Shown: positions 1 through 42,616 of the stretch, one piece after another
Numbering within the stretch: position 1 is the first letter of the stretch
Layout of the letters: each line of letters begins with the position of its first letter
Origin: Deltaproteobacteria bacterium
GTDB taxonomy: Bacteria > Desulfobacterota > Syntrophia > Syntrophales > UBA2192
Direction: 5' to 3'
DNA length: 42,616 nucleotides
NCBI GenBank assembly: GCA_012728915.1
Contig: JAAYEC010000040.1
Location: 1-42,616, forward strand
Notes under the pieces: generated by a model
Seen by the model: the letters and a program-made list of their open reading frames with translations, nothing else
What the model was told of the DNA's origin: nothing
The model's database searches: none
Made by a program: the position numbers and the translations under genes

Positions 1-11
1 CCGGGTCTCAT
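1..11 (-). CDS. Start of a third formate dehydrogenase operon gene (partial)
   Basis: An ATG at 11 on the minus strand lies two bases after the fdnH stop codon, with a GGGGGTGAG stretch just upstream that could serve as its ribosome binding site. Only three codons (Met-Arg-Pro) are in the window. In fdnGHI-type operons the gene after fdnH encodes the membrane cytochrome b subunit FdnI or an NrfD-like quinone-reactive subunit. That identity is inferred from position only; nothing in the residues shows it. Confidence 0.4.
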
Positions 12-13
12 GC

Positions 14-817
14 TCACTCACCCCCTTCCTTCTTGCCGGCCCCGGCATCGTCGTAGGGCAGCTTGGGCCCCTTGATCAGGTAGTGCAAAAACGACCCCGC
101 CAGAATGCCGCCAGCCGCCAGAAGGGAGAGGGGCTTGAAGAAGTCCTTCCAGACGATGATCGACAGCGGCACCGACGGGCTCTGGGGAAGCGCGTCGTAG
201 ACCTCGGGCTTCTCGCTCAGGACGTAGAGTACGTGCGTCCCGCCGACGAACCTGTCGCCGTAGACGTTGGCGTCGCCTCCCAGCTCCTTCACCCGCTTTT
301 CCGCCGCCCGGAGCATCACGTCCTTACGGCCGATCGTCAGGGCGCCCGTCGGACAGGACAGCACGCAGGCGGGCAGCCGGCCCGCCTGGAGCCGCGTCTG
401 GCAGAGGTCGCACTTGGTGATGCGGTCGGTCGACTCGTTGTACCGGGGGACCTCGAAGGGGCAGGCCGCGACACAGTTCTTGCAGCCGATGCAGAGGTCC
501 TCCTTCAGCCCGACCGAGCCGAACTCCGTGTAGTGGAGCGCCCCCGTGGGGCAGACCTTCACGCAGGCGGCATCGGTACAGTGCATGCAGCCGTCCTTGC
601 GGAAGAGCCACTTGAGAGTTCCCTTCGAATCCACGTGTTCCTGGAAGCGGATGAGCGTCCAGGTGTTCCACTGCAGGTCGGGGGGGTTCTGGTAGCTGCC
701 GAAGTTGCGCGTCCGTTTCCCGGGCATTTCGTTCCACTGCTTGCATGCGACCTGGCAGCCGCGGCAGGCGGTGCATTTCGTCGTATCGATCAGCTTTACG
801 ATATCCGTATCCTGCAT
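14..817 (-). CDS. fdnH: Formate dehydrogenase iron-sulfur (beta) subunit
   Basis: The 267-residue protein carries electrons from the molybdenum/tungsten catalytic subunit through four [4Fe-4S] clusters towards the membrane. Four cysteine groups are visible: CTACRGCQVAC near residue 18, CMHCTDAACVKVCP near 77, CIGCKNCVAACP near 109, and the split CDLC...CVLSCP group at about 136-158. A single C-terminal membrane segment (about residues 226-246, LSLLAAGGILAGSFLHYLI) and a short charged tail match FdnH/FdoH anchoring. It is slightly shorter than E. coli FdnH. It follows fdnG by 10 bases and is probably co-transcribed with it. The closest alternative, an FdhB of a soluble enzyme, is less likely because of the membrane helix. 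Confidence 0.93.
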   Translation of the reverse strand: MQDTDIVKLIDTTKCTACRGCQVACKQWNEMPGKRTRNFGSYQNPPDLQWNTWTLIRFQEHVDSKGTLKWLFRKDGCMHCTDAACVKVCPTGALHYTEFGSVGLKEDLCIGCKNCVAACPFEVPRYNESTDRITKCDLCQTRLQAGRLPACVLSCPTGALTIGRKDVMLRAAEKRVKELGGDANVYGDRFVGGTHVLYVLSEKPEVYDALPQSPSVPLSIIVWKDFFKPLSLLAAGGILAGSFLHYLIKGPKLPYDDAGAGKKEGGE

Positions 818-827
818 AGCCTCTCTC

Positions 828-3800
828 CTATAGCTTCGTCACGTTGACCATGAACGCCTTGTACTCGGGGCAGAACGTGTTGGCGTCGCCCACGGTGGGC
901 GTCAGGAAGTTCGTGCTGTCGCCGCCGTCCTTGGGGTGAAGCCAGCCGTAGTTGAAGGGCAGGCCGACCTGGTGGACCGTCTTGCCCTCGACCTGGAACG
1001 GACGGAACCGCTTCGTGACCATGGCGACGCACTCCACGGCCCCGCGCGCGGAGGACACCCGGACCCGCTGGCCGTTCTCGATGCCCTTCTCCTTTGCCAG
1101 GGGTTCGCCGATCTCGACGTAGAGCTCCGGCTGCATCTCCAGCAGCCAGGCCTGCCATCGCGTGAGGGCGCCCGAGCACCAGTGCTCGGTGCAGGAGTAG
1201 GTGGTGCAGACGTAGGGGAATTTTTCGTCCGCGTTGGCAACCCTGTCCATGTCGCTCGAGAATATCTGGATTGCGGGATTGATCAACTGGCCCGACAGGG
1301 GGTTCTTCGTGAGCGGCCCTTCCAGGGGTTCGTAGTGCTCGGGGAAGGGGCCCTCGGCCATCCCGGGCCCGAAGAGGGCACCCAGGCCGTCGGGTTTCAT
1401 GATGAAGGGGTACTTCCCCCTCTGCCTGTCCGCCTGGGGCGGCCAGGGCCCGTCAGGCACGTCACCGACCCAGGCCTCGCCGGTCCATTCGAGGAGCTTG
1501 CGTTTCGGGTTGTAGGGCTTGCCGTGGATGTCGCAGGAGGCCCGGTTGTAGATGATCCGCCGGTTGACCGGCCAGGCATAGGACCAGTTGGGGTAGAGCC
1601 CGAGGCCCGTCGGGTCGTCCTTGCCTCGCTTGGCCATCTTGTTCAGTCCGCCGGCGTCGAAGCTGCCCGCCATGACCCAGTTGCCGCTGGAGGTCGAGCC
1701 GTCGTCGCCGAGCATGCCGAAGGAGGGCACGAGCTGTCCCTTCTTGAATTCCGTCCTCGTTCCCTTCGCCTTGTCCTCGATCACCGTGTCCCTGAGGAAG
1801 TATCCGTTGATCTGCTTGGCCACCTTGAGGGCGTCGTAACGGCCCTTGGCATCCTTGTAGTCCCATTTCAGGTTCAGAATGGGTTCGGGGCACGCGCCGC
1901 CTTCCTTCGCATAGAGCGCCCTGACGGCCTCGAGGATCCTGATCGTGATCTCGCCGACGGGGATCGCGTCGTCAGGGGCCTCGGCGGCCTTGTACTTCCA
2001 CTGGACCCACCGGCCGCTGTTGCTCTGGCTTCCCTCTTTCTCCATGGAGGCCGAAGCGGGCAGGAGGAAGACCTCCGTCTTGACCTTCGCGGGGTCGACG
2101 CCGGGGCCCTTCCAGAAGCAGTACGTCTCGTTGTCGAAGATATTCTCGCCCACGAGCCAGTCGAGGTTTTCCAGGGCCTTGCGGACCTTGGCCGTGTTGG
2201 GGGAGCTGACGGCCGGGTCCGTGCCGACGGCGAAGAGGCCCTTGATCTTGCCCTTGTACATCTCGTCGAAGAGGTGCATCAGGGAGGTTGCCTTTCCGTC
2301 GTCGAGCTTGGGGAGCCAGGAGTAGCCGAACCCGTTTTCGGCCGTCGCCTTGTCCCCGAAGAGGGCCTTGAGGAAGCTCACCGTGAACTTCGGGTAGTTC
2401 TGGTAGTAGTTGGCCGACTGGGGGTCGCTCGATTTCGGCGTGTTCTTCTCGAGGTACTGGGCCAGCGTGGCCTGGGAGGCGGCCGGCATCTTCAGGTAGC
2501 CCGGCAGGATGTTGTAGAGGATCGCATGGTCCGTTGAGCCCTGGACGTTGGGCTCGCCGCGCAGGGCGTTCACGCCGCCGCCGCAGATGCCCATGTTGCC
2601 CAGCAGCAGCTGGATGATCGACATGGTCCGGATGATCTGGCTGCCCGTTGTGTGGTGGGTCCAGCCCAGCGCGTAACACTCCGTGCCGGCCTTGTCCTTG
2701 ACACCCGTGGCGCTGTATTCCGAGTAGACCTTCGTCAGGTCTTCCTTGGATACGCCCGTGATGCTCGACACCTTCTCCAGGGTATAGCGGGAGTAATGCT
2801 TCTTCAGGAGCTGGAAAACGCAGCGGGGATGGGTGAGCGTCATGTCCCGCAGGGGGATTCCCCTGGCGTCTTTCTCGAAGACCCAGCTGTCCTTTCTGTA
2901 CTTTCGCCCCTTTGCATCGTATCCTGAGAAGAGGCCGTCCTTGAAGTAGAAACTCTCGCTTACGATGAAGGAGGCGTTGGTGTAGTTGACGACGTACTCC
3001 CGGAATTCCTTCTTGTTCGTCAGGATGTAGTGGATCATCCCTCCGAGGAAGGCGATGTCCGTCCCGGAGCGCAGGGGAACGTGGTAATCGCAGCGCGCCG
3101 ACGTGCGCGTGTAGCGGGGGTCGACATGGATCAGCCGCGCCCCGTTCTGCTCTTTGGCCCGCAGGATCCACTTGAAGGCGATGGGGTGGTGCTCGGCGGC
3201 GTTGCTCCCCATGATGAGGATGACGTCGCTGTTCTTCAGATCGATATAGTGGTTCGACATCGAACCGCGCCCGAACGACTCTCCCAGAGCCGCTACCGAG
3301 GGGCTGTGTCAGACCCGGGCCTGGTGGTCGATGTAGACGAGCCCCATCGACCGGCAGGCCACGCTCATCAGCCAGCACTCCTCGTTGTCCACGTTGGAGC
3401 TGCCGAGGTGGCCGATCGTTTCGCAGCGGTTGACGAGCTCTCCCCTGGCGTTGCGAGTGACGAAGCCCTTGTCGCGCGTGTCCTTCACGAGGCGGGCGAT
3501 CCGCTCAAGGGCCCAGTCCCAGGTCTTTTCCTCCCACCGGTCGCCCATGGGGGCCCGGTAGAGGACCTTGCGAAGCCGGTACTTGTTGGCCTCGGTGAGA
3601 TCGAAGAAGCCGGCGCCCTTGGCACAGAGCGAACCCTCGTTGATGGGGTGCTCGGGATCTCCCTCGATGTTGAAGATTTTTCCGGTGTTGCGGTCGACAC
3701 TGCAGATCAGGCCGCAGCCCACGGAGCAGTAGCAGCAGACCGTGGTGACCTGCCTGGCCGCCATCACGCGCTGCATCTTGTTGATCTCGGCGGCGTACGC

Positions 3801-3896
3801 CTTTGCCGGGCCCAGGTCCACGCCCAGGGAAGACAGGGCCACCCCCGATCCCAGGGCGCCGGACAGGGCCAGAAACCCTCTCCTCGTGATCTCCAT
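828..3896 (-). CDS. fdnG: Formate dehydrogenase alpha subunit, selenocysteine-containing, Tat-exported
   Basis: Catalytic subunit that oxidises formate at a bis-molybdopterin guanine dinucleotide Mo or W centre. Reading through an in-frame TGA (minus strand 3311-3309) gives 1022 residues, close to E. coli FdnG, with the TGA at codon 196 in the context DHQARV-U-HSPSVAALGESFG. That is the usual FDH selenocysteine site. A SECIS-like hairpin follows. The start at 3896 is chosen because a GGAGGAGGGAGG ribosome site precedes it and the protein then opens with a twin-arginine signal (MEITRRGFLALSG, alanine-rich, cleavage near AYA-AE). An N-terminal CCYCSVGCG group binds a [4Fe-4S] cluster. The frame is open further upstream, but that extension has no signal peptide. 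The mature enzyme should face the periplasm with FdnH. A conventional gene caller would split this into two ORFs. Confidence 0.95.
3276..3311 (-). promoter_or_regulatory. Selenocysteine codon and SECIS hairpin of fdnG
   Basis: The TGA at 3311-3309 is followed after 16 bases by a hairpin with arms CGGCTCT (3292-3286) and AGAGTCG (3282-3276) and a GGG loop; one pair is G-U. The position and the G-containing loop fit the bacterial SECIS that recruits SelB. It also encodes conserved protein sequence. Confidence 0.75.
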
Positions 3897-3945
3897 GTGA
3901 ACCTCCCTCCTCCGCCATATGACAAGGATGATATATGTCAGGCGT

Positions 3946-3974
3946 GGCATAGTCCATTTTGCCGTTTTTGTCAA
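3946..3974 (-). promoter_or_regulatory. Sigma70-type promoter of fdnGH
   Basis: TTGACA (3974-3969), a 17-base spacer and TATGCC (3951-3946) lie about 50 bases upstream of the fdnG start. A short inverted repeat TGACA...TGTCA (3920-3940) follows the -10 box and could be an operator. No experimental support; recognised by eye. Confidence 0.5.
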
Positions 3975-4267
3975 TCGAAATCCCGGGGCAAAAAGAGGGA
4001 AAACGAAGAACGAGAGACGTGACGAAACCCTTGCCTGGTCACGACTCATATTGAATTCGCACGCTTTAGAAAGTATGGGGAAACAAATGGAGCAAATGAT
4101 CACTGAGAAAGTGAAAGGCCGCGGGATGATGCATGGAGCCCGCTCCGGGCCGCATTGCGTCCTCGGCCGTTGCCGCGTCGTCAACAATTCGCCCATGCGT
4201 TCAATATGAAAATGGAGCTCAGAGGTCCGATCAAGCCACAACGAACACCCATCCGCCGAATCCGAGC
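3975..4267. other. Intergenic region between fdnG and the glucan synthase
   Basis: No credible gene is seen in this stretch. It is less GC-rich than its surroundings and contains a purine-rich run near 3988-4020. The short open frames here have no recognisable similarity or ribosome site. It separates two divergent transcription units. Confidence 0.5.
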
Positions 4268-4296
4268 TTGACCCGGGCCTGAATTCTTCCTATACT
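4268..4296 (+). promoter_or_regulatory. Sigma70-type promoter of the glucan synthase
   Basis: TTGACC (4268-4273), a 17-base spacer and TATACT (4291-4296) form a near-consensus promoter. Transcription should begin close to 4303. This decides the start of the next gene: the ATG at 4304 would be leaderless, whereas the ATG at 4379 has a GGAGGTGA site 11 bases upstream. Confidence 0.65.
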
Positions 4297-4378
4297 ACGT
4301 TTTATGCTGAAATCATTGAAGAAAATCACCGTGCCGAAGAAATCGGTCCGGGGCCGAAGGGAGGTGACCTCTTTCCGA

Positions 4379-7300
4379 ATGCCGTGGTGGGCACGCTTTC
4401 GATCGCGTTCGGACCGGACGCCCTTTCCGGAGCTGCCGGGGCACGAGGAATTGACGCAGCGCGCGGAATTGTTCGGCGTTATCCAGTTGGAGAACCACGC
4501 CCGGTTCCTGGCTTCCAAGCACGAATGCGAGTCCGTTCGGGGCAGCGAGCTGCTGCTGCGCCAACTGTCAAAAAACGAGGTAGGCATCCGCCGCTGCCAC
4601 CGGACCATCGCGGAGAGCGTGCGGCAAAGACATCGGATCTCGCCGGCGGCAGAATGGCTGCTGGACAACTTCCATTTGATCCAAGAGCAGATCGAGTTGG
4701 CGCAGGCACACCTGTCCCCGGGCTACAGCCGAGGATTGCCCCGCCTGACGACCGGGCCACGCCGAGGATTCCCCCGCATTTACGACATTGTGCTGGAGGT
4801 GGTCCGGCACACCGACGGCCAGGTGGGCCATGAAAATCTGAGCCTCTTCATCCGCGCCTATCAGGAGACGCACCCGCTGACGCTGGGCGAACTGTGGGCG
4901 GTGCCGATCATGCTGCGTCTGTCGTTGATCGAAAAACTTCATCTCGTGACCCAGCGAATCGCATGGCGGAGCAGCCAGCGGGACGAGGCCCTGCACTGGG
5001 CGGACCGCTTCCTGAAAAAGGTTGAAACGAACCCCCGGATGTTCGTGACGACGCTGGGCGACTTCGTACGGGCGGCTCCGCCCCTGACGTCACCCTTTAT
5101 CTCGGAGCTGGTGGCCAACATTGACGGCGTGAACCCCACCCTTGGCCTGGCGCTCAACTGGCTGGAGCAGGAGCTCTCCGAACACGGGCAGACCATCGAC
5201 CTCGTTTTGCAGAACGAAAATCAGGCGCAGGCCGCCGACCTCGTCACGATCAGCAACTGCATTACCAGCGTGCGCACCATGGCCGCCATCGACTGGGCGG
5301 ATTTCGTCGAAGCCGCCAGCGTGATCGAGGCTGTCCTGCGGCGCGACCCCGCCGGGGTCTATCCGCAGATGGATTTCCGCACACGGAATCGCTACCGAAC
5401 GCTGGTTGAGAAACTCGCACGCTACGGCCGCAAGTCCGAGCCGGACGTGGCCGAAGCGGCGGTGATGCTGGCCGCGGAGCGTCGGCAGGCGAACGCGGAC
5501 CGCCACGAAAGCCACGTGGGCTATTTCCTGCTGGACACCGGCCGCTCCGAGTTGGAAACCCGGATCGGCTGCCGCCTCCCGCTGCATCGACGGTTCAGCC
5601 GCTGCCTGGGGCGCCATCCCCTGGCCTTTTACCTGACCGCGGCGGTCGTGATGACCCTGGTGATGGCGGCTGTTCCCGCAGCCAGCCTGCGCGGAGCGGG
5701 CCCCGGTTGGGCCGTCACTCTCTGGGTGGCCGCCGCGTTGCTGGTCGCATCCCGACCTGCGATCGCGCTCATTAACTGGGTGAGCACGCTCCTGGTTCCC
5801 TCCCGTTTCCTGCCGAGTGTCGATTTTGCCAAGGGTATCCCGCCCGAACACCGAACCATCGTGGTGGTGCCGACCATGCTGGGTTCCCCGACCGAAGGCA
5901 TGCATCTGCTGGAGGATCTTGAAATCCGCTACCTGGGGAACAAATCCCCGAACCTGTTGTTCGCCCTGCTGACGGATTTCCTCGATGCCGATGCCGAGGA
6001 ACTTTCCAACGACCGCGAAAGCGTCGAGGCGACAGTCAAAGGCATCCGGAGGCTGAATGCGCGCCATGCACGGAAGGGCGATCCGATCTTCTTCCTCCTG
6101 CACCGTCCGCGTCGATGGAATCCCGAAGAGCGAAAATGGATGGGCCACGAACGCAAGCGCGGTAAACTCGAGGATTTCAACCGCCTAGTGGTCGAGGGCC
6201 GCACTGAGGCGTTTTCAGTGATCGAAGGCGACCCCGAGTTGCTTCGTTCCGTGCGCTACGCCATTACCCTGGATACCGACACGCAACTGCCGCCGGGGTC
6301 GGCCGTCCAGCTGGCGGGCGCAATGGCGCACCTGCTGAACCGTCCGCACCTTGATTCCGTCCGCCGGATGGTAACCCGCGGCTACGCCGTCCTGCAGCCG
6401 CGCATAGCCGTCAGCCTGACTTCCGCACGCCAATCACTCTTTGCCCTACTCCTGGCCGGCGAAGTGGGCATCGACCCCTACACGAGGGAAGTCGCCAGCG
6501 TCTATCCCGATTTCTTCGGCCGGGGCCAGTTCATAGGCAAGGGCATTTACGACATCCACACCTTCCATGCGGCGACGGGCGGGCGCTTCCCTGACAATCT
6601 CATCCTGAGCCACGACCTGATCGAGGGTTGCCACGCGCGCTGCGGATTCATCAGCAACGTGGAGTTGGTCGAGAACGAACCCTCGCGGGTGGTTGCCGAC
6701 ACCCGGCGACGGCACCGCTGGGTGCGGGGCGACTGGCAGATCGCGGGCTGGCTGTTTCCCCGCATCCCCGGACCCGACGGCCGCCGGGTCCGCAATCCCC
6801 TCGACGGACTGTCCCGATGGATGATCTTCGACAACCTGCGGCGCAGCCTGGTTCCGGCCGCGCTTTTCCTGACCCTGGTTTCCGCTGGGTATGCCTGGAC
6901 GGCGAGTGCAACCGGGCGCATTGCGGTCCTGCTGGGCGTGTATTTTCTGCCGTCGGCGCTGCGCACGCTACGCGCTTTTCTGCTCAAGGGAAAGCCGGTC
7001 CCGCTCCCCGTCCATCTGCGAGCCGTCACAGCGAAAGAAGGCCGTCAATGGGGGCTCGAGCTTTTGGAGCTGGCCTTCACGCCCTATCACGGGTGGGTCT
7101 ATCTGGACGCCGTTGTCCGCGTGTTCTGGCGGATGCGGAGCCGACGGCGACTGCTCGAATGGAAGACCGCCAGTCACAGCGAGAGGACGGCCGGGACTTC
7201 GGTCGGGGACGTTATCCGCGAGATGTGGTCGGCCCCCGCCCTTGCAGCGGCCTGTGCGGCGCCGGCGCTGGCGGGGATCGAACCGGCCAACCCTCTGCTC

Positions 7301-10300
7301 CTCGCGCTGGCGGGACTGTGGTTGGTTTCCCCCGGCATCGCCTGGTTCGTCAGCCGCACCCGCACCCCGCGTGTCCTCCCGTTGGATGCAGTCCAAGCCG
7401 CCTTCATTCGCCGGCTGGCGCGGCGCACCTGGGCTTACTTCGACCATTTTACAGGAGAAGCCAGCCATTGGCTCCCGCCCGACAATTTCCAGGAAATCCC
7501 GGCGCCGGCGGTCGCACCGCGGACCTCGCCGACCAACATCGGGATGGGCCTCGTAAGCGGCCTGGCCGCCTGCGATTTCGGCTACCTCTCGCCCGGACGC
7601 TTCCTTTTCCACACGGCCCGCACCATGGACACGCTGGAACGGATGGAGCGGTACCGCGGTCATTTCTACAACTGGTACAACATCCCCACCCTCAAGCCGT
7701 TGCACCCTCTCTACATTTCCTCGGTGGACAGCGGCAACCTTGCGGCGATGCTGATCGTCGTCCGTGAAGGCTTGCGGGAAATGATGCGCGGCCCCTTCCT
7801 GCCAGCGCGCTGGCGGGAAGGGCTCGAAGATGCCGCCGGCATCCTGCTGATGGAAATCGAATCGGCCCGGAAACGGCCGGAATGCCCCGTATCACCAGAC
7901 GTATTTCCGGCGGCAGCCGACCGGATCCGCGAACGGATCGAGGCCGTCCGCGCTGTCCCGCCGTCTTTGCGCGACATTCAGCGGGAACTGGAGACCTTCC
8001 GCGCGGGGCTCGAAGGCCTGGCCGGCGCGTTGGCGCCGGACGAATCTCTCTCCTTCTGGTGCGAGGCACTGCAACGACAGTGTACGGACTTTGTCGACGA
8101 AATCCGCTATTTCGCACCCTGGACCTGCGCCGAGCTTCCCTATTCTCCCGCGGCGGAGGATGCCGGCGCCGACGCGTCTCTGTGGAAAGAGTTGCAGCAG
8201 GAAACCGGGACCAGTCTCCCTCTGGACGCGCTTGCCACCCTGTTGCGTCGCTGGGAACCGCGTCTGACGCAAAGGCCGGCCGGGGATCCGTCCCAGCGCT
8301 GGATCGAGTGGCTGACGCTCGCCAGCTCACGGGCCTCCCAACGCATCACGGAACTCGGCGCCGTCGCTGAACGCTGCACCGAGTTCAGCGAATATGACCT
8401 GGATTTCCTCTACGATGCCGACCGGCATCAACTGTCCATCGGGTACAACCTCGACGCGCACAGCCGGGATCCCGGCTTCTACGATCTTCTGGCGTCGGAG
8501 AGCCGCTTGGGCAGCTATGTCGGCGTGGCCCGCGGTCAACTGCCGCTGGAACACTGGTTCCACCTCGGACGCCGGCTTGCACCGGGCGGGGGCCCGCCCG
8601 TGCTGACCTCGTGGAGCGGCTCGATGTTCGAGTACCTGATGCCGATGCTGGTCATGCCGGTTTACGACGGTACGCTTCTGGACGTGACCTGCAGGAGCGC
8701 GGTGCACCGCCAGATCAGCTACGGCAGGCAGACGGGCGTCCCCTGGGGTATTTCCGAGTCGGGATACAACCAGCTGGACTCGAGCCAAGCCTATCAATAT
8801 CGTGCCTTCGGCGTCCCGATGCTCGGCATGAAGCGCGGTCTGGCAGACGATCTTGTGATTGCGCCCTATGCGAGCGCCCTGGCCTTGATGGTTGAACCTG
8901 TGAAAGCCGTCCGCAACCTCCGACGCCTCGTCGATGCCGGAGCGGTCGGCCGCTTCGGCCTGTACGAGGCGGTGGACCACACACCCGCACGCGTGCCCGC
9001 CGGTGAACCTTTCGCCATTGTCCGCACCTGGATGGCGCACCACAACGGGATGTGTCTGCTGGCGTTCGGTCATCTGCTCCATGGCCAGCCGATGCAGCGT
9101 CGGTTCATGACCGATCTGCGGTTGAAGTCCGCAGCCCGGCTGCTGCAAGAACGCGTCCCGCTTGCGCGTCCGCGAATTCATCCCACGGTGGCGATGGGTG
9201 AAACCGCCGGTTTACCTGTCGGGGAAACCTTCGAATCAATCTCGCGCTCTTACGACACCCCCGACACTCCCGTGCCGGACGTGCATCTCCTGTCCAATGG
9301 GCGCTATCATGTCATGATTACCAACGGTGGAGGCGGCGTCAGCCGCTGGCAGGGACTCAACTTGACCCGCTGGCGCGAGGATTCCGCGCAGGACGTCCAC
9401 GGCTTCTTCTTCTATTTGCAGGAGGTGGGTACCGGCAAGACCTGGTCGCCCACCGCGCGGCCCTTGGTCGCTGATTTCGACCGCTATGAGGCGGTGTTTG
9501 CGCAAGGCGGCGCCGAGTTCCAGTCCGTCTCCCAACAGTTCCAGAGCCAGTTGAAAGTGGTCGTGTGTCCCGAAGACGATATGGAACTGCGGCAGCTGAC
9601 CCTGACCAACCTCTCCCGTCGGGCGCGAACGATTGAAATCACCAGCTACGCCGAACCCGTAATGCTTGCCGGCCGCGCAGAAGCGGCGCACCCTGCCTTC
9701 CACAAGCTGTTCGTGACCGCCTCGACCGTTCGCGACAAGGCCGCGCTGTTGTTTACCCGCCGCCCCTCGTCAGCGGGCGAACATCCGCCATGGATGTTTC
9801 ACTTCCTCGGCGTGGCGGGCGGCCTCATCCTGCGCGGACCTTCCTACGAGACCGATCGCGCGGCGTTCATCGGCCGCAACCGATCAGTGCGCAATCCGGC
9901 CGCCCTCGATCTGCCCGGTCCACTGCCCGATCGCACCGGATTTACATCAGATCCCGCTGCAGCCATCCGCTATCGAGTACGCATCGAGCCGGGCCGTTCT
10001 ATTCAGCTCAACGCCTTCCTTGGCGTTGCTGCCACACGGGAAGCAGCCGAAATCTATGTGGACCGCTGCCGTGATCCGCGTATGGCCGAACGCGTGTTTT
10101 CGCTGGCATGGACTCGCAGCCAAGTGTTCCTGCACCAGCTGCGCATCCGCGAGACGGACGCCCAGAACTATGCCCGCCTGGCCGGGTCGCTGTTTTTCGC
10201 CGGTCCCCATCGCCGCGGCCGTGCCAGCATCATCGCCGCCAACCGCAAGAACCAAGCCGCGCTTTGGAGCTACGGCATTTCCGGCGACCGCCCCATCGTT

Positions 10301-13108
10301 CTCCTGTCTATTACGGACATCGCCAACCTGGGTCTCGTCCGCAGCCTGGTGCAGGCCCACAGCTACTGGCGGCAGAAGGGGGTCGAGGCGGATCTGGTGA
10401 TCTGGTCCGAGGCCTATGCGGGCTACCGCCAGGATCTGCTCGACGCCATTATTGGCCTCGTGCAGGCAGGCACCGAAAGCAAGCTCCTCGACCAGCCTGG
10501 GGGTATCTTCGTGCGCAACATCGACCAGGTGCCCGAAGATGACCGGATCCTTTTCCAGGCCGTCGCCCGGCTCGTGTTCAGCGACCGATACGGGGCCCTG
10601 GAAGAACAAATCGACCGACGCGTCGTGCCCGAAGCGGACATTCCCGAACTGGCGTCCGAACGCCAACAGGAGACTTCCGAACCTCTGCCTTCCCTGACCT
10701 CCCGGGAATTGGAATTCTTCAACGGCCTCGGCGGATTCACCCGCGACGGTCGCGAGTACATCATCCAGTTGAAGCCCGGTCAGAGCACCCCCGCCCCCTG
10801 GGTCAATATCCTCGCCAATCCGTTTTTCGGAACCATCATCAGCGAGTCGGGCAGCGCATCGAGCTGGAGTGAAAATGCGCACCAGTTCCGCCTGACGCCG
10901 TGGCACAACGACCCCGTCGAAAATCCGAGCGGCGAAGCGTTTTATATCCGGGACGAGGAAACCGGCCTCTTCTGGTCCCCCATGCCCGCCCGCGCGTCCG
11001 CCGAGGCGTTCTGCGTCTGCCGACACGGGCACGGCTACACCGTCTTCGAACAGACTCATGCGGGGCTGTCCTCTGAAACAACCGTCTATGTTGCCATCGA
11101 CGACCCGCTCAAGTTCACGGCCATCACCCTGCGCAACACAACGGGCCGTACACGGCGCGTATCCATCACAGGCTACTGCGAATGGGTGCTGGGCGAGCAC
11201 CGCGACCACAGTGCGATGCACGTGGTCACACGTCTTGATCCACAAAGCGGCGCCATCTTCGCCCAGAACGCCTTCAGCCTGGATTTTGCCGACCGCATCG
11301 CTTTTTTTCATTGCAGCGGCGAGGATCGCACCCTGACCGCCGACCGCACTGAATTCATCGGCCGCAACGGCTCGCTCGCCGACCCCGCCGCGCTCCGGCG
11401 AGAACACCTTTCCAATCGCGTCGGCGCCGGGCTGGACCCCTGCGCCGCCATCCAAACCTGGTTTGAAATCCAGCCCGGCGACCAGATCCAGGTCGTGTTC
11501 TGTCTCGGGGCCGCGCAGACCGAGGACGAAGCTCGCGCCCGGCTCCGTCACCAGGCCGGCACGAGCGGCGCCCGCCAGGCGTTGGAGAAAGTGTGGGACT
11601 TTTGGCAGCGCCAACTCGGCGGCGTCTACGTCGAAACACCCGATGCCTCCGTCAATTTCCTCGTCAATCACTGGCTGCTCTATCAGATCCTCTCCTCGCG
11701 CTTCTGGGGACGCACCGGCTTCTACCAGTCCAGCGGCGCCTACGGTTTCCGCGACCAGTTGCAGGACTCCCTGGCTTTCCTCCGCGAATGCCCGTGGCTG
11801 ACACGCGAGCACCTGCTGCTGAGCGCCTCCCGCCAGTTTCAGGAGGGCGACGTGCAGCACTGGTGGCATCCGCCCGTCGGCCGTGGCGTGCGCACCCGCA
11901 TCTCCGACGACCTGCTCTGGCTGCCTTTAGTCCTGTGCCGCTATGTCGCCGTCACGGGCGACACAGGCATCCTTGATGAAACGCGCCCCTTTCTCGATAC
12001 CCGTCCTCCCGCGGAAAACGAGGAATCCGTCTATGACCTGCCCCGCGTTACCGAGGAAATTGCCTCGCTTTACGAACACGCCGCGCGGGCCATCCGCCAT
12101 GCCCTGCGCTTCGGCACTCACGGACTGCCCCTGATCGGCTCGGGTGACTGGAACGACGGCATGAACCGCGTCGGAAATGAAGGGCGCGGGGAAAGTGTCT
12201 GGCTGGGCTTTTTTCTGCTTCAGGTCCTGCGCGAGTTCGGCCCACTCGCCGCCCGCCACGGCGACAGACCATTCGCGGCCCTCTGTGAACAAGAAGCGCA
12301 AAAGCTGGCGGCCCGCATCGACCGTCATGCCTGGGACGGCCAATGGTATCTGCGCGCCTTCTTCGACGACGGGACCCCGCTTGGCTCCGCTCAAAACCCC
12401 GAATGTCAAATCGATTCCATCCCGCAAAGCTGGGCCGTACTGGGAGGCGCCACCGATCCCCAACGTGCCCGCACCGCCATGCAATCAGTACTGGACCGCC
12501 TTGTGGATCGCGAGCATCGCCTCGTCCGGCTCTTCGATCCGCCCTTTGACAGCGCGCCCTGGGATCCCGGCTATATCAAGGGCTATCTCCCCGGTGTGCG
12601 CGAAAACGGCGGACAGTACACCCATGCCGCGGTGTGGACCGCCATGGCCTTTGCGGCCCTTAGGCAGGGCGATGTCGCCTGGGAAATCTTCCAATACCTC
12701 AACCCTGTCCGCCACGGAGACACCCCGGAGCACGTCAGGACCTACAAATTGGAACCATACGTCCTCGCTGCCGATCTCTACACGATCAAGGGCCGCGAAG
12801 GCGAAGGCGGCTGGAGCTGGTACACGGGTTCCGCTGCCTGGCTCTACCGACTGCTCGTCAAAGACCTCCTCGGCATAGGCCTTGAAACCAATACCCTCTC
12901 CTTCAGCCCACTTATCCCCGCCGGCTGGACGGGGTTCAAGCTCACCTACCGCTACCGCAATACCTTTTACCACATCGAGTTTAAAAAAACGGGCGATGCA
13001 ACGTGGAACACCCGCCGGGTTTGGGTGGACGGTGTCGAGCAGCCCGATCGGAAAATCCATCTCGTGGACGACGGCCGCAAACGCCATGCCCTCGTCGAAC
13101 TCGGTTGA
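4379..13108 (+). CDS. ndvB: Cyclic beta-1,2-glucan synthase (NdvB/ChvB family)
   Basis: A very large inner-membrane enzyme (2909 residues from this start; ChvB/NdvB are about 2830-2870) that makes and cyclises beta-1,2-glucan from UDP-glucose. Visible modules in order: a soluble N-terminal region; membrane segments near residues 415-475; a GT84-type glycosyltransferase domain (about 490-800) with TLDTDTQLPPG and a RRHRWVRGDWQ motif; more membrane segments near 825-870 and 950-990; a glycoamylase-like cyclisation domain (about 1090-1490, WYNIPTLKPLHP and GISESGYNQLDSSQAY); two beta-rich GH94-associated domains; and a C-terminal GH94 phosphorylase module with GSGDWNDGMNRVG near 2585, which sets chain length in known homologues. 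The start at 4379 has a GGAGGTGA site; an in-frame ATG at 4304 is the alternative. It has its own promoter, and no export partner such as NdvA/ChvA is adjacent. It is flanked by gaps and a pseudogene, so acquisition by transfer is possible. Confidence 0.93.
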   Translation: MPWWARFRSRSDRTPFPELPGHEELTQRAELFGVIQLENHARFLASKHECESVRGSELLLRQLSKNEVGIRRCHRTIAESVRQRHRISPAAEWLLDNFHLIQEQIELAQAHLSPGYSRGLPRLTTGPRRGFPRIYDIVLEVVRHTDGQVGHENLSLFIRAYQETHPLTLGELWAVPIMLRLSLIEKLHLVTQRIAWRSSQRDEALHWADRFLKKVETNPRMFVTTLGDFVRAAPPLTSPFISELVANIDGVNPTLGLALNWLEQELSEHGQTIDLVLQNENQAQAADLVTISNCITSVRTMAAIDWADFVEAASVIEAVLRRDPAGVYPQMDFRTRNRYRTLVEKLARYGRKSEPDVAEAAVMLAAERRQANADRHESHVGYFLLDTGRSELETRIGCRLPLHRRFSRCLGRHPLAFYLTAAVVMTLVMAAVPAASLRGAGPGWAVTLWVAAALLVASRPAIALINWVSTLLVPSRFLPSVDFAKGIPPEHRTIVVVPTMLGSPTEGMHLLEDLEIRYLGNKSPNLLFALLTDFLDADAEELSNDRESVEATVKGIRRLNARHARKGDPIFFLLHRPRRWNPEERKWMGHERKRGKLEDFNRLVVEGRTEAFSVIEGDPELLRSVRYAITLDTDTQLPPGSAVQLAGAMAHLLNRPHLDSVRRMVTRGYAVLQPRIAVSLTSARQSLFALLLAGEVGIDPYTREVASVYPDFFGRGQFIGKGIYDIHTFHAATGGRFPDNLILSHDLIEGCHARCGFISNVELVENEPSRVVADTRRRHRWVRGDWQIAGWLFPRIPGPDGRRVRNPLDGLSRWMIFDNLRRSLVPAALFLTLVSAGYAWTASATGRIAVLLGVYFLPSALRTLRAFLLKGKPVPLPVHLRAVTAKEGRQWGLELLELAFTPYHGWVYLDAVVRVFWRMRSRRRLLEWKTASHSERTAGTSVGDVIREMWSAPALAAACAAPALAGIEPANPLLLALAGLWLVSPGIAWFVSRTRTPRVLPLDAVQAAFIRRLARRTWAYFDHFTGEASHWLPPDNFQEIPAPAVAPRTSPTNIGMGLVSGLAACDFGYLSPGRFLFHTARTMDTLERMERYRGHFYNWYNIPTLKPLHPLYISSVDSGNLAAMLIVVREGLREMMRGPFLPARWREGLEDAAGILLMEIESARKRPECPVSPDVFPAAADRIRERIEAVRAVPPSLRDIQRELETFRAGLEGLAGALAPDESLSFWCEALQRQCTDFVDEIRYFAPWTCAELPYSPAAEDAGADASLWKELQQETGTSLPLDALATLLRRWEPRLTQRPAGDPSQRWIEWLTLASSRASQRITELGAVAERCTEFSEYDLDFLYDADRHQLSIGYNLDAHSRDPGFYDLLASESRLGSYVGVARGQLPLEHWFHLGRRLAPGGGPPVLTSWSGSMFEYLMPMLVMPVYDGTLLDVTCRSAVHRQISYGRQTGVPWGISESGYNQLDSSQAYQYRAFGVPMLGMKRGLADDLVIAPYASALALMVEPVKAVRNLRRLVDAGAVGRFGLYEAVDHTPARVPAGEPFAIVRTWMAHHNGMCLLAFGHLLHGQPMQRRFMTDLRLKSAARLLQERVPLARPRIHPTVAMGETAGLPVGETFESISRSYDTPDTPVPDVHLLSNGRYHVMITNGGGGVSRWQGLNLTRWREDSAQDVHGFFFYLQEVGTGKTWSPTARPLVADFDRYEAVFAQGGAEFQSVSQQFQSQLKVVVCPEDDMELRQLTLTNLSRRARTIEITSYAEPVMLAGRAEAAHPAFHKLFVTASTVRDKAALLFTRRPSSAGEHPPWMFHFLGVAGGLILRGPSYETDRAAFIGRNRSVRNPAALDLPGPLPDRTGFTSDPAAAIRYRVRIEPGRSIQLNAFLGVAATREAAEIYVDRCRDPRMAERVFSLAWTRSQVFLHQLRIRETDAQNYARLAGSLFFAGPHRRGRASIIAANRKNQAALWSYGISGDRPIVLLSITDIANLGLVRSLVQAHSYWRQKGVEADLVIWSEAYAGYRQDLLDAIIGLVQAGTESKLLDQPGGIFVRNIDQVPEDDRILFQAVARLVFSDRYGALEEQIDRRVVPEADIPELASERQQETSEPLPSLTSRELEFFNGLGGFTRDGREYIIQLKPGQSTPAPWVNILANPFFGTIISESGSASSWSENAHQFRLTPWHNDPVENPSGEAFYIRDEETGLFWSPMPARASAEAFCVCRHGHGYTVFEQTHAGLSSETTVYVAIDDPLKFTAITLRNTTGRTRRVSITGYCEWVLGEHRDHSAMHVVTRLDPQSGAIFAQNAFSLDFADRIAFFHCSGEDRTLTADRTEFIGRNGSLADPAALRREHLSNRVGAGLDPCAAIQTWFEIQPGDQIQVVFCLGAAQTEDEARARLRHQAGTSGARQALEKVWDFWQRQLGGVYVETPDASVNFLVNHWLLYQILSSRFWGRTGFYQSSGAYGFRDQLQDSLAFLRECPWLTREHLLLSASRQFQEGDVQHWWHPPVGRGVRTRISDDLLWLPLVLCRYVAVTGDTGILDETRPFLDTRPPAENEESVYDLPRVTEEIASLYEHAARAIRHALRFGTHGLPLIGSGDWNDGMNRVGNEGRGESVWLGFFLLQVLREFGPLAARHGDRPFAALCEQEAQKLAARIDRHAWDGQWYLRAFFDDGTPLGSAQNPECQIDSIPQSWAVLGGATDPQRARTAMQSVLDRLVDREHRLVRLFDPPFDSAPWDPGYIKGYLPGVRENGGQYTHAAVWTAMAFAALRQGDVAWEIFQYLNPVRHGDTPEHVRTYKLEPYVLAADLYTIKGREGEGGWSWYTGSAAWLYRLLVKDLLGIGLETNTLSFSPLIPAGWTGFKLTYRYRNTFYHIEFKKTGDATWNTRRVWVDGVEQPDRKIHLVDDGRKRHALVELG

Positions 13109-13821
13109 AATCTTTCCGATGGCTCGATGCTACGGCTCGGGCCTCCACGCAAGATTCCCGGTCAAAAGGGCGTGTCCTGCACGGAGGAGGATTGGGTCGA
13201 TCAAGGAGCCACTGCCCACCCGAGGCCTGATGATTGGGTGATCAGAGGGCTGGACATGGCGAAAGAACACAAACGGTTGCCGGCCGGGATATCAGGCTCT
13301 ACCGCCATCTGGCCGACTTGTACCCGGTCTTCATTGACTCTGTCCGGCGCAAGGGAAACCCGCTCCCCGAGGTCAGAACGAGCTTCGAGAATGACTGCCC
13401 GGCCATAGGCCGGGTTCCGGATGTCTTGGTTGCAATCGAGAGAAGCGGTTTTCTCGCTCATCGGGCATTTCATCCTGCCGGACGAGGCTTGGTGGGGTGT
13501 TTTCTACGCATCGATGGAGATTCACATAGGGGAAGGGAGCCGAAAATAGGCGAACGATAACGAAGCGCTGGCCGTGCATGTTCCCCCCGCGCGGGAGCCC
13601 GGGATGCACCGGAAGTATTCAGGCTGCTGCGCTTACGAGTTCTTTGTGGTGCGCCGGAGGGGCTGAATGGACCGCTATCCCCGTGAGGTACGTTATAAGA
13701 ACTGTGGCCGTACACCCTGGGCGGAGAGGCATGCACGGAAAATGTATGGACGAGGGTCTACAGGTTTTCAGTTACCGCCGGGCAATGCTTTTTTAGCATA
13801 GTAACGTGTGCCCTGTCCGGG
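13109..13821. other. Gene-poor spacer after the glucan synthase
   Basis: Apart from the degraded methyltransferase fragment described separately, this 700-base stretch has no supported gene. Short open frames on both strands lack ribosome sites and recognisable sequence. A weak hairpin ATGCT/AGCAT around an A-run lies near 13787-13801 and does not look like a strong terminator. Confidence 0.5.
13234..13549 (+). pseudogene. Remnant of a class I SAM-dependent methyltransferase
   Basis: Reading from about 13360 gives LPEVRTSFENDCPAI, then VLVAIERSGF. After a one-base shift in the T-run at 13449-13452 the sequence continues as SLIGHFILPDEAWWGVFYA and ends at TAG 13547-13549. This resembles the C-terminal part of small SAM methyltransferases, where a YPAI-like segment, an 'AIE-x-GF' helix and a 'HF-LP-AWW--FY-PLE' segment occur in this order. 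The N-terminal Rossmann half with the SAM-binding glycine motif is not found upstream, so the gene is both truncated and frameshifted. The 5' boundary is uncertain. A single sequencing error could explain the shift but not the missing half. Confidence 0.55.
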
Positions 13822-14727
13822 TCAAAAGGTGTTCCATTCGCACCGGCACATGGGGGCGAACCCCCTTTCCTGCATGATCAGGTCGAGGTGCACGAGGCCC
13901 ATGGCCGTCACGTCGCGGTCGGTCTCGCCCAGGTCGCTCACGTGATTCAGGGTGATCAGGTAGCGCTTGCAGGAATCGCAGGTGAAGGCCGTCTCCTGCC
14001 GCCTGTCGTCCACGTAGAAGTAGTCGATCCCGCTGGGGCTTTCCAGTCCGCAGCCGGGGCAGATCATCCGGGTGAATCGCCACTCGTGGCCGCACCGCGA
14101 GCAGTGCAGCCAGCGCTCCGTGATCTTCTCGCGGATGACGGAGAGGGTCGGGCTGGCGCCGCAGATGGGGCAGGTCCCACGGTCCCAGCCCGTTTTTTCG
14201 ACGTCCCCGCCGATGCCGGCGGACCGGGCCCGGAGGATGATTCCCGCCACGGCGCCCAGCAGGAGCGCGACGGCCTGGGGCTTGATGTGCGTTTCCGCCG
14301 TCCATCGGTCGAGGGCCGCTCCCACGCTGTCCGGGTAGTCCGCAAAGGCATCGAAGAGCCGGATCTTGCCCGCCTCGATCGCCCCCGCGAGCGTCGCCGC
14401 GTCCTCCGCGAGAGCCGGAAACCCTTCCCGGACCGCCCCGGCCACCGCAAGGCCGACCGCTTTCCAGGGGTCGTCTTCGAAGAAGAAAGGAGTCTGTCCG
14501 ATGCAGGGGATTCCCCGGCGGAGTTTCTCCCCGTCGATCCTCGCGCGGTCCGCGGGCTTCAGCTTCAACTCCCCGATCAGGCGCTCCCGGACGACAAGGA
14601 GAGGCTTGAAGGCCGTGAGGAGTTCGCGGCTGTGCGGGTTCTTTCCGATGGCATCCTCGATCAGGCCCTCCACGCGGGACGGCTTGCGCTCCGTTTTCCT
14701 GGCCATGGGTTCGCTCCCGGCCGGCAT
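13822..14727 (-). CDS. fdhE: Formate dehydrogenase accessory protein FdhE
   Basis: FdhE is a rubredoxin-like cytoplasmic factor needed for maturation of formate dehydrogenases; it interacts with the catalytic subunit. The 301-residue protein shows the family's C-terminal set of four CxxC pairs: CPICG, CSRCGHEW, CPGCG and CDSC (roughly residues 190-270). The length matches the family. It begins 19 bases after the stop of the upstream selenocysteine fdhA on the same strand and is almost certainly co-transcribed with it. The ATG at 14727 has a GAGAGGG stretch upstream; an ATG seven codons later (14706) with GGGAG upstream is an equally possible start. It may also serve the fdnGH enzyme elsewhere in the window. 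Confidence 0.9.
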   Translation of the reverse strand: MPAGSEPMARKTERKPSRVEGLIEDAIGKNPHSRELLTAFKPLLVVRERLIGELKLKPADRARIDGEKLRRGIPCIGQTPFFFEDDPWKAVGLAVAGAVREGFPALAEDAATLAGAIEAGKIRLFDAFADYPDSVGAALDRWTAETHIKPQAVALLLGAVAGIILRARSAGIGGDVEKTGWDRGTCPICGASPTLSVIREKITERWLHCSRCGHEWRFTRMICPGCGLESPSGIDYFYVDDRRQETAFTCDSCKRYLITLNHVSDLGETDRDVTAMGLVHLDLIMQERGFAPMCRCEWNTF

Positions 14728-14746
14728 GATCCGGCCCTCTCTGATC

Positions 14747-17437
14747 TCACGCCCTCTCGATCCGCACGGCGCAGGCCTTGTACTCGGCCGTCAGCGAAAC
14801 CGGATCGAAGGCCGGATTCGTCAGCCAGTTGGCGCAGGCCTCGCGGAAGTGAAAGGCCATCCACACGACCCCCCTGGGGATGCGGTCCGACACGTTGGCC
14901 CTGACCTTCACTTCGCCCCGCCGCGAGGCGACCCGGATCATCTCGCCGTGCCCGATGCCGAGCTCCGCGGCGTCGAAGGGCGAGATGTCCGCCGTCTCCT
15001 CGCCCAGCAGGTCGTTGAGGCCGGCGGCGCGCCCCGTCTGGGTCCGTGTGTGGTAGTGGTAGAGCCTTCGCCCGGTGCTGAGCACGAGCGGGTAGTCGCT
15101 GTCGGGGACTTCCGCCGGCGGGGTCCAGTCCACGGGGGTCAGCGTTCCCATTCCGGCGGTAAAGCGGTGCTTGTGCAGGGTGGGTGTCCCGGGGTGCTCC
15201 TCGTTGGGGCAGGGCCACTGAAGTCCGTTGCCGCGGATACGGTTGTACTTGACCCCCGCCATCGAGGGGGCGAGCACGGAAACCTCGTTGTCCCAGATCT
15301 CGCGGGCACTCTTCGAGGGCCACTTGTGGCCCATCCGTCTGGCGATCTCCCGGAAGATCCACCAGTTCGGCTTTGCCTCCCCGGGCGGGGGGCTCGCGGT
15401 CCGGACCCGGCTGATGCGGCGCTCGCTGTTGGAGAACGTGCCGTCATTTTCGCTCCAGGCGGCGGCGGGAAAGATCACGTGGGCAAACCGCGTTGTCTCC
15501 GTCGGGAAGATGTCGTTGCAGACGATGAACTCGGCCGATGCCAGGCAATGCTCGACGTGCCGGATGTCCGGTTCCGTGTTGGCCAGGTTCTCGCCGAAGA
15601 TGTAGAATGCCTTGACCTTGCCGTTCCCGAGGCCGTCGATCATCTGGGGAATCATCAGACCCGGCTTGTCCGGCAGGGACGTCACGCCCCAGGCCTTCTC
15701 GAACTTGGCCCGCACCTCGGCGTTGTCGACACGCTGGTAGCCCGGGAACACGTTCGGCAGGGCTCCCATGTCGCAGGCCCCCTGCACGTTGTTCTGCCCC
15801 CTGAGGGGATTGACGCCGCCGCACTCGAAACCGACGTTCCCGAGGAGCATCTGGAGGTTCGCGCAGGACAGGACGTTGTTCACCCCGCTGGTGTGCTCGG
15901 TGATGCCGAGCGTGTACATCAGCATGGCGGGCTTGACCGATGCCAGGCGCCGGGCCAGGGTCCGGATCGTCTCCGCGTCCACCCCGCTGATCTCGGCCGC
16001 CCGCTCGGGCGGATAGTCGAGAACCTTGGCCTTGAGTTCCTCAAAGCCGTTGCATCGGGACTGCACGTACTCCCTGTCGTAGAGGCCTTCCGTGATGAGG
16101 ACGTTCATGAGGCCGTTGAGGAAGGCCACGTCGCTTCCCACCCGGATGGGGAGGTGCATCTCCGCCATGTCGGCCAGCGCCGTCCGGCGGGGGTCCGCGA
16201 CGAACAGCGCGGCCCCGGCCAATACGGCCTGCTTCACGAAGGAGGCCGCCACGGGGTGCGCCTCGGTCATGTTGGAACCGATCACGAAGATCATCCTGGC
16301 CTTCGCGAAATCGGCGAAGGAATTCGTCATGGCGCCCGAACCGAAGGATTTCGCCAGACCGGCGACGGTGGGGGCGTGTCAGGTCCGCGCGCAGTGATCG
16401 ATGTTGTTCGTCTTGAACACCGCCCGGAAGAGTTTTTGCATCTGGTAGGAGTCCTCGTTGATGCTGCGGGCGCAGCTGACGCCGGCCACGGCGTCCGGGC
16501 CGTCCCTGTCGATGATCTCCTTGAACTTCGCCGTGACGAGGTCGAGCGCCTCGTCCCAGGAGGCCTCCCGGAACCGGCCGTTTTCACGGATCAGCGGCGT
16601 CTTGAGCCGATCCTCCGAGTAGAGGAAGTCATAACCGAAGCGGCCCTTCACGCAGAGCCGCCCGTCGTTGGGGGCGGCGCCCTCGACGGCGGTGACCTTC
16701 ACGATCCGGTCCTCCTTGACGTGCAGCCACATCTGGCAGCCGACGCCGCAGTAGGGGCAGGTCGTCCGGATCCGCTTCGTCTCCCAGGGCCGGCCCTGTC
16801 CCCTGAGTTTTTTCTCCGTCAGGGCCCCCGTGGGGCAGACCTCCACGCACTGGCCGCAAAAGACGCAGTCGCTTTCGTGGTAGGGCCTGTCGCCGCCCGT
16901 GACGATCTTGCTGTCCTTGCCCCGGTAGCCCTGGCTGATGGCCCGGTTTACGACGATCTGGTTGCAGGCCTGCACGCAGCGGCCGCAGAGGATGCAGCGG
17001 CTGAAGTCGCGGACGATGAAGGGGTTTTCCTGCTCGGTGGGATAGATGTGCTCGCTGCGGGGAAAGGAGCTCCCGTCCACGCCGTACCGGTAGGCCAGTT
17101 CCTGGAGCCCGCAGTCCCCGTTGGCCTCGCACAGGATGCAGTCATGGCGTCCCGCCGCCAGGAGCAGCTCCGTGTTCAGCTTGCGGGCCTGGTGAACCCG
17201 CGGGGTGTCCGTGAAGACCTCCATCGCCGGCGCAACCGGGGTGGAGCAGGCGGCCATCAGCGATCGGGCGCCCGTGACCTCGACCAGGCAGATCCGGCAG
17301 GCGCCTGACGGCGCAAGACCCTTCAGGTAGCAGAGGGTCGGGATCTCGACTCCGTTGTCGCGGGCCGCATCGAGGATGGATTGTCCCAGTTTGAACGGGA
17401 CCGATCTGCCGTTCAAAATGAAGGTTGCACCGGACAT
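14747..17437 (-). CDS. fdhA: Formate dehydrogenase catalytic subunit, NuoG-like N-terminus, selenocysteine-containing
   Basis: A cytoplasmic-type formate dehydrogenase of 896 residues when the in-frame TGA (16381-16379, codon 353, context DHCART-U-HAPTVAGLAKSFG) is read as selenocysteine. Domains in order: a [2Fe-2S] ferredoxin domain (C36, C47, C50, C64); a His-Cys cluster site (H98, C100, C103, C109); two [4Fe-4S] motifs (C148-C158 and C191-C201); a molybdopterin-oxidoreductase [4Fe-4S] motif CPYCGVGC at 227-234; and the large Mo/W-pterin domain. There is no signal peptide. The start at 17437 is chosen for an AAAGGAG site seven bases upstream; the frame extends 14 codons further without such a site. 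This architecture normally pairs with NuoE/NuoF-like or HydB-like subunits for NAD or ferredoxin coupling, but none is adjacent; only fdhE follows. The electron partner is therefore unknown. Confidence 0.94.
16351..16381 (-). promoter_or_regulatory. Selenocysteine codon and SECIS hairpin of fdhA
   Basis: The TGA at 16381-16379 is followed after 13 bases by a hairpin with arms TCGCC (16365-16361) and GGCGA (16355-16351) and the loop GGTCT. GGUCU is the same apical loop as in the well-studied E. coli fdhF SECIS. This strongly supports readthrough as selenocysteine. Confidence 0.85.
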
Positions 17438-17515
17438 GACAGACTCCTTTGTCGACGGATTGTATTCCCGGGGGTTCACGGCATGATGATATCAAAAGTG
17501 GCATATGCCGAAAAT

Positions 17516-17544
17516 GGCTTAATACAGTACAGGCGTCCTGTCAA
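17516..17544 (-). promoter_or_regulatory. Promoter of fdhA-fdhE with an overlapping dyad
   Basis: TTGACA (17544-17539) and a weak TAAGCC (17521-17516) are 17 bases apart. A dyad ACAGG-ACG-CCTGT (17541-17529) overlaps the -35 and the spacer. The TTGACAGG...CGCCTGT arrangement resembles the upstream regions of nikR and the TonB receptor in this window. The -10 is poor, so activation or another -10 is possible. Confidence 0.4.
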
Positions 17545-17743
17545 TATCCTTTTGCGATCGCCGTGGACGCTCTGCCGGGACAATGGCGTCTTCTCATGTG
17601 CTATTTAAAACTTATGCTTGATGAAGGCCTTTGGAATTGGTAGGTTGGGCTCAATCCCGGGTTGGCGGGCCCGTCTTTTCCCTGAAGGAGGGCTTTGAAG
17701 GACGAGGCCGAAAAACCCGCTCGAAAATCCGAGGGCCGCCGCC

Positions 17744-18073
17744 ATGAAAATTCAATACAAGGTTTGGCTCGAGAAGGACGGGAAGGTCATTTTCGGAAAA
17801 GGCCGGGAGGAGATGTTCCGGGCGATCCAGGAATGCAAGAGCCTTCAGTCGGCGGCAAAGGAGCTGAAGATGTCCTATCGGGCCGCCTGGGGGCGGCTCA
17901 AGGCCTCCGAGGAACGTCTGGGGATCAAGCTCGTAGAGAACGACGGGGCAAAAAAAGGGCTCCGTCTGACAGCCGAGGCCAGGAGGCTGCTGGAGCAGTA
18001 CGAACAGTTCGAAAAGGATTTGAACGAGTTTCTCCGGAGGAAAACAAAGGCCTTCGGGTGGGACAGGGACTGA
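17744..18073 (+). CDS. ModE-type winged-helix DNA-binding protein, single domain
   Basis: A 109-residue protein resembling the N-terminal DNA-binding domain of molybdate regulator ModE (LysR-like winged helix). The helix-turn-helix spans about residues 22-50 (FRAIQECKSLQSAAKELKMS, then YRAAWGRLK), followed by a wing reaching 'LTAEARRLL' and a charged coiled tail. The C-terminal molybdate-binding (Mop/TOBE) domains of full ModE are absent, so it cannot sense oxyanions by the usual route. It is divergent from the Mo/W enzyme operon fdhA-fdhE, and the 300-base region between them holds the fdhA promoter, which makes that operon a plausible target. This is inference from position. Confidence 0.8.
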   Translation: MKIQYKVWLEKDGKVIFGKGREEMFRAIQECKSLQSAAKELKMSYRAAWGRLKASEERLGIKLVENDGAKKGLRLTAEARRLLEQYEQFEKDLNEFLRRKTKAFGWDRD

Positions 18074-18164
18074 ACCCCCGGCCCCGAGACGTTCCGAAAC
18101 CTTTCCTGCCAGGCAATCCCCTCATCCGGTCAACCCCCGGGAAGATCCGATTGCGGGCCGTCCG

Positions 18165-18761
18165 TCACTTCAATTTTTCCAGTTCCCGGACCAGGCTCTC
18201 CAGCGGAGGCCGCTTGTTGATGTCGTGAACGTCGATCCAGCGGATGCCCCCCTTTTTGTCGATGACGAAGAGGGCGCGCTCGGCGGTGCCGTCGGACCGC
18301 AGAACCCCGTAGGCCTCGGCGACCTTCCCGTGGGGATAGAAGTCGGAGAGCACGGGGAACCAGAGATGCCCCATCTGGTTGGTCCAGGCATAGAGGGTGG
18401 GGATGTTGTCGACGGTGATCCCCAGCAAAATGGCGTCGCTTGCGTCGAAGAGGTCCTTCACGATGTTGTAGCCCGGCCACTGGTCCGAGCAGACGGGGGT
18501 CCAGGCGGCGGGCACGAAGGAGAGGACGACATTCTTCTTCCCGCGGTAATGGCCCAGGGCGACCATCTGCCCTGCGATGGAGGGCAGCGTGAAGTCCGGC
18601 GCCCTGTCGCCGACCTTCACCTTGAGGACGCTGTCGACGGGCTTGAGCTCTCCCGTCGAGAAGAGGTTGTCCTTGTAGGCCTCGGAGTGGGTCTGCGCCA
18701 GGGCCGACGTCCCGAGGGCAAAGGCAAGCACGAGGATGATGAGTGCGGCTGTTTTCGTCAT
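18165..18761 (-). CDS. Exported 1-Cys peroxiredoxin (AhpC/TSA family)
   Basis: A 198-residue thioredoxin-fold protein with an N-terminal signal peptide (about 1-22, ending ALAQ) and the peroxiredoxin active site P84-xxx-T88-xx-C91 (PAAWTPVC). It should reduce peroxides outside the cytoplasm. Only the peroxidatic cysteine is present, so it needs an external thiol for recycling. It starts 10 bases after the stop of the TlpA-like gene, with a GGGGGA site between, and the two are likely one operon; the thioredoxin-like partner could be its reductant. It converges with the ModE-like gene; no clear terminator is visible in the 90-base gap. Confidence 0.85.
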   Translation of the reverse strand: MTKTAALIILVLAFALGTSALAQTHSEAYKDNLFSTGELKPVDSVLKVKVGDRAPDFTLPSIAGQMVALGHYRGKKNVVLSFVPAAWTPVCSDQWPGYNIVKDLFDASDAILLGITVDNIPTLYAWTNQMGHLWFPVLSDFYPHGKVAEAYGVLRSDGTAERALFVIDKKGGIRWIDVHDINKRPPLESLVRELEKLK

Positions 18762-18771
18762 GGCGTCCCCC

Positions 18772-19353
18772 CTACAGCCCGGCCGCCTTCTTCAGCGTTT
18801 CCAGGAAGGCCGGGACCTCGCCGAACGCGCCCAGCCTCGCGTGGGTCACGCTCTGGGTACCGTCCGGATTGAGCCTGACCGCAATGAAAAAAGGCGTCCT
18901 CACCTCGCCGCATTTTTTGTGGATGTCGTAGTCGGGATCCGGGAAAACGGGGAAGGGAACGCCGTATTTTTTCCGGAATACCTCCACCTCGTAGGACGAG
19001 TTGCCCGCTCCCACCCCGATGATCTTGATCTTTCCCCCGGCTGCGGGGTCCTTCTCGATCGCCTCGTGGAGCCGGTTCACGACGGGGGCCTCCTTCTGGC
19101 AGAAGGGGCAGTACATGCTGAGGATCTCGATGAGCACGAGATTGGCCTTGATGTCGGCCATCCTGAAGGTCTTTCCCCAGCCGGAAAGTCCGAGATAGTT
19201 CCGGTCTGCGCGCTCGCCGGGAACCGGGAGCGTCAGGTCGAACAGCCTGTCGCCGGGTCTGGGCTGGACGCCCTGCGCTGCGGCCGTCGCACCGGACAGA
19301 AGCGCGGCTGCCGCCACCGCTGCCGCCACCGCGAGAACCAGGATTCTCTTCAT
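18772..19353 (-). CDS. Exported TlpA-like thioredoxin-fold protein
   Basis: A 193-residue protein with a long alanine-rich signal peptide (1-27) and a redox motif C82-P-F-C85 within EILSMYCPFCQKEAP, typical of the TlpA/ResA/AhpC-TSA group. The fold is complete, with the cis-proline region TPFF near residue 150. It probably acts as a periplasmic thiol-disulfide reductant, for example for the peroxiredoxin encoded immediately downstream or for cytochrome c assembly. An AAAGGAGGT site six bases before the ATG supports the start. It is divergent from nikR, sharing a 167-base promoter region. Confidence 0.85.
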   Translation of the reverse strand: MKRILVLAVAAAVAAAALLSGATAAAQGVQPRPGDRLFDLTLPVPGERADRNYLGLSGWGKTFRMADIKANLVLIEILSMYCPFCQKEAPVVNRLHEAIEKDPAAGGKIKIIGVGAGNSSYEVEVFRKKYGVPFPVFPDPDYDIHKKCGEVRTPFFIAVRLNPDGTQSVTHARLGAFGEVPAFLETLKKAAGL

Positions 19354-19464
19354 GGAAAACCTCCTTTGTGGTCGCCTCTTCCGTCAGGATGCCCAGAGAG
19401 TACCAGAATCCCGGGCGATGCAAAACAAAAAACATCGCCAGCCTGCGGCCCGGGCAAATAGGGA

Positions 19465-19493
19465 TTGACAGGCCCCGGCGCCTGTGGCACGAA
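19465..19493 (+). promoter_or_regulatory. Promoter region of nikR with dyad
   Basis: TTGACA at 19465-19470 overlaps a dyad ACAGGC (19468-19473), six bases, GCCTGT (19480-19485). The sequence at the expected -10 position is CACGAA (19488-19493), which is weak. The block closely matches the region upstream of the TonB receptor gene (26303-26331). Autoregulation by NikR is a reasonable guess; the dyad does not match the E. coli NikR operator. Confidence 0.4.
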
Positions 19494-19520
19494 GAATCAT
19501 TCCGTGTTATCGGGGGTTTC

Positions 19521-19937
19521 ATGTCGGAGGTCATCCGTTTCGGCGTCTCCCTGGAGAAGAATCTCCTTCTGCGGTTCGACCGGCTGATCCGGGGGAAAAA
19601 GTACACGAACCGCTCCGAGGCCATCCGGGATCTCATCCGCCGGGAAATGGTCAAGGAGGCATGGGAAAAGGGCGGGGAGGTGGCCGGTGCCATCACCTTC
19701 ATCTACGACCACCACCAGCGCGACCTACTCAACCGGATCATGGATCTCCAGCACGACCACCAGAAGATCATCCTCTCGACCCAGCACGTCCACCTCGACC
19801 ACGACCACTGCCTGGAGATCGTGGCCGTCAGGGGCTCCGCCGGGGACGTCCTCGAACTGGCCGATGCCCTGAAGGCGCTCAAGGGCGTGCGGCACGGCAC
19901 GCTGAGCATGACGGGCACGGGAAAAGAGACAAAGTGA
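19521..19937 (+). CDS. nikR: Nickel-responsive transcriptional regulator NikR
   Basis: A 138-residue ribbon-helix-helix regulator with a C-terminal ACT-like nickel-sensing domain. The N-terminus (MSEVIRFGVSLEKNLLLRFD) and the YTNRSEAIRDLIR helix form the DNA-binding half. The high-affinity Ni site is intact: H78 (QHDHQ), H89 and H91 (QHVHLDH) and C97, equivalent to H76, H87, H89 and C95 of E. coli NikR. The start at 19521 gives the family length; the frame is open further upstream without support. It stands before the CooC-ABC transporter operon, separated by a structured 78-base spacer. It should repress nickel uptake genes when nickel is plentiful. Confidence 0.93.
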   Translation: MSEVIRFGVSLEKNLLLRFDRLIRGKKYTNRSEAIRDLIRREMVKEAWEKGGEVAGAITFIYDHHQRDLLNRIMDLQHDHQKIILSTQHVHLDHDHCLEIVAVRGSAGDVLELADALKALKGVRHGTLSMTGTGKETK

Positions 19938-19989
19938 AAAGGGGTCGCGAAACAAGTTTGCCGGCGGAAAACCGCTGTTCGGCCCCTTT
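19938..19989 (+). other. Structured intercistronic spacer between nikR and the CooC-like gene
   Basis: Immediately after the nikR stop, AAAGGGG (19938-19944) can pair with CCCCTTT (19983-19989). The enclosed region can form two smaller hairpins: AAA-CAAG-TTT flanked by GC pairs, and GCGG-AAAA-CCGC. No U-run follows, so it is not a standard terminator. It may be a processing or stability element, or chance. Confidence 0.35.
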
Positions 19990-20015
19990 GACGGTGAGCA
20001 GGATGGCGGAAATCG

Positions 20016-20786
20016 ATGCCTAAAATCCTTTTTTGCGGAAAGGGGGGGAGCGGGAAGAGCACCCTGCTGTCCCTCCTCGCCCTGCACCTGAGCGAGACGC
20101 GCGATGTCGTCGTCATCGACACGGACGAGTCCAATACGGGGCTTGCCCGGATGATGGGCCTCGATCCGCCCGGGCAGACGCTCATGGATTTTCTCGGCGG
20201 GAAGGACTCCGTTCGCCGGAAGATGGGGCCCCGGGGCGCCCCGGGTGAATCGCGGGCCTTCTTCCCCGCGGCGGGCGTCGCCGGGGGAAGCTTCCCCGGG
20301 GTCTGCGAGAGCGCCAGGGGACGCATCCGTCTGGCCAGCGTCGGGAAGATCGAGCACGCCCACGAGGGGTGCGCCTGCCCCATGGGCGTCCTGGCCCGCG
20401 ACGTTCTCGGCAACGTGCCGGCCGGGGCTGACCGCTGGGTCCTCGTCGACACGGAGGCCGGCATCGAGCACATCGGCCGGGGTCTGCTCGAGGGGATGAA
20501 CGCCGTGGTGGTCGTCGTCGAGCCGTCGCACGACGCCGTGGCCCTGGCGGGAAAGATCGTGAAACTCGCCGCCGGAGAGGGCAGGCGATGCCTGGCGGTG
20601 CTGAACAGGGTCGCTGACGGGACGGAGTCCCTCCTGAAAGAGGCGCTTGCCCGGGTTGGCATCGAAACCGCCGCGACATTGGCAAACAGCCAGGCCGTCG
20701 CCAAAGCGAACCTGCTCGCCCGCCCCCTGGCCCTCGAGCCCTTCCGGAAGGAGATCGGGAAACTGGCGGAGGCCCTCGAGCGATGA
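20016..20786 (+). CDS. cooC: CooC-like nickel-insertion ATPase (MinD/ParA family)
   Basis: A 256-residue P-loop ATPase with the deviant Walker A CGKGGSGKST at residues 7-16 and a CxC pair (C119, C121 in GCACPMG). In CooC proteins this pair binds nickel or zinc at the dimer interface. CooC delivers nickel to the C-cluster of carbon monoxide dehydrogenase. No CODH/ACS gene is in the window, but nikR lies upstream and a metal importer follows. Its stop overlaps the next start (ATGA), indicating translational coupling. Related AcsF or general MinD-like ATPases are alternatives; the CxC motif and NikR context favour CooC. Confidence 0.82.
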   Translation: MPKILFCGKGGSGKSTLLSLLALHLSETRDVVVIDTDESNTGLARMMGLDPPGQTLMDFLGGKDSVRRKMGPRGAPGESRAFFPAAGVAGGSFPGVCESARGRIRLASVGKIEHAHEGCACPMGVLARDVLGNVPAGADRWVLVDTEAGIEHIGRGLLEGMNAVVVVVEPSHDAVALAGKIVKLAAGEGRRCLAVLNRVADGTESLLKEALARVGIETAATLANSQAVAKANLLARPLALEPFRKEIGKLAEALER

Positions 20787-21889
20787 GGTCCGCCGTGAAT
20801 GCGCTGCTGCTCCTGGCGGTCTTCTGCCTCGCAGAGCCGGCCCTTGCCGCCGCCCCGGGGGACAGGACCGTTCAGGACATGGCGGGCCGGCCGGTACGGG
20901 TGCCCGCGAGCGTGAACCGGATCGTCGCGATTGGTCCGGGGGCCCTGCGGCTTGTCGTCTACCTGGACGCCTTCGACCGGGTCGTCGGCGTGGAGGAGGC
21001 GGAGAAAGGCCGCTTTCCCCTTGCGGCCCGGCCCTACGGGCTGGCCGTCCGGGAGCGTATCATGGCCCTGCCTTCCGTCGGGGAGGGCGGCGCGGGCCGG
21101 AATCCGGACCCCGAGAGGGTCCTCGCCCTCAGGCCGGATCTGATCGTGGGCATCGGGCTCGATCCGGCGCAGGTCTCGGCACTCGAGTCCAAGGCGGGGA
21201 TCCCGGTGCTCGTGCTGGACTATGGCGAGATCGGGGTCTTCCGGGAGGAGGCCCTGAAGTCCATTGCGCTGCTGGGCCGGGTTACGGGGCGGGATCGGAG
21301 GGCCGGCGAGATCCTTCGGTTTATCCAGGCCTGCCGGGCGGATCTCGGGCGCAGGACCGCGGGCATCGAAATCCCGGGGAAACGGCGTGCCTATGTCGGG
21401 GGGATCGGCCACAAGGGCCGGCACGGGCTCCTGAGCACCGAGGCCGGTTTCCTGCCCCTGGCCCTGGCGGGCGCGAGGAACGTGGCCGACGAAACGGGCC
21501 GCGAGGGGCACCTCTTCATCGATCGGGAGCAGATCCTCGCCTGGAGCCCCGAGGTGATCTTCATCGACGCAAACGGCCTCGATCTCGTCGCGGCGGACTA
21601 TGCCGCCCGCCCCGCTTTTTACGAGGCCCTTGACGCAGTCAGGCAGGGGCGGGTGTACAGCCTCTACCCCTACAACTTCTACGGCACGAACATCGAGATC
21701 GCCCTCGCCGATGCCTACTTCATCGGCAAAATCCTCTACCCCGGGGCGTTCCGGGATGTGGACCCCGTGAAGAAGGCGGAGGAGATCGTCCGGTTCTTTG
21801 TCGGGCAGCCCGTTTTCGACGGGATGAAAGAGGCCTACCGCGGGTTCGGCAGGGTGTTCTTCGAGGGGGGACGAATGGATGTCCGGTAA
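20783..21889 (+). CDS. ABC transporter substrate-binding protein (Fec/Btu-type)
   Basis: A 368-residue periplasmic binding protein with an N-terminal signal peptide (about 1-22, ending ALAA) and the two-lobed helical-backbone fold of the cobalamin/ferrisiderophore class: 'RIVAIGPGALRLV' near residue 50, 'LRPDLIVGIG' near 118 and 'WSPEVIFIDANGLDL' near 255. It overlaps the ATPase upstream by four bases and the permease downstream by eleven, so the importer is one coupled unit. The substrate cannot be read from sequence. Nickel or cobalt is favoured by NikR and CooC; iron chelates or molybdate/tungstate (the MolABC precedent in this ABC class) are alternatives. Confidence 0.85.
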   Translation: MRSAVNALLLLAVFCLAEPALAAAPGDRTVQDMAGRPVRVPASVNRIVAIGPGALRLVVYLDAFDRVVGVEEAEKGRFPLAARPYGLAVRERIMALPSVGEGGAGRNPDPERVLALRPDLIVGIGLDPAQVSALESKAGIPVLVLDYGEIGVFREEALKSIALLGRVTGRDRRAGEILRFIQACRADLGRRTAGIEIPGKRRAYVGGIGHKGRHGLLSTEAGFLPLALAGARNVADETGREGHLFIDREQILAWSPEVIFIDANGLDLVAADYAARPAFYEALDAVRQGRVYSLYPYNFYGTNIEIALADAYFIGKILYPGAFRDVDPVKKAEEIVRFFVGQPVFDGMKEAYRGFGRVFFEGGRMDVR

Positions 21890-22937
21890 CGCCGCAGGCA
21901 TCGCGACAGGATACGGCGCCCTGCTGGGGCACAAGGCCGCCGTCGCGGGCGTGCTCCTGGCCGCCGTCGTTCTCCTTGCGCTTGCCGCTCTTGCCGTGGG
22001 GTCCTACCCCCTCTCCCCGGGGGATGTCCTGGCGGCGCTCGCGGGAAGGGCCGACGGGGTGACGGCCCACATCATCGGAAACATCCGCCTTCCCCGGGCC
22101 GTGGCGGCCGTCGTCGCGGGGGCCTCCCTCGGTATTGCCGGTGCCGTGATGCAGAACGTGATCCGCAACCCGCTCGCCTCCCCGTTCACCCTGGGCGTCT
22201 CCCAGGGGGCCGCCTTCGGCGCCGCCCTTGCGATCGTCTCGCTCGGCGGCAGCGCGGCAAAGGGCCTCGCCACGACGATGCAGGCGTGGCTCACGGCCCT
22301 GTCGGCCTTCGCCGGGGCGTTGGCCACCGTTGCGGCCATCCTGATGCTGTCCGCCCTGCGGCGTCTCGCGCCGGCCACGCTGATCCTCGCCGGCGTGGCC
22401 ATGAGCGCCCTGTTCGGCGCGGCAACCATGTTTCTGCAGTACTTCTCGACGGATTCGCAGCTGGCGGCAACCGTCTTCTGGACTTTCGGCGATCTCGGGC
22501 GCGCGGGCTGGAGGGACATCCTCCTGATGACGGCGGCTCTCGCGCCGGCGCTGGCCTACTTTCTGTGGAACAGCTGGGGCTACAATGCCCTGGAGTGGGG
22601 AGACGAGACGGCGGGCGGGCTCGGCGTCTCCGTCGGACGCCTCCGCCTGGGGAGCCTCGCGGCATCGGCCCTCGTGGCCGCCGTCACCGTCGCCTGCCTG
22701 GGGGTCATCGGGTTCGTGGGGCTCGTGGCGCCCCACATCATGCGGTTCTTCGTGGGCGACGACCACCGCTTCCTTCTTCCCTGCTCGGCGCTGTGCGGCT
22801 CGATGCTTCTGCTTGCCGCCGACATCCTGTCGCGGCTTCTCCTGGCGCCGGTCGTCGTGCCCGTGGGGATCGTGACGACCTTTGCCGGGGCCCCGCTGCT
22901 GCTCTACCTCCTGATGAAGGGGCGCAAGGTGCCATGA
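21879..22937 (+). CDS. ABC transporter permease (FecCD/BtuC family)
   Basis: A 352-residue integral membrane protein with the ten-helix BtuC/FecCD pattern: a first helix at about 18-40, the family signature 'GNIRLPRAVAAVVAGASLGIAGAV' region (about 67-92), NPLASPFTLGVSQGAAFGA at about 98-116, and 'GFVGLVAPHIMRF' near 278-290. It forms the channel of the importer with the neighbouring binding protein and ATPase. It starts within the end of the binding-protein gene and its stop overlaps the ATPase start by four bases. Confidence 0.93.
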   Translation: MSGNAAGIATGYGALLGHKAAVAGVLLAAVVLLALAALAVGSYPLSPGDVLAALAGRADGVTAHIIGNIRLPRAVAAVVAGASLGIAGAVMQNVIRNPLASPFTLGVSQGAAFGAALAIVSLGGSAAKGLATTMQAWLTALSAFAGALATVAAILMLSALRRLAPATLILAGVAMSALFGAATMFLQYFSTDSQLAATVFWTFGDLGRAGWRDILLMTAALAPALAYFLWNSWGYNALEWGDETAGGLGVSVGRLRLGSLAASALVAAVTVACLGVIGFVGLVAPHIMRFFVGDDHRFLLPCSALCGSMLLLAADILSRLLLAPVVVPVGIVTTFAGAPLLLYLLMKGRKVP

Positions 22938-23728
22938 CGCTCGAGATCGAAGGAATCCGCTTTTCCTACGGCAGGACGCCCGTGCTCAGGCAGGTGAGCC
23001 TCCGGGCCGAGCCCGGCCAACTCGTCGCCATCCTGGGCGAAAACGGCTCGGGCAAGTCGACGCTTCTGCGGGCGATCCATCGACTCCTCGTCCCCCAGGG
23101 GGGGACCGTCCTGGTCGAGGGGCGCGCCGTGGATCGCATGAGCCCGCGTCAGATCGCCCGCCTCATGGGCTATCTGCCCCAGAAATCCTCCGAGGCGTCC
23201 TTTTCGGTCTTCGACGCCGTCCTGCTGGGCAGGGCGCCGCACCTGCAGTGGGGCGTCTCGGATCGCGACAGGGAGGTGGTCCTGCGGGTCCTGGCCCTCC
23301 TGGGCCTGGAGGCACAGGCCCTGAGGAGCGTCCTCGAGCTTTCCGGTGGGGAGGTGCAGAAGGTCTTCATCGCCAGGGCGCTCGCCCAGGAGCCGAAGGT
23401 CCTGCTTCTCGACGAGCCGATCAACCACCTCGACGTGAAGAACCAGATCGACGTCATGGGGCTCCTCCGGAGGGTGACGGCGGAGCTCTCCATCGTCTCC
23501 CTCGTCGTCCTGCACGACATCAACAACGCCCTGCGCTTTGCGGACCGCTTCCTCCTGATCAAGTCGGGGGAGATCGTCGCGTTCGGCGGGCAGGAGGTCG
23601 TCACCCCCGCCAATGTACGGACACTCTACAACCTGGACGTCACGGTGGCCCGGGTCGACGGGATTCCCGTGGTCGTCCCGCGGGGAAACGGCAAGGCCGA
23701 CGCCCCTCCGGCGATAAGGATCGAGTGA
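22934..23728 (+). CDS. ABC transporter ATP-binding protein (FepC/BtuD-type)
   Basis: A 264-residue ATPase with Walker A GENGSGKST (35-43), Q-loop near YLPQKSSEASF, signature LSGGE, Walker B VLLLDEPINHLD and the switch histidine in VLHDINN. All catalytic elements are intact. The start at 22934 (ATGA overlap with the permease stop) gives the normal N-terminus MTLEIEGIRFSYG; the open frame continues upstream inside the permease gene but is not the real start. It ends the cooC-importer operon. Confidence 0.93.
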   Translation: MTLEIEGIRFSYGRTPVLRQVSLRAEPGQLVAILGENGSGKSTLLRAIHRLLVPQGGTVLVEGRAVDRMSPRQIARLMGYLPQKSSEASFSVFDAVLLGRAPHLQWGVSDRDREVVLRVLALLGLEAQALRSVLELSGGEVQKVFIARALAQEPKVLLLDEPINHLDVKNQIDVMGLLRRVTAELSIVSLVVLHDINNALRFADRFLLIKSGEIVAFGGQEVVTPANVRTLYNLDVTVARVDGIPVVVPRGNGKADAPPAIRIE

Positions 23729-23744
23729 TGATGAGGCGTTTCCC

Positions 23745-23782
23745 GGACCCCGGCAACTCCTTCGCATCGGCCGCCGGGGTCC
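23745..23782 (+). terminator. Hairpin after the ABC importer operon
   Basis: Arms GGACCCCGGC (23745-23754) and GCCGGGGTCC (23773-23782) pair perfectly over 10 bases around an 18-base loop, 17 bases after the ATPase stop. There is no U-run, so it may protect the 3' end or slow polymerase between two convergent operons rather than act as a classical terminator. Confidence 0.4.
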
Positions 23783-23824
23783 GGCATCCCAACCCTGAAA
23801 GACCCCGGTTCCACGGGATTCCCT

Positions 23825-24175
23825 TTAGAGGGCCCGCGCGACGATGTAGATGTACCGCAGGGGCGCAGGGCCGGTATGGTAGACGTTATGAACCGTCCGG
23901 GGCGGGATGAAGACCACCTGGCCCCCCTTCACCGGGCGCCGGCCGTACCCGTCCGCCTCCACATCCCCCGCGCCTTCCAGGATGACCAGGATCTCCTCGT
24001 GGTCGTTCGTGCTGTGCTTGCCCACGTCCCCGCCGCCCTGGAGCGTGACGAGGCCCGAGCGCATGGTCACGCTGCCCGGGGGCGAGAGGATCGGGAAATA
24101 GGGGACCTCCGGTCCGGGCAGGGTCACGACGATGGACGGCAGGGCGTCGGGGGCATCGGACTCGTGTTTGTGCAT
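23825..24175 (-). CDS. Small cupin-domain protein
   Basis: A 116-residue single cupin barrel. Motif 1 is visible as GKHSTNDHEEILVILEGAG (about 51-69) and motif 2 as VVFIPPRTVHNVYH (about 87-100), with histidines able to hold a metal ion. It starts 10 bases after the stop of the TonB receptor gene and is probably translated from the same mRNA. Its role is unknown; small cupins next to metal importers may bind the metal or a chelator, which is only a suggestion here. It converges with the ABC operon. Confidence 0.82.
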   Translation of the reverse strand: MHKHESDAPDALPSIVVTLPGPEVPYFPILSPPGSVTMRSGLVTLQGGGDVGKHSTNDHEEILVILEGAGDVEADGYGRRPVKGGQVVFIPPRTVHNVYHTGPAPLRYIYIVARAL

Positions 24176-24185
24176 GCCGGGTCTC

Positions 24186-26135
24186 CTAAAATGTAAGATC
24201 CAGGCCGACCATGCCGGTCGTTCCTGGCATGGGGTAGTCCTTCTTGAAGGCGTAACTCTCGTTGGTCAGGTTTTCGCCGGCAAGGAAGAACTCGCCCTTC
24301 GTGCCGAGTGTCTTGAGGCTGAACTCCCAGCCCAGTCTCGCGTTGACGAGGAAGAAGGCGCTGACGGCCGCGATACTGCTTCCCCCCCAGCCGGCGGCCC
24401 GGTTGTTGGCCGTGTACTGGTTGTCCACGTAAAGCGCATCCGCGCTGAGCTTGAAGTTGCTCTGGAACCGGTAATTGAACCCGGCGCTGGCCGACCAGTT
24501 GGGTGCATAGGGAAGATGGTCCGGCGATTGATCGAAGAGGTGCGTGGCGCCGGCAAAGAGGGACAGGACGTCGAGAGGGGTCCAGGTGAGCGTGGCCTCG
24601 ATGCCCCTGGTCCGGAAGTCGCCGATGTTTTCATAGTGCGGCGGGGCGGGGGAGGTCACCAGGATCAAGCGGTTCTTCCCGTCATCGGCGAAGTACGTGA
24701 TGTCGGCGCGGAATTTTCTGCCGATCCCGTGGCTGAGGCCCGCTTCGTAATGGTCCACGGTCTCCGCGTCCAGCCTCTTCCACCTCGTGTTGCCTCCCCA
24801 GAGAAGGCTGGAGTTCGCCGCGACGTAGACGCCGGGGTAGCTGACCCCCTTCGCATAGGAGGCATGGAATTCCGTCGGCCCGTAGCCGACGACGAGGCCC
24901 GCCTGGGGGCCCCATTCGGCATCGAAGTCGCTGTGCGAGAAATAACGGACGCCGGCCGAGGGGATCGCATACCAGCCGCTCTTCTCCCCGAAGAGGTGGC
25001 TCAGGGCCGCGTAGGGCGAGAGGATGCGGAACGTCTCCCTGGGAAACGTGCTGTCCGGCCGGGGCGCATCCCTGTCGATCACGACCTTGCCGCCGATGAA
25101 ATCCAGATCGATGCCGCCGAGGATCTCGCCGTTTTTCCAGGGGGTGACGGTCTCCTGCAGCCGGGCGCCGTAATTGTCCCAGTCCGTCCTGGTGTCGTAG
25201 AAGAAACCCGCCGGATCGCGCTGGTCCTGCCAGTCGCCCGTGCCCCGGTTCCAGTAGAGCTTCAGCGTTCCCCGCGCCGATGCGTACTGGTGGGCGATGG
25301 TGAACACCGTCATCTCGTCGTCTGAGCGGTAAGTGCCCTGGCGGGCCGCCGGCCTTCCTTCCGGTCCCGGGTCCTCGGCGAAATTGTTTGTTGCGTTCGC
25401 CGTGAGGCTCACGTACCAGGATGGATCGATCTGATGACCGACCCGGGCGAAGTATTCCTGCAGCTCCCCGCTGGAATCGTCCCGGTGCCCGCTCGAGGAG
25501 CGGAAACCCTGGAGGAGATAGTAATCGGTTTTGCCGATCTTGCCGCCGTGCTCGACCCCCTCGATGAAGGTGGAATGGGATCCGTAACCGGCCCGGACAT
25601 TCGTATGAAACCCTTCCTCCGTCTGCCGCTTCGTGACCACGTTCACGACCCCGTAGGCGCCGTTGCCGAACAGGACGGGCTGCGCCCCCTTGTAGATGTC
25701 AATCCGCCGGGCCTGGTCGGCGCTCATGATGTCCATGAGGGGGTGGGCCCAGACGCCGACGACCTTCGGGATGCCGTCGACGGCCATCTGGATTTCGCCG
25801 CCGGGCCTGGAGCTTCCCATGCCGCGAATGTAGATGGCGCCGCCGTCGCCCCCTCCAAAGCTCCCGACGGGATTCTGGCGGGAGATGATCACGCCGGGGA
25901 CCATCCGGACGGCCGACTGGAAATCCCGGGCGTTGAGATCTCGGATCTGGTCCTCCGTCACGGTGCTGACCTGGCTCCCCAGGCGGGTGACCGCATTGCC
26001 CTCCGTGATGGGCGATGCAACGACGACCACCTCCTCCAGGCGGGCCGCCTTCTTCTCCTCCGCGGCGCAAAGCGCAGGGGTCTGCAGGGCCAGGATGCAG
26101 GCCAGCAGCCATGTCCATGCGCAGTTTCCCTCCAT
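24186..26135 (-). CDS. TonB-dependent outer-membrane receptor
   Basis: A 649-residue outer-membrane channel for energised uptake of a metal or metal chelate. It has a signal peptide (about 1-24, ending LCA-AE), a TonB-box-like stretch EEVVVVASPI (34-43), a plug domain with DFQSAVRMVPGVIISRQNP and RIDIYKGAQPVLFGNGAYG, and a beta-barrel ending in GMVGLDLTF with the terminal phenylalanine typical of outer-membrane proteins. The start at 26135 follows a GGAGGAGGGG site; an open frame runs 59 codons further but has no signal peptide. It faces the ABC importer operon, and together they could bring the same substrate across both membranes. The leader upstream is unusually structured. Confidence 0.92.
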   Translation of the reverse strand: MEGNCAWTWLLACILALQTPALCAAEEKKAARLEEVVVVASPITEGNAVTRLGSQVSTVTEDQIRDLNARDFQSAVRMVPGVIISRQNPVGSFGGGDGGAIYIRGMGSSRPGGEIQMAVDGIPKVVGVWAHPLMDIMSADQARRIDIYKGAQPVLFGNGAYGVVNVVTKRQTEEGFHTNVRAGYGSHSTFIEGVEHGGKIGKTDYYLLQGFRSSSGHRDDSSGELQEYFARVGHQIDPSWYVSLTANATNNFAEDPGPEGRPAARQGTYRSDDEMTVFTIAHQYASARGTLKLYWNRGTGDWQDQRDPAGFFYDTRTDWDNYGARLQETVTPWKNGEILGGIDLDFIGGKVVIDRDAPRPDSTFPRETFRILSPYAALSHLFGEKSGWYAIPSAGVRYFSHSDFDAEWGPQAGLVVGYGPTEFHASYAKGVSYPGVYVAANSSLLWGGNTRWKRLDAETVDHYEAGLSHGIGRKFRADITYFADDGKNRLILVTSPAPPHYENIGDFRTRGIEATLTWTPLDVLSLFAGATHLFDQSPDHLPYAPNWSASAGFNYRFQSNFKLSADALYVDNQYTANNRAAGWGGSSIAAVSAFFLVNARLGWEFSLKTLGTKGEFFLAGENLTNESYAFKKDYPMPGTTGMVGLDLTF

Positions 26136-26167
26136 TCCGCTCCCCTCCTCCCTCGTCGCGATTTGCG

Positions 26168-26190
26168 CCGCCGGGCGCTTCGCCCGGCGG
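26168..26190 (-). promoter_or_regulatory. Perfect hairpin near the TonB receptor ribosome site
   Basis: Arms CCGCCGGGCG and CGCCCGGCGG pair over 10 bases around a 3-base loop, ending 33 bases before the start codon of the receptor gene. No U-run follows. It could influence ribosome access or mRNA stability. Confidence 0.45.
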
Positions 26191-26248
26191 AAACCGGCCC
26201 GGCCGTAACATGGATTTGATATTTGTGGCACTGATGGCCGAAAAGAAA

Positions 26249-26271
26249 GAGCCGCGGAGGATCCGCGGCTC
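26249..26271 (-). terminator. Rho-independent terminator in the TonB receptor leader
   Basis: On the minus strand GAGCCGCGGA (26271-26262), loop TCC and TCCGCGGCTC (26258-26249) form a perfect 10-base stem followed by TTTCTTTTC. It lies downstream of cytochrome c (stop at 26401) and also downstream of the candidate receptor promoter (26331-26303), so it could end the cytochrome transcript, act as an attenuator of the receptor gene, or both. An upstream element GGCTCGTG (26297-26290) could pair with CACGAGCC (26274-26267) and block it. Confidence 0.65.
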
Positions 26272-26302
26272 GTGGCTCCGGCTCGGTGGCACGAGCCTTG
26301 AG

Positions 26303-26331
26303 TTCGTAGCACAGGCGCCTGGTGCTGTCAA
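26303..26331 (-). promoter_or_regulatory. Promoter and dyad of the TonB receptor gene
   Basis: TTGACA (26331-26326), a 17-base spacer and TACGAA (26308-26303). The spacer holds a near-perfect dyad, AGCAC / AGGCGCCT / GTGCT (26326-26308), placed where a repressor would block polymerase. The whole block resembles the region upstream of nikR, making NikR a candidate regulator. Confidence 0.5.
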
Positions 26332-26400
26332 CCGATTTCCGGGGCCGGGTCGGCCCGGACGGGTCTGCCGGCTGCCTTCACCGCGTCCGTGCGGGGCGCC

Positions 26401-26727
26401 TCACTTCTTGAACGACGCTTTCATGAATTCCACGACGGCCTTCGTTTCCTCCGGGGACAGCGCGATGGCGGGCATGCGGCCCTTGCCCTCGACGATATCC
26501 TTCGAAATGGCCGCGTCGTCGTTGTTCTTCCAGAAGTCGGGACCGAAGGGGTCCGTCTGCATGATGACGCCCTTGCCGTCGCCGTCCGTTCCGTGGCACA
26601 GGGCGCAGCGGTTGTTGTAGATCTGTTTGCCGTCCTGCCCGAGGGCGGGGGCGGCGAGCGCGACCAGAAGGAGAATCCCCAGAATCGTCGCGATGGCGGG
26701 TGATGCGCAGGTCTTTCTCATCGACAT
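26401..26727 (-). CDS. Small exported cytochrome c
   Basis: A 108-residue class I c-type cytochrome with a signal peptide (about 1-30, ending PALGQ), one haem-binding motif C41-ALC44-H45 and a probable axial methionine M85 in GRMPAIAL. It is a single-haem periplasmic electron carrier. A GGGAGGG site five bases before the ATG supports the start. Its promoter lies back to back with that of the DUF364-type gene. Its electron partners are unknown; the periplasmic formate dehydrogenase is one possibility. Confidence 0.9.
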   Translation of the reverse strand: MSMRKTCASPAIATILGILLLVALAAPALGQDGKQIYNNRCALCHGTDGDGKGVIMQTDPFGPDFWKNNDDAAISKDIVEGKGRMPAIALSPEETKAVVEFMKASFKK

Positions 26728-26784
26728 GATACCCTCCCGGATGGATGGTTTTTAACGGACCGCTCCAAGGCGTGCCGGATGCGC

Positions 26785-26813
26785 ATTCTACCGGATGATC
26801 TTTCCGCCGTCAA
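26785..26813 (-). promoter_or_regulatory. Sigma70-type promoter of the cytochrome c gene
   Basis: TTGACG (26813-26808), 17 bases and TAGAAT (26790-26785) match the consensus well, about 60 bases before the cytochrome start codon. Its -35 box is 12 bases from the -35 of the divergent promoter. Confidence 0.6.
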
Positions 26814-26825
26814 CGCCCTTCCGGC

Positions 26826-26854
26826 TTGACCGTGCGGGCGAACTCGGGTAGAAG
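26826..26854 (+). promoter_or_regulatory. Sigma70-type promoter of the DUF364-mobB operon
   Basis: TTGACC (26826-26831), 17 bases and TAGAAG (26849-26854). The expected transcription start falls at or next to the ATG at 26861, and no ribosome site precedes that ATG, so the transcript may be leaderless. Confidence 0.5.
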
Positions 26855-26860
26855 TATCCG

Positions 26861-27607
26861 ATGCTTGAAACGGACGAGATTGCAGGCCGGCTTTACCGGC
26901 AGCTTGCGGAAAAGGGCCGACACATTGCCGTCGAGGACGTCCGGATCGGCGCAAGCTACGTCGCCGTCGTCCTGGCCGGGGGCCGTACGGGGCTTGCCGC
27001 CAGGCTGAAGGAGGCCGTCGGGGCGGAGATCGAGCCCCGCAGGGATGGAAGGCGGTTCACCGGCGGGGGCTCGGACAGACTGCTCGATTTTCTCGTCCGG
27101 CGGGCGGGAGTTGTCGAGCGTGCCCTGGGGCTGGCGGCGGCCAACGCCCTGATTCACCCGACGCCGCCCGGGGTTGAAGCGGACACGATCGATCTCATGG
27201 GCCTTCGCGCCGGCGAGCGGGTCGCCATGGTGGGCCTCTTCCGGCCCATCGTCCCGCGGATCGAGGCCGCCGGGGTGCAGCTCACCGTCATCGAGCGCGA
27301 CACGCCGGAGAGCGAAAGGAGGCGGGCGCTCGGGAGCTGCGAGGTGGCCATCGTCACGGCAACGACGATCCTCAACGGGACCCTCGAGGGGATCCTCAAC
27401 GAATTGGGCCGGCCCCGGCACGTGGCCCTCATCGGGCCGTCGACGCCTCTGTGCGAGGCGATCTTCCGGGACACGCCGGTGACGCACCTCGGCGGTTCCG
27501 CCGTTGCGGATACGGCGCGAATCCTCGAGGTCATCGCCCGGGGAGGCGGGACGCCCCAGATGAGGCCCTGGCTGCGGTTCGTGAACATCAGGGTGAACCG
27601 GTCATGA
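26861..27607 (+). CDS. DUF364-family putative metal-chelation protein
   Basis: A 248-residue protein of the DUF4213/DUF364 type, described as putative heavy-metal chelation proteins and often found near metal or molybdenum genes. An N-terminal domain (about 1-85) precedes a Rossmann-like C-terminal half with 'VAMVGLFRPIVPRI' (118-131), 'LTVIERDTPE' and 'VALIGPSTPL'. Its activity is unknown. It overlaps mobB by four bases (ATGA), which links it to molybdopterin cofactor assembly for the formate dehydrogenases in this window. It may be translated from a leaderless mRNA. Confidence 0.78.
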   Translation: MLETDEIAGRLYRQLAEKGRHIAVEDVRIGASYVAVVLAGGRTGLAARLKEAVGAEIEPRRDGRRFTGGGSDRLLDFLVRRAGVVERALGLAAANALIHPTPPGVEADTIDLMGLRAGERVAMVGLFRPIVPRIEAAGVQLTVIERDTPESERRRALGSCEVAIVTATTILNGTLEGILNELGRPRHVALIGPSTPLCEAIFRDTPVTHLGGSAVADTARILEVIARGGGTPQMRPWLRFVNIRVNRS

Positions 27608-28104
27608 AGAAGATCCCCATCGTGTCCATCGTGGGCTTCTCGGGCAGCGGGAAAACGACGCTTGTCGAAAAGCTGATCCCCGAGCTGATCCGGCGGGGCC
27701 TGCGGGTGGCCACGATCAAGCACAACCGTCACGGCTTCGAGGTCGATCACGAGGGGAAGGACAGCTGGCGGCACCGACGCGCGGGGTCGGCGATGACCGT
27801 GCTGGCCTCGCCGGGCAAGGTGGCCGTCATGGCCGACACCGAGGGGGACCCGGGCCTCGCAGAGCTGGGGGAGCGGTTCATCCGCGATGTCGACGTGATC
27901 CTCGCGGAAGGCTTCAAGAAGAACCCTCACCCGAAGATTGAGGTCTGGCGCAGGGCCCTGGGGAGGGAGTTTCTCTCCGGGGAGGATGAGACGCTCCTGG
28001 CCGTGGCGGGGGACGACCCCGGGGGACTGGCGGTTCCGCGGCTCAGCCTCGACGACATCGCGGGCCTGGCCGATCTCATCGTGAACCGGGTGATCCGGCG
28101 ATGA
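27604..28104 (+). CDS. mobB: Molybdopterin-guanine dinucleotide biosynthesis protein MobB
   Basis: A 166-residue GTP-binding adaptor that assists MobA in attaching GMP to molybdopterin, giving the bis-MGD cofactor needed by both formate dehydrogenases. The P-loop is GFSGSGKTT (11-19), followed by TIKHNRHGFEVDHEGKDSWR, characteristic of MobB, and ILAEGFKKNPHPKIEVWR (about 100-117). The start at 27604 overlaps the upstream stop. The family length is normal. Its stop overlaps the next gene's start by four bases. Confidence 0.93.
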   Translation: MKKIPIVSIVGFSGSGKTTLVEKLIPELIRRGLRVATIKHNRHGFEVDHEGKDSWRHRRAGSAMTVLASPGKVAVMADTEGDPGLAELGERFIRDVDVILAEGFKKNPHPKIEVWRRALGREFLSGEDETLLAVAGDDPGGLAVPRLSLDDIAGLADLIVNRVIRR

Positions 28105-28469
28105 CGGAATATATCGTCCACAATCTCTTTTCGACCGAGTCGGGCGTCGTCTGGCTCATTCTGAAGTGGGCGCTTGTCGTGCTGGCGGCGGGGTTCATCG
28201 GCCAGTTCGGTAAGGCCTTCGCCTCGTATCTGATCCGGAGGGCGGCCGAACGGCGGGAAAAGGAGGCGGAGCCGACGGCGGGGCGGGAGGCGCAGCCCCC
28301 GGCAGGCGGCCAGGAGCCCGTCCCGCCCGCGGAGCCGCAGGAGGCCACGGTCGCGGCTGCGGGCGGCGCCCTGAAGGATACCGAGGACAAGGAGAGGAAG
28401 AAAGCCCTCAAGGCACGGCAAAAGGCTGCGAAAAAAACGGCAAAGACAATCGCGAAGCTTTTCAAGTAA
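28101..28469 (+). CDS. Small membrane-anchored protein with lysine-rich tail, function unknown
   Basis: A 122-residue protein not recognised as a known family. One membrane helix (about residues 15-36, VVWLILKWALVVLAAGFIG) is followed by a low-complexity Pro/Ala/Glu linker (about 55-95) and a strongly basic lysine-rich C-terminal helix (DKERKKALKARQKAAKKTA). The tail should be cytoplasmic and could contact nucleic acid or acidic lipid. It is translationally coupled to mobB (ATGA overlap) and sits 13 bases before trxB, so it is expressed in the same operon. Confidence 0.65.
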   Translation: MTEYIVHNLFSTESGVVWLILKWALVVLAAGFIGQFGKAFASYLIRRAAERREKEAEPTAGREAQPPAGGQEPVPPAEPQEATVAAAGGALKDTEDKERKKALKARQKAAKKTAKTIAKLFK

Positions 28470-28482
28470 GGAAGAGGGGGCC

Positions 28483-29454
28483 ATGAACGGAGAAAAACGG
28501 CCGGAAGGCGCATACGACGTCCTCATCATCGGCGGGGGGCCCGCGGGGCTCACGGCCGGGCTCTACGCGGCCAGGGCGAACTTCAGGACGCTGCTCGTCG
28601 AGTCCGGGATGGTCATGAGCCAGATCACGGTGACGCATCTCGTGGAGAACTACCCGGGCGTGCCGGACATAGGCGGGTACGATCTCGTGGAGAAGTTCAA
28701 GGAGCAGGCGAAGAAATTCGGTCTCCAGGGGGCCTATGCCGCCGTTGCGGGCCTGGAGAAGGCGACCCTCTCCGGGATGCCGGGCTGGAAGGTGAAGACC
28801 GACGCGGGCGATTTCGAGGCCCTCTCCGTCATCGTGGCCACCGGGGCCAACTGGCGCAAGATCGGCGTCCCCGGCGAGGCCGAGTTCACGGGCCGGGGCG
28901 TCTCCTACTGCGCCACCTGTGACGGGCCCTTCTTCCGCGAGCGGGAGGTCGTCGTCATCGGCGGCGGAGACACGGCCGTCCAGGAGGCCCTCTTCCTGAC
29001 GAATTTCGCGAGCAAGGTGACGATCGTCCACCGCCGTGACCGTCTGCGCGCCACGCCGCTGCTGCGCGAGCGGGCCGCCTCGAACCCGAAGATCGCCTTC
29101 GCCTGGGATTCCATCGTGACGGAGATCGGCGGCAAGGAGGCGGTCACGCACGTGAGGGTTGCAAACGTGAAGGAGCCGGAAGAAACCCGGGAGATTCCCG
29201 CGGACGGCGTATTCGTCTTCATCGGGCTCGTTCCGAACACGGGGTTCCTCGAGGGGGCCGTGAAACTCGGCAGGGACGGCTACATCGTGGCGGACCGGGA
29301 CATGAAGACCTCCGCGCCGGGGATCTTCGCCTGCGGCGACTGCATCGAAAAGCTCCTGCGGCAGGTCGTGACGGCCTGCGGCGACGGTGCCACGGCGGCC
29401 TTCTCGGCGCAGCTCTACGTTGAAGACCTAAAAGGCACAGGGTATCCAAGATAG
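28483..29454 (+). CDS. trxB: Thioredoxin-disulfide reductase
   Basis: A 323-residue flavoprotein that reduces thioredoxin with NAD(P)H. It shows the FAD motif IIGGGPAGLTAGLYAA (15-30), the redox-active C143-AT-C146-DG, the nucleotide motif VIGGGDTAVQEA, and the C-terminal FAD motif PGIFACGDC. The length is normal. It begins a run of thiol-redox genes that includes the selenocysteine flavoprotein 1 kb downstream. It follows the small membrane protein by 13 bases with an AGGAAGAGGGGG-rich ribosome site. Confidence 0.93.
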   Translation: MNGEKRPEGAYDVLIIGGGPAGLTAGLYAARANFRTLLVESGMVMSQITVTHLVENYPGVPDIGGYDLVEKFKEQAKKFGLQGAYAAVAGLEKATLSGMPGWKVKTDAGDFEALSVIVATGANWRKIGVPGEAEFTGRGVSYCATCDGPFFREREVVVIGGGDTAVQEALFLTNFASKVTIVHRRDRLRATPLLRERAASNPKIAFAWDSIVTEIGGKEAVTHVRVANVKEPEETREIPADGVFVFIGLVPNTGFLEGAVKLGRDGYIVADRDMKTSAPGIFACGDCIEKLLRQVVTACGDGATAAFSAQLYVEDLKGTGYPR

Positions 29455-29525
29455 GGCGAAAGGCGAAAGGCGAAAGGCGCAAGGCAGGATACCCTGCCCG
29501 TGGCCCTTCGCCTCACACCTTGAGT
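29455..29525. repeat. Purine-rich imperfect inverted repeat, copy 1
   Basis: Directly after the trxB stop, the 7-base unit GGCGAAA occurs three times in tandem, followed by a core hairpin GGCAGG/CCTGCC and a complementary pyrimidine-rich arm (CCCTTCGCCT). The result is an imperfect hairpin in the spacer before lgt. It has the same style as four other spacers in this window. Confidence 0.55.
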
Positions 29526-29598
29526 CGGGCTCAACACGAGGCCTTGTTTGAAGGCTCCGTAACACACATGCGCGACAAGCGCCGGACAGGGGATCCCG

Positions 29599-30438
29599 GT
29601 GAGTGACTTTCTAAACAGCTGGCAGCACCTGCCCGCGAAGATCAGCCCGGCCCTCTTCGAGATCGGCTCCTTCCAGGTGCGCTGGTACAGTCTCATGTAC
29701 ATCGTGGCCTTCGCCCTGACGTACCTGCTGATCGTCTACCGGCTGCGCACGGAGAAATTCCGCTATACGCGGGAGCAGATCCAGGATTTCATGGTCTGGG
29801 GCATTCTGGGACTGATCCTGGGAGGGCGCCTCGGGTATGTGATCTTTTACAACCTCGGCTATTTCATCCGGCATCCGCTGGAGATCATTTTGCCCTTTTC
29901 CTTCGCCAACGGTGTCAAGTTCGTCGGCATCAGCGGCATGTCCTTCCACGGCGGGCTCATCGGCATCGTCGTCGCCTCGGGCATTTACTGCTACGTCCAG
30001 CGGGTCCGCTTCTGGGATCTCGCGGACCTGCTGATCCCCTGCGTGCCCCTCGGGTACACCTTCGGGCGGATCGGCAACTTCGTCAACGGCGAGCTCTGGG
30101 GCCGGGCAACGACCGTCCCCTGGGGGATGTACTTTCCCCTCGACCCCACGCGGACGCTGCGCCACCCCTCCCAGCTCTACGAGGCCTTCTTCGAGGGACT
30201 GTTTCTCTTTGCGGTCCTCTGGGGCATCCGCCGGAAGCGGCCCTTCGAGGGCGCGTTCCTCGCCTACTACCTGATCGGCTACGGCGCCGTCCGTTTCTTC
30301 ATCGAGTACGTCCGGGAGCCCGATGCGCACATCGGCCTGTACTTCGGGCTCATCACGATCGGCCAGATCCTCTGCCTGGCCATGATCCTCGCGGGTGCGG
30401 GTCTCTACCTCTACCTGCAATCCAAGGCCGGACGATAG
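29599..30438 (+). CDS. lgt: Prolipoprotein diacylglyceryl transferase
   Basis: A 279-residue inner-membrane enzyme that transfers diacylglycerol from phosphatidylglycerol to the lipobox cysteine of prolipoproteins. Family motifs are intact: SFHGGLIG (H117) and GRIGNFVNGE (156-165), with about seven membrane helices. The start is a GTG at 29599, preceded by AGGGG; the next Met codons would cut the first helix. It is a housekeeping gene, probably co-transcribed with neighbours on the plus strand. Confidence 0.94.
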   Translation: MSDFLNSWQHLPAKISPALFEIGSFQVRWYSLMYIVAFALTYLLIVYRLRTEKFRYTREQIQDFMVWGILGLILGGRLGYVIFYNLGYFIRHPLEIILPFSFANGVKFVGISGMSFHGGLIGIVVASGIYCYVQRVRFWDLADLLIPCVPLGYTFGRIGNFVNGELWGRATTVPWGMYFPLDPTRTLRHPSQLYEAFFEGLFLFAVLWGIRRKRPFEGAFLAYYLIGYGAVRFFIEYVREPDAHIGLYFGLITIGQILCLAMILAGAGLYLYLQSKAGR

Positions 30439-30491
30439 CCGTTCGGCCGCGATGCCCGGACCCGCCGGCGACAAACAGGGAGGAAAGCACA

Positions 30492-31835
30492 ATGGGAAAG
30501 AACGTCGTCATCGTCGGAGGAGCGGCGGGCGGTCCCTCGGCCGCCGCCGAGGCGAGGAGGCAGGACCCGTCGCTGTCGATTCGGATCATCGAACAGGGCG
30601 AGCACGTCTCCTTTGCGGCCTGACCCACTCCCTATTACATCGGGGATGTAATCAAGGACGAAAAGAGGCTTATCGCAAGGACCCCGGAGAAATTCGCCGA
30701 ATCGGGAGTGGAGGTGCGCCTTCGAACCCGGGTCGAGGCGATCGACGCCTCCGCCGGCGCCGTCCGGCTCTCCGGCGGCACCACGCTTCCGTACGACGTG
30801 CTCGTCATCGCCACGGGGAGCAGGCCCATGATGCCGGGGATCCCGGGGGAGACGCTCGACGGCGTCTTCACCTTGAAAAACCTCTCCGACGCGATCCGGA
30901 TCAAGGCGTACATCCGCGATCGGCACTGCCGCCGGGCGGTGATCCTCGGCGCCGGCTACATCGCCATGGAAATGAGCGAGTCGTTGAGGCGCATCGGGCT
31001 GCAGACGACGGTCGTCTACCGCGGTACGCTTCCGGCGAAAAAGTGGGATGGGGAGTTCTCGAAGCTCATCCTGGAGGAGATCACGCAACACGGCGTGGAG
31101 TTCATCCCCGGTATGAAGCCCGTGGCAATCGAGAAAGGGCGGGAAGGCTCCCTGCGGCTCCTGACGGACGGCCCTGTCATCGAGACGGACCTCGTCCTCA
31201 TGGGGCTGGGCGTGACCCCCGAGGTGGAGCTGGCCAAGTCCGCCGGATGCGCCATCGGCGGGGGCACGGGGGCCGTGCAGGTCGATTTCACCCAGGAGAC
31301 GTCCCGAGAGGGGATCTGGTCGGCGGGGGACTGCTGCGAGGTATTCCACCGGGTGAGCCGCCGATGGACGTCCATTCCACTCGGCGACATTGCGAACAAG
31401 CAGGGCCGCATTGCGGGCATCAACATCGGCGGACGCCCCGCGCGCTTCGAGGGGGTCGTGGGGGCCACGTCCTTCAAGGTTTTCGATCTGGAGGTGGCCG
31501 CCTGCGGTCTCGGCGAAAAGGAGGCCCTGGAAAGCGGTTTCAGCCCGGAGAGCGTCCTCGTGTGGGGCACATCAACGGCGAGGTCCATGGGAGGGCCGAG
31601 GTTGGGTCTCAAGCTGGTGGCCGACCGGTCCACGGGGAGGCTCCTGGGAGCCCAGGCCGCGGGCCGGGGCGGGGCCGTCAGGAAGATCGACGTGCTTTCC
31701 GCCTGCCTCTGGAACGAGGCCGACCTCGACGGGCTCGCCTACCTGGACCTTGCCTATGCGCCTCCCTTCGGCGGTGCGTGGGATCTGATCCACATCGGCG
31801 CCCAGGAGCTGCTCCGCAAAATCGTCTCTTCCTGA
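30492..31835 (+). CDS. CoA-disulfide reductase / NADH oxidase-like flavoprotein with selenocysteine at the active site
   Basis: Reading the in-frame TGA at 30621-30623 as selenocysteine gives a continuous 447-residue pyridine nucleotide-disulfide oxidoreductase. It has an N-terminal FAD motif VVIVGGAAGGPSAAAEAR, the active-site segment SFAA-U-PTPYYIGDVI with U at residue 44, the NAD(P)H motif VILGAGYIAMEMSES, and the C-terminal dimerisation domain. In CoA-disulfide reductases and NADH oxidases this position is the single redox cysteine (SFANC-x-PYYIG). A perfect SECIS-like hairpin follows. The natural substrate could be CoA-disulfide, a persulfide or oxygen; this cannot be told from sequence. 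Neighbours trxB, cutA and sod support a redox or stress role. Automated annotation would call only the part after 30708 or a pseudogene. Confidence 0.88.
30621..30652 (+). promoter_or_regulatory. Selenocysteine codon and SECIS hairpin of the flavoprotein gene
   Basis: The TGA at 30621-30623 is followed after 10 bases by ATTACAT (30634-30640), loop CGGGG and ATGTAAT (30646-30652), a perfect 7-base stem with a G-rich loop. In E. coli fdhF the minimal functional stem-loop starts about 11 bases after the UGA, so the spacing fits well. Confidence 0.85.
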
Positions 31836-31928
31836 TCCTCGGCGCCGGGACGGGGCCCGGGGCTCCATCCCGGGAGAGGGGACCAGGAATCGGATTGCGC
31901 GTCCTGCGCGAAGGAGGACCGGGAAAAG

Positions 31929-32249
31929 ATGGCCGAATACATTCAGGTCATGACGACGACGGCGACACGGGAAGACGCCGCCAGGATCGCGGCGGTCTTG
32001 CTGGAAAACCGGCTGGCGGCCTGCGTCCAGGTCATGGGGCCCATCGAGAGCCACTACCGGTGGAAGGGGACCCTGGAGCGGTCGTCGGAGTGGCTCTGCC
32101 TCGTCAAGACGACCCGCGGGAACTATCGGGCCGTCGAAGAGGCGATCCACGCCAACCATTCCTACGAGGTGCCCGAGGTCATCGCCTGTCCCATCGAGTC
32201 CGGCAGCGAGGCCTACCTGGCCTGGCTTCGTGCCGAGACGGAGGGGTGA
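31929..32249 (+). CDS. cutA: Divalent-cation tolerance protein CutA
   Basis: A 106-residue trimeric CutA1-family protein. The typical features are present: 'VMTTTATREDAARIAAVLLE', RLAACVQV near residue 32, 'ESHYRWKG' near 45 and the 'SYEVPEVIACPI' segment near 81-92. The family is associated with copper and divalent-metal tolerance, but its molecular role is not settled. It lies 93 bases after the selenoprotein gene and 102 bases before the superoxide dismutase on the same strand. Confidence 0.93.
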   Translation: MAEYIQVMTTTATREDAARIAAVLLENRLAACVQVMGPIESHYRWKGTLERSSEWLCLVKTTRGNYRAVEEAIHANHSYEVPEVIACPIESGSEAYLAWLRAETEG

Positions 32250-32351
32250 AGAATTTTTCTTGCAATTTCACCCCGTTCCCTTTTAGAAAAATAAAGTTTA
32301 CTGTCAGACCAACACAACGGGCGTTATCGCCTGTCATGGAAAGGGCTCATT

Positions 32352-32966
32352 ATGGGAACCACGAATCTTTACTCACTGCCCAAGCTGGGATTCGGGTACA
32401 AGGACCTCGAACCCTTCATTTCCGAGGAACAGCTGCGGCTCCACCACGAGAAGCATCATGCGGCCTACGTGACGGGGGCCAACGGCCTGCTCGAGCGGAT
32501 TGAGAAGGCGCGGAGGGAAAAGGCCGACCTCGACATGAAGGCGACCCTGAAGGATCTCTCGTTTCATCTGGGCGGACACGTTCTGCACTCGCTGTTCTGG
32601 GCGAACCTGGCCCCGAAGGGCAAGGCGGCGGACAGGCCCGCGGGGCTCCTGGCCACGGCCATCGACAAGGAGTTCGGCGGCTACGAGCAGTTCAGGAAGG
32701 AGTTCACCCAGGCGGCCGTGAGCGCCGAGGGCTCGGGCTGGGCGGCGCTGAGCCACTGCACCCTGACGAACCGTCCGGTCATCATGCAGATCGAGAAGCA
32801 CAACGTCAACGTCTACCCCGGGCTTCGAATCCTCCTGGTCCTGGATGTCTGGGAGCATGCCTACTACGTGGACTACAGGAATCTCCGCGCGAAGTTCGTC
32901 GAGGCCTTCTGGAACATCGTGAACTGGGATGAGGCGAGCCGCCGGTTCGAGGATTCCCTGAAGTAA
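32352..32966 (+). CDS. sodB: Superoxide dismutase (Fe/Mn family)
   Basis: A 204-residue Fe/Mn superoxide dismutase. Metal ligands are visible: H31 ([12 protein letters not shown]), the histidine in [10 protein letters not shown] (about 81), and the aspartate and histidine of DVWEHAYY (about 165-169). The VLHSLFW form resembles archaeal and anaerobe-type enzymes; the choice of Fe or Mn cannot be read reliably. No signal peptide is seen, so it is cytoplasmic. A GGAAAGGG site precedes the ATG. A possible promoter (TTGCAA, 18 bases, TAGAAA) lies in the 100-base gap after cutA. Confidence 0.94.
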
Positions 32967-32975
32967 GGAACACGC

Positions 32976-33004
32976 CGTCCCCGGGCCCGGCGGGCCCGGG
33001 GACG
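32976..33004 (+). terminator. Strong GC hairpin after the superoxide dismutase gene
   Basis: Arms CGTCCCCGGGCCC (32976-32988) and GGGCCCGGGGACG (32992-33004) pair perfectly over 13 bases around a GGC loop, 10 bases after the stop. No immediate U-run follows (TTTTT occurs about 15 bases later), so termination may be imperfect or the hairpin may protect the 3' end. Confidence 0.55.
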
Positions 33005-33071
33005 ATACCCATATCCCTGTTTTTCCTGCCCGACGCCCATCAACCCTCGCGAGCACGCCGGAACGGAGCCG

Positions 33072-34031
33072 ATGCGCCTCAGAGTCGAGACATCCGGAAA
33101 AGCAGGGGGGAGAAACACGGTGGCGTCCTGGGTCCAGGCGGTCCGCGCCCAGTTCGTGCCGCCCAGTTTTATCCCCGTGACCCTTGCCGCCGCCATTGCC
33201 TGGGCGAGGCACGACGTCTTCGACCCCGTTGCCTTCCTCCTCGTGTTCATCGGGGTGACGGTGCACCACTTCGGCCTCAACATGCTTGACGACGTCTTCG
33301 ACTATGTCCATGCCGTGGACAGGGCCTGGGGAGGCGAGAAGAACCCCTACACGGGCGGAAGCGGCGTGCTCACGGAAGGAATCCTCACCGTGGGCGATCT
33401 CAAGAGGGGCATCGCCGTCTGCTACGGCGTCACGATCGCCGTCTGGATCTGCTTGGCCGGCCTGAAGGGATGGCCTGTTCTGCTCATCGGGGCCGTCGGG
33501 ATCCTGTCGTCCATTTTCTACACGGTTCCCCCCGTCAAGTTCGCCTACCGGGGCTACGGCGAGCTGGGGCTGCTGGTCAACTTCGGGCCCGTCCTCGTGA
33601 TGGGGTCCTACTACGTCCAGCGGCAGACCTTCGATATCGAGCCGCTGGTCGTCTCCCTCATCCCGGGGTTTCTCATGTGGTCCATGATCGTCATCAACGA
33701 GATCCCCGACTACGAGGAGGACCGGCGGAGCGGCAAGATGAACCTCGTGGCCCGTTTCGGCCGCGAGACGGGGATGATCCTGTACGGGGCCGGGCTCCTC
33801 TTCGCTTTCGGAATCCTGGCCGGCACCGTTCTCGTCGGCCTGGCGCCCCTGCCGGTTCTTCTGGGGCTGCTGGCCCTGCCGACGGCGCTCCGCTCGGTGC
33901 GGATCCTGAGGGAGCATTACCGGGACCGGCTGATGGTGATCCCCGCCAACCTCGCCGTCATCAAGGTGTACCTGATCACGGGGGTGGCCATGATTGTCGG
34001 GTACCTCGTCCACGGGGTGACGGGGTGGTGA
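33072..34031 (+). CDS. UbiA/MenA-family prenyltransferase
   Basis: A 319-residue polytopic membrane enzyme that attaches a polyprenyl chain to an aromatic acceptor. The first Asp-rich motif is N70-MLDDVFDY (69-78) and the second is in INEIPDYEEDRRSGK (about 213-227); eight to nine hydrophobic helices are apparent. The second motif and the nearby polyprenyl diphosphate synthase suggest a MenA-like step in menaquinone synthesis, but other UbiA acceptors cannot be excluded. ATG 33072 follows a GGAACGGAG stretch; a GTG at 33121 is out of frame and not considered. Confidence 0.87.
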   Translation: MRLRVETSGKAGGRNTVASWVQAVRAQFVPPSFIPVTLAAAIAWARHDVFDPVAFLLVFIGVTVHHFGLNMLDDVFDYVHAVDRAWGGEKNPYTGGSGVLTEGILTVGDLKRGIAVCYGVTIAVWICLAGLKGWPVLLIGAVGILSSIFYTVPPVKFAYRGYGELGLLVNFGPVLVMGSYYVQRQTFDIEPLVVSLIPGFLMWSMIVINEIPDYEEDRRSGKMNLVARFGRETGMILYGAGLLFAFGILAGTVLVGLAPLPVLLGLLALPTALRSVRILREHYRDRLMVIPANLAVIKVYLITGVAMIVGYLVHGVTGW

Positions 34032-34055
34032 GGGACTCGAATCATTCTGTCTCGG

Positions 34056-34165
34056 GCGAAGGTGAGAAGGTAAGAAGGTGAGAAAGTTGGATAGACGGGC
34101 GGCAAGACGAGTGCTCTCCGCTTCTCCAACCTTCTTACCTTCACACCCTCTTACCCTCTCATTGA
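34056..34165. repeat. Purine-rich imperfect inverted repeat, copy 2
   Basis: The left arm (34058-34094) is built of GAAGGTGA/GAAGGTAA units. The right arm (34123-34161) is the complementary CTTCTTACCTTCACACCCTC type. The two pair imperfectly over about 35 bases in the gap between the prenyltransferase and PfkB genes. This is the clearest copy of the family. Confidence 0.65.
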
Positions 34166-34187
34166 TGATGAGGCATTGTTCCGTACG

Positions 34188-35093
34188 ATGAAAAAAAAAC
34201 ATGTCAAACACGACCCCAAGGTCCTCGTCGTCGGGTCGGTCACGATCGACCGCATCGTCGAAAACCGCAGGACGGCGGAGCGACTGGGCGGGGTTGCCAC
34301 CTACGGGGGGATCACGCTACAGCGACTTGGGGTTGGGACGGCCGTCGTGACGAACATCGCCGGGGCGGACCGGTCCATTCTCGGCATCCTGGCGGAGGAA
34401 GGGCTTTCCGTCCACGCGGGAGCCGGCCCCCGCACCACGCGCTTCGTCAACGAGTCCCGCGGGGACTTTCGCGAGCAGCGCATGCCGGAAGCGGCGATCC
34501 CCATCTCGTCAGTCCAGATCGGGCCGTTCCTTGCAGCGGTCCGCCACATCCACGCGGGCCCCCTTCACCCGGACGACATCGAGCCGGAAGCCGTGACGCT
34601 GATGGCGGAATCGAAGAGGCTCGTCAGCCTCGATGTCCAGGGGTATCTCCGCAAAGCCGAGGACGGGCGTATCGTCGCCGCCGTATCGACCGGTCTCGAG
34701 GGGGCGCTGCGCGCCGCCCACATCATCAAGGCCGACGAGGGGGAACTGACCCTCATGCTCGATCACTTCCGCGAGAGCCTGCCCGGGTTCCTGCAGCGAT
34801 TCCGCATCGACGAGGCCGTCGTCACGCGGGGCTCGCGGGGAGCGGGCGTGTGGACCCGAGCGGGCGAGGGATGGCACTTTGCCGCCGAAGCGGTCCGGCG
34901 GCCCGTGAGCACCGTGGGGGCGGGCGATGTCTTCTTTGCCGCTTACCTTGCGGCCCGCGTGTACCGCAAGCTTGACATCGACATGGCGGCCGGGTTTGCC
35001 GCGGGACTTGCAGCCAGGCAGGTCGCCGGGAAGCACCTCCCGCCGGCGTTGCTCGATTTGACAGCCGCGGCGCCGGGGGGAAAGACGCGGTAG
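34188..35093 (+). CDS. PfkB-family carbohydrate/nucleoside kinase
   Basis: A 301-residue ribokinase-fold sugar kinase. The N-terminal 'VLVVGSVTIDRIVE' strand and the C-terminal anion-hole motif TVGAGDVFFAAYLA with catalytic D247 are intact. Substrate not identified; the short N-terminal lid and lack of a ribokinase-type glycine pair fit the many uncharacterised PfkB proteins of anaerobes. The ATG at 34188 is used here; a TTG at 34176 with GAGG three bases upstream is an alternative start. It lies between two inverted-repeat spacers. Confidence 0.82.
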   Translation: MKKKHVKHDPKVLVVGSVTIDRIVENRRTAERLGGVATYGGITLQRLGVGTAVVTNIAGADRSILGILAEEGLSVHAGAGPRTTRFVNESRGDFREQRMPEAAIPISSVQIGPFLAAVRHIHAGPLHPDDIEPEAVTLMAESKRLVSLDVQGYLRKAEDGRIVAAVSTGLEGALRAAHIIKADEGELTLMLDHFRESLPGFLQRFRIDEAVVTRGSRGAGVWTRAGEGWHFAAEAVRRPVSTVGAGDVFFAAYLAARVYRKLDIDMAAGFAAGLAARQVAGKHLPPALLDLTAAAPGGKTR

Positions 35094-35177
35094 AAATTGT
35101 CCAGCCCTGGCCTTGCTCCGTTCGCCTCAAGCCGTTCCCGAAACGGGGCCGCTCAAGGACGTCCTTGACAAGTTGGC

Positions 35178-35222
35178 GGGGGTGCGGAAGAAGATGGAGA
35201 ACATTTCACCTTCTCACCTTCT
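35178..35222. repeat. Purine-rich imperfect inverted repeat, copy 3
   Basis: A short member: GCGGAAGAAGATGGAGAA faces TTCACCTTCTCACCTTCTGCGC across a CAT loop, in the 197-base gap before the nnr gene. Same sequence style as copies 2 and 4. Confidence 0.5.
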
Positions 35223-35290
35223 GCGCGCATACACCGGCGGCGGAGTTTATTCGGCGAAGTTAAATCAGGTCTACAGGCAAGGGGTAAGAG

Positions 35291-36862
35291 ATGAAGGTTG
35301 CCACGACGGAAGAGATGAGGGCGATGGACCGCTATGCCATCGAGACGCTGGGCATTTCCGACGAGATCCTCATGGAGAACGCCGGCATTGCCGCGGCCTG
35401 CGCGCTGGCCGGCGAGATGGAGATCGCGGGCAGGCGCTTCGCCGTCTTCTGCGGCGGCGGGAACAACGGGGGCGACGGGTTCGTCGTGGCCCGGAAGATT
35501 CACTCGGGTGGGGGCATCGTCAAGGTCTTCCTGCTGGCCGACAGGAACCGTTACAAGGGAGCGGCGCGCAAGAACCTGGACAGGCTGCTCAATCTGGCCG
35601 TGGACGTGAAGCCGGTGGAGTCCGTCGAGGACGTGCGGAGCTACATCCTTCATTCCCATGCCATCGTCGACGCCATCTTCGGCACGGGGCTGGACCGGGA
35701 CGTGGAGGGCCTGCCGCGCGAGGTGATCGAGCTCATCAACGCGTCGGGCAAGACCGTCCTGAGCCTCGACATCCCCTCGGGGGTCAACGGCGACACGGGC
35801 AACCTGATGGGCGAGGCCATCCGGGCGACGGCCACGGTGACCTTCGGACTGCCGAAGCGGGGAAACCTCCTCTACCCGGGTTTCCTCTGCGGGGGAAAGC
35901 TCTACGTGACGCACATCTCCTTTCCCCCCGAGCTCTACGATTCGGAAACCATCCGTGTCGAGGTCAACGACCCGCCCCCGCTCCCTGGACGCGCGCCCTG
36001 GGGCCACAAGGGGGATTTCGGAGACGTCCTCTTTGTTGCGGGCGCGGCCGGCTATTACGGGGCGCCCGCCTTCTCGGCCCTGTCCTTCCTGAAGGCCGGA
36101 GGCGGCTACTCGCGCCTGGCGGCGCCCGCTTCGGTTGTCCCGGGGCTTGCCGCGCAGGCGGGCGAGATCGTCTTCGTCCCCCAGAGGGAGACCGCGTCGG
36201 GCAGCATTGCCTTGCGCAACAGGGCAGCCCTTCTCGAACTGGCGGGAAAGGTGGACCTGGTCGTGCTGGGCCCGGGGCTCTCGCTTGCCGAAGAGACGCA
36301 GAAGCTCGTCCGGGAGCTTGCGGCGAAGATCGAAAAGCCGGTCCTCATCGACGGCGACGGGCTCACGGCCGTCGCGAAGAACTCCCGGTTCCTCAAGAAG
36401 CGCCGCTACGAGACCGTCCTGACGCCGCACGCGGGCGAGATGGCCCGGATTACGGGCAAGAGCGTCGACGCCATCGAGAAGGACCCCGTTGGCATCCTCC
36501 GTGAAACTGCGGCGGCTCTCGACTCCATCGTCGTCCTCAAGGGGGCACACACCCTCATCGGCTTCCCGGATGGCCGCGTCTTTGTCAACATGAGCGGCAA
36601 CCCGGGGATGGCCACGGCCGGGTCGGGCGACGTGCTCACGGGGGCAATCGGCGCCATGTTCGGCCTGGGGTTACCCCTCCAGGAGGCGGTGAGGGCCGGC
36701 GTGTTCATCCACGGCCTCGCCGGGGACATCGCCGCGGCGGGCAAGGGGGAGGACGGCATCACGGCCCGCGACATCATGGAGGGCCTTCCCAGGGCCGTCG
36801 CCATGGTCCGGGAGCAGGACCTCGGCGAAATCGCCGAGAAGAAAGGACTGTACCTGATCTAG
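35291..36862 (+). CDS. nnr: Bifunctional NAD(P)H-hydrate epimerase / ADP-dependent dehydratase
   Basis: A 523-residue fusion that repairs damaged NAD(P)H. The N-terminal YjeF-type epimerase domain (about 1-215) shows FCGGGNNGGDGFVVAR near 52-67 and 'SLDIPSGVNGDTG' near 158. The C-terminal ribokinase-like dehydratase domain (about 230-515) shows 'VLTPHAGEMARITGKS' near 376 and GNPGMATAGSGDVLTGAIG near 436. An AAGGGG ribosome site precedes the ATG. This is a common two-domain form in bacteria. Confidence 0.95.
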   Translation: MKVATTEEMRAMDRYAIETLGISDEILMENAGIAAACALAGEMEIAGRRFAVFCGGGNNGGDGFVVARKIHSGGGIVKVFLLADRNRYKGAARKNLDRLLNLAVDVKPVESVEDVRSYILHSHAIVDAIFGTGLDRDVEGLPREVIELINASGKTVLSLDIPSGVNGDTGNLMGEAIRATATVTFGLPKRGNLLYPGFLCGGKLYVTHISFPPELYDSETIRVEVNDPPPLPGRAPWGHKGDFGDVLFVAGAAGYYGAPAFSALSFLKAGGGYSRLAAPASVVPGLAAQAGEIVFVPQRETASGSIALRNRAALLELAGKVDLVVLGPGLSLAEETQKLVRELAAKIEKPVLIDGDGLTAVAKNSRFLKKRRYETVLTPHAGEMARITGKSVDAIEKDPVGILRETAAALDSIVVLKGAHTLIGFPDGRVFVNMSGNPGMATAGSGDVLTGAIGAMFGLGLPLQEAVRAGVFIHGLAGDIAAAGKGEDGITARDIMEGLPRAVAMVREQDLGEIAEKKGLYLI

Positions 36863-36892
36863 GGATTCGGTTGCGGGGATGGGGGAAAAAGA

Positions 36893-36915
36893 ACGGCGGG
36901 AGGAAATCCCGCCGT
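36893..36915 (-). terminator. Rho-independent terminator between convergent nnr and polyprenyl synthase genes
   Basis: ACGGCGGGA (36893-36901) and TCCCGCCGT (36907-36915) form a 9-base stem with a 5-base loop. On the minus strand it is followed by TCTTTTT, a good U-run, ending the polyprenyl synthase transcript. On the plus strand a weaker T-rich tail follows, so it may act on nnr as well. Confidence 0.8.
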
Positions 36916-36958
36916 CTCGTTGTTCCGTTGTCTTTTGACGATCCCCGGGACCCCTTCT

Positions 36959-37933
36959 TCAGAGGGTGCGCTCGGCGATGAAGTCGGCCATGGCCAGGAG
37001 CGCCGCCTTCGCCTCGCCGTCCCGGAAGGGCGCCAGCCGGGCCTTGCCGTCGGCGATGATGGTCCTTGCCCGGTCCAGCGCATAGGGGATGCCGTCGTAT
37101 TTTCCGATGAGGCCGAAGACCGCCGCGATATCCTCGTCGGTTGCCTGTTTTCTCTCGACGATCCCCCGGATGGTTTCCTTCTCCCCGGCCGTGCACCGGG
37201 CGAGCGTCCGGATGAGCGGCAGGGTGATCTTTCCCTCCCGGATGTCCATGCCGATGGCCTTCCCGAACTCCTTCTCGGCGGCCACGTAGTCGAGCGTGTC
37301 GTCGGTGAGCTGGAAGGCGAGCCCCATGGCGTGCCCGAAGGCCCGCAGGGCCTCGACCCGGTCGGGCGACGCCCCGGCCATCAGCGCCCCCACGGCGCAG
37401 GCGGCGGCGATCAGGACGGCCGTCTTCTTCTCGATGAGCGTGAAGTAATCCTCCTCGGTGATCCCCGCGTCTCCGCACTTCAGGAGCTGAAACACCTCGC
37501 CCTCTGCCATGGTGTTCGTTGTCTCGGAGATGAGCTGGATAATGGCTAGGTCCCCGTCGCGCGTCATCAGGGTGAAGGAGCGCGAATAGAGAAAGTCCCC
37601 CACGAGCACCACCGACGCGTTTCCCCAGACGTTGTTGGCCGAGGGCCGGCCCCTGCGCGTCTCGGCGCCGTCCACCACGTCGTCGTGCAGCAGCGTGGCC
37701 GTGTGGATGAATTCGATCACCGCCGAAAGGGGGTAGCGCCTCTCCCCGCGGTATCCGCACAGGTCCGCCGAGGCCAGGAGCATGAGGGGGCGGAACCGTT
37801 TTCCGCCGCTCGAGATGAGGTGGTTGATGACCTGGGGGATGAAGGGAATCTCCGAATGGAGGTATCGGCCGAGGTGTTCTTCCACCTGCCTGAGGTCGGG
37901 CTCGTAGCGGCGCAGGACGTCGGTCATGTTCAT
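36959..37933 (-). CDS. ispB: Trans-polyprenyl diphosphate synthase (octaprenyl type)
   Basis: A 324-residue all-alpha prenyl chain elongase making the long isoprenoid tail of quinones. Both Asp-rich motifs are present: D84-DVVD88 in LLHDDVVDGAETRRG and D211-DTLD215 in FQLTDDTLDY, along with GGKRFRP near 43-49. The length and the small residues before the first motif fit long-chain (C35-C45) synthases rather than farnesyl synthase, though product length is not certain. It pairs functionally with the UbiA-type prenyltransferase at 33072. A promoter lies about 50 bases upstream. Confidence 0.9.
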   Translation of the reverse strand: MNMTDVLRRYEPDLRQVEEHLGRYLHSEIPFIPQVINHLISSGGKRFRPLMLLASADLCGYRGERRYPLSAVIEFIHTATLLHDDVVDGAETRRGRPSANNVWGNASVVLVGDFLYSRSFTLMTRDGDLAIIQLISETTNTMAEGEVFQLLKCGDAGITEEDYFTLIEKKTAVLIAAACAVGALMAGASPDRVEALRAFGHAMGLAFQLTDDTLDYVAAEKEFGKAIGMDIREGKITLPLIRTLARCTAGEKETIRGIVERKQATDEDIAAVFGLIGKYDGIPYALDRARTIIADGKARLAPFRDGEAKAALLAMADFIAERTL

Positions 37934-37975
37934 GGGCAGTCATCCCGTATGCGAAGATGGTGACGCACTGCCGTG

Positions 37976-38004
37976 CTCTTATCGGAGATGCCGCGAAATG
38001 TCAA
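37976..38004 (-). promoter_or_regulatory. Sigma70-type promoter of the polyprenyl synthase gene
   Basis: TTGACA (38004-37999), 17 bases and TAAGAG (37981-37976), about 45 bases before the start codon. Confidence 0.5.
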
Positions 38005-38145
38005 GGCGGCCGCCCCCGCGGGCCCGTTCCAAAAAAGGGCTTTACAGCCCGCCGGTTTTCCATACAATGATTGCGCAGGGAACCGCCGCGGATCGAGCCT
38101 TTGCGGCACGCGCCGCCGATCCCGACTCCAGGCGAAAGTGGGCCC

Positions 38146-38970
38146 ATGTCAGTCAAGCGAGCCGTTTTCTTCATCTCCGACCGGACGGCGATCACCGCCG
38201 AGACCTTCGGCCACAGTCTCCTGATCCAGTTCGACGACGTCGACTTCCAGAAGATCACGCTTCCCTTCATCGACTCTCTCTGGAAGGCGCAGGACGCCCT
38301 CGAGCAGATCAACGACGCGCGGGAGCACACGGGATCGCGTCCCATCATCTTCAGCACGATCGTCAACTCCCAGGTCCGCAAGCTGATCCTGTCGTGCGAG
38401 GCCACCGTGGTAGACCTTTTCGACGCGTTCATCGGGCCCCTGGAGGAGGAACTGCGGGTCCAGCCGACCCTGGGCGGGAGTTCCCACCCCTCGGCGGGTG
38501 AAGAGCTCGACGTCAGGATCAATGCCGTCAACTTCGCCCTCACCAACGACGACGGGATCACCACGAAGAACTACGACAAGGCGGACGTCGTCCTGGTGGG
38601 CGTTTCGCGCACCGGGAAGACGCCGACCTGCCTCTACCTGGGCCTGCAGTACGGCGTCTACGCCGCCAACTATCCCCTGACGGAGGAGGACCTCCTCATC
38701 GAGTACCGGAAGATCCCCGGCGTTCTCCAGCCGTACCGCAACAAGCTCTACGGTCTCACGATCAACCCGGATAGGCTCCAGAAGATCCGCGCCGCCCGTC
38801 GCCCCACCGGCCGTTACTCGTCGCTCGAGCAGTGCCAGAAAGAGATCTCGCTGGCCGAGTTCCTCTACGTCTCCAAGAACATCCCCTACCTGAACATCAC
38901 CACCATGTCGATCGAGGAGATCGCGGCGACGGTGATGCACAAGAGCAAGCTGCAGCGGCGCATCTTCTGA
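38146..38970 (+). CDS. ppsR: PpsR-type bifunctional kinase/pyrophosphorylase (DUF299)
   Basis: A 274-residue regulatory protein of the family that phosphorylates and dephosphorylates either phosphoenolpyruvate synthase or pyruvate phosphate dikinase. The N-terminal 'FFISDRTAITAET' and the P-loop GVSRTGKTP (152-160) followed by CLYLGLQYGVYAANYPL are diagnostic. The start at 38146 gives the family length; 25 further upstream codons are open but unsupported. Neither target enzyme gene is in the window. In an anaerobe with gluconeogenic or acetate-type metabolism this would gate PEP/pyruvate flow. Confidence 0.92.
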   Translation: MSVKRAVFFISDRTAITAETFGHSLLIQFDDVDFQKITLPFIDSLWKAQDALEQINDAREHTGSRPIIFSTIVNSQVRKLILSCEATVVDLFDAFIGPLEEELRVQPTLGGSSHPSAGEELDVRINAVNFALTNDDGITTKNYDKADVVLVGVSRTGKTPTCLYLGLQYGVYAANYPLTEEDLLIEYRKIPGVLQPYRNKLYGLTINPDRLQKIRAARRPTGRYSSLEQCQKEISLAEFLYVSKNIPYLNITTMSIEEIAATVMHKSKLQRRIF

Positions 38971-39026
38971 TATGCCCGTGACCGGGGGCGCATCCCGTCA
39001 GGCATTGCGATCATTTGCCGGTACTG

Positions 39027-39123
39027 CGTTTGTGAAGCTAGGAAGAGCAGAAGTCAGGAAGAGCGGACAAGACAAGGAATCTTTCCTCCATTCCTATCTT
39101 CCGCTCTTCTTATCTTCCTTACT
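39027..39123. repeat. Purine-rich imperfect inverted repeat, copy 4
   Basis: The purine arm (about 39028-39082, containing AGGAAGAGCAGAAG and AGGAAGAGCGGACAAG) faces the pyrimidine arm (about 39083-39123, CATTCCTATCTTCCGCTCTT), forming a long imperfect hairpin that fills the gap between the convergent ppsR and rmuC genes. Confidence 0.6.
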
Positions 39124-40557
39124 TCAGGTCTTTTCACCCGGTTCCGTTCCCGCGATCGTTTCGCGGGCCGTCACCCGGACCTCGTCCATGGCCTCGGGCA
39201 GCTCCCGGCTCGTCGAGACGCCCAAGTCCCTGAAGCGGCGGAAGGAGGGCATGAGCCTTGTCTCGATGGAGCGGACGGCGTCGTTGTGCGCCTCGACCGC
39301 CTTCGAGAGGTTCGTCCCCGCCCGCCCGATGTGGTCCGCGACGACGGAGAAGCGTTCGTAGATCTCCCGGCCCAGGCGGTTGATCTCCCGCGCGCCGGTG
39401 GCCACCTGCTCCTGCTGCCACCCGTAGGCCACGGCCTTGAGAAGCGCGATGAGCGTCGTGGGGGTGGCGAGAATCACCTTGCGGAGGCTGCCGTCCTCGA
39501 TGAGGCCCGGGTCGTTCTCGATGGCGGCGCTGAAGAAGGTCTCGCCGGGCAGGTACATGACCACGAGCTCGGGCGACTCCTCGAACTGGTCCCAGTAGGC
39601 CTTGGACCCCAGCCCGTTCATGTGGGCGCGCACGGCCGCCACGTATCCCGCGAAGGCCTTCTTGCGGTCCTCCTCGCCGGAGGCCTGCAGGGCATTGAGG
39701 AAAGCGTCCACGGGCGCCTTGGCGTCGACGACGATGACCCGGCCGTTGGGCAGCCGCACGATCATGTCGGGCCGGAGCTTTCCGGCTTCCGTGTCCACCG
39801 TGACCTGCTCGTCGAAATCGCACCAGGGCGCCATACCGGCCAGCTCGGCCGCGCGCCGCAGCGACATCTGTCCCCAGGAGCCGCTCACCTGGGGCTTGCG
39901 AAGGGCCGTGGACAGACCGGCCGTTTCCCGCTGCAGGGCCTCGTTCATGGCGCCGAGGGCCTGGATCTGCCGGGAGAGATCCCCGGCCTGCTCGGCCCGG
40001 ACCCTCTCCATCTCCCGCAGCTGCTCCTCGTAGCGCTTCAGGGTCTCCTGGAGCGGCCGGATCGTCCCCTCGAGCCCTGCCTGGTGCTCGCCGAGCTTCC
40101 CCTTCGTCTGCTCGAGGATCCGGCCGAGGTTTTCCGTGGCGAGCTCCAGGAAACTGCGGTTGCTGCTTTCGAGGGCGGCCGATGCCTGGGCCCGGAAGGT
40201 GTCGGCCATCTCCGTCCTCATCGTCTCGATGACTCCCCGCTGCCGTTCGATGCTGCGGGCGGACTCGTCCAGCCGGGCCTGGGCCTCCACGGCCTGGACC
40301 CGCTCGTCGTCGAGAGCCTTGCGCAGCCCGGCGATCTCGCCCTCCGACAGATCGAGCTGGCGCCGCAGCTGGTCCATCTGCCCCTCGGCGTAACGCGCCC
40401 GGCCTTCCAGCTCCGTGACCCGCGCGGAGAGGCTCCGCCGGATCTCGTTGACCTGATTGAAAATTTCCTTCTGCGCGGCCAGCCGCGCGATGACCCACAG
40501 CAGGATCCCGCCGGCAGTGAAGCCGGCCGCGAAGATGATCACGAGGTCGATGGACAT
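39124..40557 (-). CDS. rmuC: DNA recombination protein RmuC
   Basis: A 477-residue protein with one N-terminal membrane helix (about 3-24), a long coiled coil (about 25-215) and the C-terminal RmuC nuclease-like domain (about 215-420), recognisable by VSGSWGQMSLRRAAELAGM, KLRPDMIVRLPNGRVIVVDAKAP (split across about 257-280) and 'LATPTTLIALLKAVAYGW'. RmuC limits DNA inversions and has been linked to anti-plasmid or recombination functions. The start at 40557 has GGAGG four to five bases upstream; an ATG seven codons further out lacks a site. Confidence 0.93.
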   Translation of the reverse strand: MSIDLVIIFAAGFTAGGILLWVIARLAAQKEIFNQVNEIRRSLSARVTELEGRARYAEGQMDQLRRQLDLSEGEIAGLRKALDDERVQAVEAQARLDESARSIERQRGVIETMRTEMADTFRAQASAALESSNRSFLELATENLGRILEQTKGKLGEHQAGLEGTIRPLQETLKRYEEQLREMERVRAEQAGDLSRQIQALGAMNEALQRETAGLSTALRKPQVSGSWGQMSLRRAAELAGMAPWCDFDEQVTVDTEAGKLRPDMIVRLPNGRVIVVDAKAPVDAFLNALQASGEEDRKKAFAGYVAAVRAHMNGLGSKAYWDQFEESPELVVMYLPGETFFSAAIENDPGLIEDGSLRKVILATPTTLIALLKAVAYGWQQEQVATGAREINRLGREIYERFSVVADHIGRAGTNLSKAVEAHNDAVRSIETRLMPSFRRFRDLGVSTSRELPEAMDEVRVTARETIAGTEPGEKT

Positions 40558-41042
40558 GGAGCCTCCGGGAGATGGCAAATGGCAAAGGGCAAAAGGAAAA
40601 AGGCATGGTTGCGACGACTTCCCTTAAGTCTTTTCCCTGTGCCTGACGCCCATCTTCTATCATTATCCCCGCAACTTGGCAAAGGATTCGGCATCCGCTC
40701 GCCGGCACCGGGGACGGGGTCTCACGGGGGTCATGAACCGCGCATACGCATCGTCGCAGCACGCTGTGGCATCGCAAAGCATGCCGCCGAGCCGGCGCGA
40801 CGCCCCTGCTCCGTCTGCCGGAAAGGCCTCCTGCAAAGGCTATGGGACACAGAGGGCGGAAAGTGTTGCGGGTAGGGGGTTTGAAGAGGGAGGACCGGAA
40901 AAGGTTGCCGGGAGGGCCTTTCGGAGCCCGAGAGACCAGAAAGGGGCACGTATCTTGCATTTCGACGGGACGGCTTCTCGGGAATTTGCCGGGAAAAGGT
41001 CTCTTCATCGCGAAAAATTTTTCGGGGAAATGTGAAAAAAGC
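40558..41042. other. Long intergenic region between rmuC and the HU gene
   Basis: No supported gene is seen. A degenerate purine-rich inverted repeat occupies about 40570-40655. A perfect 14-base palindrome CGAAAAATTTTTCG sits at 41011-41024. Open frames here are arginine/serine-rich, lack ribosome sites and look like chance. No tRNA, SRP RNA or tmRNA signature was recognised. Confidence 0.5.
40570..40655. repeat. Purine-rich imperfect inverted repeat, copy 5 (degenerate)
   Basis: The left arm carries GGCAAATGGCAAAGGGCAAA-type units (40573-40605). The right arm, TTCCCTTAAGTCTTTTCCC onward to 40655, is a partial complement. It lies just upstream of rmuC and is the least regular copy. Confidence 0.4.
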
Positions 41043-41071
41043 TAGACCGCGAGGGATTCCTGGGCTATACT
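41043..41071 (+). promoter_or_regulatory. Candidate promoter of the HU gene
   Basis: TAGACC (41043-41048), 17 bases and TATACT (41066-41071). A hairpin CCACCGG/CCGGTGG (41073-41094) overlaps the expected transcription start, leaving a leader of about 125 bases before HU. Confidence 0.45.
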
Positions 41072-41202
41072 TCCACCGGTTTGCAATCCGGTGGCGGATT
41101 TCCTTTTGAAAGGGGGATGGTTGTCAAAACACCGAACGAAGGAAACAAGCGTGAAGGATTCACGGCAAACCCAATCAATCCAATCAAGGAGGAGAGTTTT
41201 AA

Positions 41203-41472
41203 ATGAACAAGGGACAACTCGTTGAAGTGGTAGCCAAGGCGCTTGGCTCCAAGAGCGCGGCGGAAAAGGCCATCAATGCAACCCTGAAGGCGGTCACGGA
41301 CGCCCTGAAGAAGGGCGACAAGGTCACATTGGTCGGCTTCGGGACCTTCTCGGTCACCAAGCGCGCCGCCCGCACCGGCCGCAACCCCCAGACCGGCAAG
41401 GAAATCAAGATCAAGGCGAAGAAGGTACCCAAGTTCACCGCCGGCAAGGCTCTCAAGGACACCATCAGGTAG
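41203..41472 (+). CDS. hup: HU-family DNA-binding protein
   Basis: An 89-residue histone-like protein that bends and compacts DNA as a dimer. It has the family's N-terminal helices ([15 protein letters not shown]), the [11 protein letters not shown] strand, the DNA-contacting arm [20 protein letters not shown] (about 58-77) and the C-terminal helix. The length is exactly typical. An AAGGAGGAG ribosome site lies just before the ATG, and a clear terminator follows. Confidence 0.97.
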
Positions 41473-41489
41473 AAACGGTTGCCCTGAAC

Positions 41490-41523
41490 CCCCCGGTGCC
41501 CCCCAACACCGGGGGTTTTTTTT
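41490..41523 (+). terminator. Rho-independent terminator of the HU gene
   Basis: CCCCCGGTG (41490-41498) and CACCGGGGG (41507-41515) form a 9-base stem with an 8-base loop, followed by a run of eight T residues (41516-41523). Confidence 0.92.
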
Positions 41524-41691
41524 ATTCAAAAACAGGCGACGGGCTTCGGGCCGAAGGCACCGGAAAATCCCGCATCCGCCGTTTCCGCCTCTCTCCGGTC
41601 ATGTCCGTCGCATCCATCGATTGCGCTTTGCTGTCCTGCAATGAAATATTTCGTTTGAGGTTCTCACGGGGAATCGAGTACAACGGGGATC

Positions 41692-42616
41692 ATGCCCGGC
41701 CTGAAGCTCTACACCAGCAATCGCCTCGAGGCGCTCGCCGGCAAGCTCGAGGAGACCCTGCGCGTGCCGCCCGCCTCGCCCATGACCCCGGAGGTCGTCC
41801 TGGTCCAGAGCCGCGGCATGGAGCGCTGGCTCTCGCTGGAGCTGGCCGGACGCCTGGGGATCTGCGCCAACGTCCGGTTCCCCTTCCCCAACCATTTCAT
41901 CGAGGAGATCTTCCGGGCGGTTCTGCCTGACCTGCCGGGCTCCCCGGCCTTCGACCCGGAGGTGCTCACCTGGCGGGTCATGAGCCTGCTGCCCCGGTGT
42001 CTGGAGGACGAGGGGTTCGAGCCCCTGAGGGCCTACCTGGCCGGGGACGGCCGCGGTCTCAAGCGCTATCAGCTCAGCCGCATCATCGCCCGCCTCTTCG
42101 ACCAATACCTCGTCTTTCGCCCCGACATGGTGCTCGGCTGGGAGGAAGGGAAAGACCGCCACTGGCAGGCGGCCCTATGGCGGTTGCTTGCGGGGGAGGC
42201 TCCCGGGTCGCACCGGGCGGCCAGATGGAGGGCGGCCCTCGCCCGCCTGCAGAACCCCGGGCCGGGAGGGGCCCCGCTGCCCGGGCGGGTCTCCATCTTC
42301 GGCATCTCGGCCCTTCCCCCCTTCCATCTCCGCATCCTCGAGGCCGTCGCGCGCACCGTCGACGTCAACCTCTTTGTCATGAATCCCTGTCGGGAATACT
42401 GGTACCTTATCTACTCCGACCGCGAGATGCGTCGGCTCGTCGACCGGCTCGGGACGGCCCCCTCCGACGAGGCCCTGCACCTGGAGAGGGGAAACAGCCT
42501 GCTCGCCTCGATGGGGGCCCTGGGCCGGGACTTTCTTCGGATGGTCTACGACACGGGGTGCGAGGAGGCGGACGTCTCCGTGGAGCCGGCAGGCGGAAGC
42601 CTCCTGTCGCAGATCC
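41692..42616 (+). CDS. recC: Exodeoxyribonuclease V gamma subunit RecC (5' part)
   Basis: The first 308 codons of a RecC-like subunit of the RecBCD helicase-nuclease; the gene runs off the window. Recognisable segments are LKLYTSNRLEALAGKL (4-19), VLVQSRGMERWLSLELA (36-52), 'ANVRFPFPNHFIEEIFR' (59-75) and the 'RVSIFGISALPPFHLRIL' block (about 199-216). RecC recognises Chi during double-strand break repair and degradation of foreign DNA. CGGGGA precedes the ATG. recB and recD would be expected downstream, outside the window. Confidence 0.9.
   Translation, partial: MPGLKLYTSNRLEALAGKLEETLRVPPASPMTPEVVLVQSRGMERWLSLELAGRLGICANVRFPFPNHFIEEIFRAVLPDLPGSPAFDPEVLTWRVMSLLPRCLEDEGFEPLRAYLAGDGRGLKRYQLSRIIARLFDQYLVFRPDMVLGWEEGKDRHWQAALWRLLAGEAPGSHRAARWRAALARLQNPGPGGAPLPGRVSIFGISALPPFHLRILEAVARTVDVNLFVMNPCREYWYLIYSDREMRRLVDRLGTAPSDEALHLERGNSLLASMGALGRDFLRMVYDTGCEEADVSVEPAGGSLLSQI

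Follow-up and report, generated by a model that had tools for sequence, protein, structure and literature searches.

A candidate selenocysteine-containing flavoenzyme of the CoA-disulfide reductase fold, with its SECIS element, in Syntrophales

Selenocysteine in the CoA-disulfide reductase family

Selenocysteine (Sec) was reported in the CoA-disulfide reductase (CoADR) family in 2006 for a Geobacter metallireducens ‘NADH oxidase’ (PMC1794560), and a Sec member was encountered once in the GOS survey (PMC2398784). Reviews of 2022 and 2026 list an ‘FAD-dependent oxidoreductase (CoA-disulfide reductase)’ with the motif UGxP (PMC9312934, PMC13188914), and the Geobacter metallireducens selenoprotein is carried as a predicted, uncharacterised one (WP_011365774.1, COG0446/TIGR03385; PMC1794560, PMC9312934, PMC13188914). 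The principle of Sec in a CoADR-fold enzyme is already known, and the statement in an initial annotation of the present DNA that Sec members have been reported is confirmed by these sources. Here we describe a gene of this kind in a 42,616 nucleotide contig of a Deltaproteobacteria bacterium of the order Syntrophales; this whole stretch of DNA is referred to as the window.

In the window protein, as in Geobacter metallireducens WP_011365774.1, Sec takes the place of the only active-site Cys in a flavoenzyme of CoADR fold. Whereas the published entry has the motif UGxP, the window protein has UPTP, with Pro at +1 in 57/57 rows of its clade (clade A), and it differs further from the Geobacter protein in falling in a separate branch (99% SH-aLRT), in loss of the Tyr361 position and in carrying Y/H-R-G where the NAD ribose binds. 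In the UGxP-type clade B, to which the Geobacter protein may belong, the SECIS is placed differently from that of clade A. With the CoADRs of S. aureus (1yqz), T. thermophilus (6ruz) and P. horikoshii (4fx9) the window protein shares the fold, the FAD and NAD(P) domains, a single catalytic chalcogen residue, the Tyr419 equivalent (Y422) and the lack of a rhodanese domain, but it has Sec for Cys, no Tyr361 and a score under the TIGR03385 cut-off. The NADH-dependent persulfide reductase Npsr (S. loihica 3ntd, A. fulgidus 6pfz) and CoAPR (E. faecalis 8a56) resemble the window protein in fold and in the place of the catalytic residue (Npsr C43); unlike these, the window protein is without a C-terminal rhodanese domain, carries Sec and probably prefers NADPH over NADH. 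Type III sulfide:quinone reductase (NF049943, COG1252) is likewise an FAD-dependent selenoprotein (PMC13188914), but belongs to another family and has the Sec motif HxxU. No entry for a UPxP or UExP motif was present in the text of the two selenoprotein reviews or the deep-Sep paper. The clade A branch, its motif, cofactor-site changes, order-wide spread and SECIS, and the pairs of Sec and Cys copies, appear not to have been described previously.

The UGA codon and its SECIS hairpin

The features of the gene, all on the plus strand, are as follows.

30492 to 31835, plus strand: candidate selenoprotein gene for an FAD/NAD(P) flavoenzyme of predicted CoADR/Npsr fold; 447 residues, ATG start, UGA stop at 31833-31835
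30478 to 30484, plus strand: Shine-Dalgarno-like sequence GGGAGGA, 7 nt 5' of the ATG
30621 to 30623, plus strand: putative UGA Sec codon (residue 44), where the family has its only catalytic Cys (from alignment and codon comparison)
30634 to 30652, plus strand: bacterial SECIS hairpin, stem 30634-30641 / 30645-30652 (8 bp), loop GGG at 30642-30644 (from folding and comparison)
30708 to 31835, plus strand: decoy ORF of 375 aa with a GTG start, the expected report of a caller that treats TGA as a stop

Translation of 30492-31835 gave a single internal TGA (30621-30623) and a frame open on either side of it, as had been claimed, with residue 44 of the window protein in the context ...HVSFAA-U-PTPYYIGDVIKD.... 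The initial annotation placed this TGA at the family’s single active-site cysteine. In the alignment with 3nt6, titled in the PDB as the C43S/C531S mutant of Npsr, residue 44 lies opposite the mutated Ser, and since this is the Cys43 position of Shewanella Npsr the TGA falls exactly at the catalytic cysteine, in agreement with that placement. The domains Pyr_redox_2, Pyr_redox and Pyr_redox_dim were detected in the window protein. The 375-aa ORF from 30708 is missing the active site as well as the N-terminal part that binds FAD. A sequencing error at 30621, raised earlier as a possible source of the TGA, is very unlikely because many independently assembled genomes have TGA at codon 44, among them that of the closest relative, L009 (86% identity). 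C281, in the conserved GDCCE, was weighed as a further redox residue but rejected, since Cys stands there in 32/35 other family members too.

The clade A SECIS consists of an 8-bp stem, AUUACAUC-GGN-GAUGUAAU, located 10 nt downstream of the UGA. An earlier proposal of a 7-base hairpin starting 11 bases past the TGA was correct as to its existence and its first paired base, which is the 11th, but the stem is slightly larger, at 8 bp. Folded alone, the sequence from the window has an unremarkable energy (z = -1.26), and a search of the window against Rfam at the gathering threshold gave no match. Because the single-sequence folding energy is not significant, the case for the SECIS was built on comparison.

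The first homolog set comprised 80 relatives from GTDB genomes, nearly all of them Syntrophales, Smithella or ‘Deltaproteobacteria’ MAGs, in which codon 44 was TGA in 62, TGT or TGC in 17 and not covered in one. The stem had all eight of its pairs in 62/62 TGA genes but in 0/17 Cys genes (Fisher p about 1e-17). Six patterns served for retrieval; one spans GDVIKDEK, and its degenerate back-translation imposed no codon choice; the enlarged set was drawn from searches other than those retrieval patterns. Among the distinct clade A sequences of this second set, codon 44 was TGA in 73 and TGC or TGT in 23, with no other residue, and the stem was intact in 73/73 TGA genes versus 2/23 Cys genes, the other 21 Cys genes having 4-7 stem pairs left. 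One of the two Cys genes with an intact stem, L200, owes its pairing to G-U and has the look of a recent replacement.

Covariation was analysed in 89 distinct SECIS of clade A and its sister clade C. Compensatory change on both sides was found at two pairs (9 cells), a level equalled in 0/500 shuffles, and pairing of the same sequences dropped to 14-68% in slid registers; these 89 had been preselected for 8/8 pairs, so that their 100% of paired cells is not informative. Before selection, 8/8 pairs were present in 110/113 Sec sequences from these two clades and 7/8 in the other three (L163, L176, L179). Codon usage follows the stem: the valine codon of GDV was GTA in 61/62 Sec genes versus 191/1856 Val codons elsewhere in these genes (about 10%), and third codon positions of Sec genes were most strongly frozen inside the stem but variable outside it and in Cys genes. 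Sec coding, the active-site position of Sec44 and the conservation of the SECIS are demonstrated here at the level of comparative sequence analysis, and it is well supported that the window gene encodes a selenoprotein read through at UGA 30621-30623.

The genome of origin (2.79 Mb, 81 contigs, completeness 100) contains all four components of the Sec machinery for which the initial annotation had proposed a search, namely selA on C7 (609 bits), selB on C71 (369.8 bits, cut-off 242), selD on C79 (384.7 bits, the gene itself with one TGA) and a tRNA-Sec (selC) on C30 with anticodon TCA. Use of Sec in two formate dehydrogenases, claimed previously from the window sequence, was corroborated for the following genes.

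831 to 4241, minus strand: Sec formate dehydrogenase-N alpha subunit (TIGR01553, 1410 bits; U311 of the translated stretch)
13796 to 17479, minus strand: formate dehydrogenase alpha subunit with a NuoG-like N-terminus, TGA read through (TIGR01591, 818 bits)

A second Sec CoADR-like paralogue (L090, G000:C13:52615-53979) is found in the same genome; it belongs to clade B, has the motif USIP, keeps YYP and has a SECIS register different from that of the window gene.

Distribution of Sec and Cys forms

The family was matched at E <= 1e-60 in 135/149 sampled genomes and 51/53 genera of the order, not all of these matches being clade A. As ordinary gene finders are likely to call the gene truncated, this selenoflavoenzyme, present in most sampled genera of the order, may have been largely overlooked. 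A quick IQ-TREE tree of 119 rows, with SH-aLRT support only, recovered clade A (57 rows, 45 Sec and 12 Cys; support 100; motif U-P-[MTIL]-P-YYIGD) and clade C (Sec in all 12 rows; UETP, UELP, UDLP, USEP and ULMP as motifs) in one branch with a support of 99, in which 57 of the 69 tree rows are Sec. Clade B (15 rows, 11 Sec; motifs UGIP, USIP, UAVP and others) sits among Cys families. Its SECIS, exemplified by L090, is CGUCGGCA-AGGU-UGUCGACG with a stem that starts 14 nt past the UGA; 7-8 of 8 pairs are retained in every Sec member, versus 3-6 in Cys members. This different register favours separate acquisition of Sec in clade B and in clades A and C, or complete rebuilding of the SECIS. Two SECIS placements in one codon stretch of paralogous clades, together with the weakened remnants in Cys genes, provide a rare view of the gain and loss of Sec.

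The Sec or Cys label requires 18 changes on the tree, at least 13 of these being forced by starred branches, a count that is blind to gain versus loss. Only directly read codons were counted because the automated count of in-frame TGA takes in the terminal stop; G026, for example, shows one TGA, yet its gene L206 has TGT at the site. Four lone Sec members within Cys clades (L180, L184, L185 and L186, with UGIP, UGMPYN, UGIPYL and UGVP, respectively) have other downstream hairpins and are possible further separate gains of Sec.

Four genomes (G003, G014, G020 and G037) each have one Sec and one Cys copy of clade A, as read directly from the codons (L200-L203 with L220-L223), and these pairs could possibly act as a selenium-supply switch. 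Sec and Cys orthologs have 50-60% identity, and with both copies in the same four genomes the advantage of selenium over sulfur in a flavoenzyme with one chalcogen can be put to a direct test.

Fold, cofactor site and candidate reaction

A CoADR/Npsr fold is predicted for the window protein by an AF2 model (pLDDT 94, pTM 0.90), for which the top solved structure was the T. thermophilus CoADR 6ruz (Z 49.7, rmsd 2.0, 434 aligned, 43% identity), with P. horikoshii CoADR, A. fulgidus Npsr and B. anthracis CoADR as the other best matches; structures of water-forming Nox and of Npx also matched, at lower identity. Alignment of the 447-residue product with CoADRs, suggested earlier as a check, was obtained with phmmer, which matched it along its length to CoADR and Npsr structures. 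The TIGR03385 CoADR model scored 353.3 bits over the full length, under its equivalog cut-off of 578.8, and each of the 25 top-ranked NCBIfam models listed stayed below its own cut-off for the window protein. Two tyrosines of S. aureus CoADR are the subject of mutant structures (Y361F and Y419F, from PDB titles). The Tyr419 equivalent is Tyr in 57/57 clade A rows, whereas the Tyr361 equivalent, in a column placed with the help of YYP in L090, spaced 58 residues from the second Tyr, is S/A/P/V/T/N in 57/57. Given the absence of a Tyr361 equivalent throughout clade A and the missed TIGR03385 cut-off, CoA-disulfide may not be the substrate of the window enzyme. The initial label of ‘CoA-disulfide reductase/NADH oxidase-like’ holds for fold and superfamily, the closest structures being CoADR and Npsr, but is not established as to substrate, as both the TIGR03385 and Nox cut-offs were missed and the Tyr361 equivalent is gone.

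At the NAD-ribose site the window protein has Y-R-G instead of an acidic residue. Positions 176-178 are mostly Y/H-R-G in clade A (177 basic in 47/57, 176 acidic in 10/57), and the residue that closes the second NAD-domain strand is in most cases Tyr/His, with Arg/Lys next to it, in clades A and C but mostly Glu in clade B and others. E183 of AfNpsr disfavours NADPH (PMC7969121), and TPNOX, an engineered NADPH oxidase of the same fold, carries D177A and A178R (PDB title). By analogy with these two cases we infer a preference for NADPH in clades A and C; use of NADPH by the window enzyme itself is somewhat favoured on this analogy, and its use may not be uniform across clade A, in view of the 10/57 members with an acidic residue at 176. 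A domain search of the 447-aa protein gave no rhodanese match. The genome had no match to PF02955 or PF04262, the two models searched for glutathione synthetase and glutamate-cysteine ligase, so classical glutathione synthesis is doubtful; matches to BshA were below cut-off only, probably to other glycosyltransferases, and this candidate was rejected.

Genes adjoining the candidate are listed below.

28483 to 29454, plus strand: trxB, thioredoxin-disulfide reductase, upstream of lgt in 49/79 clade A loci
29599 to 30438, plus strand: lgt, prolipoprotein diacylglyceryl transferase, the upstream neighbour in 51/79 clade A loci
31929 to 32249, plus strand: cutA-like gene, downstream, in 24/79 clade A loci
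32352 to 32966, plus strand: Fe/Mn superoxide dismutase-like gene, downstream, common only to the closest relative, L009

The order trxB-lgt-gene is kept in 49-51/79 clade A loci, many of the others being cut by contig ends, and it accompanies Sec and Cys forms alike; lgt was upstream of 0/28 genes of clade B and other groups, in a sample with some genomes entered twice. TerC follows in 18 of the 79 loci. A C_GCAxxG_C_C putative redox protein is directly upstream in 16 loci (e.g. L021 5282-5953) and absent from the window. An antisense neighbour cluster in 34-36 loci was read as shadow ORFs of trxB/lgt and discarded. As a functional clue the trxB-lgt neighbourhood is suggestive only.

The structural, cofactor-site and glutathione-gene evidence, together with the lack of a rhodanese domain, favours an NAD(P)H-dependent reductase of small disulfides or per/polysulfides, and SECIS-directed insertion of Sec giving a single-chalcogen FAD enzyme of CoADR/Npsr type with this activity is the explanation we hold to be quite likely overall. 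SelB and tRNA-Sec, guided by the hairpin 10 nt downstream, would place selenocysteine at UGA 30621-30623. In a cycle modelled on that published for CoADR and Npsr (PMC7969121, PMC9405070), NAD(P)H, probably NADPH, would reduce FAD, and the reduced flavin would in turn reduce an oxidized Sec44 on its si-face. As a selenolate, Sec44 would then attack a small CoA- or cysteine-linked substrate, either a disulfide or a per/polysulfide, and set free a thiol or H2S. The Se-S or Se-SH bond left behind would be reduced anew by FADH2. Disulfide or persulfide as the substrate class is, by analogy, a reasonable expectation rather than a firm one, and a role in thiol homeostasis near TrxB is conceivable but somewhat doubtful.

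An NAD(P)H peroxidase or oxidase, in which Sec44 would clear H2O2 or O2 via a selenenic acid (Se-OH), would accord with the fold held in common with NADH peroxidase/oxidase, with the suitability of Sec for peroxide chemistry and with a superoxide dismutase gene as second downstream neighbour in the window. This reading is unlikely, as that neighbour is common only to L009, the NOXase_Strep model scored 203 bits against a cut-off of 600, and the GGxAGG loop has Ala12 in 55/57 clade A rows, apparently in place of the catalytic His10/11 that Npx and Nox have in the GxGxxG region. Reduction of a protein partner (a thioredoxin-like or C_GCAxxG_C_C redox protein) instead of a small molecule is equally improbable: while the trxB-lgt synteny and the 16 loci with an upstream C_GCAxxG_C_C protein would fit, the window has no such neighbour, and the CoADR-type active site is built at the dimer interface and fits small substrates. 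That the TGA is an ordinary stop, making the gene a pseudogene or one restarted at GTG 30708, agrees with the 375-aa ORF that gene callers would give but is extremely improbable, given the intact SECIS in 62/62 and 73/73 TGA genes, Cys as the sole alternative at codon 44, the complete Sec machinery and a shortened product without FAD motif or active site.

With the small disulfide or per/polysulfide reductase as the preferred reading, clades A and C might tentatively be viewed as a separate family that lost the Tyr361 function, works with NADPH and a selenolate on some substrate that is not CoA-disulfide, gained Sec apart from clade B and, with Sec ancestral, replaced it repeatedly by Cys; we consider this broader scenario slightly less likely than its negation.

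Elsewhere in the window, a 2934-aa open frame (4304-13108, plus strand) without an NCBIfam match is either a giant protein or a shadow frame, and a DUF4213/DUF364 putative heavy-metal chelation protein (26861-27607, plus strand) adjoins mobB and a BtuC/Fec-type ABC transporter (21879-23728).
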